Of a stretch of DNA of 50,043 bases, positions 1 to 50,043 are shown piece after piece (positions within the stretch are counted from its first letter, which is position 1; each line of letters opens with the position of its first letter). This DNA comes from a virus, in IMG/VR virus record IMGVR_UViG_3300047508_000210, positions 1 through 50,043 of that record; one strand, 5' to 3'. Below the pieces are notes generated by a model. That model saw only the letters and a list, made by a program, of their open reading frames with translations, was not told the DNA's origin and ran no database searches. The position numbers were made by a program, and so were the translations under genes.

Positions 1-127
1 CCTTGCTATTCCCTTGCGATTAAGCGATTATTCAAAATCTATGGTACTCTCACGGTGGGATGTACTCACTCCCCCTCCCATACCCCTATACCTATATATT
101 TATTTTTTTTTTTTTTTTTTTTTATTT
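1..127. repeat. Terminal direct repeat, left copy (circular overlap)
   Basis: Bases 1-127 are identical to 49917-50043, including the length of the 21-T run. The sequence therefore closes into a circle of about 49,916 bp. A 127-bp overlap matches a common assembler word size, so it is more likely an assembly overlap of a circular or permuted genome than a real physical terminal repeat. The sequence alone cannot exclude a true repeat. Confidence 0.95.
103..123. other. 21-T homopolymer in an AT-rich core
   Basis: An uninterrupted run of 21 T preceded by CTATATATTTA. It lies beside the dyad centre and is the least stable stretch in the window, a possible DNA-unwinding element. Its exact length is uncertain because homopolymers are sequenced poorly. 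Confidence 0.5.
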
Positions 128-203
128 CATTTAGACACGTGTACAGGGGGAGTAGGTACACTAGCAGGGGATAGGCATGAAGGTTTTTGTTAATCGCTTA
201 ATC

Positions 204-247
204 GCAAGGATATCGTGAGGATATCTCTTGGATATCGCAAGGATATG
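204..247 (+). repeat. Right iteron array, four 11-bp repeats
   Basis: Four head-to-tail copies start at 204, 215, 226 and 237: GCAAGGATATC, GTGAGGATATC, TCTTGGATATC and GCAAGGATATG. GGATAT is invariant. The 11-bp period is close to one helical turn, so a bound protein would contact one DNA face repeatedly. The array abuts the 19-bp inverted repeat. Confidence 0.85.
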
Positions 248-362
248 GCACGAATGGCTAGCGAAGAATTAGATGCGCGTTATCTAAATTTAATGCGAGA
301 CAAATGCAATCGACTGGCCTAGTGTCGTCATCGTGGTAATCACGCCACCAAGGACCAAACCC

Positions 363-707
363 ATGACCATCAACTTTAAATCCGCTGAAACCCAAGCTAA
401 CGCCATCCTACGCGCCGACCGCGCCAAGCTTACATGGGCGAAGATGCCATTCGCCGACATGCCAAAGGACATCCAATCCCTTGCCATCACAGCCGTCGAG
501 GCCGAGCTAGTCGCCCGCAGCGCCAAGGCTGCTCTCCAATCTGCCCTTGACGATAAGGTCGTCGCCCCTACTGGCAAGCGTCTGATCGTCACCCTTGGTC
601 GTGATGTCTCCGTCAACACCGATAGCGTCCTAGTCGCATGGGCTAACGCCTCTGCCCCATCCACGCGCACCATGACCTTCGACCAGTTCCTCAAATCCAA
701 CGCCTAG
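363..707 (+). CDS. Hypothetical protein, first rightward gene
   Basis: Encodes 114 residues with no family I recognise. The protein is mostly helical in appearance and rich in alanine and valine, with a short basic segment and a C-terminal FDQFLKSNA. ATG at 363 is preferred over the upstream in-frame GTG at 333 because AAGGA lies about eight bases before it. It is the first gene right of the dyad and is followed by a non-coding gap, so it is probably its own unit. A DNA-binding or regulatory role is possible from position only. Confidence 0.7.
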   Translation: MTINFKSAETQANAILRADRAKLTWAKMPFADMPKDIQSLAITAVEAELVARSAKAALQSALDDKVVAPTGKRLIVTLGRDVSVNTDSVLVAWANASAPSTRTMTFDQFLKSNA

Positions 708-935
708 CCGGCCCGCTCCGCCACCGCCCCTGGGATGGCCGATCGCCACCCCGGGGGCCAAAATTTTGCCTTCTCGCGCGCGGCAGAGGGTATGGGGGCA
801 AAAATTGAGATTTTAAGATTGGTGTATGGGTCTACCAGCAAAAATTATAAATTTGAGAATGGTGTATTAGGGAACATATTGAGCTGTGAAATAGTTCTTG
901 ACTTTTAACCCGAAGGGTAGGAAGGTTGGGGGACA
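708..935 (+). promoter_or_regulatory. Intergenic region with tandem AT-rich repeat and possible promoter
   Basis: A 228-bp gap with no convincing gene. It has a GC-rich start, a near-palindrome GGCCAAAATTTTGCC at about 755-769, and two imperfect 33-bp repeats at 798-830 and 838-870, each starting GCAAAAATT and containing GGTGTAT. TTGAGA (853-858), a 16-base spacer and CATATT (875-880) could be a sigma-70 promoter for the late block. The repeats could be operator sites. TAACCCGAAGGGTA lies just downstream. Confidence 0.4.
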
Positions 936-1322
936 ATGGGCGAAGTGGCGAAGGCGGTGAATGGTTCGGCCTTGCTTGGTGCAGGGGTTTATCTCCTATA
1001 CCTTGCGGGCGAGGTTGTCTACGTCGGCAAATCCAAATGCCTGCTCAATCGAATCTACGCCCATCACTACCGGCAACGTTACCGCGATCGCCCGCATGTC
1101 ACCGATCCCGCCGAGGGAATTGAGTTCGATGGCCTCGAGTTCGTCGCCTGCCGCCCGTCCCGCCTCGACGAACTCGAGACCGCCCTCATCAAACTCTATT
1201 CCCCCCGCCACAACATCCAACATAACCAAATCACCATCGCCGAAATCGTGAACGACATCCTAACCACCCTTCCCCAACCACCGCCACAACCGCGGATGTT
1301 CAAATGTCGCCCGCTAGCCTAG
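936..1322 (+). CDS. GIY-YIG family nuclease-like protein
   Basis: Encodes 128 residues. GVY (17-19) and YVG (29-31) form the GIY-YIG signature, followed by an arginine (R39) and a helix with glutamate E81 in ELETALIKLYSP leading to RHN. These are the expected active-site positions of this endonuclease fold. The domain is almost the whole protein, as in stand-alone nicking nucleases and in UvrC-like fragments. A GGGGGACA stretch precedes the ATG. The 3' end overlaps the next gene by 19 bp. Placement before the small terminase suggests a role in genome processing or packaging, or a homing-type nuclease; this is inference. Confidence 0.75.
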   Translation: MGEVAKAVNGSALLGAGVYLLYLAGEVVYVGKSKCLLNRIYAHHYRQRYRDRPHVTDPAEGIEFDGLEFVACRPSRLDELETALIKLYSPRHNIQHNQITIAEIVNDILTTLPQPPPQPRMFKCRPLA

Positions 1323-1843
1323 CCCATCGCAAGCCCGGCACCGCTACCATTCTCTCAGTCCGCCCGTTGACCGAGGCGGATTTGTCACATCTACGGGAGC
1401 GCGCTGTCCAGCAACCCATCCAGAAAATGCGTGATAGCCATCATCGCGTCGCCCGACTCATGGCCTCGGGTGTTTACAAAGACTATGAAGTCGCCCGCAT
1501 GTGCGGCTATTCCCTCGCCATGATCGGCCTCCTTCGCCACGACCCAGCCTTCAACGAAACCCTCGCCCACTATCGCGCGCTAGAATTCAACGAAGCCTCC
1601 GACTTCATCGCCCGTGAGCGAGAGGTCATGGAAGACCACGCAGTCAAAGCCAATCGCCGAATCACCGACATCCTCGACGACGAGGACACACCAATCCCCC
1701 TCGAGAAGCTCATCGCCCTCCGCGCTGATGCCCACGACCGCGTTGGCCTAACCAAAAAGCAAACCAACCTAAACCTCAACGTCGACTTCGCCGCCAAGCT
1801 CGAAGCCGCCATTGCCCGTACCAAGAAGGTTGCCGCAGAATGA
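1304..1843 (+). CDS. Putative terminase small subunit
   Basis: Encodes 179 residues. A helix-turn-helix-like segment at about 48-75 (YKDYEVARMCGYSLAMIGLL) fits the DNA-recognition domain of phage small terminases. It is followed by acidic helices and a C-terminal helical tail. It would recognise the packaging site and load the large subunit. The large terminase lies 1.35 kb downstream, separated by two exported-protein genes and a micro-ORF, an unusual interruption. It overlaps the GIY-YIG gene by 19 bp and the next gene by ATGA. The assignment rests on motif and position, not on a diagnostic residue set. Confidence 0.6.
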   Translation: MSPASLAHRKPGTATILSVRPLTEADLSHLRERAVQQPIQKMRDSHHRVARLMASGVYKDYEVARMCGYSLAMIGLLRHDPAFNETLAHYRALEFNEASDFIAREREVMEDHAVKANRRITDILDDEDTPIPLEKLIALRADAHDRVGLTKKQTNLNLNVDFAAKLEAAIARTKKVAAE

Positions 1844-2205
1844 AACGCCTCGCCCTAGTCGTTGCCCTATCGCTAGGGCTTGCCGTTCCAGGCTTATGCC
1901 AAATCGCCCCGAACACTTGGATCGCGGCGGCATACAACTTCACCAACATCACCACCGACGCAACGACCACGGTCGTCTCCGGGCCCAGCGTCCTCGGCGC
2001 GATCTGTATCAATACCACCGCGTCAACCGAAACCATCACCATCTACAACAACACCGCTGCCTCCGGGACCAAAGTCGGCACCATCACTCTCGGCACTTCC
2101 TCCGGCGGTTGCTATTCCTACAACGCCTACCTCGCTACCGGCCTCACCATCGTCACAGCCGTCGCAGCTGGTGACATTACCGTAATCTGGCATCCCGTTC
2201 CGTGA
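1840..2205 (+). CDS. Exported small beta-rich protein (decoration-like)
   Basis: Encodes 121 residues. Residues 1-20 form a Sec signal peptide (basic MKR, hydrophobic core, cleavage near GLC-QIA). The mature part is a Thr/Ser-rich beta protein; the order AICIN, TITIYNNTAASGTKVGTI, GLTIVTA, DITVIW resembles a small beta-sandwich family common among phage structural proteins. Two cysteines remain after cleavage. The cysteine at the cleavage site is not in a clear lipobox. Start overlaps the small terminase by ATGA. Export is odd for a virion protein. Either the signal is real and the protein acts in the periplasm, or the hydrophobic N-terminus has another use. Confidence 0.65.
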   Translation: MKRLALVVALSLGLAVPGLCQIAPNTWIAAAYNFTNITTDATTTVVSGPSVLGAICINTTASTETITIYNNTAASGTKVGTITLGTSSGGCYSYNAYLATGLTIVTAVAAGDITVIWHPVP

Positions 2206-3092
2206 TACGTTACCTCTTCATATTCCTCTTCCTCCTCGGTGTCACCCCGGCCCCGGCCCAAATGCTATTGCTCGGCTCCAGCAGCCCTGTCTCCAGTGGA
2301 GGCGGCGCCCCAGCCGGATGTACCGCTGCCACCAATTATCTCGCCCGCACAACCGGTGGTAACGAAGGCGGCAACGCAACCAACATCACCACCCTAATCT
2401 GTGGCCTCGTCACCGACGGCGTCATTACTGGCGATCTCTCTGGGGCGACTGGTTGCGGCGCATTCTTCGACGGGCTCTATATCACCGCGCAGCAAAACGC
2501 AACCGACGCCAAACTAAACCTATGCGGGACGAGCTACGGGTTGGGAACAACAACCGCGACGTTCACATCCTATCAAGGTTACTCAGCCTTTCCATCCCCG
2601 CCAATAGACACAGGGTTCAACCCATCCACAGCTAGCGGTCATTTTAACCCCGGCTCGGGGGGTGGGTTTGTTGGCAGCATGTCTGTTTGGGCATACGATG
2701 CGCCAAATAATATACAGGTGGGAACGTCTTCATCTGGCACCAGTTTTACCTATCTTCTTGCTAATTTATCCTCCGTGTTTTATTGTGATATTAACAATTC
2801 CGCCGCTGATAATTCCGTCGCGTCCCCAACGACGAACGGGTTTTATAGCTGCGACCGAACAGGGCAAACCAACACCAATTTATATTTTAACGGCTCTAGC
2901 TTAGGCACAGGTAACGCTGCGGCATCTAACGCCGTAGACAACATTGATCTATTCATCGGAGGTCGTCAAACGGATTTAAGTACCACCAAAACCCTTAGTG
3001 AGGCGAGCTTCGGCGGTCCACTTGGCGCAACCCTTCAAACTGCTCTCTACACCCGCCTCCGCGCCTACATGACCGCGGTAGGTGTGCCATGA
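2202..3092 (+). CDS. Exported lectin-like (concanavalin/LamG-type) phage protein
   Basis: Encodes 296 residues. A signal peptide (residues 1-19, ending APAQ) precedes a Gly/Ser linker and a domain with the hallmarks of the lectin-like C-terminal domains of phage tail and fibre proteins: NYLARTTG, LICGLVTDGV, IDTGFNPSTASG, NLYFNGSSLGTG, IDLFIGGR and an ending helix LRAYMTAVGV. Such domains usually bind glycans. Six cysteines suggest disulfides. It starts with GTG in a GTGA overlap. Bases about 2640-2990 are visibly more AT-rich than their surroundings, suggesting recent acquisition of the C-terminal half. Confidence 0.65.
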   Translation: MIRYLFIFLFLLGVTPAPAQMLLLGSSSPVSSGGGAPAGCTAATNYLARTTGGNEGGNATNITTLICGLVTDGVITGDLSGATGCGAFFDGLYITAQQNATDAKLNLCGTSYGLGTTTATFTSYQGYSAFPSPPIDTGFNPSTASGHFNPGSGGGFVGSMSVWAYDAPNNIQVGTSSSGTSFTYLLANLSSVFYCDINNSAADNSVASPTTNGFYSCDRTGQTNTNLYFNGSSLGTGNAAASNAVDNIDLFIGGRQTDLSTTKTLSEASFGGPLGATLQTALYTRLRAYMTAVGVP

Positions 3093-3199
3093 ATCCAGCA
3101 GCGGTCTCCCCCGCGCTGGTGAGACCCCCGGCCTCGTCGACGTTATTGGGCTTCGTCGACTTGATGGCCGGGGGTCGACCGGACCGCCACCATGGATGA
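3089..3199 (+). CDS. Coupled micro-ORF before terminase (36 aa)
   Basis: ATGA overlap with the preceding stop opens a 36-codon frame (MNPAAVSPALVRPPASS...) ending TGA inside the first codons of the large terminase. It contains a strong hairpin. It may serve to carry ribosomes to the terminase start rather than make a functional peptide; no homology is recognisable. Confidence 0.35.
   Translation: MNPAAVSPALVRPPASSTLLGFVDLMAGGRPDRHHG
3123..3176 (+). promoter_or_regulatory. Strong two-step hairpin just upstream of terL
   Basis: GACCCCCGGCC (3123-3133) pairs perfectly with GGCCGGGGGTC (3166-3176). Inside it, GTCGAC at 3136-3141 pairs with GTCGAC at 3155-3160. It ends 15 bases before the terminase ATG. 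No T-run follows, so it is not a standard terminator. It may control terminase translation or mark a packaging site. Confidence 0.6.
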
Positions 3200-4700
3200 G
3201 AAAGTCATCGCATGGCTCGCCGAAGTCCGCGACGATCCCCTCGCCTTCACCCTTGGCGCCTACCCATGGGGCGTGCCCGGCACGGTCCTCGAAAACTACC
3301 ACGGCCCCGATGACTGGTCCCGCGAACTCATGGAGCGCATCCGTACCGGCCTCCTCACTCCCAATGCCGCAATCCAAGAAGCCACCGCTTCCGGCCACGG
3401 TATCGGCAAATCCGCCACCGTCTCATGGCTCATCATGTGGGCCTTTTGCACTTTCCCCGATTGCCGCGGTACCATCACCGCCAACACCGAAGTCCAGCTT
3501 AAAACCAAAACCTGGTCTGAACTCGGCAAATGGTTCAACCTCTGCTGGTTCGCCCAAGACTCCTTCAACCTCGAAGCAACGGCGTTATTCAGCCGCGACC
3601 CCAACCGCAAATTCACATGGCGCATCGACATGGTGCCATGGTCCAAAAACCACCCCGCCGCGTTCGCCGGACTTCACAACCAAGGCAAACGCATAATCCT
3701 CCTCTTCGACGAGGCGTCAGAAATCGATGACATCATCTGGGAGACTGCCGAAGGGGCGCTCACTGACACAGACACGCAAATCCTATGGCTCGTCTTCGGC
3801 AATCCCACCCGAAACGTGGGCCGATTTCGTGAGTGCTTTGAAGGCGGAAGCCATGCGGAGTCGTGGCATTCCCGACAGATCGATTCACGTACCGTCAAGA
3901 TCACCAACAAATCCCGATTCGAACGATGGATAAAAACCTATGGCGCTGACTCTGACTTCGTTAGAGTTCGTGTTCTTGGACAGTTCCCTCGGCGCGGACT
4001 CCAAGAGTTTTTCTCTGCGAGCGACATCAGCGAAGCGATGTCCCGTGAACTCCCTTACACAGACCGATCTACACCGCTTGCTATTGGAGTTGACGTTGCC
4101 CGTTACGGTGGAAACAACTCCGTCATTTTCCCCCGCAAAGGCCGAGACGCCCGATCAATAGAACGGCAATCCTTCAATGGCCTCTCAACCACCGAACTCA
4201 CCAACAAGATTTTCGAGGCTTGGCAGCGTTGGCGTCCTGATGGTATTTTTATTGATGGCGGCGGTGTTGGTGGCGGCGTCGTTGATCAGTGTCGTAATAT
4301 ACGGCTGGCCGTTCACGAGGTTCAGTTCGGCGGAAAGGATGACATCACCGGCGTCAACGTCGACACTTCCGGCGAGCGCTACGCTAACAAACGAGCGGCC
4401 ATGTATGGGGCCGTTAGGGCTTGGCTCAAGTCCGGGGCCTTGCCCAACGATCCAGAATTAAAACAGGCGATGCTTGCAATCCGCTACACCATCCAAGAAA
4501 AAACCGGGGCGATTCTCCTCATCGCCAAAGAGGATTTGATGGAGGACAATCCAAACCTTGTCCTCGACGATCTTGATGCCCTAGCCTGTACCTTCGGCGG
4601 TCCACTAGTCGCCAGCGCCATCGCCGGTGGCGAGTTCCCCCACCGCGATCTCGTCGAATCCGAATACGATCCCTACGATGCCCAAAGGATAGCGGCATGA
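3192..4700 (+). CDS. terL: Terminase large subunit
   Basis: Encodes 502 residues: the DNA-packaging motor that docks on the portal, hydrolyses ATP and cuts the concatemer. ATPase domain: Walker A-like GHGIGKS (68-74), Walker B IILLFDE (168-174, with D173 and E174) and coupling motif FGNPT (203-207). The C-terminal RNase H-like nuclease has D301 in GVDVARYG, D355 in IFIDGGG and an aspartate cluster DDLDAL (459-464). The length is normal for phage terminases. The next gene overlaps its end by ATGA. A hairpin lies directly before the start. Confidence 0.95.
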   Translation: MDEKVIAWLAEVRDDPLAFTLGAYPWGVPGTVLENYHGPDDWSRELMERIRTGLLTPNAAIQEATASGHGIGKSATVSWLIMWAFCTFPDCRGTITANTEVQLKTKTWSELGKWFNLCWFAQDSFNLEATALFSRDPNRKFTWRIDMVPWSKNHPAAFAGLHNQGKRIILLFDEASEIDDIIWETAEGALTDTDTQILWLVFGNPTRNVGRFRECFEGGSHAESWHSRQIDSRTVKITNKSRFERWIKTYGADSDFVRVRVLGQFPRRGLQEFFSASDISEAMSRELPYTDRSTPLAIGVDVARYGGNNSVIFPRKGRDARSIERQSFNGLSTTELTNKIFEAWQRWRPDGIFIDGGGVGGGVVDQCRNIRLAVHEVQFGGKDDITGVNVDTSGERYANKRAAMYGAVRAWLKSGALPNDPELKQAMLAIRYTIQEKTGAILLIAKEDLMEDNPNLVLDDLDALACTFGGPLVASAIAGGEFPHRDLVESEYDPYDAQRIAA

Positions 4701-4981
4701 AACTCCCCTTTTTCTACAACGTCATCCTCTGTGACCCCGTCTCCGCGGCCATCGGTCTAGGCGCTGCCCTCGTCGGTACGGCTGGCACCCTTCTCGCCCC
4801 AAAGCCCAAAACCCCTGCTCCACCCAACGTCCCTGCTCCCCCACCCCCAATCCAACAACCCCAAGGCACTCCCGCTACCGCCGGTGGTACCCAACAAGCC
4901 CCATCCTTCCTCGCCGCTGCCGCTGCCCCTGCCCAAGCCAATACCATCGGCGGTGCTGGCAAAACCCTCCTCGGCCAATAG
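4697..4981 (+). CDS. Small Pro/Ala-rich protein with hydrophobic N-terminus
   Basis: Encodes 94 residues: a hydrophobic stretch (about 15-34, AAIGLGAALVGTAGTLLAP), then a proline-rich, low-complexity linker and an Ala-rich tail. Small proteins of this kind commonly sit between terminase and portal in T7-like and BPP-1-like phages; their function is unknown. ATGA overlap with terL. It could be membrane-associated or a disordered head-assembly factor. Confidence 0.65.
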   Translation: MKLPFFYNVILCDPVSAAIGLGAALVGTAGTLLAPKPKTPAPPNVPAPPPPIQQPQGTPATAGGTQQAPSFLAAAAAPAQANTIGGAGKTLLGQ

Positions 4982-4984
4982 CCC

Positions 4985-5155
4985 ATGGCCCTCGTTGTTC
5001 CCATTCGCAAGGATGTCCCCGCCGCCCCTCAAGGCCCAATGTCCACGACCCAACCGCCCGATCCCAACTTCCTCCTCATGGCCGCTGCCCTAATGCATCG
5101 CGACGGCCGACTGATTAAGAAAGACTCCGTTGGCAAAGACCAACAACCCCAGTAA
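4985..5155 (+). CDS. Small hypothetical protein (56 aa)
   Basis: ATG at 4985, three bases after the previous stop, encodes 56 residues: MALVVPIRKDVPA..., a Pro-rich middle, a helical LLMAAALMHRDGRLI and a charged end. The last 26 bases overlap the portal start in another frame. Tight packing and plausible codon use support it. Function unknown. Confidence 0.55.
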   Translation: MALVVPIRKDVPAAPQGPMSTTQPPDPNFLLMAAALMHRDGRLIKKDSVGKDQQPQ

Positions 5156-6899
5156 AGCCAGAGCGGTTGGGCCCATTCGCCCAATCACCGAGGCTGATTA
5201 TTCCTACCATCGCTATTGCGAGGGGCGACTTATCGCGCTCCGCGTCAACCGTTATTCATGGTGGGTCCACTGGCGCGAACTCGCGGACTACACCCTCCCA
5301 CGGAGGTACAAATGGCTGATCACCCCAAACCAGATGGCACGCGGAGCCCCGATCAACCAGCACATCCTCGACTCAACTGGAACGATCTGCGCACGCAACC
5401 TCGCTTCGGGCCTTGTCAGTGGGAAATCATCGCCAACCCAGCAGTGGTTTCGGCTGAAAATTGGGAAGTTAGATTCTACTCAGACTTCGCCCGTGAGTTT
5501 ATGGCTCGCTGAGTGTGAACGCCTGCTCTATCTCATCTTCGCCGAGTCCAACTTCTACACCGCCATCGGGGTTTTCTACTTCGACCTCGTTGTCTTCGGC
5601 ACCGCGGTCACCCTCGAATACCCCGACTTCAAAACCGTCGTCAACTTCATCAACCCATGCCTTGGCGAATACTACGTCGACATCGACGGCAACTACCGCC
5701 CCTGCGTGTTCTATCGCGAATTCACCATGACCGTCGACGCCTGCGTCTCGGAGTTCGGCCTTGAAAACTGCAGCGCCCCGATCCAAGAACTCTACCTCGA
5801 CCCAAGTGGAGCCAACCGCACTCGCGAACTTATTGTCGCCCATTCCATTGAGCCCAACGACGATGGCAATGCTCGAGCTTTTAACTATGATGCCAGCTGG
5901 GCTTACCGAGAAGCTTATTGGGAATGGGGCGGAAGCACTTCGCCTCAGGGAGGCGCTACGGCTCCTCCTGGATTCCTACGCAAGCGCGGCTACAACGAAA
6001 ACCCGGCTATCATAGGGAGATGGGACATTGTCTCGAACGACCCGTACGGTCGATCGCCTGGTATGGATGCGCTACCAGACATTAAGCAAATCCAACTGGA
6101 ACAACGCCGCAAGGCGCAAGCTATTGATAAGATGGTCAACCCGCCGCTGGTGGCCGATGTGCAACTTAAAAACCAGCCAGCGAACCTTACACCGGGTGGC
6201 ATTACGTACGTCGCAGGGTTTACTTCTGGAGGTAAACCAGGTTTTGCATCCGTTTATGAAACCAAATTCCCCGTGCAGGAAATCACCCAAGATTTGATGG
6301 AGGTGAAGCAACGTGTCAGTCAGGTCTTCTTTAATGATGTCCTCAAGGTTGCCAGTCAGTACGAAACCCGGTCTAACGTTACAGCTGTCGAGTGGGACCT
6401 ACGTAAGTCAGAAGCCTTGGTCATGTTGGGGCCTGTTCTTGAGCGCATCGATACCGAGGTTCTCAAACCCATCGTTGAACGGACTTTCAACATTGCTAAC
6501 CGAGCCGGTGTCCTACCGCCTCCCCCACCCGAGGTCCAAGGACAAATGCTTAACATCGAGTTCATTTCTATGTTATCCCAGGCTCAACAAGCCACTCAGT
6601 CCGGTTCTATTGAACGAATGTTTACGATAGGCGCCCAACTCGCGGGCATCGACCCCTCCGCCATGGACAACATCGACGTTGACTATGGCCTAGATAAGAT
6701 GTCCTCCCTCCTCGGCAATGACCCCAAGATGATCCGCTCGCCCGAAGCCCTTGCCGCCATCCGCAAACAACGCGCCGACCAAATGGCACAAGCCCAGCAG
6801 GCCGACATCGCCAACAAACTTTCCGCCGGGGCAAAGAACCTCTCCACCGCCCCACAACCCGGCTCTCCCCTCGAGTCCATGATGGGAGGTAGCCAGTAA
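5130..6899 (+). CDS. Portal (head-tail connector) protein
   Basis: Encodes 589 residues of the T7 gp8-like connector family, the dodecameric ring at the capsid vertex through which DNA passes. Typical features are YCEGRLIALRVNRYSWWVHW near the N-terminus, DSTGTICARNLASGLVSG, and a central KAQAIDKMVNPPLVAD with GGITYVAGF, followed by a helical stem and a Gln/Ala-rich C-terminal tail. The start is TTG at 5130, the only reasonable one upstream of the conserved block; AAGAAAGA precedes it. Position directly after terL and before the scaffold and capsid genes agrees. Confidence 0.9.
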   Translation: MAKTNNPSKARAVGPIRPITEADYSYHRYCEGRLIALRVNRYSWWVHWRELADYTLPRRYKWLITPNQMARGAPINQHILDSTGTICARNLASGLVSGKSSPTQQWFRLKIGKLDSTQTSPVSLWLAECERLLYLIFAESNFYTAIGVFYFDLVVFGTAVTLEYPDFKTVVNFINPCLGEYYVDIDGNYRPCVFYREFTMTVDACVSEFGLENCSAPIQELYLDPSGANRTRELIVAHSIEPNDDGNARAFNYDASWAYREAYWEWGGSTSPQGGATAPPGFLRKRGYNENPAIIGRWDIVSNDPYGRSPGMDALPDIKQIQLEQRRKAQAIDKMVNPPLVADVQLKNQPANLTPGGITYVAGFTSGGKPGFASVYETKFPVQEITQDLMEVKQRVSQVFFNDVLKVASQYETRSNVTAVEWDLRKSEALVMLGPVLERIDTEVLKPIVERTFNIANRAGVLPPPPPEVQGQMLNIEFISMLSQAQQATQSGSIERMFTIGAQLAGIDPSAMDNIDVDYGLDKMSSLLGNDPKMIRSPEALAAIRKQRADQMAQAQQADIANKLSAGAKNLSTAPQPGSPLESMMGGSQ

Positions 6900-7312
6900 T
6901 GTACAATGCCTCCGATCGCAAGCAAATCCGCGCGGCCGAGAAAGCGGCCCAACGCAGCGACCTATCCAAAATCGAATTCCTCAAGTCCATGCTCGCATCC
7001 CCAGGCGGTCGCCTGTGGTTCTACGATCTCCTCGAATCTTGCCACCTCTTCTCCGACATCCCCACCTTCGAGCCCTACAAAGACGCCTATCGCCAAGGAG
7101 AACGCAACGTCGGGTTGCGTATCTTCTCCGACATAATCACCAACTGCCCCGACCAGTACATCTCCATGATGAAGGACGCCAATGCCCGAAGATCAGAACT
7201 CGACGCAGCCATCTCCCCCGACCGAGAGCCCGCAGCCGAATACGACCGAAGCCCGGACCCCAGATGGGACGCTCAAGGACCAGAGTTCCCTCCAACCAGC
7301 GGTAACGAATGA
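6899..7312 (+). CDS. Bbp19-like head protein
   Basis: Encodes 137 residues. The core GGRLWFYDLLESCHLFSDIP (about 38-57) followed by a GERNVGLRIFSDI segment matches the Bbp19-type family that sits between portal and capsid genes in BPP-1-like phages; the exact function is unknown. The start shares one base with the portal stop (TAATG). The charged C-terminal 40 residues are encoded in a 131-bp overlap with the scaffold gene in another frame, so that tail may be poorly constrained. Confidence 0.7.
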   Translation: MYNASDRKQIRAAEKAAQRSDLSKIEFLKSMLASPGGRLWFYDLLESCHLFSDIPTFEPYKDAYRQGERNVGLRIFSDIITNCPDQYISMMKDANARRSELDAAISPDREPAAEYDRSPDPRWDAQGPEFPPTSGNE

Positions 7313-7850
7313 TGCCACCAAGCCCGATGCCCCCGCCCCGTCCGGCGCCCCGGAAAAATACGAGTTCAAGCCTGCCGAAGGGAAGACCCTCGACCAGTCC
7401 GCCATCGACGCAGCTGTCCCCGTCTTCAAGGAACTTGGGCTCACCCAAGCTCAGGCAGACAAGTTGATGAATGTTTGGAACGGCCGAATTGACGACCTCG
7501 CCAAAGAGAATGTCAAATACGTCGAAACCATGCGGGCTGAATGGCGAGACAAGGTCTCCAAAGACCCCGACATGGCGGGCCGTCTCGACCAAATCAAATC
7601 CGACATCGGTCAGTTCAAAGCCACCCTCGACCCGAAACTCCGTGCCGATTTCGAGGAAGCCATGAACCTTACCGGCGCTGGCGATCACCCTGCCTTCGTC
7701 AAGGCCTTTTGGAAAATGTCCCAATCGGCAATCGAGGGCAAACACGTGTCTGGCAAGGGCCCATCGCTCAACGGCCAGACTCCACCGAACACTGCTGCGC
7801 CATCACTTGCCCAGCAGATGTACCCGCACCTACCATCCGGACGCGCATAA
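7182..7850 (+). CDS. Putative capsid scaffolding protein
   Basis: Encodes 222 residues. A disordered Pro/Thr/Ser-rich N-terminus (1-55) is followed by acidic and basic amphipathic helices (60-180) and a short C-terminal tail ending AAPSLAQQMYPHLPSGRA. This highly helical, charged architecture directly before the major capsid gene is typical of scaffolding proteins. The ATG at 7182 lies within the previous gene; the next in-frame Met would remove about a third of the protein. No motif proves the function. Confidence 0.7.
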   Translation: MPEDQNSTQPSPPTESPQPNTTEARTPDGTLKDQSSLQPAVTNDATKPDAPAPSGAPEKYEFKPAEGKTLDQSAIDAAVPVFKELGLTQAQADKLMNVWNGRIDDLAKENVKYVETMRAEWRDKVSKDPDMAGRLDQIKSDIGQFKATLDPKLRADFEEAMNLTGAGDHPAFVKAFWKMSQSAIEGKHVSGKGPSLNGQTPPNTAAPSLAQQMYPHLPSGRA

Positions 7851-7927
7851 ACCAGACCCCGTCGTGGGTTGAACAGCTTCGCTCAGACTGGCAAATGCAC
7901 ATACTCTAACCCTAGGACACAACTCAA

Positions 7928-8971
7928 ATGGCCACCATTGGTTCAGTCGCACTTACCTACGCGGACTGGGCGAAGCGCACCGAAGGGATGGGCAGAATTG
8001 CCAGCATCATCGAGCTGCTTTCCCAGACAAATGAAATCCTCGACGACATGCTTGTGGTCGAGGGAAATCTGGAAACCGGACACAAGACTACGGTCCGAAC
8101 CGGGCTACCCCAAGCCACTTGGCGCTTGCTAAACACCGGTGTTCCGAACGCCAAATCCACCACCGCTCAGATCGTCGACACCTGCGGCAATCTGGAAACC
8201 TACGCGGTTATCGACAAGGACATCGCCGATCTCAACGGCAACACCGCTGAGTTCCGGCTCTCCGAAGTCAAGGCGTTCCTCGAAGGTATGTCCCAGCAGA
8301 TTGCCACAACCCTAATCTACGGCAATCAGCATGTAAACCCCGAGCGCTTCACCGGCCTCGCACCACGCTACTCCACCGTCACCACCGCCAACTCACAGAC
8401 AGCCAACAACGTCCTCAACGGCGGCGGTACTGGTTCAACCAACACCTCCATCTGGGGTGTGGTTTGGGGCAATGACACCCTACACGCAACCTTCCCGAAG
8501 GGCAAGATCACTGGCCTTCAGCATCGGGACATGGGCGAGTGGCCGGTGCTTGATAGCGCGTCCAACACCTACCAAGCTTACCGCGATCACTTCAAGTGGG
8601 AAATCGGTCTGGTCCTCCGCGATTGGCGCTATGTGTTCCGCGTCGCCAACATCGACGTGACGCAGCTAACCGGCGTCTCCGCCGCGAACCTAATCAACCT
8701 GTTGGTTCGTGGGCTCTATCGCCTTCCCACCGCCCCGGCCAACGCCACCGCGATCCAAACCTCCGACACTCCGGAAGTCCGCGCCAACCAAGGCCGTCTG
8801 GTGTTCTACTGCAATCGTATCATCCGCACCTACCTCGATCTGCAGGCCATGAACAAAACCAACGTTCTCCTCCGTCTCGAGGAGTTCAACGGTATGGTCG
8901 TCACCACCTTCCGCGGTGTCCCCATCCGGACGGTTGACGCGATCACCTCCACCGAAGCGCAGGTGACCTAA
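7928..8971 (+). CDS. Major capsid protein
   Basis: Encodes 347 residues with the pattern of the BPP-1 Bbp17-like major capsid family: YADWAKR, QTNEILDDMLVVEGN, TGLPQATWRLLN, a GNQHVNPERFTGL loop and LLRLEEFNGMVVTTFRGVPIRTVDAI at the C-terminus. An HK97-type fold is expected. It would form the icosahedral shell. The start is preceded by AGGA at about ten bases. The scaffold gene lies upstream and a cement-like gene downstream. Confidence 0.9.
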   Translation: MATIGSVALTYADWAKRTEGMGRIASIIELLSQTNEILDDMLVVEGNLETGHKTTVRTGLPQATWRLLNTGVPNAKSTTAQIVDTCGNLETYAVIDKDIADLNGNTAEFRLSEVKAFLEGMSQQIATTLIYGNQHVNPERFTGLAPRYSTVTTANSQTANNVLNGGGTGSTNTSIWGVVWGNDTLHATFPKGKITGLQHRDMGEWPVLDSASNTYQAYRDHFKWEIGLVLRDWRYVFRVANIDVTQLTGVSAANLINLLVRGLYRLPTAPANATAIQTSDTPEVRANQGRLVFYCNRIIRTYLDLQAMNKTNVLLRLEEFNGMVVTTFRGVPIRTVDAITSTEAQVT

Positions 8972-9014
8972 TGGGATCATCGCTGACCTCCCTCATTCAC
9001 AAGGACCCTTCATC

Positions 9015-9572
9015 ATGATCCTCGACGGACTACTCACCTTCACCGGGACTTCCAACGGCGCATCGGGCGGTATCACACTCGGCGCACAGACGGACGCTCC
9101 CACCACCGGCACTCAGATCGCATCCAACATCATCGACCTCGGTGTTACTTCCGGCGTCCCCTCCTCAGCCAACGGCGGTGGGGCTCGAGACATCGGCATC
9201 GGCGACGATCCGGCAATGAAGCTCTCTGCCATCTGCCCCATCGCTTGGGTCGGCGGCACGAGCGTTCAGCTTGAACTTGACGGCGCCCCAGACAATGGCT
9301 CAGGTGCTCCCGGCTCCTACACCGTTATGTGGACGGGGCAGGCAGTCCTGACCGCGGCCCTCGTCGCCGGTGTGCAAATCGCCAACGTCGACGTTCCTCG
9401 CGTCGTCCCAGGACAGGTACTCCCCCGCTTCCTTCGCCTTCGCTTTATCACCGTCGGCACCTACACCACCTCGTCCATCGAGGCGCAGATCGTGCTTGAC
9501 CTTGATCAGCAAATCCAAGGCGCGGCTGGGGTCTATTCCGGCTATCCCGCTGGCACCACGGTCGCAAACTAA
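9015..9572 (+). CDS. Bbp16-like capsid cement/decoration protein
   Basis: Encodes 185 residues. The start MILDGLLTFTG, the ARDIGIGDDPAMKLSAIC segment and a beta-rich core with a VPGQVLPRFLRLRF strand match the Bbp16 family that stabilises the capsid of BPP-1-like phages. AAGGA lies before the ATG. It directly follows the major capsid gene, its usual place. Confidence 0.8.
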   Translation: MILDGLLTFTGTSNGASGGITLGAQTDAPTTGTQIASNIIDLGVTSGVPSSANGGGARDIGIGDDPAMKLSAICPIAWVGGTSVQLELDGAPDNGSGAPGSYTVMWTGQAVLTAALVAGVQIANVDVPRVVPGQVLPRFLRLRFITVGTYTTSSIEAQIVLDLDQQIQGAAGVYSGYPAGTTVAN

Positions 9573-9578
9573 AGGAGC

Positions 9579-9638
9579 AATCGCTGTGAAGAAACTTCTC
9601 CTCACCACAGCGATTGTGCTGGGGCTTTGTGCCCCAGC
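9579..9638 (+). promoter_or_regulatory. Hairpins enclosing the start of the exported gene at 9586
   Basis: AATCGCTGTG (9579-9588, containing the GTG start) pairs perfectly with CACAGCGATT (9606-9615). A second perfect hairpin follows: GCTGGGGC (9618-9625) with GCCCCAGC (9631-9638). The first could mask the start codon; both lie in the signal-peptide coding region. Confidence 0.5.
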
Positions 9639-10212
9639 CTTCGCTCAGAGCGTCAACTTCGTCCCGCAGGTCGGAACGATTAACGCCATCGTTAAACAAA
9701 ACACCTACTCCGCATCAGGCGTGTTGATGGTGCCAGCAGCATCTGCCACCGATCTCATTTGCCTGAATGGCTCAACCTCCAAGAACGTATCCCTCAAAGA
9801 GATCATCGTCTCTGGATCAGCCGGTACCGCCATCACCACCCCGATCTTGGTTAATCTAAACCACAGCCTCGATACGGGTGGTACCGCCAACACCGGCCTT
9901 GCGTTGCCAGTGGCGGTGCCCCTAGTCACCACCAACCCAGCGGCCACCGCAACCCTAACCTCCTACAGCGCCAACCCGACCGTCAACGATGCCACCCCGA
10001 ACCTCCTCGCGGTGTTCTCGCCAACCTTCGCAGTCACAACCACGGCACAGCCAATCACCATCTTCCCCGGCTCTACCGCGATTGACTGGTTTGCGCAGGG
10101 CTTTGACATCCTCAAAGCCGGGACGGTTGTCCAGCAAATCTGCCTCAACCTCGATGGGAAAACCATCTCAACGGGTTTGATCAACGTTACCATGATCTGG
10201 ACGGAGAACTGA
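9586..10212 (+). CDS. Exported phage structural-like protein
   Basis: Encodes 208 residues from GTG at 9586, with AAAGGAG upstream. The frame is open further upstream, but the signal peptide and ribosome-binding site fix this start. Residues 1-21 are a textbook signal peptide (MKK, hydrophobic core, AFAQ). The mature part is all-beta: a strand ending LICLNG, a Gly/Thr-rich middle with SYSANPTVND, and an ending LINVTMIWTEN, as in a common family of phage head or virion-associated proteins. Two mature cysteines. Members known to me are cytoplasmic, so the signal peptide is the oddity. Confidence 0.65.
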   Translation: MKKLLLTTAIVLGLCAPAFAQSVNFVPQVGTINAIVKQNTYSASGVLMVPAASATDLICLNGSTSKNVSLKEIIVSGSAGTAITTPILVNLNHSLDTGGTANTGLALPVAVPLVTTNPAATATLTSYSANPTVNDATPNLLAVFSPTFAVTTTAQPITIFPGSTAIDWFAQGFDILKAGTVVQQICLNLDGKTISTGLINVTMIWTEN

Positions 10213-10215
10213 ACC

Positions 10216-10770
10216 ATGGCCCGATGGAGACTATCAACCTCCCACTACCTCCGCGTTGTGGAGAAGTGGGAATGGGAATACAAGCAGGTCAATCGCAAAA
10301 CCGGGCGTGAGGATCGCAAGCGGATGGAAGTGCCGCGGTTTCTCGACATCAACGATCCGGCTGATTGGACGGTGAAACCCGAAGGCGTCAGCACCGCCCA
10401 CGGTGGTAACATGGACGACGTCGCCGGTATCATCATCGTCTGCCACGAAGGTAAGGGCGATCCTGCCGATGTCGAGTTCATCGGCGAACCAACGCCTGAA
10501 ATGATCCCGATCGACGACGAGGCCCGTGCCATCACCGCGACCTTTGAGGAAAAGTGGCGCTACAAACCCGAAGGCATGGAAATCTCCCACTCCCAATCCA
10601 TGATCGACAGGTTTGAAACCGATATGGCTGAGCTTAAGGATCGCGCCTCGATCCCGCAGCAAATGGTCATCCCGGGGCTCGAGGATTTGGTCAAGGCCAT
10701 GACCATCCTCACTACCAACCAAGCCGTGATGATGGAGAAGCTCTCCAAACCAACCCCTCGGTTAGGATAA
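10216..10770 (+). CDS. Hypothetical virion-module protein
   Basis: Encodes 184 residues. A basic N-terminal part (RWRLSTSHYLRV, KQVNRKTGREDRKRMEVPRF) leads to an acidic middle and a C-terminal helix with FETDMAELKDRA and LEDLVKAMTILTTN. Similar proteins occur between cement and tail genes in BPP-1-like phages, but no biochemical role is known to me. It starts three bases after the preceding stop, so it is in the same transcript. Confidence 0.65.
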   Translation: MARWRLSTSHYLRVVEKWEWEYKQVNRKTGREDRKRMEVPRFLDINDPADWTVKPEGVSTAHGGNMDDVAGIIIVCHEGKGDPADVEFIGEPTPEMIPIDDEARAITATFEEKWRYKPEGMEISHSQSMIDRFETDMAELKDRASIPQQMVIPGLEDLVKAMTILTTNQAVMMEKLSKPTPRLG

Positions 10771-10774
10771 CGCC

Positions 10775-11182
10775 ATGCCCTCCGCTTTCGACGTAGCGCC
10801 GGTAGGCCCCACTTCAGGTGGCAAAGTCTACGCGTTTAACAACCTCGGTACTACGCCGGAAGTGGTGGCTCCGGCCAATCCTGCTCGAGCCTCGATCCGA
10901 TTCGATAACCAAGGAACGGTGGATGTCATCATCTTTCCTTGTAACGTCCAAGCCCTGAACCCAAGTTGGGTTGCGACCAGTACACTCCAAGGCGGGGTGA
11001 GCGGGAGTGTTAATCTCTCCAACGTCGCCCTCTCGCCCAATACCACCACACTTGGTGGTGGTTATCGCATCTTCGCCAATGGTGGCTTCATCATCTTCGC
11101 CGGTGAATGTCAGGGCTCCTTCCAAGCCCTTGCAATTACTGGCTCGGGCAATCCTCTCACAGTCACGGACTCGAACACGTGA
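10775..11182 (+). CDS. Hypothetical beta-rich structural protein
   Basis: Encodes 135 residues without a signal peptide, predicted all-beta: SIRFDNQGTVDVIIFP, VSGSVNLSNVAL, GGYRIFANGGFIIFAGE. The layout suggests a small capsid or fibre decoration protein. Two cysteines. Its stop overlaps the GTG of the following tailspike gene (GTGA). No specific family is recognised. Confidence 0.6.
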   Translation: MPSAFDVAPVGPTSGGKVYAFNNLGTTPEVVAPANPARASIRFDNQGTVDVIIFPCNVQALNPSWVATSTLQGGVSGSVNLSNVALSPNTTTLGGGYRIFANGGFIIFAGECQGSFQALAITGSGNPLTVTDSNT

Positions 11183-13347
11183 GAAAGCTTCTTTTAATTC
11201 TAGCTCTCCTATGGGCTGTTTCAGCAACGGCCCAACAGCAGGTATTCTGTCCAACCCGCCCGCCGGGTGATAATACCAATGCCTGTGCTAGCACCGCATT
11301 CGTGCAGGCTGCGGGTGGTGGTGGAGGTGGAGGAAGTCTTAGCGTTACGGATGGGACCCATACAGTTACCGGCACAACGGCCCTAACCTTCTCCGGTCCG
11401 GTGACAGTCTCCGGTTCAACCCCCAACGCCACAGTCACAGTCTCGCCCGGGGCGGTCACCATCACCAACAACTCCACCGCCGTCTCCGGTTTCACCAACG
11501 GCGATGTCCTCACCAACAACGGCTCCGTCGTCACCCAATCCAGCCCAACGATCACCGTCAACGGCACCAACTGCACGCTCGGGGCTTCTTGCTCCCCCAC
11601 CAATCCCACCTCCGCCAACATCCCCAACGCCTCTGGCTCGGCCGCCTTCACCGCGGGTTCCATCTCCGCGACATCCCACACCCTCACTCTCTCCGCGGCC
11701 CAAGACTTCACCAATGGTCAAGGCATCCGCATCAACCACGCAGGCGCGGCCTTCACCCTCAACCCACCCACAGGCGGGACCGTCACCCCTCTCGGCGCTG
11801 CGGGCTCAACCACTTACCAATACAAAATCGCCTCTGTCGACGCAGCGGGTGGGATAGGCGCAGTCACCGCCAGCTTCCAAACCACCGTTGCCCCGGCAAC
11901 TCTATCAAACCAAAACGCCAATCTCCTCAACTGGACAGCCCCGGCCTCGGGCACTCCCCCAACCGCCTATGCGATTTACAAAAATATCTCCGGGACCTAC
12001 ACCCTCGTAGGCTTGGCGGACTCCCTCCTTGAATGGGCCGACGAGGGCCTAACCGGCTTCCCATTCTGCGACTGGCTCCCAGCCACAGCCCCGGCCAGTC
12101 CGCTTGCCGATGCCCTTACCACCACCATCTCCGCGGGTGGCGGGACTACAAGCCTAACCCTCGCCGCCGCAGCCACAACCACTGCTAGTAACCAAGGCGT
12201 CTACCACGACGACTCAGCCGCGATTCAAGCGGCGTTGAATGTATCTGGAGTCCACCAAGTCACCGCCCCAACTGGCACATTCTACGTCGACACCAATTCC
12301 AACATCCCTACCGGCGTTCAATTCTCCGGCCAACGTTACGGTACCACTTTCAAAACCGTCTTCCCCAACCAGTCCGCCTTCTCAATCGGCGGCAATGCCT
12401 TCCTCAACGGAGCATTCTCCGACGCAATCTTCCAACTCGTCCCAGACAGTAAGGCTGTGAATCTAGTCAGCCCGGCAAATGCCAGGGTCAATGACATCTG
12501 GTGTCAGGGCGGTTCCACTGGTTGGGTTGCTACCCCCGCCTGTGTCTACACCACCGGCGGCGGTGCTGATATAACCATAGCCCACCTTATCATGGACGGC
12601 TGGGGCGGGGCGGTCAGCAATCTCGCCATACCAACCGGCGGCGATGTCCCGACCATCACCATGGATGGCACGGGTGAGGTGCTAGGCATCAACATCTCCG
12701 ATGTAATCATGACCAACGATTCCAGCGTTGGCACACTCAGCACCTACATCGCGTTTAATGATTGTTTCAACTGCAACCTCTCCACCGCTGTCCTCAATGC
12801 GAACTTTGGCGCCTCAGGCTCGGACATCTTCGGCACAGCGGGTGTTGGTGTTATCAACGGCAGTCAAGCGGTTCATATAAGCAACATCCAAACCTTGGGC
12901 TTTGATACAAACATCGTAATGGGCGGCACTGGCTCTGCCCCACTCCAGATGGATGTGACCGGTAGCCATTTCGACTTCTGCGGAACGGATTGCATCAACC
13001 TCTCCACCGGGAGTTGGGTGACGATCACCGGCAATACCTTTGATGGTGAAGGTAATTCCCCGTGGCTACTAGTTGGCAACCACGGCATCCACACTTCAGG
13101 CTCATTCACAGCAGGCCCAAATACAATCACCGGCAATGCCATCAAAGACTTCTCTGGTTCCGGCTCAAGCGCTATCCAGTTCACTTCCGCGATGAACGAT
13201 ACCATCGTCGGCGCTAATGCCATGACAAGCAATGCCACGGACGTCTCTGGCGGTACCGGTGGCACAGGCTCAGCCATCGGCCAGAATTGCTCCGGATCGC
13301 CCACCGGCAGCTTCTCCTCTCGTAACGGAATTGTGGGGCATTGCTAA
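11179..13347 (+). CDS. Exported tailspike-like beta-helix protein 1
   Basis: Encodes 722 residues from GTG at 11179 in a GTGA overlap. Residues 1-19 are a signal peptide (MRKLLLILALLWAVSATAQ). A seven-glycine linker, low-complexity Thr/Ser/Asn repeats and an FN3-like region (about 205-300) follow. From about 360 a pectate-lyase-type right-handed beta-helix starts at YHDDSAAIQAALN and continues in short Asn/Gly/Ser-rich coils to the end. Such domains are polysaccharide depolymerases or receptor-binding spikes. About a dozen cysteines fit an oxidising compartment. Whether it is on the virion or secreted cannot be told from sequence. Confidence 0.7.
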   Translation: MRKLLLILALLWAVSATAQQQVFCPTRPPGDNTNACASTAFVQAAGGGGGGGSLSVTDGTHTVTGTTALTFSGPVTVSGSTPNATVTVSPGAVTITNNSTAVSGFTNGDVLTNNGSVVTQSSPTITVNGTNCTLGASCSPTNPTSANIPNASGSAAFTAGSISATSHTLTLSAAQDFTNGQGIRINHAGAAFTLNPPTGGTVTPLGAAGSTTYQYKIASVDAAGGIGAVTASFQTTVAPATLSNQNANLLNWTAPASGTPPTAYAIYKNISGTYTLVGLADSLLEWADEGLTGFPFCDWLPATAPASPLADALTTTISAGGGTTSLTLAAAATTTASNQGVYHDDSAAIQAALNVSGVHQVTAPTGTFYVDTNSNIPTGVQFSGQRYGTTFKTVFPNQSAFSIGGNAFLNGAFSDAIFQLVPDSKAVNLVSPANARVNDIWCQGGSTGWVATPACVYTTGGGADITIAHLIMDGWGGAVSNLAIPTGGDVPTITMDGTGEVLGINISDVIMTNDSSVGTLSTYIAFNDCFNCNLSTAVLNANFGASGSDIFGTAGVGVINGSQAVHISNIQTLGFDTNIVMGGTGSAPLQMDVTGSHFDFCGTDCINLSTGSWVTITGNTFDGEGNSPWLLVGNHGIHTSGSFTAGPNTITGNAIKDFSGSGSSAIQFTSAMNDTIVGANAMTSNATDVSGGTGGTGSAIGQNCSGSPTGSFSSRNGIVGHC

Positions 13348-16300
13348 TGCGCCGTTTACTCATAGCTCTATGCATCTGGCTACTAGCTGGTGCACCCGTC
13401 TGGGCGCAGTTCAACGGCCAGTCCGGCATCTACGCGCTGAATCATATGTGGTTCAGCATCATGGCGCAGAACCTAACCGTCGCCACACCAGGCTCTGGTT
13501 ATGCCACCAACGACACCGTCACCCTCGATTGCCCCGATACCAATATCTTCCAAACCCCGCATACAACCCGTCCAGTAGTCACTTGGAACGGAAGTTCATG
13601 GACCCTCACCAATCCCGGCGTTTCAACCTCCATCCCATCAACCGGACTAGCTGGGGGCAATAACGGAACCTGTGTCTTAACTCAATTCGCAACATCGGGT
13701 ACGGGTTCAGGCGTTAGTTTCAACGCCACCTTTGGTTTCAACGCCGCATCGTTGAACGGTAGCAACTCGGGTGGGGGAGGTGGAGGTAGTGGCATTACCA
13801 TCGGCACCACCACCATCACCGGCGGAGTTAACGGCGAGTGTATATACGACAACTCCGGAGTTGCTGGGGTTATAACCTGCGGCGGCGGGGGAGGTGGTTC
13901 AGTCACGGTCTATGCCACGCATGCCGCGTTGATCGCAGGGACCACAACGCTAGGAACGGGGCCAATAGTACAACAGGGTTTTACGGCTACGGGCGATGGC
14001 GGTCAGGCGGTTTATCAGCCGAACGCCTCATCCTATTGCCCCGGCGGGTCATCAGGCTCGCCAACCGCCGCTGACGGACTCACCTGTATTCTTCCTTCTG
14101 GGCAAAGCGCTAGCACGGCTGGCCGATACCTTCTACAAGTGTCCGGCGAGATTGATGTTCGTGTGGTGGGAATGCAGCCCGGAGGGCAGGATAATAGTCC
14201 GTACGTTGCGGCATTACTAGCTGCGGCCGGTCCTGTGCTTAATAATGGCCCCGGTCCGGTCTTTGTTTTCCCTCCACTTCTTGGTTTAAACTATACATAC
14301 TGGTATTTCTCCAGTCAGCTCACTGCTTCTGTTGGGGGACAATTTGATTGTCGCGGGCACGTATCGGAGCAGTCTGGCGCGTCTGTGCTGGTCTTTGCCC
14401 CAGGTACTAACGGAGTCGTGCAGGCTAATACCGGAGGGACAGGCCAGACTGATATAAGCCGTTGCACAATCACATCTCTCGGTGGAGGAACCGCTGCAAA
14501 CCCGACCTTCGGGTCGAGCACTATAAATAACGTTAGCTTAAACGGCCTTCTCGGGGGAATTTTCACCTTCCCATCAGCCTGCACTCCGGTCGGCGGGCAA
14601 TGCACCTTTGGTGTTGGCGATGGGGTCATCATGGCTTCTCAAAGCGCCATGATGACTGCTCCTGGCGCGTATGTGAGTGCGGTGTCTGGGCGGACGCTAA
14701 CCCTAGCATCTCCTTACACCATCCTAGCTACGGCAGCGGCCATTCCAACGAGAATTTTCGATCTTCCCGTGAGTCAAAAATACACCATCCAAACAACAAC
14801 TGGCAGCAATTCAGCGACCGTAACCGCAGGTCCGCGTCCCTTGGAACCGGGGGATATGCTCTGGTCCGACGCCTTCCTGTTCGGGGCGACCGTGCTTACC
14901 GTGAGCAATTCGACCGCTTTTCCCCAAACAATCACCGTGTTCGATGTAACGATGACGAGCCACGCTAATGCGCTGGTTACTCACACCGGCGGGTCTCCGG
15001 GACAAATGTGGATAGCCCCGGCCGGGGTGGAAAGACAGGTGCAGGGTTCCTTGCATCAAGATGCAGTAACATTTTTCCCGTTTGAACTAAGATTGTCTTG
15101 TTCAGCCTCCACCGTTCCCGCGGGTGGATGCAACGGAAGCTTTGACCAAGAGAATAGCTTACAGTTTGGACTGATTGGCCGATTAACTCGTGGCGATAAC
15201 ACGGGTGGCAGCACTATTATTAGCAACGTGTACGCGCAGAATGCGCTTATGGACGAAGTGGAGGCGGGAACAATCGGAAGCACTTATGTTGGCGAAGAGG
15301 ACAATAGCCAAGATAGCGGCACGTCGGCATATGGGACAATAACTTTCTGCACCGGAACTAGCGCAACAACATACATCGGATCATACCTATCTGGTCAAAG
15401 TCCTAACGCTGTCTGCCTGGGACTTGATGCGCAAAGCAATCCATCGATTGTTGCGACGCCCGTAAATGGGCAGGCGGCCTTGTTTCTTGGGCCGCTGTTT
15501 GGTTCGCCCCCGCCGTCAATTGTCGGGGGTGAGATGACGGGGGCTTGGAGTTTCCAAGGCCCAAGCACTGCAACCGTGGTGGCCACCACCCCAACCGCTT
15601 CCGGTACTGTGATCGCTGTTCCGACTACTATTCAGGTGCAAAACGGGACCAAAATTACTGATCTCACTAACGCGGTTATTCCAGTTAATACGACCATCGT
15701 ATCACACGCTGTTAATACGGTAACTTTATCAAACGCACTAACGGGTGGGGGTATTCTTACCAATGATATTATTCAATATTCGAGTGATGGTGTTGGAAAC
15801 CCCTCTATCCACATAAACGGTGGTATTGGGGCTAATGCGGGGGTATCGTTTGATCCCAATACATCATCCTTGTATAATCTTCTCATGCAGTTTGATGGGT
15901 ATGTAGGTTCATGGGATTTCGGCGCCATGCGCTTTGGCGGATTGCTTTACCAAGGTTATAACCCAGGTGGCGTATCGAACTTTATAGTGCTGCCTGGCGG
16001 GGCCACGATTGGGAATAACTCCGAAGATTTTACCGGGATGGAGAGGCTTCTTGACGGTGGCAGTGTCCAGCCAACTGATCCCACGCATCTTCAGGGTGAT
16101 ACGCGGATAAATAGCAAGCCTTTGCCTGGGGGGAATCTGGCTTGGACAGACGCAGCATCGTTCTCCACGTCGCTAACCGCGAATGTTACTGCCGGCGTGA
16201 CGACTTCGGTTGCGGTTGCGGCTTGTCCCTCGCCATCGCTTCCGGCTGGTACGCCGATTGTCGCGTATCAGAACTACCAGATTTCAGGACTGGTAGTCTT

Positions 16301-16724
16301 GGATCAGCCTTTGGGAACGCTATCTTCATGCTCCGGTACGACCCTGACATTCCAAGCCGCTGCGGCTTATAATAGTCTAAGCAGCACTGTGATCCGGTTC
16401 TTGCAATGGCAGAAAGCGGGGATAATTCAGGACGGCATTCCGAGTATTTCGTCTTGCGGTACCGGAACGCCGACCGTAACAGCGGGGTCGAATAATATCG
16501 GCGGTCAGTTCACTATGGGGACTGGAACGCCAACCGCCTGCACAATTCTATTCGCTCACGCTTACCCGAACGTTGGCTTTTGTACCGTGACCCCAGTGTC
16601 TTCCGGCGGTGCGGCTATTACGGGTGGCTATTACCTTTCTACTGCGAATAACACCGGGTTTGTGTTGACGTTGGGAACCGGCACTTCTAGTCTTGTATTC
16701 GACTACACCTGTACGGGTAACTAA
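13347..16724 (+). CDS. Exported tailspike-like protein 2, cysteine-rich
   Basis: Encodes 1125 residues from ATG at 13347 (TAATG overlap). Signal peptide residues 1-20, ending VWA-Q. Then a GSGY...NDTV module (about 42-130) related to modules in the tail-tube proteins, glycine-run linkers, a beta-helix-like region (about 185-800) beginning ATHAALIAG and GEIDVRVVGMQPGG, and a C-terminal beta domain (GTGTPTACTILFAHAYP) typical of phage fibre tips. About 20 cysteines remain after cleavage, far more than in the cytoplasmic head proteins. Likely a host-surface glycan-binding or -degrading protein. Confidence 0.7.
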   Translation: MRRLLIALCIWLLAGAPVWAQFNGQSGIYALNHMWFSIMAQNLTVATPGSGYATNDTVTLDCPDTNIFQTPHTTRPVVTWNGSSWTLTNPGVSTSIPSTGLAGGNNGTCVLTQFATSGTGSGVSFNATFGFNAASLNGSNSGGGGGGSGITIGTTTITGGVNGECIYDNSGVAGVITCGGGGGGSVTVYATHAALIAGTTTLGTGPIVQQGFTATGDGGQAVYQPNASSYCPGGSSGSPTAADGLTCILPSGQSASTAGRYLLQVSGEIDVRVVGMQPGGQDNSPYVAALLAAAGPVLNNGPGPVFVFPPLLGLNYTYWYFSSQLTASVGGQFDCRGHVSEQSGASVLVFAPGTNGVVQANTGGTGQTDISRCTITSLGGGTAANPTFGSSTINNVSLNGLLGGIFTFPSACTPVGGQCTFGVGDGVIMASQSAMMTAPGAYVSAVSGRTLTLASPYTILATAAAIPTRIFDLPVSQKYTIQTTTGSNSATVTAGPRPLEPGDMLWSDAFLFGATVLTVSNSTAFPQTITVFDVTMTSHANALVTHTGGSPGQMWIAPAGVERQVQGSLHQDAVTFFPFELRLSCSASTVPAGGCNGSFDQENSLQFGLIGRLTRGDNTGGSTIISNVYAQNALMDEVEAGTIGSTYVGEEDNSQDSGTSAYGTITFCTGTSATTYIGSYLSGQSPNAVCLGLDAQSNPSIVATPVNGQAALFLGPLFGSPPPSIVGGEMTGAWSFQGPSTATVVATTPTASGTVIAVPTTIQVQNGTKITDLTNAVIPVNTTIVSHAVNTVTLSNALTGGGILTNDIIQYSSDGVGNPSIHINGGIGANAGVSFDPNTSSLYNLLMQFDGYVGSWDFGAMRFGGLLYQGYNPGGVSNFIVLPGGATIGNNSEDFTGMERLLDGGSVQPTDPTHLQGDTRINSKPLPGGNLAWTDAASFSTSLTANVTAGVTTSVAVAACPSPSLPAGTPIVAYQNYQISGLVVLDQPLGTLSSCSGTTLTFQAAAAYNSLSSTVIRFLQWQKAGIIQDGIPSISSCGTGTPTVTAGSNNIGGQFTMGTGTPTACTILFAHAYPNVGFCTVTPVSSGGAAITGGYYLSTANNTGFVLTLGTGTSSLVFDYTCTGN

Positions 16725-16798
16725 TGCAAATCTCCCTCGGACGCAGGCGTTCCGAGCGAGCGCAGTTCCTCACGCCTGATAAGGCAAGCTCAACATGA
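16724..16798 (+). CDS. Coupled micro-ORF (24 aa)
   Basis: TAATG overlap at its start and ATGA overlap at its end connect it to both neighbours: 24 codons, MQISLGRRRSERAQFLTPDK... The RNA can fold as CTCGGA/TCCGAG (16736/16751) or CAGGCG/CGCCTG (16744/16773), which are mutually exclusive. It may be a coupling or attenuation element rather than a functional peptide. Confidence 0.3.
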   Translation: MQISLGRRRSERAQFLTPDKASST

Positions 16799-17082
16799 TT
16801 TCAACCAAACAAATCGGCACGGTGGTCATGATATCGATGGCGGTCCTTGCTGCGGTTTCGCAAGGAGCCATTCATCTTCCACTCGGTGTCCCGGAGTCTT
16901 GGGGACCATACATCCAATCATGGTCGGCCTCGATTATAGCGCTTTATACTATCATCAACCCGTTCCTGCCCGCGGGGGTTTTTGGCCCACTAGCCCCACC
17001 ACCGCAACAGCAGACGTTGACCAAAGACACCGCCGTCATCGCCCCAGCAGGAACGCAAGTCACAAAGGAGACGAATAAGTAA
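16795..17082 (+). CDS. Small membrane protein, holin candidate
   Basis: Encodes 95 residues with two hydrophobic segments (about 7-26, IGTVVMISMAVLAAVSQGAI, and 40-60, YIQSWSASIIALYTIINPFLP) and a hydrophilic Pro/Thr/Lys tail. Length and topology fit class II holins, which open the inner membrane at lysis. No endolysin lies next to it, so the holin call is tentative; it could be another inner-membrane protein. Confidence 0.5.
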   Translation: MISTKQIGTVVMISMAVLAAVSQGAIHLPLGVPESWGPYIQSWSASIIALYTIINPFLPAGVFGPLAPPPQQQTLTKDTAVIAPAGTQVTKETNK

Positions 17083-17128
17083 TGCCCAATGGACAATCAA
17101 CCGCAGCAGGAAAGTAAGGAGAAAGCTC

Positions 17129-17476
17129 ATGGGTTTCAATTTCGGACAACTGTTCAATGCCGTTACCAACGCCGCGTCGAGTGGCAATCTGGCATCCACC
17201 ATCAACGCCGTCTCTGGCCTACAGGCTGCGCTTGGTACCAGCCAAGCGACCTTGGTCCAGGCGCAGATGTACCTAACCAATGCCCGTCTAGCACAGGCGC
17301 AGAAGGACCAAGCGGCGTGGCTTGCTGCGTGTAATGGCCTTGTCGCCATGACTGCGGCCCTCCCGGTGAATGACGCGCCCCTTGTTGGCGAACTCGGCGG
17401 GCTATTCAATAACCCCGACATGGCTGCGGATGTCATCGCCCGCATCCAAGCCTCACTTCTAAACCACAACTTCTAA
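17129..17476 (+). CDS. Hypothetical Ala/Gln-rich helical protein
   Basis: Encodes 115 residues with a clear AAGGAG site before the ATG. It is almost entirely helical (FNAVTNAASSGNLASTINAV, then QAQMYLTNARLAQAQKDQAAW). A motif like LASTINAV recurs as LANTIDAV in the next small frame, suggesting a partial duplication. An 11-codon frame (17082-17117, TAATG-coupled to the previous stop) sits between this gene and the membrane-protein gene. Function unknown. Confidence 0.6.
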   Translation: MGFNFGQLFNAVTNAASSGNLASTINAVSGLQAALGTSQATLVQAQMYLTNARLAQAQKDQAAWLAACNGLVAMTAALPVNDAPLVGELGGLFNNPDMAADVIARIQASLLNHNF

Positions 17477-17706
17477 TGCACGCAGCGGTTATAGTGACTG
17501 TCATCGCGTGGTTGTTGACGGGGAACAATCTTGCCAACACCATCGATGCAGTCACAGCTGTTGTTCAGATATACCAAGGAGTTCACAATGCCCAGCAAAA
17601 CGCCAGCGCAAGCAAAGCTTATGCGAGCCGCAGCCCATACCAAAGGGGGATTTGGTGGAGTGCCCCAGAAGGTGGGCAGAGAGTTCACCATGGCCGACAA
17701 GGCTAA
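17476..17706 (+). CDS. Possible small hydrophobic protein
   Basis: TAATG-coupled frame of 76 residues, MHAAVIVTVIAWLLTGNNLA..., with a short hydrophobic N-terminus and LANTIDAVTAVVQIYQ, which echoes the previous protein. The second half overlaps the better-supported gene at 17588 in another frame, so only the first 37 residues look independently coding. It may be real, truncated, or just a ribosome carrier. Confidence 0.4.
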   Translation: MHAAVIVTVIAWLLTGNNLANTIDAVTAVVQIYQGVHNAQQNASASKAYASRSPYQRGIWWSAPEGGQRVHHGRQG

Positions 17707-17737
17707 GCGGCCGATGAAAAAGAAAGGAGGTAAGTGA
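17588..17737 (+). CDS. Small conserved phage protein (49 aa, MPSKTPAQAKLM type)
   Basis: Short basic protein beginning MPSKTPAQAKLMRAAAHT and continuing GGVPQKVGREFTMADK with a lysine-rich end. I recognise this pattern from many tailed phages, where it lies near tail genes without known function. CAAGGAG precedes the ATG, which decides the start; the frame is open upstream. The stop TGA overlaps the next ATG. Confidence 0.75.
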   Translation: MPSKTPAQAKLMRAAAHTKGGFGGVPQKVGREFTMADKAKRPMKKKGGK

Positions 17738-17934
17738 TGGTTGAGGCAATCATACGGGCGCTGCTCTATGTCTGCGGTATCGTCCTGTGCTACTTCCTCA
17801 TCATCTGGGTGCTAGGCGAGATTGGCATAGCCATCCCGGTGATGGTTGCGCATATCATCTTGGTGATGTTGGTTTTGGTGTGTATCTTGGTTTTATACCG
17901 ACTGTTTAGTCCGTGGTTTGGTAGCTTACCATGA
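17737..17934 (+). CDS. Small two-helix membrane protein
   Basis: Encodes 65 residues, nearly all hydrophobic: IIRALLYVCGIVLCYFLIIWVL, then IPVMVAHIILVMLVLVCILVLY. The AAAGGAGG site at about 17723 suits the ATG at 17737 rather than the GTG at 17734. Size and topology suit a holin, pinholin or inner-membrane accessory protein; it competes with the gene at 16795 for the holin role. Confidence 0.65.
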   Translation: MVEAIIRALLYVCGIVLCYFLIIWVLGEIGIAIPVMVAHIILVMLVLVCILVLYRLFSPWFGSLP

Positions 17935-18332
17935 GCGAGACAGATAGTGTAGCAGGACAGGGTGAGGCTTCCAGCGCGGCAATTGGCAATATTGCCCGGG
18001 ATATGCGGGCAATCTTACTCGAACTCCGCGAAGTCACCCGCTATATGAAAGAAGCCGAAACCGAAGTTCCTGAACGAGTGCGGCGGTTTATCATGTACTT
18101 CCACGACGTACATGATATGCAGAACCTATATAACGAACTCGGCCTTACCCCGCCGCTACATATTCGCCAAGAAATCGAGCGATGTGCCGATCGATTCAAA
18201 CACATCCTCGAGGATATGTACGACACCGACAAACACGGCGGGTTCGAGCGAGTTCGCCAAGATATGACAGAGCGTGGGGGTAATCGGTATGATTGGACCC
18301 ACGCCCTCGCCAAACCGGAGAAGGGATCATGA
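17931..18332 (+). CDS. Hypothetical charged helical protein
   Basis: Encodes 133 residues, rich in Glu, Arg and Asp: IARDMRAILLELREVTRYM, then FIMYFHDVHDMQNLYNELG and ADRFKHILEDMYDT. No membrane segment. ATGA overlaps at both ends mark it as part of a tightly coupled cluster. Unknown function, possibly a chaperone or adaptor for tail assembly, judging only from place. Confidence 0.6.
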   Translation: MSETDSVAGQGEASSAAIGNIARDMRAILLELREVTRYMKEAETEVPERVRRFIMYFHDVHDMQNLYNELGLTPPLHIRQEIERCADRFKHILEDMYDTDKHGGFERVRQDMTERGGNRYDWTHALAKPEKGS

Positions 18333-18529
18333 AGCAAGGACGAGCGAGTTCGTCGGGTATGGCTTCGACCAAGGTCGAGCCAGTATCCAAGGGTGTGAAC
18401 CCAGCTAAGGTAGCAATGATCGGCGTTCATCAGGTGGTTACACGAGCCCCATCTGATGGCGGGCGTGGGTATAAGGCCCCGATGGCGGCGGCCTCAACCC
18501 ACAAATGCGGCTCGCAAGGGAAACACTGA
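18329..18529 (+). CDS. Small basic hypothetical protein
   Basis: Encodes 66 residues (MKQGRASSSGMASTKVEPVSKG...), Ser/Lys/Gly-rich and probably disordered, with HKCGSQGKH at the end. ATGA overlap with the previous gene decides the start over an upstream in-frame ATG. Function unknown. Confidence 0.55.
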   Translation: MKQGRASSSGMASTKVEPVSKGVNPAKVAMIGVHQVVTRAPSDGGRGYKAPMAAASTHKCGSQGKH

Positions 18530-18530
18530 C

Positions 18531-18875
18531 ATGGATGGGAATGAAGTCTATCAGGCGCTATTGCTTCGAAAGGAGCTTCTCGGTTTGCCACACTTGGCAC
18601 ACCTCAACGCACTCGCCGAGGGAAATCTACAGGAGCTTAATCTCAAGGCCAAGGACGAAGCCGAGAAGATGGCCGAGGCCCGCAAGAAGCGGGAACAGGA
18701 TGAGGTTAATCGTATCGCCAAGGAGAAGTTTGACCTGGAAGCTGCTGAGAAGCGAGCGGCTGCGGTTCGCCCCGAAGGCCAGCCTGCGCAGAGGTATGGC
18801 GATGTCCCAACCCCCGGCCCGGGTGGCATTCAGCCCCGTGCCATCCCATCCAACGAGGTGAAACCAAATGGCTAA
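18531..18875 (+). CDS. Hypothetical helical protein with charged coiled coil
   Basis: Encodes 114 residues. A hydrophobic helix (MDGNEVYQALLLRKELLGLP) is followed by a long Lys/Glu/Ala coiled coil (KDEAEKMAEARKKREQDEVN) and a Pro/Gly-rich tail. ATG at 18531 follows the previous stop by one base; a longer upstream frame overlaps the preceding gene and is not needed. Structural or adaptor role possible. Confidence 0.55.
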   Translation: MDGNEVYQALLLRKELLGLPHLAHLNALAEGNLQELNLKAKDEAEKMAEARKKREQDEVNRIAKEKFDLEAAEKRAAAVRPEGQPAQRYGDVPTPGPGGIQPRAIPSNEVKPNG

Positions 18876-19068
18876 GGATATCCTCTCCATGTACGGCAGC
18901 GATGCCAGCAGCGCTACCAAGCAGGTTGCCCGCGCAGATTGCGGTGGCTATTGCCCGCCCAAGGAACTACCCTACTCCCCGCCGGTAGGGCCCAAAGGAC
19001 AGATGGAGAAAGGACCGGGACTCCATGGCACCAACCACGGTAACGCCGTCAACCAAGGGCGACACTAA
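18868..19068 (+). CDS. Small hypothetical protein with Cys-Gly motif
   Basis: Encodes 66 residues: MAKDILSMYGSDAS, then ADCGGYCPPKELPY and a Gly/His/Asn-rich end. CGGYC could bind metal or form a disulfide. It overlaps the preceding gene by eight bases and the next by 44. Similar small proteins accompany tail genes in many podoviruses; function unknown. Confidence 0.55.
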   Translation: MAKDILSMYGSDASSATKQVARADCGGYCPPKELPYSPPVGPKGQMEKGPGLHGTNHGNAVNQGRH

Positions 19069-19312
19069 CGGTATCCCTTGGTTCCCAACCAACTACTATC
19101 TCGCACAGCAATTGGAGAAGATCATGTCAGGACTTACCGACCTTCAGGCAGCAGTGGCTGCGCTTACTTCGGCGGTTGCCGCGGTTGCAGCCGCCCTCTC
19201 CGCCGCAGCAGGCGATCCCGATGCAACCGTCGAGTCCCTCGCCCAGCAGGTTAACGCGCAGGTCACGGCGTTGAATGCGGCAGTTGCCGCGGCTCCCCCG
19301 GCTGGTTCGTAA
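19025..19312 (+). CDS. Small coiled-coil protein
   Basis: Encodes 95 residues. The heptad pattern runs LAQQLEKIMSGLTDLQAAVA and onward through Ala/Val/Leu helices, so the coil begins before the internal Met at 19124. This favours the start at 19025, although GGAGAA lies well placed before 19124. The N-terminal residues (TNGIPWFPTNYYL) are read past the previous stop. Oligomeric adaptor or structural role possible. Function unknown. Confidence 0.55.
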   Translation: MAPTTVTPSTKGDTNGIPWFPTNYYLAQQLEKIMSGLTDLQAAVAALTSAVAAVAAALSAAAGDPDATVESLAQQVNAQVTALNAAVAAAPPAGS

Positions 19313-19338
19313 CACCTAACTTGATGGAATAGGCTGCA

Positions 19339-20493
19339 ATGACTACTGCAACTGACATTGCGAACTGGGCCCTACAGGTTCCGGGCACACGTACAAACGT
19401 CACCGATGCGGAGCTTGCGGCCAATTCCACCAACGAGGCCCTGCAGATCAATCTCAAAATCGACAATGTCCGTCGGCGGTTACTCCGTATGGCCCCGTGG
19501 AACTGTGGGCTTAAGACCGCGAACTTAATCTACATCACCTCCGCGCCGGGCACGCCTGAAAATACCATGGCCGCAACCACCCTTTGGCAACGTGGCCAAC
19601 CATCCCCGCCGTGGAATTACGAATACCAATACCCCGTCGATTGCTTGCGGGAGTGTTTTATCATCCCCGCTACCCAGACCGGATTCGCTGGGGGTGTCCC
19701 CATCACCACCGCTGTAACCGGCGGCGCATCCAGCTTCTGGCAAGGCCAACCCGTCAAGTTCAAGGTCCAAAATGACACATTCATCCCGGTCACTGCCGCC
19801 GCTGTGGTTTCTGGCGGTGTTGGCTACAACGTCGGCGACATCATCTTCGGCCCGGGAGCTCTCAACCCAACAACAGGTCAACAACCCGTGGCCGCTCAGG
19901 GCTTGCAGCCGGTCGGCGGACCCGTGCAATTGCTTGTCCTTACTACATCAGGCGGTGGCGCAGTTGCGACCGTCGGAGTCATTTCACAAGTCAATAACGG
20001 ACAGACCGCTCCAGCACAGAGCGGAGTCGCACAAGGCCCGATTGCTGGAGGAAGCTATTTTAGCAAGTTGCCAAACCCTATAGCGCAGAGCTTTACCACG
20101 GGGAGCGGGACCGGTGCGACGTTCAACCTGACCTACGGCCCCGCCAGCAACCAGCGGGTGGTGTTGTGTAATCAAGAATTCGCCATTTGTGTGTATTGCC
20201 AAGACATCACCGATCCCGATACGATGGATCAGAACTTCATCGATGCTTGGGCAAAGGCGTTGGGGGCGGAGATTTGCATACCACTCACGGGTGATAAGAA
20301 ACTCGCCAATATGGCAATCGGTGAGGTAAACAACGCCATCACCTGGGCCCGAGCCAACGACGGTAACGAAGGTTTCTCCGTCAACGACGTAACCCCGGAT
20401 TGGATACGGATTCGCGGAATTGATTGGGCACAACCCTATTCAAGCCCTTGGTCCGGGTTTGATTGGGGTGGCATGTATCCGATATTTGGGTGA
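19339..20493 (+). CDS. Tail tubular protein A (gp11-like)
   Basis: Encodes 384 residues; the T7 gp11-type gatekeeper ring that joins portal to nozzle. Typical N-terminus: DIANWALQVPGTRT, then DNVRRRLLRMAPWNCGLKTA and YEYQYPVDCLREC. The C-terminus has CVYCQDITDPDTMDQNFIDA and AKALGAEICIPLTGDK. A beta-rich, glycine-rich insertion (about 153-268) makes it about twice the usual length; it carries GGVGYNVGD and TGSGTGATF, shared with other proteins of this phage. It lies directly before tail protein B. Confidence 0.85.
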   Translation: MTTATDIANWALQVPGTRTNVTDAELAANSTNEALQINLKIDNVRRRLLRMAPWNCGLKTANLIYITSAPGTPENTMAATTLWQRGQPSPPWNYEYQYPVDCLRECFIIPATQTGFAGGVPITTAVTGGASSFWQGQPVKFKVQNDTFIPVTAAAVVSGGVGYNVGDIIFGPGALNPTTGQQPVAAQGLQPVGGPVQLLVLTTSGGGAVATVGVISQVNNGQTAPAQSGVAQGPIAGGSYFSKLPNPIAQSFTTGSGTGATFNLTYGPASNQRVVLCNQEFAICVYCQDITDPDTMDQNFIDAWAKALGAEICIPLTGDKKLANMAIGEVNNAITWARANDGNEGFSVNDVTPDWIRIRGIDWAQPYSSPWSGFDWGGMYPIFG

Positions 20494-20499
20494 TGGCTC

Positions 20500-23391
20500 G
20501 TGGCTGAGATTGCGGTAACTGCTAGTTTTAATTCCGGCGAATGGAGCCCGAGTCTATTCGCGCGGGTGGACATTGCCAAGTATCGCTCAGCCGCGGCGTT
20601 ATTGCAGAACTTTTTCGTCGACTACCGTGGCGGCGCAAGCACACGGGCGGGATCGCAGTACGTTATCCAGACCCGGAATTTGAACACACCTGCTCGATTG
20701 ATCCCATTCCAAGCCTCGTTCAACCTCGGCTACATCCTTGAGTTTGGTAACTTCTACATCCGCTTCATCTTCCAAGGTTCGCCGATTTTGGAAAATGGGT
20801 TCACCATCTCTGCCGCGACCAATGCCAACCCTCTCGTAATCACCGCCACCGGTAACAACTTCGTCATCGGCGATTGGGTTTTTGTCTCCGGTGTCGGCGG
20901 TATGACCCAGATCAACGGCGGGTATTACCGCGTTCTCAATGTTTCCGGCGCGGCGGTGACGTTGGAAGATTTGTTCGGCGTGGCAATCGACTCCACTTTC
21001 TACGGCGTTTACACCTCCGGAGGTGAAGTCCAACGTATCTACACCCTCGCCAGCCCATATGCCGCGGCTGATTTGGCCCTGCTCAAATACACCCAACTCA
21101 CTACCAACATGATCCTCACCCACCCGAGTTATAAACCCCAGGAACTAACACTAATCTCCGCAATTAATTGGGCGATTACCCCAATCTCATTCGGCAGCAC
21201 AGCTACAACACCGAACCTAACCTCAGTTACCACCACCCTCCCAACTCTCGACATCTACACCACCCCAGCAACAACCGGGCAGGCGTACTATACCTACCGC
21301 GTTACCAGTGTCGATGCACAGGGTCAGGAGTCATTGCCATCCAACCTCCAAGGCGTTGGGCCTGTGGTAGATATCCGCACCTACGGCGGAACAAACCGCA
21401 TTTCATGGAACTCTGTCGCCGGAGCCGTAGCGTATAATGTATACGAAAGCGCTATTTCCTACTTTGGCCTACAACCCGCTACCGCATATTACGGCTTCAT
21501 CGGTACGAGCTATGGAACTCAATTCGTCGACGATAATATCGGCCCAGATTTCGCTGAGGGCCCGCCGAACTCCGAGAATCCGTTCACCGGGGCTGGAATT
21601 GCATTCTATACCGTTACAGCGGCTGGGACATACACCTCTGTCCCGTCAGTGATCTTAACCGGCGGTTCGCCATCCACGCCTGCTTCTGCGGCGGCGTTGC
21701 TTACAATTCAAGGAACTCCCACCATCACAGCTGGCGGGACCGGCTTTGCCGTTGGCGATACCGTCAACTTCAACCACGGTATCATCATGTCCGTGACGGG
21801 AGTGAGCGGTGGCGTTATCACCTCTTGGGCGGTATCGGGTGAGGGCGCCATCACCTCAGGCTCTGTGCCAAGCAACCCGATTCCCCAATACCAAACTTCA
21901 GGCGCTGGCACAGGCGCTACCATGACCGCGACATGGGGCGTTGGGCAGGTGTATCCGGTAACAGCCGGGATTGGGTATGTGTCCACCCCCACGGTTTCGT
22001 TTGGTAGTGGTGCAGCCACAGCAACGGCGACGTTGAGCGCTACTGGTTCCGGCAACCCCGGGGTGTGTACGGTGTTCCAACAACGGCTGGTGCTAGCGGC
22101 ATCTCTAGGTGCGCCACAAACGTTCTGGATGTCGGTGCCGGGGGCGTATTTTAACTTTAATACGCATAACCCCGTGAATGAGGGCGATGCGATTACCGGA
22201 ACCCTCACCTCGGGGGTGGTGAATACCATCAAATCCTTCGCCAGCGTCCCATCCGGGTTGCTATGTCTAACCGACAAAGCGGCATGGGCGATCACCGGCG
22301 GCTTCAACTTCTCCGGCGTTAGCTCGGCGGTGTCGGCGTTCTCCATCGTCGCGGCGCAGCAGTCGTTCATCGGGGCGAATGACATGCCGCCGATTATTGC
22401 GAATTACGATATCTTGTACGTCGAGAGCAAAGGCTCCAAGGTTCGAGACCTGACCTACAATATATACTTCAACACCTTCACCGGCTCCGACATCTCCACC
22501 ACAGCCTCACATCTATTCTACGGTTTCACTCTAACCGAATGGGCGTGGGCGGAACAGCCGTTCTACATGGTCTGGGCTGTGCGGAGCGATGGCACAATGC
22601 TCACCCTAACCTATCTCAAAGAGCAAGAGTTCATCGGCTGGAGCCATCAGGTTACGTTGGGGTTGTATAAGTCCGTCGCCACCATCACCGAGCCCAGCAC
22701 CGTAGCTGGCACAGTCGACGCAGTCTACACCATCGTCGAGCGGGTGGTGAATGGGCAAACTGTCCAGTACATCGAACGCCAAGTTGAGCGGGTGTTTCCA
22801 CTTGGCTTACAGGATGCGTGGTGTGTTGATGCTGGGTTGGAGTACATCGGCCCATCTGCCCTATCGTTCCAAGGCGCTCCCCATCTCTCTGGCCTTAACG
22901 TTACAGGCCTTGCCACCGATAACCTCGGCAACACCACCATCCTCACCCCATTCGCCATGCCCTACTCCGGCGCTTTCACCCTCCCAGCGCCGGTAGAGCC
23001 CGGGGCGACCGGCTACATCCAAGTCGTGTTGGGGATTGGGTATACTTGCCAATTGCAAACCATGCCGCTGGATTTGGGTGAGCCCTCCATCCAAGGCAAG
23101 GTGAAGAAGATCAATAACGTCGACGTGCGGGTGAACCAAACCCTAGGTCTGGAAATCGGCCCAGACTTCTCCCATCTAGTCCCCATGAAAGATTTGGTGA
23201 TCGGCAATGTTGGCTCAATGCTCACGGGACAGTCAGTTCAAATCGTCGATGACCTCTATACTGGAGATGCCCGTACTTTCCTCAACCCGACTTACACGGT
23301 ACCTGGTCAATACTGCATTCAGCAGTCGCTACCATACCCAGCTACTGTGCTTGGCGTATTCCCCAACTACACCATCGGGGATGACAAATGA
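20500..23391 (+). CDS. Tail tubular protein B / nozzle (gp12-like)
   Basis: Encodes 963 residues from GTG at 20500; the tail nozzle. The N-terminal hallmark is FNSGEWSPSLFARVDIAKY, then LLQNFFVDYRGGASTRAGSQ and ARLIPFQ. The C-terminal half has the gp12 pattern (VFQQRLVLAAS, YVESKGSKVRDL, FTLTEWAWAEQPFYMVW, FIGWSHQV). Insertions account for the extra length: an FN3-like domain (about 257-340) and glycine-rich beta modules (about 370-510). It forms one unit with tail protein A. Confidence 0.85.
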   Translation: MAEIAVTASFNSGEWSPSLFARVDIAKYRSAAALLQNFFVDYRGGASTRAGSQYVIQTRNLNTPARLIPFQASFNLGYILEFGNFYIRFIFQGSPILENGFTISAATNANPLVITATGNNFVIGDWVFVSGVGGMTQINGGYYRVLNVSGAAVTLEDLFGVAIDSTFYGVYTSGGEVQRIYTLASPYAAADLALLKYTQLTTNMILTHPSYKPQELTLISAINWAITPISFGSTATTPNLTSVTTTLPTLDIYTTPATTGQAYYTYRVTSVDAQGQESLPSNLQGVGPVVDIRTYGGTNRISWNSVAGAVAYNVYESAISYFGLQPATAYYGFIGTSYGTQFVDDNIGPDFAEGPPNSENPFTGAGIAFYTVTAAGTYTSVPSVILTGGSPSTPASAAALLTIQGTPTITAGGTGFAVGDTVNFNHGIIMSVTGVSGGVITSWAVSGEGAITSGSVPSNPIPQYQTSGAGTGATMTATWGVGQVYPVTAGIGYVSTPTVSFGSGAATATATLSATGSGNPGVCTVFQQRLVLAASLGAPQTFWMSVPGAYFNFNTHNPVNEGDAITGTLTSGVVNTIKSFASVPSGLLCLTDKAAWAITGGFNFSGVSSAVSAFSIVAAQQSFIGANDMPPIIANYDILYVESKGSKVRDLTYNIYFNTFTGSDISTTASHLFYGFTLTEWAWAEQPFYMVWAVRSDGTMLTLTYLKEQEFIGWSHQVTLGLYKSVATITEPSTVAGTVDAVYTIVERVVNGQTVQYIERQVERVFPLGLQDAWCVDAGLEYIGPSALSFQGAPHLSGLNVTGLATDNLGNTTILTPFAMPYSGAFTLPAPVEPGATGYIQVVLGIGYTCQLQTMPLDLGEPSIQGKVKKINNVDVRVNQTLGLEIGPDFSHLVPMKDLVIGNVGSMLTGQSVQIVDDLYTGDARTFLNPTYTVPGQYCIQQSLPYPATVLGVFPNYTIGDDK

Positions 23392-23792
23392 ACGCCACCA
23401 TCCAACGGGTCGAGGCGTATGAATTGGAAACGCTACCTATCGAACCAACTGAACTCGCCGACATTACCCGCGCTGCTGGTGTTAGCGATCCTATCCTTCG
23501 CGGTGACTACAACGGCAATCTACTCGTGGTCTTGGGTTTCATCCCCCCAACCATCCTTTCCGACGATGCATATTTGTGGATGTATTCGTCACCTGTGGTT
23601 CGGCAGTATCCCATGGTTGTTGGACGGTGGGGATATAGGGTCATTGAAGCCGCTTTTCATCGGTACCCTCGCATCGTTGGGCATTGCAATCGGAATAGCG
23701 CGCATTGGCTTCGTCGTTTGGGTGCGGAAGTGACAACTGGTCCCGGTGGGTTGGTGTTTAAACTAGAGGCGCAACATGTCGCTCGCAACTGA
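23388..23792 (+). CDS. Gp13-like internal virion-associated protein
   Basis: Encodes 134 residues. GFIPPTILSDDAYLWMYSSP and a later YPRIVGHCNRNSAHWLRRLG resemble the T7 gp13 / DUF2833 group, which has an acetyltransferase-like fold and is needed for internal core assembly. ATGA overlap with the nozzle gene and position before the gp14-like gene agree. Confidence 0.75.
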   Translation: MNATIQRVEAYELETLPIEPTELADITRAAGVSDPILRGDYNGNLLVVLGFIPPTILSDDAYLWMYSSPVVRQYPMVVGRWGYRVIEAAFHRYPRIVGHCNRNSAHWLRRLGAEVTTGPGGLVFKLEAQHVARN

Positions 23793-24321
23793 TATCGGGG
23801 CCGCTGGAATTGGTGGGACCATCGCTGGGGGTTTGACCTCGGCGTTTGGATCATTCCTTCAAGGCGAAAGCCAGAAGGCGTATTATGATTATCAAGCTGG
23901 CGTGGCGAGGATGAATGCGATCATCGCCAAACAAAACGCGGAGTATGCGGTTAATGTTGGGGAGATTCAAACCCAGCAGGAGGGTCTGAGGGGTGGGCAG
24001 CAGATGGGGCGAATACTTGCGGCGCAAGGGGCGAGTGGTTTGGATGTAAACTCTGGCTCAGCCAAGCAGGTGCGAGAAAGCCAAGTCGGTCTTACCAGAA
24101 CTAGCGAAACCTCCATCCGATCGACCGCTGCTAAGACCGCATACAACTATGAGGTTGAAGGTGCTGGCTTCACCGCACAGGCTGGGGCTGACATCGCCGC
24201 GGGCAAAACCTCTATGACTGCCGGAATGATCGGGGCGGCGAGTTCTATCCTCGGCGCGGCCACCTCCGTCTCTAGCGAATGGCTGCGTGGCCAGCAACTT
24301 GGCTTGTGGAGTCCAGCATAA
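23776..24321 (+). CDS. Internal virion protein, gp14-like
   Basis: Encodes 181 residues. An Ala/Gly-rich hydrophobic N-terminus (AAGIGGTIAGGLTSAFGSFLQG), a long amphipathic helix (YYDYQAGVARMNAIIAKQNA) and a second Gly/Ala hydrophobic segment (MTAGMIGAASSILGAATSV) fit T7 gp14-like proteins, which are ejected and form the outer-membrane pore for DNA delivery. It overlaps the previous gene by 17 bp; its stop shares a base with the next start. Confidence 0.75.
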   Translation: MSLATDIGAAGIGGTIAGGLTSAFGSFLQGESQKAYYDYQAGVARMNAIIAKQNAEYAVNVGEIQTQQEGLRGGQQMGRILAAQGASGLDVNSGSAKQVRESQVGLTRTSETSIRSTAAKTAYNYEVEGAGFTAQAGADIAAGKTSMTAGMIGAASSILGAATSVSSEWLRGQQLGLWSPA

Positions 24322-26489
24322 TGCCCGAGATTCCCTACACTGGCGTACCGGATAGGACTCCCGAACTCCGGCCAACCCCAAACCTCAACGTCAATCCCCC
24401 CGAAGCGGCGTTTGGGACCAACATCGCTGCCGCCACCCAACACCTCGGGCAGGTGGAGGAGGGTGCGGGGAAGGAACTCTTCGACCGGGCTTATGCCATT
24501 CAAGAACTCAACGTCCAGTCCGACGCCCTTGCTCGCATGGCAAAAGCTCAGGATGGAATGAATAATGCGTTTGTAGCGTTTAAGGAAAAGCGTGGGCAGG
24601 ATGCCATTAATGCATTCCCTCAATTTCAACAGGATTTAAACAAAGCTCTAGACGATAATAGCGAGGGTCTAAGCCCGTATGGTAAAGTGTACTACGATCG
24701 CGATATGCGAACGTATCGCGGTAAGATGTTGTTTAACGGTTCGGAGCATGCGGCGGATGAACAGAAAAGCTATTTCGTAAGCTCTGCCCAAGCACGACAA
24801 TCAACCGCGATGAAGGGAATGGAACTCAATCCTGATGATGTGAAGGGGAATGAAAAGCTGCTCGATGGCATTCGCTCAGATTCCCACGATACCTCGGCTG
24901 CGTTAGGTGAACCTCCTGGCAGCCCACAGTATATCAAGCGCGAAGCCGATGCTGTTAACGCTGCTATCATCTCCCAACTTCGCGGCATGGGCCAGACTAA
25001 TCCAATCGGCGCGTTGAAACTATTCGACCAAGCCAAATCCAAGAATGAAATCTACGGCGAAGATGCGGGGCGGATGTACCAATGGCTGAAGGTTCAGCGC
25101 GATACTATCGGCGCACGGCATAACGCCGGGCAAGTGTTAAATGAAGCCGCTGGGTTTAATCTCGGTGGCAGGATGTTGGATGAGAAAGGCGCATTGGCTG
25201 GGCTCACCGGCTCGGAAGGCGGGGCGAGGTTTTACAACTGGTCTGGTGCGGACCAGTGGGATCAATCCCACCAAAACTTCGGCCATCCGATTGGGGCGTA
25301 TTCGGTTATGTCGTATGCCCTTCAAGGCTTCCTGCGCCAAGCCGGAATGGGCCCGATGACGGAGGAGGAATTCAAAGCTGATCATGCCGCGCAGGACCAG
25401 CTAGCATGGACGATGTTTAATAAATACCAACAACAGTTCGGCTCAGCCGATGCAGCGGCGATTGCGTGGTTTGGGGGTGAGGGATCGGTTAAGGCAAACC
25501 TTGCCGCGTTGAGCGATGGTCATACCTCTGGTCCAGAGTACCTCTCCCGCTTCCATCGTGGGGTGGTGCAAGGGGCTGGCGAGGCTGACATTGCCACAGC
25601 GGCGAGGACAGTGGCGAAGTCCCAATTCCCAGGTGATGATGACTTCGCCGATGCCAATGAGAACGCTGCGTTAACCCAATACAATAAAGAAAAGCAAATC
25701 CGCACCGATACCAACAACGCCAACACCCAGACTTTGTGGGGCGCACTCATCAACGGCGTTGGGCCACAGCATGAAATTCCAACAACGCCGGATGAACTTA
25801 AGCTCGACCCAACCGCCGCACAAGCATGGGACTCGTTGACGCATGATGATCCGAAAGCTGTGCAGCAGTTCTTGAATCAGATGGCAAAGAACGCGAAGGG
25901 GGATGTTGCTCTCACCCCTGAACGTGAACAGAACTGGCAGAAGCTAGCGGGGCTTTCGGTCAACGATCCAAAAGCATTCATGGACCAAACCGCTGATGTC
26001 TCCAAGCTCGACTTGCCGCTTTCGATGAAGAAGCAAATCATCGCTTGGCAGAGGGATATCTATAAGAAAGCCGACGCCGATCCACAGATGTCGCATGCGA
26101 TGACCTATCTCCAGCGCACCGGTATCCTCCCCGCTTCTGGCCTAACCAAAGACCAAGACCCAGACGGCCTCAACCAATTCACCGGCATCCTCCACGACAT
26201 CATGTCCGATTACCAAATGCGGAATGATAAGCCCATGCCGGATGATGAGATTGAAGCCACGGCGACGAGGCTGTTGCAGCGGACGTCCACCGGGTACTTC
26301 GGCACCAGCATCGGCCAAGGCCCGCAATGGTTTAAGTCAATCGACACCGTCCCCGAACATGAGCGCAACCTAATCATCCAAAACCCAATCTGGCAAGGGG
26401 CACAGCCGAGCGACGAGCAAATCTTAAAGATTTACCTCGCCACGCAATACAACAACGTCGTCAATCCACCCAAACCCCCGAGTAAGTGA
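24321..26489 (+). CDS. Internal virion protein with transglycosylase-like domain
   Basis: Encodes 722 residues from ATG at 24321 (TAATG). The N-terminal 270 residues are helical. About 290-420 resembles a goose-lysozyme/SLT-type muramidase: LAGLTGSEGGARF with candidate catalytic E299, GHPIGAYSVMSYALQGFLRQ, then a helix and a FGSADAAAIAWFGGEGSV segment. It would open peptidoglycan during genome ejection, as T7 gp16 does, and occupies the gp15/gp16 place. The C-terminal 300 residues are helical. The catalytic assignment is by pattern only. Confidence 0.7.
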   Translation: MPEIPYTGVPDRTPELRPTPNLNVNPPEAAFGTNIAAATQHLGQVEEGAGKELFDRAYAIQELNVQSDALARMAKAQDGMNNAFVAFKEKRGQDAINAFPQFQQDLNKALDDNSEGLSPYGKVYYDRDMRTYRGKMLFNGSEHAADEQKSYFVSSAQARQSTAMKGMELNPDDVKGNEKLLDGIRSDSHDTSAALGEPPGSPQYIKREADAVNAAIISQLRGMGQTNPIGALKLFDQAKSKNEIYGEDAGRMYQWLKVQRDTIGARHNAGQVLNEAAGFNLGGRMLDEKGALAGLTGSEGGARFYNWSGADQWDQSHQNFGHPIGAYSVMSYALQGFLRQAGMGPMTEEEFKADHAAQDQLAWTMFNKYQQQFGSADAAAIAWFGGEGSVKANLAALSDGHTSGPEYLSRFHRGVVQGAGEADIATAARTVAKSQFPGDDDFADANENAALTQYNKEKQIRTDTNNANTQTLWGALINGVGPQHEIPTTPDELKLDPTAAQAWDSLTHDDPKAVQQFLNQMAKNAKGDVALTPEREQNWQKLAGLSVNDPKAFMDQTADVSKLDLPLSMKKQIIAWQRDIYKKADADPQMSHAMTYLQRTGILPASGLTKDQDPDGLNQFTGILHDIMSDYQMRNDKPMPDDEIEATATRLLQRTSTGYFGTSIGQGPQWFKSIDTVPEHERNLIIQNPIWQGAQPSDEQILKIYLATQYNNVVNPPKPPSK

Positions 26490-26638
26490 TGGAAGTCCCG
26501 CTCGAAATCTGGCAAGGGATTGTGGATCGAATTGGCGTGGCGATTCAGAATTCGCCGGGCCCGATGTACACACTCGAACTCCACGAAGAAGAACTCAACG
26601 CTATGCTTGAAGCGGTGAAGGGTATGCTCGATGGCTGA
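26489..26638 (+). CDS. Small acidic protein between virion genes (49 aa)
   Basis: ATG overlaps the previous TGA (TGATG) and its stop overlaps the giant gene by eight bases. Encodes MEVPLEIWQGIVDRIGVAIQ..., then LHEEELNAMLEAVKGMLDG: two amphipathic acidic helices. Continuous coding and coupling at both ends make it likely real. It may assist assembly of the giant protein. Confidence 0.55.
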   Translation: MEVPLEIWQGIVDRIGVAIQNSPGPMYTLELHEEELNAMLEAVKGMLDG

Positions 26639-29600
26639 TATGCTTGACGAGGCGGTGCAGGATTACATTACCTCTGCCAAGTCCCGTACCGTTGCGGGGT
26701 TTGCCACAACCCCCGATGATGCAGCGCGGGCGGTACAGCTAGAGGATGCCACCGGTACCCCCGCTCCGCTCATCTCCCCCGACGTTCAATCCTACGACAA
26801 AACCACCCAGCGCGATATGGCGTCGACGATGGTGGAGCGCGATCCGCAGTTGATGGCGTATGTGCATAGCCACCCAATGGCGGCGTCGGTGAGCCAGAAC
26901 GATTGGGGCAATTTGTCTATACTCAGTCAGGCGGCACAGGCGCATGCGGGCATTCTCAAAACCCTAAACGCCCCGTGGGATCGCGGGTTTGATGCTGCAC
27001 TCGATGCCGCGAAGGAAGACTTCAACCGGCCGATTACACAGTATAGCTATGAGGACATCGCCAAGTCGTTCCCCGCGATGGGTCCTGGGAAAGGGCCGTT
27101 GGGCTTTACCGCGAACCTACTCACCGCGACGGGACTTAACATCGGCAGCATCATCGGGGAGGGCACATCCAACATCGCCTCTGGTCTAATCCACGGGGCG
27201 AGTGCTTTCGTCAGCCAATTCGCCAAGTCAGTGGGGATGTCCGACACCGCGGCGGATTCGCTAACCCGCGAAGTAGGCGCGATCCTTGAACAAAAAACCA
27301 TCGAGCCCGGTGCGGCGATGGAGGCTGTGCATGGCGATACCACCGAACATCTCAACGCCATGCTCCAAGCCTCGCAGGTTTCGCGGTCATTTATCAACAC
27401 CCTCAAGACCTTTGGCGATGCCGGGAAGGAAGCTCCTAAGGGTGTTGTCCCCGCCATCGATGCCTTACGCGGTGCAGCAAATGCACAGTTGCTGGAACAC
27501 CTGGACGAAGTTGTGAAGCAAGCCCAATCCAGCGATACCAAAGAACTCGCCTCTGGGCTTTTTCGCAACTTCATGGAACAGCACTATGGGCAATCAACCC
27601 TCGGCATTTCCAGCGATGCGGCGATGGCGCTGTATGGTGACAAACTTCCCGAACCCAACGATGGGCTGTTGGGTTGGGTTCCTGGCATTGCCGACAAACT
27701 CGAAGTCGCTCGCCAGACCGGGTCCGATGTTGACATCCCCATCGCCGATTGGGTGGCGCATGTGGACCCGGCGATTGCTAAGAACCTGCATGATGATCTT
27801 CGCATCTGGCCCGGTGGAGTCACCGCTCGGGAGGGGCTGGAACTTGGAGAAGCCGAGCCGAAGCTTATGATTGAGGATACCCTCCCACAGGTGCGCGGAT
27901 CGTATGGCATGGAGCCGATGTTCTCGATGGGGGATAGAAAACTCACACTTCGATCTGATGCAGATAGGTTCGGGCATGAACTGCCTAAATATGGCCAAAC
28001 AGAAGAGATGCATGGAATAGGTATCTACGATGAAAATAGTAGAATGGTTGGTTACATTACATTAACCCCGCAAGGTAAAAATTTAAACATTGAAGAGATT
28101 AGTGGGACAGCTGGGCGATGGGCAAATCACTTCGGGCCAGCACTGATTATGGATTTGAAGCGTCAATTAAAAGCTATGTATCCAGAAGCCGAGACTATCT
28201 CAGGCTATCGCGTTACAGGAGCGCGTAAGGAAGCTGGTAGCGGACCGGCAACAACTTCGGTAAAGCTTGATGCCAAAGGCTTGGATCAGGTTGAGGCAAC
28301 ACGTGACCTTCTCTCCGAAACCTATGCCCGCAAACTCAGCGAGAATGTGTCCGTTGACATTGTCCCCAGTCACCTCTACGAAGCCAACGAAAAAGCGATG
28401 GCGGGGATTGTTCATGAAGAACTAGCGCGGATAACTGGTAAGAAGGCGAAGGTTGTTCCATCGGCGGGGATAGACTACAAAGGCGTTGGGCAACCGCGTG
28501 GGTTGTATATTCCCAAGGCTGGGTTGATTGTCTATGATCTGCTGGGCGAGGACCCGATTGGAACTGGTCGGCATGAAGCCATCCACTTCCTCAAAGATCA
28601 AGGGTTGTTCAGTGACAAGGAATGGAACACTCTAACCGAAGCGGCCGAGCAGGAGGGGTGGAAAGAACGCTACAACATCGGCGATCGGTATGCCAAGTTC
28701 TCGCCCGAAGTCCACACCGAGGAAGCAATCGCCGAAGCATTTCGCGAATGGGCAAAGGCCAAGGACGGCGAACGGCGTGAACATTCCCCCGTCGCCCAGA
28801 TTTTCCAAAAGATCATGGACTTGCTAGATAAGATCAGGGGCAGGTTCAAGGAACTATTCGGCCGCGAACCCTCCGCTGATGAGTTGTTTCAGAAGGTGTC
28901 GTCGGGTGAGATTGGTGAACGGGCAAGCATGGGCACTGGTGGTGGTGGCCCGTTGTTCTCCATGGACGAACTCGAGAACCTCAAGGCCAGTGGTCTAGGC
29001 CTCGATTCCAAAACCTTTGCCAATCTCACCAAACTCGTCAACGAGCGCTATGAACGTGACCTCGCCAAAGCCCAAGAGAAGGCCGAGCGTGACCAGAAGA
29101 AACGCCAATCCGCGGAGTGGAAAGAAAACCGCGAGGCGATGAAGCAGGATGTTGAAGCCAGCATCCGGCAACGTCCCGACATTGCGGTCGACCAGTTCCT
29201 TGGGACTGGGCAACTCAACGGCAAGCAGATGCCGCAGAAGCGGTATTCGCTCCTCGAGAGCGATCTCACCGCCGAACAGAAGAAGCTGCTACCCTCCACC
29301 TACTATTCCAAATCCGGCTTTCCAGTCGATGAAGTCGCCAAGCAGTTTGGCTACCCCTCCGGCGAGGCGATGATCCAGCACCTCGGCTCCTACAATTCCG
29401 CCAAAGCCGGACGTTCTACCCGCGAGATGTTCGAACACACCGTCAACGTTGAAACCGATCGGCAAATGGAGGCGAAGTATGGCGACCTACCCTCTAACAT
29501 TCTATCTGAAGCCAAAGCGCAGGCCTTCTCGGATAGTGAGGTGCATCTTGTCACCGAGGAATATCAAGCTGCGGCCCAGATGGCGGGTGTTACCGCAGTT

Positions 29601-32336
29601 GACCGGGCTGTTATCGCTCAGTCCGCTAGGGACTCCGTCAACAAGATGGCGTTCGAGGGGATCAAATCCGACAAATTCGCTGAACTTGTTAAGAAGGCGC
29701 AAGACATCGCCGTTCGGGCGCTGGCTAATGGAGATCCAGCGTTAGCGGTGCAGGCCCTGCAGCGAAGAACCGAGAACGCTCATATCGTCAAGGAAATACA
29801 GGCGATCGAAAAGCAAATTCCCAAGTTCCAACGCCTGACCAAGTTCTACGCCAAGCCGTGGGATGTAACCAAGCCATCGCCGGTTGATGCGGAGTGGAGC
29901 CTGTTCACCCGGAACATGCTATCGAAGGTCGGCCTCCCATCCGGCATGTCGATCCAAGGTATGGCCCAGCGAATTGCCTCGAAGCGATTTGCCGATCTTG
30001 CCGATTTCGTCACCAAGATGGAAAACGAGAACGAGGTTGCAGGATTGCAGTTGCCTGTCCCGGATTGGTTGTTGAAGAATGACCCACAGCAAAAGCCGTT
30101 CAAAAACCTCACCGTCCAGGAATGGAAAGACCTCAACCAGTCCCTCGTGACCTTCGACAAACTCGGGCGTGATGAACAAAAGGCCGTCACCGCCGACGCC
30201 AAAGTCGACAAGGCCGAGCTTGTTGGGAAGATGAAGCGGCAGCTTGCGGATTACTTCGAGCCAATTACCAAGGACCTTGCAGGGAAGGGCGAGTGGTCAC
30301 AAGCCCTTGGTCACTTCATCGCCGCAAGCACTAGCAACGAAACCCTTATGTCGCGTTTTGACCACCGTGACACCCATGGTTTATTCACCGAAACCTTTTC
30401 CAAACCAGCGGCTAGTGCCGCCAACCACGCTGCTGTGTTGGAACGGGAAACGGGCAAAGCCCTTAGAGAGTTAGGCCCTGTCAAAGATGGTGAACGAACT
30501 CTCACCTCCCCCTTCATTGACCCGCGAAGCAAGGAGCCGATAAAGAACTTCACCCGCAATAATCTCGCCGTCGTCATCTCCAACCTTGGCAACGAGTACA
30601 ACTGGAGAACCCTAACCAAAGGTTGGCGGATTGACCCCGACCAACTCATGAAATGGGTTGAGGCGCACTCCACCATCGAAGACCTTGAACGCGCCCAATC
30701 CATGGGCAAGATTTGGAAGGGGTTGTGGGAGCAATCCTCCGCCATGTACGAGCGACTATATGGCGTGGCACCCGAGGCTGTGGAACCTCGCCCGTTCATG
30801 ATGCATGGGAAACAATGGGATGGGTGGTATCATCCAATCATCGGGGACACGGACCTATCTCGCTACGTCAACAAACTCCCCGAACTTGATAAAGCCGAAA
30901 CCAACTTCTGGCCTGCTACTAACAACGCCTATACCAAGCGGCGAACGGGAGCTATCCAAGTCCTTGACCTGTCTTACGACCAAATCGGCGTTCGGCTTTC
31001 GCAAGAAATCCACGACATCGCCTTTCGAGAGTTCGTCTCCAACACCGCGAAGTTGATGAAGGACCAAACCTTCAGGCAGGCAGTCACCGCCCACTACGGC
31101 AAAGAATACCTCGACCAGATGGACGGGTGGCTCCAGCGAACCGCCGGGAAGAATTCGTTCAACGGTGCAGCGATGCGACTTGCCCAACGTTGGTCGAATG
31201 AGCTGCGCCAGAATGTCATCTCCACCTACGTCGCCTTCAACCCCATCACCGCGGCAAAGCATGGCTCAACCGCATGGATGATGTCGTCGAGGGAGCTTGA
31301 CGCTAACCTATTCAAGTCCGTGCCGAAGTTCCTCGGCTTCACCGCTGAACTTAAAATGAACCAGTGGTTTGGTACCGCTGTTAGTGACCTGTACGGCAAG
31401 TCCCCTCAAATGGGCGATAAGCTTTGGGACTGGTCGGTTGGGGAGTCGGAAGAACTCAAGCGGCGGGAGCGCAACTACCAAGACACCATCGGTGGGGCGA
31501 TGGGATTGAACGCAGGCGAACGCCGATGGAGGGATAAGGTATCACAGGTCGGGGCGTCGGTGGTTGCTTGGTCCGACCTACAATCCGCCGTGCCGCTATG
31601 GCTTGCGACGTATCGCAAAGAATTCGCCCGTTCGGCCGAGCATGGTACCGCGGTACGTGAGGGTGATTTGGCTGTACGTCGGGCGCATGGATCAACCGCC
31701 ATCACCAACCTTCCTGCAATCGCCACAAGCCAAGACATCCTAGGCCCGTGGATGACGTCGCTATATGGCTTCATGGGTACCAACATGCAGCGGCGAATTG
31801 AGATGTTTCATGACTTGAACGATGCCTACAAACTCAGCATGTCGGGGCATATTAATGAAGCCAGCAAGAAGCTCCCCACCATCCTATCCTCCCTCGCCAC
31901 CTATGTGATCTGGACAGGGATTGTGGAGGAGGTTGCGAGCCAGCAGTTCTTCTCGGACCATCGATCGCTTGGGGAGAAAACCCTTGGCTGGTTGTTTGGC
32001 ACCGCTGCACAAACCGTAATCGGCGTGCGGGACTTAGTCTACGACGTCGCCACGGGGAAGGAAGATGCTGGTCTAATCTCCACCCCGATGCATGATATGT
32101 CCAACCTGCTCCGTGATGCGAAGAAGAATGACCCATTGGGCAAAGCCCATATCGGCAAGTTCGTGGCGGATGGCTGTGCAACCATCGGCGATCTCAAAGG
32201 CCTTTGCCCACGACACGTTGGCAAAGCTGCACAATACGGTATCGACATGTTCAACGGCTACCAAATCCCACACTCAATCGGCGATATTGAAAAGGGCCTT
32301 GTCACCGGAACTCAAAAATCAAAAATCGTACGCTAA
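26631..32336 (+). CDS. Giant internal virion protein (1901 aa) with zincin-like domain
   Basis: A multidomain protein, probably packaged and ejected with DNA. Residues 1-430: helical, with a Gly-rich hydrophobic part at about 155-200. About 440-545: compact alpha/beta domain (IGIYDENSRMVGYITL ... FGPALIMDLKRQLKAMYP) resembling a GNAT-type acetyltransferase and more AT-rich than its flanks. About 590-780: metallopeptidase-like domain with HEAIH (648-652) and an acidic helix HTEEAIAEAFREW (from 695) as third-ligand candidate. About 810-1250: charged helices. About 1380-1901: long conserved-looking helical part with some hydrophobic stretches. Resembles polyvalent or core proteins of podoviruses; not N4-type RNA polymerase. 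Confidence 0.7.
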   Translation: MADMLDEAVQDYITSAKSRTVAGFATTPDDAARAVQLEDATGTPAPLISPDVQSYDKTTQRDMASTMVERDPQLMAYVHSHPMAASVSQNDWGNLSILSQAAQAHAGILKTLNAPWDRGFDAALDAAKEDFNRPITQYSYEDIAKSFPAMGPGKGPLGFTANLLTATGLNIGSIIGEGTSNIASGLIHGASAFVSQFAKSVGMSDTAADSLTREVGAILEQKTIEPGAAMEAVHGDTTEHLNAMLQASQVSRSFINTLKTFGDAGKEAPKGVVPAIDALRGAANAQLLEHLDEVVKQAQSSDTKELASGLFRNFMEQHYGQSTLGISSDAAMALYGDKLPEPNDGLLGWVPGIADKLEVARQTGSDVDIPIADWVAHVDPAIAKNLHDDLRIWPGGVTAREGLELGEAEPKLMIEDTLPQVRGSYGMEPMFSMGDRKLTLRSDADRFGHELPKYGQTEEMHGIGIYDENSRMVGYITLTPQGKNLNIEEISGTAGRWANHFGPALIMDLKRQLKAMYPEAETISGYRVTGARKEAGSGPATTSVKLDAKGLDQVEATRDLLSETYARKLSENVSVDIVPSHLYEANEKAMAGIVHEELARITGKKAKVVPSAGIDYKGVGQPRGLYIPKAGLIVYDLLGEDPIGTGRHEAIHFLKDQGLFSDKEWNTLTEAAEQEGWKERYNIGDRYAKFSPEVHTEEAIAEAFREWAKAKDGERREHSPVAQIFQKIMDLLDKIRGRFKELFGREPSADELFQKVSSGEIGERASMGTGGGGPLFSMDELENLKASGLGLDSKTFANLTKLVNERYERDLAKAQEKAERDQKKRQSAEWKENREAMKQDVEASIRQRPDIAVDQFLGTGQLNGKQMPQKRYSLLESDLTAEQKKLLPSTYYSKSGFPVDEVAKQFGYPSGEAMIQHLGSYNSAKAGRSTREMFEHTVNVETDRQMEAKYGDLPSNILSEAKAQAFSDSEVHLVTEEYQAAAQMAGVTAVDRAVIAQSARDSVNKMAFEGIKSDKFAELVKKAQDIAVRALANGDPALAVQALQRRTENAHIVKEIQAIEKQIPKFQRLTKFYAKPWDVTKPSPVDAEWSLFTRNMLSKVGLPSGMSIQGMAQRIASKRFADLADFVTKMENENEVAGLQLPVPDWLLKNDPQQKPFKNLTVQEWKDLNQSLVTFDKLGRDEQKAVTADAKVDKAELVGKMKRQLADYFEPITKDLAGKGEWSQALGHFIAASTSNETLMSRFDHRDTHGLFTETFSKPAASAANHAAVLERETGKALRELGPVKDGERTLTSPFIDPRSKEPIKNFTRNNLAVVISNLGNEYNWRTLTKGWRIDPDQLMKWVEAHSTIEDLERAQSMGKIWKGLWEQSSAMYERLYGVAPEAVEPRPFMMHGKQWDGWYHPIIGDTDLSRYVNKLPELDKAETNFWPATNNAYTKRRTGAIQVLDLSYDQIGVRLSQEIHDIAFREFVSNTAKLMKDQTFRQAVTAHYGKEYLDQMDGWLQRTAGKNSFNGAAMRLAQRWSNELRQNVISTYVAFNPITAAKHGSTAWMMSSRELDANLFKSVPKFLGFTAELKMNQWFGTAVSDLYGKSPQMGDKLWDWSVGESEELKRRERNYQDTIGGAMGLNAGERRWRDKVSQVGASVVAWSDLQSAVPLWLATYRKEFARSAEHGTAVREGDLAVRRAHGSTAITNLPAIATSQDILGPWMTSLYGFMGTNMQRRIEMFHDLNDAYKLSMSGHINEASKKLPTILSSLATYVIWTGIVEEVASQQFFSDHRSLGEKTLGWLFGTAAQTVIGVRDLVYDVATGKEDAGLISTPMHDMSNLLRDAKKNDPLGKAHIGKFVADGCATIGDLKGLCPRHVGKAAQYGIDMFNGYQIPHSIGDIEKGLVTGTQKSKIVR

Positions 32337-32366
32337 CCCTGCGGATAAAGAAAGCACGAGCATGAA

Positions 32367-32756
32367 ATGGCAGAGAGTTATGGGAATGGGAACGGACACA
32401 ATGGCCGTTCCTTACAGCTAAACTGGCTAATCACAGTCGTGTTTTGTATCGCAAACTTTGCGATAGGGCTGGTGGTGAGTACGATATGGGCAGATACACA
32501 GCACAATACTACCGATCTAGCGGGGATGTCTGAGAGGGTATCGGGGATAGTGAATCGGGTGAATGGGGTTGAGGTGCATGTAAACGCGGTGGACGAGGCG
32601 AAGAACCTGAACACCGCGGAGGTGGCGAGGCTAAGGGCGGAATTGGAGGCGCTTGAGAAACGTGAGACTGCGTGGCAGCAGGACTTGTACCATGAACAAA
32701 CACGACTGGATAATTTGGAATCGCTATTGCGACCGTTGGATGGGTTGAAGAGATGA
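32367..32756 (+). CDS. Membrane-anchored coiled-coil protein (i-spanin-like topology)
   Basis: Encodes 129 residues: Gly/Asn-rich N-tail, one transmembrane helix (about 20-41, WLITVVFCIANFAIGLVVST), then a long coiled coil (LNTAEVARLRAELEALEKRE). This is the layout of inner-membrane spanins, which disrupt the outer membrane at lysis, but no outer lipoprotein partner with a lipobox is visible. It starts 30 bases after the giant gene. Confidence 0.6.
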   Translation: MAESYGNGNGHNGRSLQLNWLITVVFCIANFAIGLVVSTIWADTQHNTTDLAGMSERVSGIVNRVNGVEVHVNAVDEAKNLNTAEVARLRAELEALEKRETAWQQDLYHEQTRLDNLESLLRPLDGLKR

Positions 32757-32764
32757 GGTGAGCC

Positions 32765-33139
32765 ATGCCTATTAAAGCCCTTATGACGTCGATATTATTA
32801 GCTCAGGCTATGCCTGCACAGGCTGAGCCGATTGAGATTAACCGTCAGGCCTTGACGGATGAAGCGGATGTATGCGAGAAGGGCCAATCGATTGTTATTG
32901 TGAGATGCAAACGCGGGACGTTTTTAGGGTGTGAGAGGGAACAGGGGAATTATGAATGTGTTGGGGGATACCCTGAACACAAGGCGGCGATTGCGCCGGT
33001 GGTAGAGAAGAAGGTAGTGCCGCAGGTGGTGGCTGTGCCTAAGCAAGTGACGGTACATCGGCCCGTCCATCGGCGTAGAGCAGCCGGAAGTCCATTTAGC
33101 AACTTCCTCCGATCGCTGTTACATGGCGGGAGAAAATGA
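32765..33139 (+). CDS. Small exported Cys-containing protein
   Basis: Encodes 124 residues. Residues 1-20 act as a signal peptide (MPIKALMTSILLAQAMPAQA). The mature part has four cysteines (VCEKG, VRCKRG, LGCERE, YECVGG) likely forming two disulfides, then a Val/Pro linker and a strongly basic C-terminus (VHRPVHRRRAAG). No lipobox. It may work with the adjacent membrane coiled-coil proteins in lysis or envelope modification. Family unknown. Confidence 0.6.
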   Translation: MPIKALMTSILLAQAMPAQAEPIEINRQALTDEADVCEKGQSIVIVRCKRGTFLGCEREQGNYECVGGYPEHKAAIAPVVEKKVVPQVVAVPKQVTVHRPVHRRRAAGSPFSNFLRSLLHGGRK

Positions 33140-33369
33140 GCGAGCCGGTGGAGATAGCGCTGATTACCAGTATCCTCCCGGTGATTGCTACGGTGATCAG
33201 CGCTTTGATTGCGTGGGCTGTTTCTCGCAATGCGGCGAAGAAGATTAATGAAATACATTTGATTGTAAATAGCCAGCGGAGTGAGATGATGCTGGAAATC
33301 CAAAGCCAAGCCGAGCAGATTAGGAAATTGAAAAATACTATTGAAGGGTTTGACCGTCCTGCTCGGTAG
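33136..33369 (+). CDS. Small membrane-anchored protein with coiled-coil tail
   Basis: Encodes 77 residues: one hydrophobic helix (about 7-29, IALITSILPVIATVISALIAW), then a coiled coil (MMLEIQSQAEQIRKLKNTIE). ATGA overlap with the previous gene. Holin- or spanin-like by topology only. It is the last rightward gene; its final 32 bases overlap the convergent ATPase gene. Confidence 0.6.
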   Translation: MSEPVEIALITSILPVIATVISALIAWAVSRNAAKKINEIHLIVNSQRSEMMLEIQSQAEQIRKLKNTIEGFDRPAR

Positions 33370-34675
33370 GTCCGGCGGAGAACATCCGATACCCGGTTTT
33401 GCTGTCGATTCCGCGGTTTTGAATTAACCCAGCCGATTCCATTACATCAAATACCTTCATCAGGGTGTGGATGGGGATGTATTCCCGGGCAAAGTTAGTA
33501 ATCTTGTGTTCCGCCACGCCCTTGCCGCGATCAGTTACCCTGATGAAGTGGACGATTTCATTCATCGCCTGTGAATCCACACTCACAGTCCCGGCTTTGA
33601 AGATGTCGGGCATGTAGGCTTCGGCTTCCGATAACCATCCAAGTGCACGTATAAAGTCAGCAGCTGTGAGGACAAGGGAATTGGAGCGGTCCACCGCCGA
33701 GACCATTGATAATTTGTATATATTAACCTTCCTCCGTGATATGTAATGGAGAAGCTTCGGGTGTTTAGGTATGGGTGGCTCGCCTTGGCTAACCCAAGTG
33801 TTAACACAACGTGCGTATTCTTCAGTGACATGAAACTCTCCGGCGAGATTGTGGATGATGTTTAGGTCGTGCGAGAGATCGCCGAGCTTAGGCGCTGGGC
33901 GTTTGGCGAAGTCGTCGATGATAATACGTTCGCCGGAATAGACCATGATGGTGCGGGACGTAAACCCCTGCCCCCACGCTACATCGGGGAGTAGCTTGAG
34001 CAAATCCTGCGGCGCACAGGCGCAGAGCATGGATACCTGTGGGCGATCGATCTTTATCTTAATGTCGTTCGTTCGCCGGTTCTGGGCGTAGGGGTCGACG
34101 TCATAGAAGGCGCTAAGCCCCTTGATCATTTCCTCATCCCATTTATGGATGAACGCCCCGAGCTCCTCCGCGCAGATATAAATTGAATTGTACTCCTGTA
34201 CCTCATCACTACCAGGTATTGCGATTGTGCGCTTTGCCAAATCCATCACGTCGACCAATGCCGGGAACGTCATGGAAGTTGGTGCGATAGCGAATTCCGG
34301 AACTGCCATACCCAAGCGCTTTGCGACTCTCAAGGTCCTCGTTTTGCCAGTGCCAGGCTCGCCAATGATCATCATATACAGGTTGGGATAGAGTGCGCTT
34401 GAGGTTTGTATCCATACCCGTTGCTCCAACACCGCGGCTATTGCAGAAATCGCCACCCATTGCCGCCAGATTTTGGGTGCGCCGAGATTTTCGGTTTCAC
34501 TTACAAATGACCCTATCCAAGATATGCACTTTCGGGCGACGACTCCGCGTGTCGTGTCCAGTATATTCTCTGAGTCCGTCGGGATTCGGGTGTGTGCCCC
34601 GACAGTCTTTCTTGCACCCGAGCCCTGATCCTGGCTTGCCACAGCAGTATTTCCCTTTGTTCCAACCGGTTTCAC
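33338..34675 (-). CDS. DUF3987-like replicative ATPase/helicase
   Basis: Encodes 445 residues. The block SWIGSFVSETENLGAPKIW, then RQWVAISAIAAVLEQRVW and a Walker A GEPGTGKT (105-112) fit the DUF3987 group, often fused to primases or encoded as helicase-like ATPases in phages. IYICAEELGAF (Walker B-like, E170/E171) and a later LLCACAPQDLL follow. No primase domain is seen. Start: GTG at 34675, inside the polymerase gene (179-bp overlap). No strong ribosome-binding site and no closer ATG, GTG or TTG exists, so the start is uncertain. Last gene of the leftward block. Confidence 0.7.
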   Translation of the reverse strand: MKPVGTKGNTAVASQDQGSGARKTVGAHTRIPTDSENILDTTRGVVARKCISWIGSFVSETENLGAPKIWRQWVAISAIAAVLEQRVWIQTSSALYPNLYMMIIGEPGTGKTRTLRVAKRLGMAVPEFAIAPTSMTFPALVDVMDLAKRTIAIPGSDEVQEYNSIYICAEELGAFIHKWDEEMIKGLSAFYDVDPYAQNRRTNDIKIKIDRPQVSMLCACAPQDLLKLLPDVAWGQGFTSRTIMVYSGERIIIDDFAKRPAPKLGDLSHDLNIIHNLAGEFHVTEEYARCVNTWVSQGEPPIPKHPKLLHYISRRKVNIYKLSMVSAVDRSNSLVLTAADFIRALGWLSEAEAYMPDIFKAGTVSVDSQAMNEIVHFIRVTDRGKGVAEHKITNFAREYIPIHTLMKVFDVMESAGLIQNRGIDSKTGYRMFSAGPTEQDGQTLQ

Positions 34676-36035
34676 AATCGTAGGGGATGCGGAGGGTGCG
34701 ACCGTTGTTCAACTCGATCGGCACCACCAAATTCGCAGCGAGGATGGGCACAATCCTATCCTCGGTTTCTTCGGGGTACATGAAGGTGATTGCGTCGTGG
34801 TCTTGGAACATGACTATAGCTAGGTTTTGGAGCCAGATGTTGAGCATTGCGGTGTTGACGATGTCGGCGAGGGAGCCTTGGGGATCGTAGGCGATGGCTT
34901 GGCGAAAGGTTTTGGGGTCGGTGCGGCGGCCATGGAAATGGCGACGTCGGCCGGTGAGGGTGGTGAGGGTGCCGGTGGTTCGCAGTTGTTCGCGGGTCCA
35001 GTCGTGCCAGAGTAGGTGGGCGGGAAAGGCTTTGAAGTATTTGGGCTGGAAGGCTTGGACAATTTCCAAATCTAATCTTGTCTGCGCGGCTAGGGTTGGC
35101 GGCATACCGCCATAGTTACTTCCATGCCCGAGTTTTTTGCATGTGAAACGGTAAGAGTGGTGGCGATAGAAGGGTTGCTCTGCAACGTGCCGGTCAGTTT
35201 CCAAGTTGCCACTCCAGGGTAAGCTTGGCCAACATAATCTAGCAACTGCTGTGTGAGGGTCTCCAGATTCACACGCGGCAAGGTATCGGTCGTCGGCGAA
35301 GAGGTTCCATTCGATTGCGCCGACGCAGAAGGATTCGCCGGATTTGGCGTCGAATTTAGCGAACTTCTGGCCTCTATCAGCGATAAATATGCTGCGCAGA
35401 GATTCTTCCACGTTCTGGAGATTTCCTCCGGTTCCAAACTCGGATAGGCTAGAACTAAAGCGTCCTGTGCCCGTGCCAGCGATGTTATAGCTCGTTCTAA
35501 TTCGACCATCTGGATCGATTTCCGTCCTGAGAACACTGATCTTATCTCCTAGCTCTGTCATCAAGTTGATATGCCGCACGATCTGCGTGGCAGCGGGGTA
35601 GTTCTCAAGCTGTTCCCGGGCAGCCCGGTCTGTCGTCGGTCGGCCTTGCTTTAGGATTTCGGGGAGTTGGAGTTCGTCGTAGAATAGGCGCTGGAGGTCT
35701 TGGTTGGATCGCCAGTTAAAACTCGACATTCCCACGCCTTTGAGCACGATATCATCAAGGTCTCTTTCGAGTCTATCGAGAAGATCGGCAAACTCGTCGA
35801 TAACTTCATCGCGTCGTCCCATGTCAACGAGGCAACCTCGGAGCCGCATATCCAACACAGGACCTTGTAATGCCTTTGAAAACTCATACGTCGCCCTCGT
35901 TTGGTTGTCGAGTTGGGGTTCGATGGCGGACCAGATGGAGGAAGTTTGGCAAACGTCCAAGCCGTTGTATATCATCTCCCGATCCCATTCGGTGAGATCG
36001 TCTGGGTCCATGAGGTGGGTGCGGATGATTCTCAA
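34497..36035 (-). CDS. Family A DNA polymerase (exo motif III plus polymerase domain)
   Basis: Encodes 512 residues from TTG at 36035, in a TTGA overlap with the UDG-exonuclease gene. Residues Y23 and D27 (MIYNGLDVCQT) are exonuclease motif III, separated from motifs I and II, which lie on the other protein. Polymerase motifs: TGTGRFSSS (187-195), motif A D229-xxxx-E234 (FDAKSGES), motif B R296-x3-K300-x7-Y308-G, motif C H413-D414 followed by Ala instead of Glu. After TGWNKG a Cys-rich tail (C464, C465, C474, C478) overlaps the helicase frame. It should be the replicative polymerase together with the preceding protein. Confidence 0.85.
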   Translation of the reverse strand: MRIIRTHLMDPDDLTEWDREMIYNGLDVCQTSSIWSAIEPQLDNQTRATYEFSKALQGPVLDMRLRGCLVDMGRRDEVIDEFADLLDRLERDLDDIVLKGVGMSSFNWRSNQDLQRLFYDELQLPEILKQGRPTTDRAAREQLENYPAATQIVRHINLMTELGDKISVLRTEIDPDGRIRTSYNIAGTGTGRFSSSLSEFGTGGNLQNVEESLRSIFIADRGQKFAKFDAKSGESFCVGAIEWNLFADDRYLAACESGDPHTAVARLCWPSLPWSGNLETDRHVAEQPFYRHHSYRFTCKKLGHGSNYGGMPPTLAAQTRLDLEIVQAFQPKYFKAFPAHLLWHDWTREQLRTTGTLTTLTGRRRHFHGRRTDPKTFRQAIAYDPQGSLADIVNTAMLNIWLQNLAIVMFQDHDAITFMYPEETEDRIVPILAANLVVPIELNNGRTLRIPYDCETGWNKGKYCCGKPGSGLGCKKDCRGTHPNPDGLREYTGHDTRSRRPKVHILDRVICK

Positions 36036-37132
36036 TTATCACCTTTGATGGTTTTTGCCTTCTTCCCAAGATGCTTCCATGCGCCTTCGTCGGTATAGAC
36101 CGAGCCCAAGAATCCCAGATCCTTAATCATCTCCGGCTGCAGGGCGTGGTGGGCGAGCATGGTATCCTCACTCGCGCCCATGACCCGGATGCCCATGGAG
36201 CGGTAGAGGAACGCTATATCGTAGAGTCCGTTTTGGAATAGCTTCGGGATTGATTGATCTTCGAGAACTCCCACAATAAGTTTCCAAGCGTCGTATTCAA
36301 ACTCTGCAGTTGCCCAATAACTTCGGCTTTTTCCTCGCGGGTCATCAAAGGGTATAACGATCGCAACCCCGGAGTATCCCATGCCAAGGCAAGTAATTCG
36401 CTCCCCGCTCGTTTCAATGTCGACAGACAGCGGTCGAACTCCTTCCCTTCGGATAACACTGCTAATGAATGTTTCGATGTCGGAAATAGTAGGCTCAATC
36501 CATATCTCACGCTCAGGCCTCCGTATGGTTGGGGTGGTGGACTCACGCAGGGCTTTGATTAGATCGGCAATTACTATTGACCGATCTTTAGGCTGTTTGA
36601 ACAAATAAGAAGGATGATAGGTGGCAATGCACTTAAAATCAGCCGCACAGTGCGTAGATAGAAAGGTAGAGCCTCGGAATTTCTTAATGCCAGTCCGTCC
36701 AGATAAAGCCCAGAAAGGAGTATTGCCAAGACAAATGACAATATTAGGGTTGATAGTGAGAAGTTCATTGGCAAGTCGGTCCAACTCGGTGGCGTATTGT
36801 CTACTAACATACTTCGATTTGACCAAGGCAGGGTAATCGTCCAAGCCCAAGAACTTGGGTCCGCATAGGGTGGCCAAGTCATTACCGTCTGGGTGGAGGT
36901 TGAAGACATTTGTTCGGTGGAGATCACTGTGGCGCTCCCAGATTTTGGCGTTGTAGCGCGGGTTTCGGGTTTTATAGTATTGGTTCATCAGCATTTTGTC
37001 GGTGGCGTCGAACTCGATGATGCCCGCGTCACTGAGGAGGCGGAGCAAAAACCCACCTGACGGCCCGACGAAGGGGATGCCAAGGCGGAGTTCTTCCTGT
37101 CCCCAAGCTTCGCCGATTAGGAGAATGGACAT
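36032..37132 (-). CDS. UDG-like domain fused to 3'-5' exonuclease (N-terminal part of polymerase)
   Basis: Encodes 366 residues. Residues 1-190 are a uracil-DNA glycosylase superfamily domain (family 4/5-like): GEAWGQEE (7-14), IPFVGPSG, VICLGNTPFWAL and HPS (173-175). The four-cysteine iron-sulfur pattern is not evident. Residues 230-366 are the DEDDy exonuclease: DIE (238-240), FQNGLYD (299-305) and DTMLAHHAL. The domain ends before motif III, which begins the next gene. UDG-exonuclease-polymerase fusions are known in SPO1-like and other phages; here the chain is in two genes. Confidence 0.85.
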   Translation of the reverse strand: MSILLIGEAWGQEELRLGIPFVGPSGGFLLRLLSDAGIIEFDATDKMLMNQYYKTRNPRYNAKIWERHSDLHRTNVFNLHPDGNDLATLCGPKFLGLDDYPALVKSKYVSRQYATELDRLANELLTINPNIVICLGNTPFWALSGRTGIKKFRGSTFLSTHCAADFKCIATYHPSYLFKQPKDRSIVIADLIKALRESTTPTIRRPEREIWIEPTISDIETFISSVIRREGVRPLSVDIETSGERITCLGMGYSGVAIVIPFDDPRGKSRSYWATAEFEYDAWKLIVGVLEDQSIPKLFQNGLYDIAFLYRSMGIRVMGASEDTMLAHHALQPEMIKDLGFLGSVYTDEGAWKHLGKKAKTIKGDN

Positions 37133-37140
37133 TAGGCTTC

Positions 37141-37178
37141 CAAATAAAATGGGGAGAGAAGCCGAAGCCTCCCTCCCC
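37141..37178 (-). terminator. Rho-independent terminator between SSB-like and UDG-exo genes
   Basis: On the minus strand, a 12-bp stem (37167-37178 with 37151-37162, two G-T wobbles) closes on a TTCG tetraloop and is followed by ATTTTATTTG. It lies directly after the stop of the gene at 37187. It should reduce transcription of the downstream polymerase and helicase genes, which must depend on read-through, antitermination or their own promoter. Confidence 0.85.
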
Positions 37179-37186
37179 GAGGTTGG

Positions 37187-37675
37187 TTAGTCCGTCAACG
37201 CAAAGGTTCGGGCAATTCGCGCAAACTTCGGCGTTTCCGGATCATCCCGATCAGCGTTATCGGGGTACTGGTATTCGACGATGATGCCGACTTCGTAGTT
37301 CATGACGAGATCGTTTCGCTGACGACGGGATGCCGCCTGTTTGAGGTCCAACCCACAATGGGAATGGAACTGTTCGAAGCGGAACGCGTTCTTGTCGGTG
37401 ATATAGATGGTGTGGTCGAGGGTTTTGTCCTCCGATCCTCCAGCCGCCTCGATCGCCTCAAGAAACTCGTCCTCCGTCATCGACTTGGGCGGTTCGATGG
37501 CGGTTATGTTGGAAATCGGCCAACGGGCGAAGGGTGTGCCTTTCTGCTTGGACTTGTCGTAGGTAACCGCCCCGACGGTGCCGCGATATGATCCCTCGGG
37601 CAATTGCTTGGGAAGTTCAACATGATCGGGCGTTGCGTCGAGGATGGAGGCGAAGTTTGTTGTGACAGCGTTCAT
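37187..37675 (-). CDS. Putative single-stranded DNA-binding protein
   Basis: Encodes 162 residues. The start ASILDATPDHVELPKQLPEG leads to a beta-rich OB-like pattern (YRGTVGAVTYDKSK, FARWPISNITAIE) with an acidic C-terminal segment (NADRDDPETPKFA). Its place between the recombination ATPase and polymerase genes fits an SSB or DUF669-like replication protein. No diagnostic motif, so the call rests on pattern and neighbours. TAATG overlap with the previous gene; a terminator follows. Confidence 0.5.
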   Translation of the reverse strand: MNAVTTNFASILDATPDHVELPKQLPEGSYRGTVGAVTYDKSKQKGTPFARWPISNITAIEPPKSMTEDEFLEAIEAAGGSEDKTLDHTIYITDKNAFRFEQFHSHCGLDLKQAASRRQRNDLVMNYEVGIIVEYQYPDNADRDDPETPKFARIARTFALTD

Positions 37676-37884
37676 TAGTGTGACACTCCTGGGGTTGCGT
37701 TGAAGGAATCGAAGATGGTTCGGAGTCGGGTTTCGATTTGGGTTTTGATCGCGGTGACGATTGGCGATGGCTCCTTTACACTGTCGAAATAGGCGTGGAA
37801 TTGGATCATTTGGTCTAGGGTGATGACGCCGTCGGCTTGTCGGTTATTCTGCATCGCCGCAGGGTTGAAGTGGCGTTCTGCCAT
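37675..37884 (-). CDS. Hypothetical protein in replication cluster
   Basis: Encodes 69 residues: MAERHFNPAAMQNNRQADG, then a helical part (VITLDQMIQFHAYFDSVKEP, VTAIKTQIETRLRTIFDSF). TAATG overlaps at both ends bind it between the RecA-like ATPase and the SSB-like gene, suggesting an accessory role in recombination or replication. Family not recognised. Confidence 0.6.
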   Translation of the reverse strand: MAERHFNPAAMQNNRQADGVITLDQMIQFHAYFDSVKEPSPIVTAIKTQIETRLRTIFDSFNATPGVSH

Positions 37885-38726
37885 TAGGTTGCCTTCCGTT
37901 GGAGTGGGAGAACCGTGGAGCGCTTCGCAGGTGGTTCTCGGAACGCTGCGAAGAAGTCGGCAAGACCGGTGTCGCTGGGGAGGGTGGCAGGGAGTTTGCG
38001 GGCGGAGGCCAACGCAATCATATTGTCCGACTCTAGTTGGATCGTACGCTTGCCTTGCCCGTCCATCTTATACCGCACATAGTTTGGGAAATATTGCGGG
38101 ATTTTGGGGCTAAGCTTTTGCCCGACACCTTGAGGGAAGATGCGCTTGGAGCCATCGGGCATGTCCATGTAGAGCCCGTGGCAGATCACGATGACGTTGG
38201 TGTTGAAGGATCGGGCGGTGAGCATACCGAGGACCTTTTCCACGTCATCCTGGGCATTGCCGTAGACTGCCCGGCCGTCGTACCCACCTGTCTGCGCGGA
38301 CTTGGGGATGGCACTTTCATGGAAATCATACGCCGCATCGCATAGCCTGCTCAACGAGTCGATAACCAGTATAGTATCACTATCCCAACTAGCAGGAACA
38401 CCAAGGTCGATGTCATCGTATTTCCAACTGTCGAGCATTTTGATGGCGTTTATCCATGCGGCGGGTTTGCCTGCGATCACAGCGCCGGCTGATCCTGCAC
38501 GGATAGGATCGCGGAGAGTGCGATAATCGACATTAGCAAGCTTATCAGGGCAACGCTCCTTGACCAGTTGGTAGAAGTAGTCAAGTAGATTGTCGAAATC
38601 AAGGATACGTAGCTTATACCCAGCGTTAACAAGACTAACCAGAGAAGCGGTTTTTCCAACTTTGGCGTCTCCGAGCAGTAGCAGTTTGACGATGGATGTG
38701 GAGTGGTGGTCGGCCAGACTGGTCAT
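37884..38726 (-). CDS. Sak4-like / RecA-fold ATPase
   Basis: Encodes 280 residues. Walker A LLLLGDAKVGKTAS (15-28) and Walker B TILVIDSLSRL (118-128, D123) with a later NVIVICHGLY strand fit the AAA_24/Sak4 group of phage single-strand annealing ATPases within the RecA superfamily. Sak4-type proteins promote annealing with phage SSB, and an SSB-like gene lies just downstream. ATGA overlap with the DUF6378-like gene and TAATG with the next. Confidence 0.8.
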   Translation of the reverse strand: MTSLADHHSTSIVKLLLLGDAKVGKTASLVSLVNAGYKLRILDFDNLLDYFYQLVKERCPDKLANVDYRTLRDPIRAGSAGAVIAGKPAAWINAIKMLDSWKYDDIDLGVPASWDSDTILVIDSLSRLCDAAYDFHESAIPKSAQTGGYDGRAVYGNAQDDVEKVLGMLTARSFNTNVIVICHGLYMDMPDGSKRIFPQGVGQKLSPKIPQYFPNYVRYKMDGQGKRTIQLESDNMIALASARKLPATLPSDTGLADFFAAFREPPAKRSTVLPLQRKAT

Positions 38727-39025
38727 CGTGGGTTTGGTTCCTCACAACAAATATTGGCGCCACAGGCAGCATAGCCTGCGACATCGGTCCATGAGTCGAG
38801 ATGGTTAGACTGATTGCTGAGACGGGCAACCTTCATAAGGATCATCATATTGGCGATGTCATCAGCGCGGAGAAGGTCTGGCTTTGCGCCGAATTTGTTG
38901 GTTTGATAAGCGTTCCAGAGCCGGGCGATGTTGTTGAAATTATCTTCGGGGAGGCCATAGTTAAGCCCTCTGTCAGCGACGGCATCAGCTGTGATCTGTA
39001 GTAGACGAGACTTGGTTATCTTCAT
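38723..39025 (-). CDS. DUF6378-like protein
   Basis: Encodes 100 residues. ITADAVADRGLNYGLPEDNF, then IARLWNAYQ, ADDIANMMILMKVARLSN and DSWTDVAGYAACG match a small phage family often annotated DUF6378, whose biochemical role is unknown. The segment LMKVARL...DSWTDVAGYA is its clearest signature. The start is three bases after the stop of the GcrA-like frame; the stop overlaps the next gene by ATGA. Confidence 0.75.
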   Translation of the reverse strand: MKITKSRLLQITADAVADRGLNYGLPEDNFNNIARLWNAYQTNKFGAKPDLLRADDIANMMILMKVARLSNQSNHLDSWTDVAGYAACGANICCEEPNPR

Positions 39026-39200
39026 CGCCTACCACCCTCTCAATCGTAATCCTAATCCTGTCAGCTTTTTGAAAGGTGTTGCCGACGTGGAAGCGCTCGT
39101 TGAGTCCGAGGGGGAGGAAGCTGTCAGGCGTGGCGTCGGCGATCGACGTTTCGATGATGTACCGTAGATTTGGTTGCCGGTCTTGCCCTTTTGTAACCAT
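38985..39200 (-). CDS. Overlapping frame with strong coding character (71 aa)
   Basis: Encodes MVTKGQDRQPNLRYIIETSI..., then FLPLGLNERFHVGNTFQKAD and RIRITIERVVGDED. Codons in the middle end mostly in C, as in accepted genes here, while the GcrA-like frame over the same bases reads as Ser/Thr-rich low complexity. AGGATAGGCGC precedes the ATG. It overlaps the GcrA-like gene by 172 bp and the DUF6378 gene by 41 bp. It may be a real overlapping gene or the displaced C-terminal half of the GcrA-like protein. Confidence 0.45.
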   Translation of the reverse strand: MVTKGQDRQPNLRYIIETSIADATPDSFLPLGLNERFHVGNTFQKADRIRITIERVVGDEDNQVSSTTDHS

Positions 39201-39349
39201 GCGCCTATCCTATAGCTGCGGCCAATGACAGAGTTGCGGGTGCGGTGGAGGGAGTCGGCAATTTCCCTTGCGGAAAGGCCTTTGTCAGCGGATTGGATTA
39301 GGAGCAGGTCCTCTTCGGGTGTCCATGATTTGCCGCCAAATGTGTTCAT
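39029..39349 (-). CDS. GcrA-like DNA-binding protein
   Basis: Encodes 106 residues. KSWTPEEDLLLIQSADKGLS, then AREIADSLHRTRNSVIGRSY and RIG closely follow the N-terminal helix-turn-helix of GcrA, the alphaproteobacterial cell-cycle regulator that acts with sigma-70 at methylated promoters. The C-terminal half (from about 55) is Ser/Thr-rich and may not be the functional frame. It would bind host or phage promoters. It lies seven bases after the nuclease gene and just before DUF6378. Confidence 0.65.
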   Translation of the reverse strand: MNTFGGKSWTPEEDLLLIQSADKGLSAREIADSLHRTRNSVIGRSYRIGAWLQKGKTGNQIYGTSSKRRSPTPRLTASSPSDSTSASTSATPFKKLTGLGLRLRGW

Positions 39350-39355
39350 GAGCGT

Positions 39356-40351
39356 TTACCTCGCTTTGAGTGGATTCCAGCGTTCTGATTCGGGGAGTTG
39401 GGTGAAGTCGGATTTGAGAAACCTTTCTCTTGCGTCTGGGGATTTGGAGCAGATGGTGCGGAATTTGCAACCGCCGAATTTGTCACAGGCGGTATCATTC
39501 ATGGGCCAGTAGTTGGCGGCGACGTAGGCTTCGTTGATGCGTAGGAGAACACTGAGGTCGGATAGCCATTCATCCAACTGATCTTGAGTCCGGTACGTGA
39601 AACCTCTAACGAAGCGATGTGGTTCTTCAAGAAGAAGCTGCGCAGCGCTGATAACGACTCCTCGGATGGGCGCTCCAAGTATGATGCGACCTGCAAGAGT
39701 GTAGAGTGACATTTGGTTATTGGGTTCCCATTGGTCAAAGTAGCGATCTCCGAGAGTTTTGGTGGTGGTTTTGTAGTCCATGACGAGGAGGGCGTTGTTG
39801 AGGGTGACCACCCGATCGAGATGGCCGCAGAGGAGGTAGGGTTGGGAGTGTTCAATTAGTGTACCGCCGTCGCCGTATGATATAGTTCCGCTACCCGCGG
39901 CGTTGGGCCCGTAGTCTAGACCAAATTTAAAGCTAAGCTCCACCGCGGCGTTTCCATCAGCCTTGATATACGTCACCGCCGGGTCATCGTCCCCATATTT
40001 GTCCAGGTAATCAACAACAAGAGAATAAAGATTACCACGAGACTTGTATTTGCCAGCATGGGAGCCTGCATCAGGGTTGTAATCGCCAGTCCTAGCATGC
40101 AGAGCAGACATTGCGTTGTGTAGAGCAGTCTCGTGATCGCACCCCGCTGCGCGGCCCACTTCGTAGTCTTGTAGGGCACTGTGATACTCCTGACCAAAGC
40201 GTAGGTCGATGGACTCGAGTGTCCCCGCCCAGCCTTCAAGGATGGTGTATTGGTAGAGGCGGGGACATGTCTTGAGATAGTTGAGTGAGGTTGAATCCCA
40301 GGCGAATTGTAGTTTGGTCCCCGGGAGGAATGGTGATTGGGCTTCGGGCAA
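39356..40351 (-). CDS. Cas4/RecB-like PD-(D/E)XK exonuclease with iron-sulfur cysteines
   Basis: Encodes 331 residues. SLNYLKTCPRLYQY (22-35, C29), H57 in RFGQEYHSAL, D179 in LLCGHLDRV and MDYKTTTK (191-198, D192 and K194) form the nuclease core. Three C-terminal cysteines, C289-x5-C295-x5-C301, complete with C29 the four-cysteine cluster of Cas4/AddB-type enzymes. Expected role: 5'-3' resection that feeds the Sak4-like annealing system encoded three genes downstream. Confidence 0.85.
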   Translation of the reverse strand: MPEAQSPFLPGTKLQFAWDSTSLNYLKTCPRLYQYTILEGWAGTLESIDLRFGQEYHSALQDYEVGRAAGCDHETALHNAMSALHARTGDYNPDAGSHAGKYKSRGNLYSLVVDYLDKYGDDDPAVTYIKADGNAAVELSFKFGLDYGPNAAGSGTISYGDGGTLIEHSQPYLLCGHLDRVVTLNNALLVMDYKTTTKTLGDRYFDQWEPNNQMSLYTLAGRIILGAPIRGVVISAAQLLLEEPHRFVRGFTYRTQDQLDEWLSDLSVLLRINEAYVAANYWPMNDTACDKFGGCKFRTICSKSPDARERFLKSDFTQLPESERWNPLKAR

Positions 40352-40369
40352 TGGGCTGTTCCTTGTAGG

Positions 40370-40648
40370 TTATGGCTTGTCCTTGAGGGCGGCGCGGGCT
40401 GTTTCTAGCTGTTCGTGCGCTACCCACGCCCAATAGTCCGCCAAGCCTTCATCACCGGGGCCAAAGTCCTTTCGCCCTTGCCACGGTACGCGGTTGACGA
40501 TCCTTTCCAGCGCCTCTCCCCGCTCGCGCCATGAGGCGATGAGCAGGCGGGCATACGATGGCCTAAGAGTGACGGGTTCCATCTCGATGATGGACTCCAT
40601 CTGCGCCACGATTTCCTCAACGCTCGGCTCGTTGTCTGGAAGGGGCAT
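40370..40648 (-). CDS. Hypothetical helical protein (92 aa)
   Basis: Encodes MPLPDNEPSVEEIVAQMESI..., helical and charged, with SYARLLIASWRERGEALERI and an ending WVAHEQLETARAALKDKP. The ATG at 40648 overlaps the stop of the beta-helix gene (TGATG); the longer upstream frame is a shadow of that gene. Function unknown. Confidence 0.6.
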   Translation of the reverse strand: MPLPDNEPSVEEIVAQMESIIEMEPVTLRPSYARLLIASWRERGEALERIVNRVPWQGRKDFGPGDEGLADYWAWVAHEQLETARAALKDKP

Positions 40649-42486
40649 CAATACGCTCCCGGTGGGATCGAACGGGCGTTGCCGGTGACGTTGAGGGGAG
40701 TTGAACAACTTGAAGTTGTACCAACTATGGATGCTGGTCCGGGCTTGAGGGTGAGGTTGGGGATGGTGTTCGGGATGATTACGCCGTTGGGACCAAAAAC
40801 AAGGGACTGGAACAGCGATGACTGCGCGGTGCCAGGGGTTAGGATGATTTCGTTGGTATGGTTCGCATCGTCGGTGGGGGAGAAACCGGTAGGGCCATAG
40901 AAACCGTTGCCGCCGTTGAAGAAGGAGCCGTTGGCGGCATAGGTGCCGTCGGGGTTTTGGAGCCAGTAGACGAGCTGTCCCAACGATAGATTGTGGTCGG
41001 CGGTCGTGCCGTGTTGGCCGTTCCATGAAATGGTTGGGGCGATGTTGTTGCAAATGCGGAATCCGTAGCCTGTGGAGATGCCGGGGGGATTGGCGGCACG
41101 GGCGATGTTGGTTCCGTCGGAGATGACGGTGTTACCGGCGATGATGGAGGTTGTGTCGGCGGAGTCGGCTAGGATGCCGATGAGTCCGCCGGTTACGAGG
41201 ACGTTGTTGGTGTATTGCATGTTGAGAAATTGGAGGTTGTTGTCGCCGGAGTAATCGTTGAAGCCGTTGCTGGGTGTGGGGAATTTGTTGGTGGGGTCGT
41301 ACATGTCAATGACGGTGTTGGAGTCAACGATGCCGTTGTTGTATTGCAGCCAAGTAATGCCTGGATGGGGGACGCTGTACCATTGGATGTCGTCTACGTG
41401 GGCGTAGACGAGGACGGGACCAGTCCCCGGCGTGCATGGGCCTGACGCTGGGCAGTTAGGGGCAGGTTGGCTTAGGTCAACCGCGTCGTGGATAAAGTTG
41501 TGGGTGATGGTGACGTTGCTACCACCGGGATTGATGGCGTCATCGGCGAAGTGATCGAACTCGTTGTTGGCGATGAGGGATTTCTGGGCGACGTTCGCGA
41601 GGAGGAAATGCCCGTCGTGGAAATGGTTGTTGGTGATGGAGATGCAAAAGGTGTTGGCGGCTTGGGCGCTGCCTTGGACGGACATTAGCTGGCTGGTTTG
41701 GTTGTACCAATCGATCTGGGCCCATGTAGCGGCGGTGGAGCGATCGGCGTTGGAGATGTCGTTGTTGTCGAAGATGATGTCATGGGTTTGTAGTGGGCCG
41801 GTGTAGTAATAGCCCTCGCCGCCGCCAGCGTCACCGATGCCGATGGCAAGGCCGGACATGTAGCTGGAGACGATGTTTTGGAACTTGATCCCGGAGAAGC
41901 GGAGGTTGTTGGTATCGGCGATTTGGAGAGAGTTGATGACTGGGGTTTGGTTAGGGCCAGCCATGAAGGTGAGGAAGGATGGGTTGTTGATGACGGTGCC
42001 GGGAGCCGCGATGTTAAGGCTGCCGTAGTTGCCGGACATGAGGATGATGGCATCGCCGGGGGAGATTGGAGAGTTGGGGTTGATTGAGATTAACGTTGGG
42101 TTGTTGGGGCTAGGGCCAGTTGGGCCGGGGAGATCGGCATAGGCCCATGGAACGGGGTTGACGGGTGGGATTTGGGGGAAGGTGATGGCGTGGGTGTATG
42201 GGGCGGTGGAAAGGAGGGGGAAGGGATAGCCGGGGGTGATGGAGGTGTTGGGTTGGGAGAATATGGCTTGGATGTCGTGCCATGGGGTGATGGCGGTGCC
42301 TTGGGAGGATAGGGGGATGCCTGCCGCGGTCCATTGCGCGGCGGTTTTGCCGTTGACGGGATCGAAGTACCATGTGTGGGCGAAGGTGGAGGGGGGAGCG
42401 GTGCAGCCGGGGTAAACCGCTGGGATGGATTGGGCAATGGCGGTGGTTGGGAGTAGGGCGAGGATGGCGAAGAGGGAGGTTTTCAT
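40648..42486 (-). CDS. Exported beta-helix protein encoded in the early block
   Basis: Encodes 612 residues. Signal peptide MKTSLFAILALLPTTAIAQ (1-19). From about 120 a right-handed parallel beta-helix (Beta_helix/PbH1-type coils): VINSLQIADTNNLRFSGIKF, ISITNNHFHDGHF, VTITHNFIHDAVD, GIVDSNTVIDMY. Similar folds are pectate lyases, alginate epimerases and tailspikes. Six or seven cysteines. Its gene lies between small early genes and the nuclease, on the strand opposite to all virion genes, so it is unlikely to be an ordinary tailspike. A secreted early depolymerase or surface modifier is possible; substrate unknown. Confidence 0.7.
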   Translation of the reverse strand: MKTSLFAILALLPTTAIAQSIPAVYPGCTAPPSTFAHTWYFDPVNGKTAAQWTAAGIPLSSQGTAITPWHDIQAIFSQPNTSITPGYPFPLLSTAPYTHAITFPQIPPVNPVPWAYADLPGPTGPSPNNPTLISINPNSPISPGDAIILMSGNYGSLNIAAPGTVINNPSFLTFMAGPNQTPVINSLQIADTNNLRFSGIKFQNIVSSYMSGLAIGIGDAGGGEGYYYTGPLQTHDIIFDNNDISNADRSTAATWAQIDWYNQTSQLMSVQGSAQAANTFCISITNNHFHDGHFLLANVAQKSLIANNEFDHFADDAINPGGSNVTITHNFIHDAVDLSQPAPNCPASGPCTPGTGPVLVYAHVDDIQWYSVPHPGITWLQYNNGIVDSNTVIDMYDPTNKFPTPSNGFNDYSGDNNLQFLNMQYTNNVLVTGGLIGILADSADTTSIIAGNTVISDGTNIARAANPPGISTGYGFRICNNIAPTISWNGQHGTTADHNLSLGQLVYWLQNPDGTYAANGSFFNGGNGFYGPTGFSPTDDANHTNEIILTPGTAQSSLFQSLVFGPNGVIIPNTIPNLTLKPGPASIVGTTSSCSTPLNVTGNARSIPPGAY

Positions 42487-42493
42487 GGGCGGC

Positions 42494-42685
42494 TCACTTG
42501 GCGGCTAGGACTGCCGTGTAGACGGAGAGGATCATGGCCCGGACTTCGGGGGTGTCTTTTTGCTGGGCGTACCAAGGGAGGTGGGCGTTCATAGCTTCTA
42601 TGGCGACTAGGTATTGGTGTTCGGTCATGAGAGGAATTCCTATTGAGTAGTCTTTTACTGCGGCTGCAAATCCGTCAAGGACCAT
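42494..42685 (-). CDS. Small hypothetical protein
   Basis: Encodes 63 residues from ATG at 42685 (TAATG overlap), MVLDGFAAAVKDYSIGIPLM..., then a helical MTEHQYLVAIEAMNAHLPWY and a short tail. AGGAA suits an internal start at 42628, giving 44 residues; either start may be used. Eight bases before the exported beta-helix gene, so probably co-transcribed. Confidence 0.5.
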   Translation of the reverse strand: MVLDGFAAAVKDYSIGIPLMTEHQYLVAIEAMNAHLPWYAQQKDTPEVRAMILSVYTAVLAAK

Positions 42686-42924
42686 TAGAGCTTCCTACGT
42701 TTGAAGGTTGGGGTGGAGGATGGTTCCTCGGGGGCAACGCGGACAATGTCGAGGATATCGGCGAGCGTGCTGGTGGCACGGCTGGGCTTTTGGCCTTGGG
42801 ACTTGAGCTGTCGCATGCGCCGAGCGTTGGCGATTAGGGCGGTGATGTCGTCGTGGTCTAGTGGTGGGTCTTTGTGGTTGATTTCGTCAATGCGGAGCAT
42901 GAGCGTGTCGATTTCATTTGCCAT
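42685..42924 (-). CDS. Small charged hypothetical protein
   Basis: Encodes 79 residues: MANEIDTLMLRIDEINHKDP, DDITALIANARRMRQLKSQG and a basic end FKRRKL. Predicted helical and partly disordered. The first 11 bases overlap the previous gene. Function unknown. Confidence 0.6.
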   Translation of the reverse strand: MANEIDTLMLRIDEINHKDPPLDHDDITALIANARRMRQLKSQGQKPSRATSTLADILDIVRVAPEEPSSTPTFKRRKL

Positions 42925-43159
42925 CGTTCATATCCATGTATTCTCCCCGTTCCATTTCGTTGTCGCCCCAATATAGATCGCTACGTTCTTTGATAGACTT
43001 TAGTTCTTGGTGGATGATATCGCGCGCTTGCTCGGTCCAGCCACGGCCGAAGAGTTGTTGCATGTAGACCACGTCCTCGGCATAGAGGTTAAGGTTGGTG
43101 CGGTGGAAGGTTGGATTGGGCAAGCTGCGTAAGGCCTTCTGCACGATGTCGCTGGTCAT
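42914..43159 (-). CDS. Small acidic hypothetical protein
   Basis: Encodes 81 residues: MTSDIVQKALRSLPNPTFHR, YAEDVVYMQQLFGRGWTEQA, DIIHQELKSIKERS and an acidic end. ATGA overlap with the previous gene. Function unknown. Confidence 0.6.
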   Translation of the reverse strand: MTSDIVQKALRSLPNPTFHRTNLNLYAEDVVYMQQLFGRGWTEQARDIIHQELKSIKERSDLYWGDNEMERGEYMDMNDGK

Positions 43160-43347
43160 GACTTGGGCAGGTAGTTTAGGAAAATTCGTTGTGTTAAATT
43201 GTGCGCTGATTGCTCGAATTCCTCCTTGGTTTCCATATCGAGGTTCTTTTTGTCGGTGTCATCTGCTGGGCGAAGTAGCTTGCCCTCCTCGATGTCCTTA
43301 ACCCAAAGGGAGTTGGTTATGTTCATGTATGTGAGACGTTCGGTCAA
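43156..43347 (-). CDS. Small hypothetical protein with TTG start
   Basis: Encodes 63 residues. TTG at 43347 overlaps the previous stop (TTGA) and has GGAG about eight bases upstream; the internal ATG at 43326 lacks such a site. Sequence: TERLTYMNITNSLWVKDIEE, then RPADDTDKKNLDMETKEEFE and a C-terminal helix. The same TTGA junction couples the polymerase gene. A much longer open frame upstream is a shadow of neighbouring genes. Confidence 0.5.
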   Translation of the reverse strand: MTERLTYMNITNSLWVKDIEEGKLLRPADDTDKKNLDMETKEEFEQSAHNLTQRIFLNYLPKS

Positions 43348-43556
43348 AACGATAACTCCACGCTGCGTTTCATGATGAAGATGGTGTTGGGGAGCGCAGG
43401 TTTGCAGATCATGATGCCGAGGGTTTCGCGGCAACCTGGGAATTGGTTGGTGATTTGCTGGGTGAGGGCATTGACGTTGTTGGTTTCGACGAAGAGGCCG
43501 ATGGTTTCGGTGGTGGCGCGATCGAGCAGCGCGGCGAGGGTTGCTTGAGCGATCAT
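43344..43556 (-). CDS. Small hypothetical protein
   Basis: Encodes 70 residues from ATG at 43556 (ATGA overlap): MIAQATLAALLDRATTETIG, LFVETNNVNALTQQITNQFP, then LGIMICKPALPNTIFIMKRS. Alpha/beta in appearance. The open frame extends upstream, but the coupled start is preferred. Function unknown. Confidence 0.55.
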   Translation of the reverse strand: MIAQATLAALLDRATTETIGLFVETNNVNALTQQITNQFPGCRETLGIMICKPALPNTIFIMKRSVELSF

Positions 43557-43864
43557 GCTGCGTCCTCGATTGAGAGAATGTTGGAACCATGCCGTTCGAT
43601 GTACACCCACCAATGCCCGACTGAATCCTCGCGAGGCTTGCGAACGACGAGGGGGTCATAGGGCGATCGCCCGTGACGGGGATCGTCGGGTTTGTAGAGG
43701 CGTTCCGTTTCCTCGCGATGGAGGGCCCGGGCGTTGCACATGCGGAGTTGGAAGGTGTTGGCCTCGGCGTAAGACTCGAACTCAACGCGGGTTGGTTTGT
43801 CGATGGCACGGTCGAACACATCGATGCAGTCGTGGTAGGCGTCTAGGCGTTGAGGTAGGCTCAT
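43553..43864 (-). CDS. Hypothetical protein (103 aa)
   Basis: Encodes MSLPQRLDAYHDCIDVFDRA..., FQLRMCNARALHREETERLY, then a Pro/Asp/Arg loop and GHWWVYIERHGSNILSIED. ATGA overlaps at both ends. Its alpha-then-beta layout suggests a folded domain; no family recognised. Confidence 0.6.
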   Translation of the reverse strand: MSLPQRLDAYHDCIDVFDRAIDKPTRVEFESYAEANTFQLRMCNARALHREETERLYKPDDPRHGRSPYDPLVVRKPREDSVGHWWVYIERHGSNILSIEDAA

Positions 43865-44088
43865 TTTCTTAGCTCCACGATAACGGGGACGTAGTGGTCG
43901 TCGGTTTCAATCTGGTATTCGTTGAGATAGACTTCTCGATGGTGCTTCCAGTCATCCTCACCTTTGGACCAGATGAATTTGGGGAATTTCCTGTTAGCAT
44001 GGGCGATTAAATCGCTAACGCAGTTGCTGCAACCACCATCGGCGAAACCTATCAGTCGAGCAACTTCCCTAGCTTCTTTTAGCGTCAT
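43861..44088 (-). CDS. Hypothetical protein (75 aa)
   Basis: Encodes MTLKEAREVARLIGFADGGC..., SNCVSDLIAHANRKFPKFIW and HYVPVIVELRK. The GGCSNCVSDL segment with two cysteines could bind metal. ATGA overlap with the next gene; 70 bases separate it from the upstream interrupted gene. Confidence 0.6.
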   Translation of the reverse strand: MTLKEAREVARLIGFADGGCSNCVSDLIAHANRKFPKFIWSKGEDDWKHHREVYLNEYQIETDDHYVPVIVELRK

Positions 44089-44158
44089 GTTGCTGGCATC
44101 CTGCGATTGTCCTTAGATGATACGGGATTTTTTGGATTTGTCAAGTTGAGGGTGCGGA

Positions 44159-44366
44159 TTAGTTCACGCCGAACTGGCATCCACAGTTGGGGCAGTTCAC
44201 AACGTACTCTGGGTGTCCTTCATCTTCAACCTTGTCGGCGTGGAGTTGGCAGTATAGGCCGAGGGGGATGTGCGGCCTTGCCCATCCAAGATTGCCCAAT
44301 GGCGATTGCGGCTGCTGGTTCACCACAGTTCTCCCATTGACATAGCCCTTCGATTTTGGTTATCAT
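44159..44366 (-). pseudogene. Interrupted small zinc-ribbon gene (one-base frameshift)
   Basis: ATG at 44366 (ATGA overlap) reads MITKIEGLCQWENCGEPAAA and continues to KAAH, then goes out of frame to a TGA at 44226-44228. In another frame the same stretch continues as IPLGLYCQLHADKVEDEGHP and ends with a knuckle CPNCGCQFGVN, stopping at 44159. Joined at the five-base C run (minus strand, 44263-44267), the two parts make a protein of about 68 residues with C-x4-C, C-x2-H and C-x2-C-x-C metal-binding pairs. Sequencing error, real mutation or programmed +1 shift are all possible. Confidence 0.55.
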
Positions 44367-44593
44367 TGCAACTTGCCCACCATCATTTTCTCGATCTTGG
44401 ACCGGACCAGCGCCATCATTTGGGACATCCCCCGCCAGCCGGTGGCCATTAGTTCATCGCGGTGGGTGTCCTCGGTTTGGTGCAGGTGGCCCATGACCGC
44501 GCAGAGTTCTTCGCATTCGATCAGGTGTTCGCGGAGTTTCATGTAGGTTTCGCCACGGGTGACGATACCTGCGACACGTTCGTATTTTTTCAT
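44363..44593 (-). CDS. Hypothetical helical protein (76 aa)
   Basis: Encodes MKKYERVAGIVTRGETYMKL..., REHLIECEELCAVMGHLHQT and MSQMMALVRSKIEKMMVGKL: three helices with two cysteines. ATGA overlaps at both ends. Function unknown. Confidence 0.6.
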   Translation of the reverse strand: MKKYERVAGIVTRGETYMKLREHLIECEELCAVMGHLHQTEDTHRDELMATGWRGMSQMMALVRSKIEKMMVGKLQ

Positions 44594-44901
44594 GATCGAG
44601 TCCTTGAGAGGTAGTCGCGTTCTTCTTTGGTTAGATAGCGGTGCTGTTGGGCTTCGAAATCACCTATGAGATTGTTGATTATGTTTTGTTCAAGGATTAT
44701 ATCTTCGGGCTTTCGGTTGGAGATTTCGTCAAGGGTTTTGCCATAGGTTGGGTCAAGCTTGGCAATGATGCGGGATAAAGCATTGAACTGGAGGGATACA
44801 AGGGTTGAAAGCCGCTCCACCTTTACTTCGAGATGGACATTGGACTCTTGGACTTGTGCCCAAGCGCTGAGCATTTGGTTCCAGTGTTTGGGTTTGGTCA
44901 T
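44590..44901 (-). CDS. Hypothetical coiled-coil protein (103 aa)
   Basis: Encodes MTKPKHWNQMLSAWAQVQES..., a coiled coil (VHLEVKVERLSTLVSLQFNA) and a charged second half ending KEERDYLSRTRS. ATGA overlaps with both neighbours. Function unknown. Confidence 0.6.
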   Translation of the reverse strand: MTKPKHWNQMLSAWAQVQESNVHLEVKVERLSTLVSLQFNALSRIIAKLDPTYGKTLDEISNRKPEDIILEQNIINNLIGDFEAQQHRYLTKEERDYLSRTRS

Positions 44902-45239
44902 GAAATTGCCCTTCGCTTGAACAACGCAGGTTGATCGGATTGGAAGATGACGGACATGATGTCATCGTGGGCGGACGGGAGATCGATGTTGTTTTCGGCA
45001 GGTTTGTATTCGTGGGTTTCGAGATGCGGGTCTTTTTCAATGGCCTCGATGGCATAGGCTAGGGCCTCGGCCGGACCGATGCGGGATTGCCCGTAGCCCA
45101 CGGCGTTGACGCAGCCGTTCACCTTTTGTTCTAGGGGTTTGACGAGGCACGCCTCCCATATGGTTAGTTCGTACCCCCGGAGATAGTGGAGGTAATATCC
45201 CCGATCCACGAACTCGGCGAACAAGTCATCGAGGGTCAT
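44898..45239 (-). CDS. Hypothetical protein with phage sample/ABA sandwich-like segment (113 aa)
   Basis: Encodes MTLDDLFAEFVDRGYYLHYL..., WEACLVKPLEQKVNGCVNAV, then GPAEALAYAIEAIEKDP. The strand-strand-helix order with a final APAEAL-type helix is like small phage proteins that predict an alpha/beta sandwich; function unknown. It begins after a short hairpin-rich gap with no clear ribosome-binding site. Confidence 0.55.
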   Translation of the reverse strand: MTLDDLFAEFVDRGYYLHYLRGYELTIWEACLVKPLEQKVNGCVNAVGYGQSRIGPAEALAYAIEAIEKDPHLETHEYKPAENNIDLPSAHDDIMSVIFQSDQPALFKRRAIS

Positions 45240-45288
45240 GGAGACACCATACAGTTGTGTTGTCTCGTACCCGCCTTGCGGCGCCCGA
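45240..45288 (-). promoter_or_regulatory. Short intergenic with two stem-loops
   Basis: GAGACA (45240-45245) pairs with TGTCTC (45260-45265), and CGCC-TTGC-GGCG forms a second hairpin at about 45272-45283 (GCAA loop on the minus strand). Together they fill the leader of the next minus-strand gene and may limit or regulate its translation. Confidence 0.4.
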
Positions 45289-45594
45289 TCATTTGATAAG
45301 CCCCATTTGGGTTAGGATTTTGTCAGCCATTGCACGGTCGATGGAGTCGCCTTTCATGAAGTTGGAGGTGCCGTAGCCGGATGGGACAGGGGCGAGGTAG
45401 TCGCCATCTATGCGGTGGAGGCCCAAGATAGTGAACAGATGGGCTATACCACGATGATCGTAGTTTACGGTTTCGATGTAGGGGCCTTTCTTCCCGGGGA
45501 TTTCGATGTAGATATCTCGCCCATTCGCCCAGACTCTGAGGGCGGAAGAAGGAGCCCCCGAAGGGGCTAAGGAGTCAGTGGGGGATTTGGTCAT
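45289..45594 (-). CDS. Hypothetical protein (101 aa)
   Basis: Encodes a Ser/Pro-rich N-terminus, then ALRVWANGRDIYIEIPGKKG, then IAHLFTILGLHRIDGDYLAP and a C-terminal helix. Small alpha/beta domain. ATGA overlap with the previous gene. Function unknown. Confidence 0.6.
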   Translation of the reverse strand: MTKSPTDSLAPSGAPSSALRVWANGRDIYIEIPGKKGPYIETVNYDHRGIAHLFTILGLHRIDGDYLAPVPSGYGTSNFMKGDSIDRAMADKILTQMGLIK

Positions 45595-45848
45595 AGTACA
45601 AACCCACAGATATAGACGGCGATGAAGGGGCCGTCTTTGATGACTTCATGGCTACAATGGTGATAGTCGGGGTCACGATTGGTAAGTTCGTCGTTTAGTT
45701 TGTGGATTGCGTCGTTATCTTCTGCGTTGATGTAATAGCCCATGCTTTGCTGGGCTAGATCGATGATGGTATCGTCAACTCCCTCTATTAGGATGAAGGC
45801 TTTGGTATCATCAGGGACTTCTTCCCAAATTAGGAGATGTCTGGTCAA
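45591..45848 (-). CDS. Hypothetical protein (85 aa)
   Basis: Encodes MTRHLLIWEEVPDDTKAFIL..., DDTIIDLAQQSMGYYINAED, then FIAVYICGFVL. Strand-helix-strand pattern. ATGA overlaps at both ends. Function unknown. Confidence 0.6.
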   Translation of the reverse strand: MTRHLLIWEEVPDDTKAFILIEGVDDTIIDLAQQSMGYYINAEDNDAIHKLNDELTNRDPDYHHCSHEVIKDGPFIAVYICGFVL

Positions 45849-46081
45849 CGGAGCAATCTCCCTCGACCGGCGTCGTTCATAGCCTTGCGGAAAGCTATCG
45901 ATGTGTTAATGTCATTTCGGCGGAGACGTTCCTCGAAGTAGTGATCATCAATAGCGATGGGGATGGGCGTTGCCTTGGGGAGCGGGATGTACTTGGGATA
46001 GATCGGCTTAACAACGCACCATGAGATACGGAGTCGTCCGATTGAGAGCCAGTGAAGCCCTCCGATTTTGCGGTATTTCAT
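45845..46081 (-). CDS. Hypothetical basic protein (78 aa)
   Basis: Encodes MKYRKIGGLHWLSIGRLRIS..., then a Pro/Ile segment and DHYFEERLRRNDINTSIAFR with a basic tail. AGGAGG seven bases before ATG 46081 decides that start over the GTG at 46084. The stop of the previous gene overlaps as TGATG. Function unknown. Confidence 0.6.
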   Translation of the reverse strand: MKYRKIGGLHWLSIGRLRISWCVVKPIYPKYIPLPKATPIPIAIDDHYFEERLRRNDINTSIAFRKAMNDAGRGRLLR

Positions 46082-46281
46082 CACAGTGCCTCCTCGATTG
46101 GCTTGCAGATATGACGGGACTTTTTGCCTTCACCGTCTGGTACTGTTAGCGACTCTTTCCAGTTGGCTTCACATTCCGCGATGGAGTGAGTGGGGTAGAT
46201 ATAGACGATATGCTGAACGCTTTGCCACACCTCACATTCTGGCGACGTTGTGAGACACATCCATAGAATGAACATGTACAT
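46081..46281 (-). CDS. Hypothetical protein with hydrophobic start (66 aa)
   Basis: Encodes MYMFILWMCLTTSPECEVWQ, then VQHIVYIYPTHSIAECEANW and a charged C-terminus. Three cysteines. The hydrophobic start is too short for a sure membrane helix. The open frame continues upstream into the previous gene, but that part is a shadow. No ribosome-binding site is seen before ATG 46281; a hairpin sits there. Confidence 0.5.
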   Translation of the reverse strand: MYMFILWMCLTTSPECEVWQSVQHIVYIYPTHSIAECEANWKESLTVPDGEGKKSRHICKPIEEAL

Positions 46282-46290
46282 GGGGGATAG

Positions 46291-46318
46291 TTGGAAGGGG
46301 TTATTAGCCCCTTTCCAA
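46291..46318 (-). promoter_or_regulatory. Stem-loop between early genes
   Basis: TTGGAAGGGG (46291-46300) pairs with CCCCTTTCCAA (46308-46318), one bulged base, loop TTATTAG. No T-run follows on either strand. It lies just before the gene starting at 46281 and may be a processing site, weak terminator or translational control element. Confidence 0.5.
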
Positions 46319-46334
46319 TCCCTGGGGTTGGAGT

Positions 46335-47087
46335 TTAGACCAAATCCATCATCTCGGCTGTGACCCAATAGGGGACATCGCCGTTGTTGGATTGCCAATC
46401 TTTCCATGACATGTTGGAGGGCTTGAGCCAGTAAGGCCGGGACATGGGGCGATCAGACTGTGAATCCCCACTTGGCGTAGGCGAGGGAACGCTTGTATTG
46501 CCGACATCCGGGGCTGTGGATGTAGTACCATCGGCAACACTTGCATTGGTAGGGCTGGCCTCACTCTGACCACCACTCTGGTCCGAATATCTCGGCTCTG
46601 GTCCAGATCGCGATGTCGGATCGGCGAAAGGGACTTGGACAATCGGCCTTTCCCAAGCGGGAATGTCAGCGGCGGGTGAGGTAGCCTCTCCAGTCATCTG
46701 GCCCGATTGGCCAGAGGTCTCCCCGACGTGTAAAGGGTTTGGGAGAACAACCTCCGGCGGCGGAGCAGCAACCGGCTTGGGGTCAACCAACTCAATCACC
46801 CCACCAAGGCGGTCCATAACGTGGCGAGCCTGTTCAAGCAGTAGTTCAGTGTTGACCTTATGGCCCTGCTCACTTTTGGTGGCGTGGGCTAGGTCAGCCT
46901 CCAGCTTTACGACCTGATCGCCAAGTTCGGTGTTGCGGGAGGAGAGGAAGGCGATGCGGGCATTGAGTTTGTCAATCTCAGCCTTGGCATCGGTAAGGTC
47001 GGCTTCAACCTGCGGGAGTTTGTCGAGGGCGGCTGCCATCTCGACGAATGAACTGGCCAGACTACGGCCGATTTCGGTGTTTGTCAT
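46335..47087 (-). CDS. Hypothetical coiled-coil protein with disordered linker (250 aa)
   Basis: N-terminal helices and coiled coil (about 10-100: QVEADLTDAKAEIDKLNARI, AFLSSRNTELGDQVVKLEAD), then a long Pro/Ser/Thr/Gly-rich linker (about 105-215), then a compact Trp-rich end (SRPYWLKPSNMSWKDWQSNN, YWVTAEMMDLV). The end could be an interaction motif. AAGGA about 12 bases upstream of the start. It follows a 350-bp non-coding gap and probably starts a transcript. Confidence 0.6.
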   Translation of the reverse strand: MTNTEIGRSLASSFVEMAAALDKLPQVEADLTDAKAEIDKLNARIAFLSSRNTELGDQVVKLEADLAHATKSEQGHKVNTELLLEQARHVMDRLGGVIELVDPKPVAAPPPEVVLPNPLHVGETSGQSGQMTGEATSPAADIPAWERPIVQVPFADPTSRSGPEPRYSDQSGGQSEASPTNASVADGTTSTAPDVGNTSVPSPTPSGDSQSDRPMSRPYWLKPSNMSWKDWQSNNGDVPYWVTAEMMDLV

Positions 47088-47438
47088 TTGGGCTTGTGAT
47101 CCTTGTGGTTATGGGTGGCTTTAATGTCACCGGACATTGTCTCGCACCCATCTTGGGAAGGGGGAAGCGGCGATCCTGAGATTGGTGTGGGTTAAGCTTT
47201 TGGCCATACCAACTTTTGTAACCGTCTCTCATTGCTCGCCGCTATATTCTAGGGTTTACACAGACCCTACAACTGTTGGTATCCTGAGGATGTGGGGTGG
47301 ATCGGCGGGGGTTGAGTAGCTACCCCGCTTCTTCGCACTGTTCCTCATTGCTACCAAGTGGCTACATCCGACGGTTTAGTGTCCGCCTCACTCTGCTGTC
47401 AATGATAGGTCCGCCAGACCGACCGTCTACCTCACTCC
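47088..47438 (-). promoter_or_regulatory. Non-coding gap, probable leader/promoter region
   Basis: About 350 bases without a convincing gene. It holds an inverted repeat AGGGT...ACCCT (about 47252-47267), a hairpin AATGTCaccgGACATT at about 47123, and on the minus strand TTGACA (47402-47397) followed 17 bases later by CTAAAC. Hairpin CTCACT-CCTT-AGTGAG (47431-47446) spans the stop of the upstream gene. Promoter assignment is weak. Confidence 0.35.
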
Positions 47439-48128
47439 TTAGTGAGCCGTATGCGCCGGGGTATCGCCCTTACGAACCGGAACCGGGCCTTTGCCCTTAC
47501 CAGCACGCTTGAGTGGAAGCCCAGCTTGGGTCTTAGACAGCGTCTCCGCCTTTCGCTTAGCCTTCTCCGCTTCCAGTTCTGCAACCTTCTTCGGATCTTC
47601 CTGAGCGATAGACAGAACATCTACCTCGGCAGTATCCTCAGCAAGGCGAGCGTCGATAGCTGCCTTGGCCTTGGCGATGTAAAACTCCTCACGTTCAGCA
47701 AGCAATTTCTTGGCTGCCTCGGTAATGAGTTTTGCAGGGACCGTGGAGATACGCTTCTTCGCGGCCTTGAGGCGATCACGAACAACTTCCTTGCACTGAC
47801 GAAGGGCCTCGGTGAGAACTTCCTTGGGTTCCTTCGACGCGGACTTGGAGGTTGTGCGTTTCGCAACCTTGCCGGACTTGATTTCGGCATAGTTCTCGGC
47901 GGCTTTTGCTAGGGCCTCCGTCTTTGCCGTTTCGGCTTCTTCTCCCGACAGCTTGGTCGGGGCGGGAAGCTTAGACATCTTGGCGTTGAGCATGGTTTTG
48001 AAGTATTCAAACACCATAGCTTGCATAAGCCCGGGGTTTGAATCCAACATCGCCTCTACATCTTCGCTTTCGATGTCGAACGTCACGCCTTTGCCCGCTT
48101 TGCTAATCGGGATCGATAGGGTGGTCAT
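47439..48128 (-). CDS. Hypothetical Lys/Ala/Glu-rich helical protein (229 aa)
   Basis: Encodes MTTLSIPISKAGKGVTFDIE, then long charged helices (LMQAMVFEYFKTMLNAKMSK, EAETAKTEALAKAAENYAEI, DRLKAAKKRISTVPAKLITE) and a basic, disordered C-terminus. ATG 48128 has AAGAGGA ten bases before it; the ATG at 48140 touches that site and is less likely. It could be nucleic-acid-binding, judged only by charge. Non-coding structured gaps on both sides make it a separate unit. Confidence 0.6.
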   Translation of the reverse strand: MTTLSIPISKAGKGVTFDIESEDVEAMLDSNPGLMQAMVFEYFKTMLNAKMSKLPAPTKLSGEEAETAKTEALAKAAENYAEIKSGKVAKRTTSKSASKEPKEVLTEALRQCKEVVRDRLKAAKKRISTVPAKLITEAAKKLLAEREEFYIAKAKAAIDARLAEDTAEVDVLSIAQEDPKKVAELEAEKAKRKAETLSKTQAGLPLKRAGKGKGPVPVRKGDTPAHTAH

Positions 48129-48140
48129 CGAGTTTACCAT

Positions 48141-48451
48141 CCTCTTGTTTGAGCCCAGCCCTATTGCTCGGGCTCGGGGTTATTAAGCACTACCAACACT
48201 TGGGGTCACAGGATTACTCCGTGGTCGGGTCTTTGGTATGGTTGTAGAAACCATGTTCACCCAACCTTTTTGGTCCTACCTTGCTGTGGGTCTCTGGCCT
48301 AATCGGATAGAGCAAGTGATTGCTCTGGAGAATAGCGATCGGGTGGGAGGTTGGACGAGGATGCCTGTGTTTCACCCTAATCCCCCGTCGCTATTCACCG
48401 CAACAATCGGGGTGTCATCTCGTTGTTGGAGATGACACCCGCTTTATGGCG
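48141..48451. ncRNA. Structured non-coding gap, possible small RNA or complex leader
   Basis: About 310 bases without a gene but dense in inverted repeats: GAGCCC/GGGCTC (48151/48170), ATGGTT/AACCAT near 48237-48253, AGAGCA/TGCTCT (48309/48321), GAATAGCGA/TCGCTATTC (48330/48388, enclosing a GGGTG/CACCC pair) and a 12-bp hairpin at 48410-48440. It is not a tRNA: no T-loop or acceptor pairing fits. It may be a transcribed structured RNA, or a terminator plus leader region. Confidence 0.35.
48410..48440 (-). terminator. Strong 12-bp hairpin after the gene at 48452
   Basis: GGGTGTCATCTC (48410-48421) pairs perfectly with GAGATGACACCC (48429-48440), loop GTTGTTG. It lies 11 bases past a leftward stop codon, where a terminator is expected, but the following minus-strand bases (CGATTGTTGC) are only partly T-rich. 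It may work as a weak terminator or an RNA 3'-end stabiliser. Confidence 0.5.
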
Positions 48452-48655
48452 TTAGTATTGAAGCAAGATACGCCTTAGCCCTTGTGGAGCGGACATGATC
48501 CAGCCGAAGTTTCGAGTTTCGAACGCTACGGCTCTATCAGGGTAGTCGCTAGGGTTTTCACCATTCTTAAGCACAACAGCGTTGTATTCTTTGATCTTGT
48601 TCGCCCAGAAAGGATCGTATTTACCATCGCTGTAGACTCGTCGGGGCTTGTTCAT
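48452..48655 (-). CDS. Small basic hypothetical protein (67 aa)
   Basis: Encodes MNKPRRVYSDGKYDPFWANK..., DRAVAFETRNFGWIMSAPQG and LRRILLQY. ATGA overlap with the previous gene; a strong hairpin follows its stop. Function unknown. Confidence 0.6.
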   Translation of the reverse strand: MNKPRRVYSDGKYDPFWANKIKEYNAVVLKNGENPSDYPDRAVAFETRNFGWIMSAPQGLRRILLQY

Positions 48656-48861
48656 CTCAACATCTCCCTACGTTCATCGGCGAGGAATTTGAAATGGGCG
48701 GAACGGCGATGGGCAGAGCGTTGACGGGCTTGGACGTATTTGATAGCGCGATCTATATTATGCTTCTCGTCAAACGTAAAGCCTTCACCCATCCAAGCTT
48801 TAACATTTACCAGCAACTGCTCAAGCTGTTTCATGTTCATGGGTTGGGATCGTTTGCACAT
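48652..48861 (-). CDS. Small basic hypothetical protein (69 aa)
   Basis: Encodes MCKRSQPMNMKQLEQLLVNV..., NIDRAIKYVQARQRSAHRRS and a charged tail. GGAG lies seven bases before ATG 48861; internal Mets at 48840 and 48834 are less well placed. Helical and positively charged, possibly nucleic-acid-binding. Function unknown. Confidence 0.55.
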   Translation of the reverse strand: MCKRSQPMNMKQLEQLLVNVKAWMGEGFTFDEKHNIDRAIKYVQARQRSAHRRSAHFKFLADERREMLR

Positions 48862-48930
48862 GATAGGCTCCGATCTATATGGGCTGAACTTGCCCGACGC
48901 TTTCCAGTCTGGACCCAGATTGTGGCGGAA

Positions 48931-49200
48931 TTAAGGCATGGTGTGGCACGGGGCTTGCTTGGCGTGTGCGTTGCGGGCGGATAGTCCCTCGCGTAAGCAT
49001 AGCGCATGCCATTCGATGAGTTTGGTACGATATTCGGCTTCCGAGTCTGAGGCTATCGCGATCATGCAATTGAATGTTCGGGCATAGGACATAGCTAACG
49101 TCAACGCCTCGATAGGGTTGATGTCATGGATATTCTTAAGCTGGCGCTGGACCCGTTCATGTATTTGATGCTCGTATGTCTTGTATTGCTCGATGTCCAT
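48931..49200 (-). CDS. Hypothetical helical protein (89 aa)
   Basis: Encodes MDIEQYKTYEHQIHERVQRQ..., INPIEALTLAMSYARTFNCM, EYRTKLIEWHALCLREGLSA and a His/Cys-containing end. GGAGG precedes the ATG. A 69-base gap without a gene follows it. Function unknown. Confidence 0.6.
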   Translation of the reverse strand: MDIEQYKTYEHQIHERVQRQLKNIHDINPIEALTLAMSYARTFNCMIAIASDSEAEYRTKLIEWHALCLREGLSARNAHAKQAPCHTMP

Positions 49201-49205
49201 TGGGC

Positions 49206-49415
49206 TTATCCTCCGAGTTCGGATATAATCTGGGCAATGATATCGCCCAACTCAACCAAATTATCCTTGGTAAGAGTGGCAAATCCCCATCCATAACTAT
49301 CTTGCACCCGCATGAACACGCTCCCATCTGCATATTTATTAAATTCAATAACATCGCCACTCTCAACCTTCAACACAAAACAATGATCTGCATGTATCGT
49401 CGCCACATTACCCAT
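49206..49415 (-). CDS. Small beta-rich hypothetical protein (69 aa)
   Basis: Encodes MGNVATIHADHCFVLKVESG, DVIEFNKYADGSVFMRVQDS, YGWGFATLTKDNLVELGDII. Reads as a small beta barrel with a C-terminal helix. ATG 49415 overlaps the previous TGA (TGATG) and has GGAGG upstream, which decides it over the GTG at 49418. Function unknown. Confidence 0.6.
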   Translation of the reverse strand: MGNVATIHADHCFVLKVESGDVIEFNKYADGSVFMRVQDSYGWGFATLTKDNLVELGDIIAQIISELGG

Positions 49416-49618
49416 CACTCCCTCCCAATCTTACGAGTGTTTCCCACGCTGCGCTGTTCCCTATGCTCATATTCATACGTTATCTTCGCCCATTTCGCCG
49501 CATCTTCAAACGTCTGCATTACCGCCCTTGGCAATCCGCGCCTATGATACAACACCACCCAATTACCATATAGCGGATTGAACTGAATATGCGGCTTAGC
49601 CTTTGGCCAATTGCTCAT
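49415..49618 (-). CDS. Small hypothetical protein (67 aa)
   Basis: Encodes MSNWPKAKPHIQFNPLYGNW..., VVLYHRRGLPRAVMQTFEDA and AKWAKITYEYEHRE. ATG 49618 overlaps the previous stop by ATGA; the frame is open further upstream but that part overlaps the first early gene. Alpha/beta layout; function unknown. Confidence 0.6.
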   Translation of the reverse strand: MSNWPKAKPHIQFNPLYGNWVVLYHRRGLPRAVMQTFEDAAKWAKITYEYEHREQRSVGNTRKIGRE

Positions 49619-49779
49619 TGCTCGCTCCCAGCTGGTGCTGCCCGTTTCCATTTCACCTTAGGCAATGTAACCTTGGCCTTCTTCTCGGGATCAGCAATAT
49701 TACTCTGCTGTATTTCCCTACGCTCTTGATCTGCTGCTGTTATCATTGGTGGCTTTAGTTTAGGTCTAACCGTAGGCAT
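49615..49779 (-). CDS. First early leftward gene, small basic protein (54 aa)
   Basis: Encodes MPTVRPKLKPPMITAADQER..., IQQSNIADPEKKAKVTLPKV and KWKRAAPAGSEQ; basic and partly disordered. The frame is open up to 49914, but that part runs through the promoter and iterons. ATG 49779 gives a normal leader of about 22 bases; ATG 49800 would make the mRNA almost leaderless. First gene to be transcribed from the early promoter, so a host-takeover role is conceivable. Confidence 0.5.
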   Translation of the reverse strand: MPTVRPKLKPPMITAADQERREIQQSNIADPEKKAKVTLPKVKWKRAAPAGSEQ

Positions 49780-49809
49780 TTCATCTAGACCCTTTTCCAT
49801 TGTCCTTAT

Positions 49810-49838
49810 ACTATAGACTAGTTTGCTCAAATAGTCAA
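49810..49838 (-). promoter_or_regulatory. Sigma-70 promoter for the leftward early block
   Basis: On the minus strand, TTGACT (49838-49833), a 17-base spacer and TATAGT (49815-49810) give an almost ideal sigma-70 promoter. Transcription should start near 49802 and run into the early genes. It lies just outside the iteron array, so an iteron-bound protein could influence it. Confidence 0.8.
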
Positions 49839-49889
49839 CAACTATTTCATTCTTCAATAGATATCCCATCGATACAACACAGCCACATA

Positions 49890-49933
49890 GATATCCTTGC
49901 GATATCCTTACCATATCCTTGCTATTCCCTTGC
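49890..49933 (-). repeat. Left iteron array, four 11-bp repeats (mirror of the right array)
   Basis: Four copies of GATATCCTTGC type start at 49890, 49901, 49912 and 49923 (GATATCCTTGC, GATATCCTTAC, CATATCCTTGC, TATTCCCTTGC). They are the reverse complement of the right array, have the same 11-bp period, and pair copy for copy around the same centre once the circle is closed. Confidence 0.85.
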
Positions 49934-50043
49934 GATTAAGCGATTATTCAAAATCTATGGTACTCTCACGGTGGGATGTACTCACTCCCCCTCCCATACC
50001 CCTATACCTATATATTTATTTTTTTTTTTTTTTTTTTTTATTT
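49917..50043. repeat. Terminal direct repeat, right copy (circular overlap)
   Basis: Exact copy of bases 1-127. Joining the ends puts the leftward early genes and the rightward late genes back to back around one control region. Confidence 0.95.

Follow-up and report, generated by a model that had tools for sequence, protein, structure and literature searches.

The window, the whole 50,043-nucleotide stretch of viral DNA analyzed here, repeats itself exactly over 127 bp at its ends, with positions 1-127 matching 49917-50043 letter for letter, and thus represents a circle of 49,916 bp. A length of 127 is a usual assembler k-mer, and the closing overlaps of relatives, which measure 127, 121, 97, 78 or 66 bp, lie elsewhere in their genomes. 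The window overlap is therefore most simply an assembly product rather than biology; it provides no evidence of virion ends and was rejected as a physical terminal repeat. The virus is a tailed phage, and its terminase, portal and capsid are related to those of epsilon15-type podoviruses. Its genes form two divergent blocks, one leftward (33338-49800) and one rightward (363-33369), which are divided by a large dyad at the circle junction, an arrangement already noted in the first-pass annotation and borne out here.

The leftward block contains a replication block (33338-40351, minus strand) encoding a DUF3987 helicase/primase-like protein (33338-34675), a family A polymerase (34497-36035), a UDG-exonuclease (36032-37132), a protein at 37187-37675, a Sak4-like ATPase (37884-38726) and a PDDEXK nuclease (39356-40351). 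Polymerase functions are divided between two overlapping genes (34497-37132), one carrying the polymerase domain and the other a uracil-DNA-glycosylase/exonuclease fusion. A small GcrA-like gene within the early block (39029-39349) hints at an alphaproteobacterial host, whose RNA polymerase its product may redirect. Closer to the dyad, and also on the minus strand, are genes for a probable ribbon-helix-helix protein (42914-43159), which turned up in 13 of 20 searched genomes, a small conserved protein (43553-43864) and a basic Ala/Lys-rich protein (47439-48140; family mean pI 9.6), whose gene is the closest to the dyad among the leftward genes shared by all close family members. The first leftward ORF (49615-49800, 62 aa including the stop codon) starts at an ATG just after a promoter described below; a longer mechanical version extending to 49914 would overlap the iterons. 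On the plus strand, the first ORF (363-707, 114 aa) occupies a position where many relatives carry a small fast-evolving gene, and is followed by a GIY-YIG nuclease gene that is the conserved right neighbor of the dyad (936-1322), a helix-turn-helix (HTH) protein gene (1304-1843) and the gene for the large terminase, TerL (3192-4700). The HTH protein shows weak fold matches to the phage protein 2ao9 and, encoded just upstream of TerL, is probably the small terminase. Large signal-peptide-like ORFs are located between the HTH gene and TerL (1840-3092), after the capsid genes (11107-16724) and in the early block (40648-42486), and are missing or different in relatives. A CCCCGGGGGCCAAAATTTTGCC / CCCCGGGGGCCAAAATTTTG element at 745-785 recurs as a single copy 550-730 bp to the right of the dyad center in several relatives (present in the window, WIN, and in G004, G007, G013, G014 and G021, with a near-match in G023).

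Once the circle is closed, the dyad spans about 270 bp, from circle position -26 to 247 (with 49916 as 0), around a single center at 110.5, so that paired coordinates sum to 221. Its left arm (49890-49933, plus strand) consists of four 11-bp iterons, GATATCCTTGC (49890-49900), GATATCCTTAC (49901-49911), CATATCCTTGC (49912-49922) and TATTCCCTTGC (49923-49933), the last two of which also form window positions 1-17. Four units of the same type make up the right arm (204-247, minus strand) at 204-214, 215-225, 226-236 and 237-247, in exact mirror register with the left ones at -26 to 17. Further inverted repeats share the sum of 221, namely a perfect 19-bp repeat with its left copy, CCTTGCGATTAAGCGATTA, at 12-30 (plus strand) and its right copy at 191-209 (minus strand), a 17-bp repeat (-25 to -9 and 230-246) and a 9-bp repeat (68-76 and 145-153). 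The C-rich TGTACTCACTCCCCCT (61-76, plus strand) pairs at 14 of 16 positions with the G-rich AGGGGGAGTAGGTACA (145-160, minus strand). Between them lies an AT-rich core (97-131) holding the symmetry center and a run of 21 T (103-123), the longest mono- or dinucleotide repeat of the genome. Complementarity within 150 bp of the center is 78, compared with a mean of 38 (sd 5.8) and 55 for the next best unrelated center, which corresponds to z = 7.0 against all other centers scanned (±160 bp scan); the window dyad is not due to chance. Rotation and recomputation thus recovered the four iterons per side, the perfect 19-bp repeat, the common center and the 21-T run of the first-pass annotation. Its C-rich inverted repeat is present, with a slightly better match than the 13 of 15 reported, and of its interval 1-247 the right end holds while the left does not, the element beginning earlier, at 49890.

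Using TerL as query, 63 related loci were identified among viral contigs. No nucleotide relatives were found in the phage collection, and searches of isolate and host genomes matched three metagenome-assembled contigs, none of the three with a dyad. In 18 genomes rotated to TerL, which are mutually related and not fully independent, a strong dyad is located 1.8-5.7 kb upstream of TerL, with leftward genes on one side and the rightward small gene, GIY-YIG gene and HTH gene on the other. Over all loci, about 38 distinct dyads with z values of 5-9 lie upstream of TerL, compared with a maximum z of 5.5 in 242 kb of control sequence downstream of TerL; the reported score also served to place some of these centers, but the period, the center repeats and the promoter were measured separately. 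In L017, a locus with sufficient DNA upstream to judge, no dyad was seen. Pseudomonas phage AF (L121, about 33800-34050) shows what looks like a strong dyad but is of a different kind, arising from tandem GCTGCGTCCCTG units inside a gene.

Conservation of the arms in relatives, on which the earlier proposal depended, holds for the mirror layout of these roughly 38 dyads but not for the arm sequence, which for the most part cannot be aligned from one phage to another. Within a phage, the two arms are 0.57-0.71 identical at 40-110 bp from the center, falling to near background less than 20 bp from the center and more than 140 bp out. Arm identity is 0.62 in register, 0.36 at shifts of ±11 and about 0.26 at other shifts, and the likeness of the arms therefore goes beyond a shared repeat unit. 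Autocorrelation of the arms across 38 dyads peaks at lags of 11, 22 and 33 bp, a spacing that would place protein sites along a single helical face. Judged by eye, iteron units vary around GAWAnnCCC, and where a genome yields a clear iteron matrix, only 0-2 iteron-like matches occur elsewhere, never in tandem. DNA left of the center is C-rich and DNA right of it G-rich.

The core has an AT fraction of 0.59-0.65 within 20 bp of the center, and in 14 of the 18 genomes no mono- or dinucleotide run elsewhere is longer than the one at the center (combined p about 3e-32, treating windows as independent). The type of run changes between phages (A, T, TA, GA or GT). A protelomerase site forming hairpin telomeres was considered and rejected, as its palindrome must run through the center and the central 20-30 bp match at 0.24-0.38, at or near background. 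Among nine circular contigs, two (the window and G016) have their break within the dyad; the simple-repeat core may hinder assembly, or depth may change at this point. Outside the left arm of the window lies a leftward sigma-70 promoter (49810-49838, minus strand; -35 TTGACT at 49838-49833, 17-bp spacer, -10 TATAGT at 49815-49810), and a promoter of this TTGACA-N17-TATAAT type is found 135-203 bp left of the center in 16 of the 18 genomes. A rightward counterpart is missing in most of the 18. On the right flank, TCACGATTTTGTGA-type palindromes are present in one or two copies in G004, G006, G008, G009, G013 and G014 and rarely elsewhere in the genome; these palindromes or a related motif lie 140-305 bp right of the center in several genomes and are a possible operator of the rightward block.

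Covariation of both arms in relatives, a check suggested by the first-pass annotation, was nearly absent. Close phage pairs show mostly single-arm changes with almost no compensating pairs, and arm mismatches have no wobble excess on the top strand. As single strands the dyads do fold better than shuffles (mean z -5.7), but a hairpin is not selected base by base, given the dominance of single-arm changes and the missing wobble excess, and a base-paired hairpin was accordingly rejected as the selected feature, although the phages may still make use of one. No Rfam match to an RNA element was found, and no inversion of the spacer was seen between close relatives. Because close pairs differ mostly in one arm, yet all family members keep their arms in register, we infer that one arm is repeatedly re-homogenized from the other or that the element is replaced wholesale. 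Template switching is known to homogenize inverted repeats (PMC8604942).

No known Rep was found as the cognate initiator, and candidate binders were drawn from synteny and co-occurrence only, including the HTH, 43553-type, basic and ribbon-helix-helix proteins. A coevolution test for the binder, comparing protein distance with iteron similarity, gave a best partial correlation of 0.30 among 54 families. For the basic protein at 47439-48140, structure prediction with fold search and a PDB profile search returned no match. A distant relative, G024, has a dyad with z = 8.0 and an A22 center, and its contig also carries the HTH gene, a gene of the 43553 type and genes for replication/recombination. 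The basic, coiled-coil, GIY-YIG and ribbon-helix-helix genes were not found on this partial contig, an absence that is only indicative, and the DUF3987 and polymerase genes probably lie beyond its end. The more distant G017 is missing both the dyad and the HTH gene. By gene content, the candidate binders that remain are the HTH and 43553-type proteins along with the DUF3987/polymerase proteins. The one relative in culture whose replication module is homologous, Caulobacter phage Kuura, encodes homologs of the polymerase, DUF3987 protein, UDG-exonuclease, Sak4, nuclease and HTH protein in the same divergent layout and also keeps the 43553-type protein, but is without the dyad. Kuura has 606-bp terminal repeats mapped by PhageTerm (PMC9959647), which fall at the junction syntenic with the dyad site.

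We regard an initiator-dependent phage replication origin as the most likely function of the dyad, since, at one locus next to the early promoter, phased sites flank a tract prone to melting, and give this reading about an even chance of being correct. A phage-encoded initiator would bind the 11-bp iterons on one face of the DNA in both arms, in mirror image, and the two arm complexes would clamp and unwind the simple-repeat, AT-rich center. The replication machinery would then load at the center and proceed outward both ways, with the strong leftward promoter beside the dyad switching on the early replication block. Initiator, unwinding and bidirectional start are inferred parts of this model. 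Two features by which iteron origins are recognized are found here, tandem repeats at one locus, as predicted initiator sites, and next to them a tract that is AT-rich or melts easily. Plotted cumulatively, GC skew has one turning point at the dyad or no more than about 3 kb from it and a second near the opposite point of the circle, although the switch in gene direction comes only about 0.67 of the way around. C is enriched on the outward coding strand, opposite to the usual leading-strand bias. Because of this unusual sign, and because codon bias and gene identity confound the skew, we treat it as weak. The initiator-dependent origin advanced in the first-pass annotation is therefore upheld in part, through a layout kept in about 38 relatives, an unwinding-prone center and confined iterons; on the other side, arm letters are not conserved, no initiator can be named, and Kuura, with its replication genes and 606-bp ends at the junction, counts against an origin by doing without the dyad.

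The first-pass annotation had offered a transcription switch as its alternative, in which one regulator would occupy both iteron arrays and, by looping or spreading over the core, set early leftward against late rightward expression. The placement of the dyad between divergent blocks, the early sigma-70 promoter that 16 of 18 genomes have just beyond the left arm and the right-flank palindromes, rare elsewhere, all keep this alternative supported. However, regulators usually have several operators and the iterons are nearly absent elsewhere in the clear-iteron genomes, most genomes show no rightward mirror of the promoter, and a switch leaves unexplained both the longest simple repeat of the genome at the center and whole-arm in-register identity beyond the iterons. 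We prefer an origin and consider a switch unlikely, though a serious rival. Equally unlikely in our estimate, and likewise a serious rival given the patterns in Kuura, G024 and G017, is a packaging or genome-end site, where the small terminase would bind the phased repeats and the concatemer would be cut, or terminal repeats duplicated via a hairpin, at or near the dyad. The HTH protein, small-terminase-like by its weak matches to 2ao9, is kept together with the dyad in G024 and was not found in dyad-less G017, the PhageTerm-mapped Kuura repeats lie at the same junction (PMC9959647), two of nine circular contigs break inside the dyad, and the single-stranded dyads fold better than shuffles. 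Packaging is a directional process that does not need a symmetric site, though, Kuura has an HTH homolog yet no dyad, and the single-arm changes without top-strand wobble excess speak against base-by-base selection of a hairpin.

The 11-bp period and split arrays also recall parC of plasmid R1, a partition centromere whose iterons form two clusters on either side of a promoter. ParR of R1, a ribbon-helix-helix protein, binds these split arrays (PMC5016525), and a ribbon-helix-helix-like gene is present in 13 of 20 of the phage genomes. That gene was not found in dyad-bearing G024 or in six further dyad-bearing genomes, no ParM, ParA or TubZ was detected among the genes searched, so that the R1 combination of ParR and ParM in one operon is missing, and no integrase or plasmid-prophage trait was seen. 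With no motor gene and with the promoter outside the arrays rather than between them, a centromere of this type is very improbable.

If the dyad is an origin, it may represent a class in which mirrored phased arrays flank a fast-changing simple-repeat core, the sequence turns over wholesale while the arms are re-homogenized, and initiator specificity changes together with its site; we put this forward tentatively, as somewhat doubtful. Dozens of soil phages keep the layout and not the letters, which makes the site invisible to annotation by sequence similarity. Through the dyad, the likely origin of soil phages that have not been cultured could be located, the roughly 38 natural variants allow the study of a DNA-binding protein and its site changing together, and the arms are a natural test of homogenization between inverted repeats.

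Among known systems, the Kuura terminal repeat junction resembles the dyad in setting, with a syntenic place, a divergent layout and related replication genes (PMC9959647). It differs in consisting of 606-bp direct terminal repeats with no dyad. In parC of R1, repeats are spaced at 11 bp and the clusters share one orientation. The phage dyad likewise has 11-bp repeats in two clusters, split as in R1 (PMC5016525). Unlike the R1 clusters, which flank the par promoter, the phage arrays are inverted, their promoter lies outside and no motor gene was found. The HSV origins oriS and oriL sit between divergent transcription units. In oriS, the AT-rich spacer between inverted binding boxes becomes bent and melts, a likeness to the phage dyad in mechanism only, with no homology claimed (PMC12543377). 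oriS has three binding boxes, no 11-bp helical array, and is bound by the helicase UL9. In plasmid and phage iteron origins, the iterons are usually direct and located on one side of the AT-rich tract. With the lambda ori, RepA_N plasmids and PLE (PMC7145576), the dyad shares repeated initiator sites, here predicted, beside an easily melted tract. It is set apart from these origins by having no recognized initiator gene and by its two arrays, mirrored around the tract.
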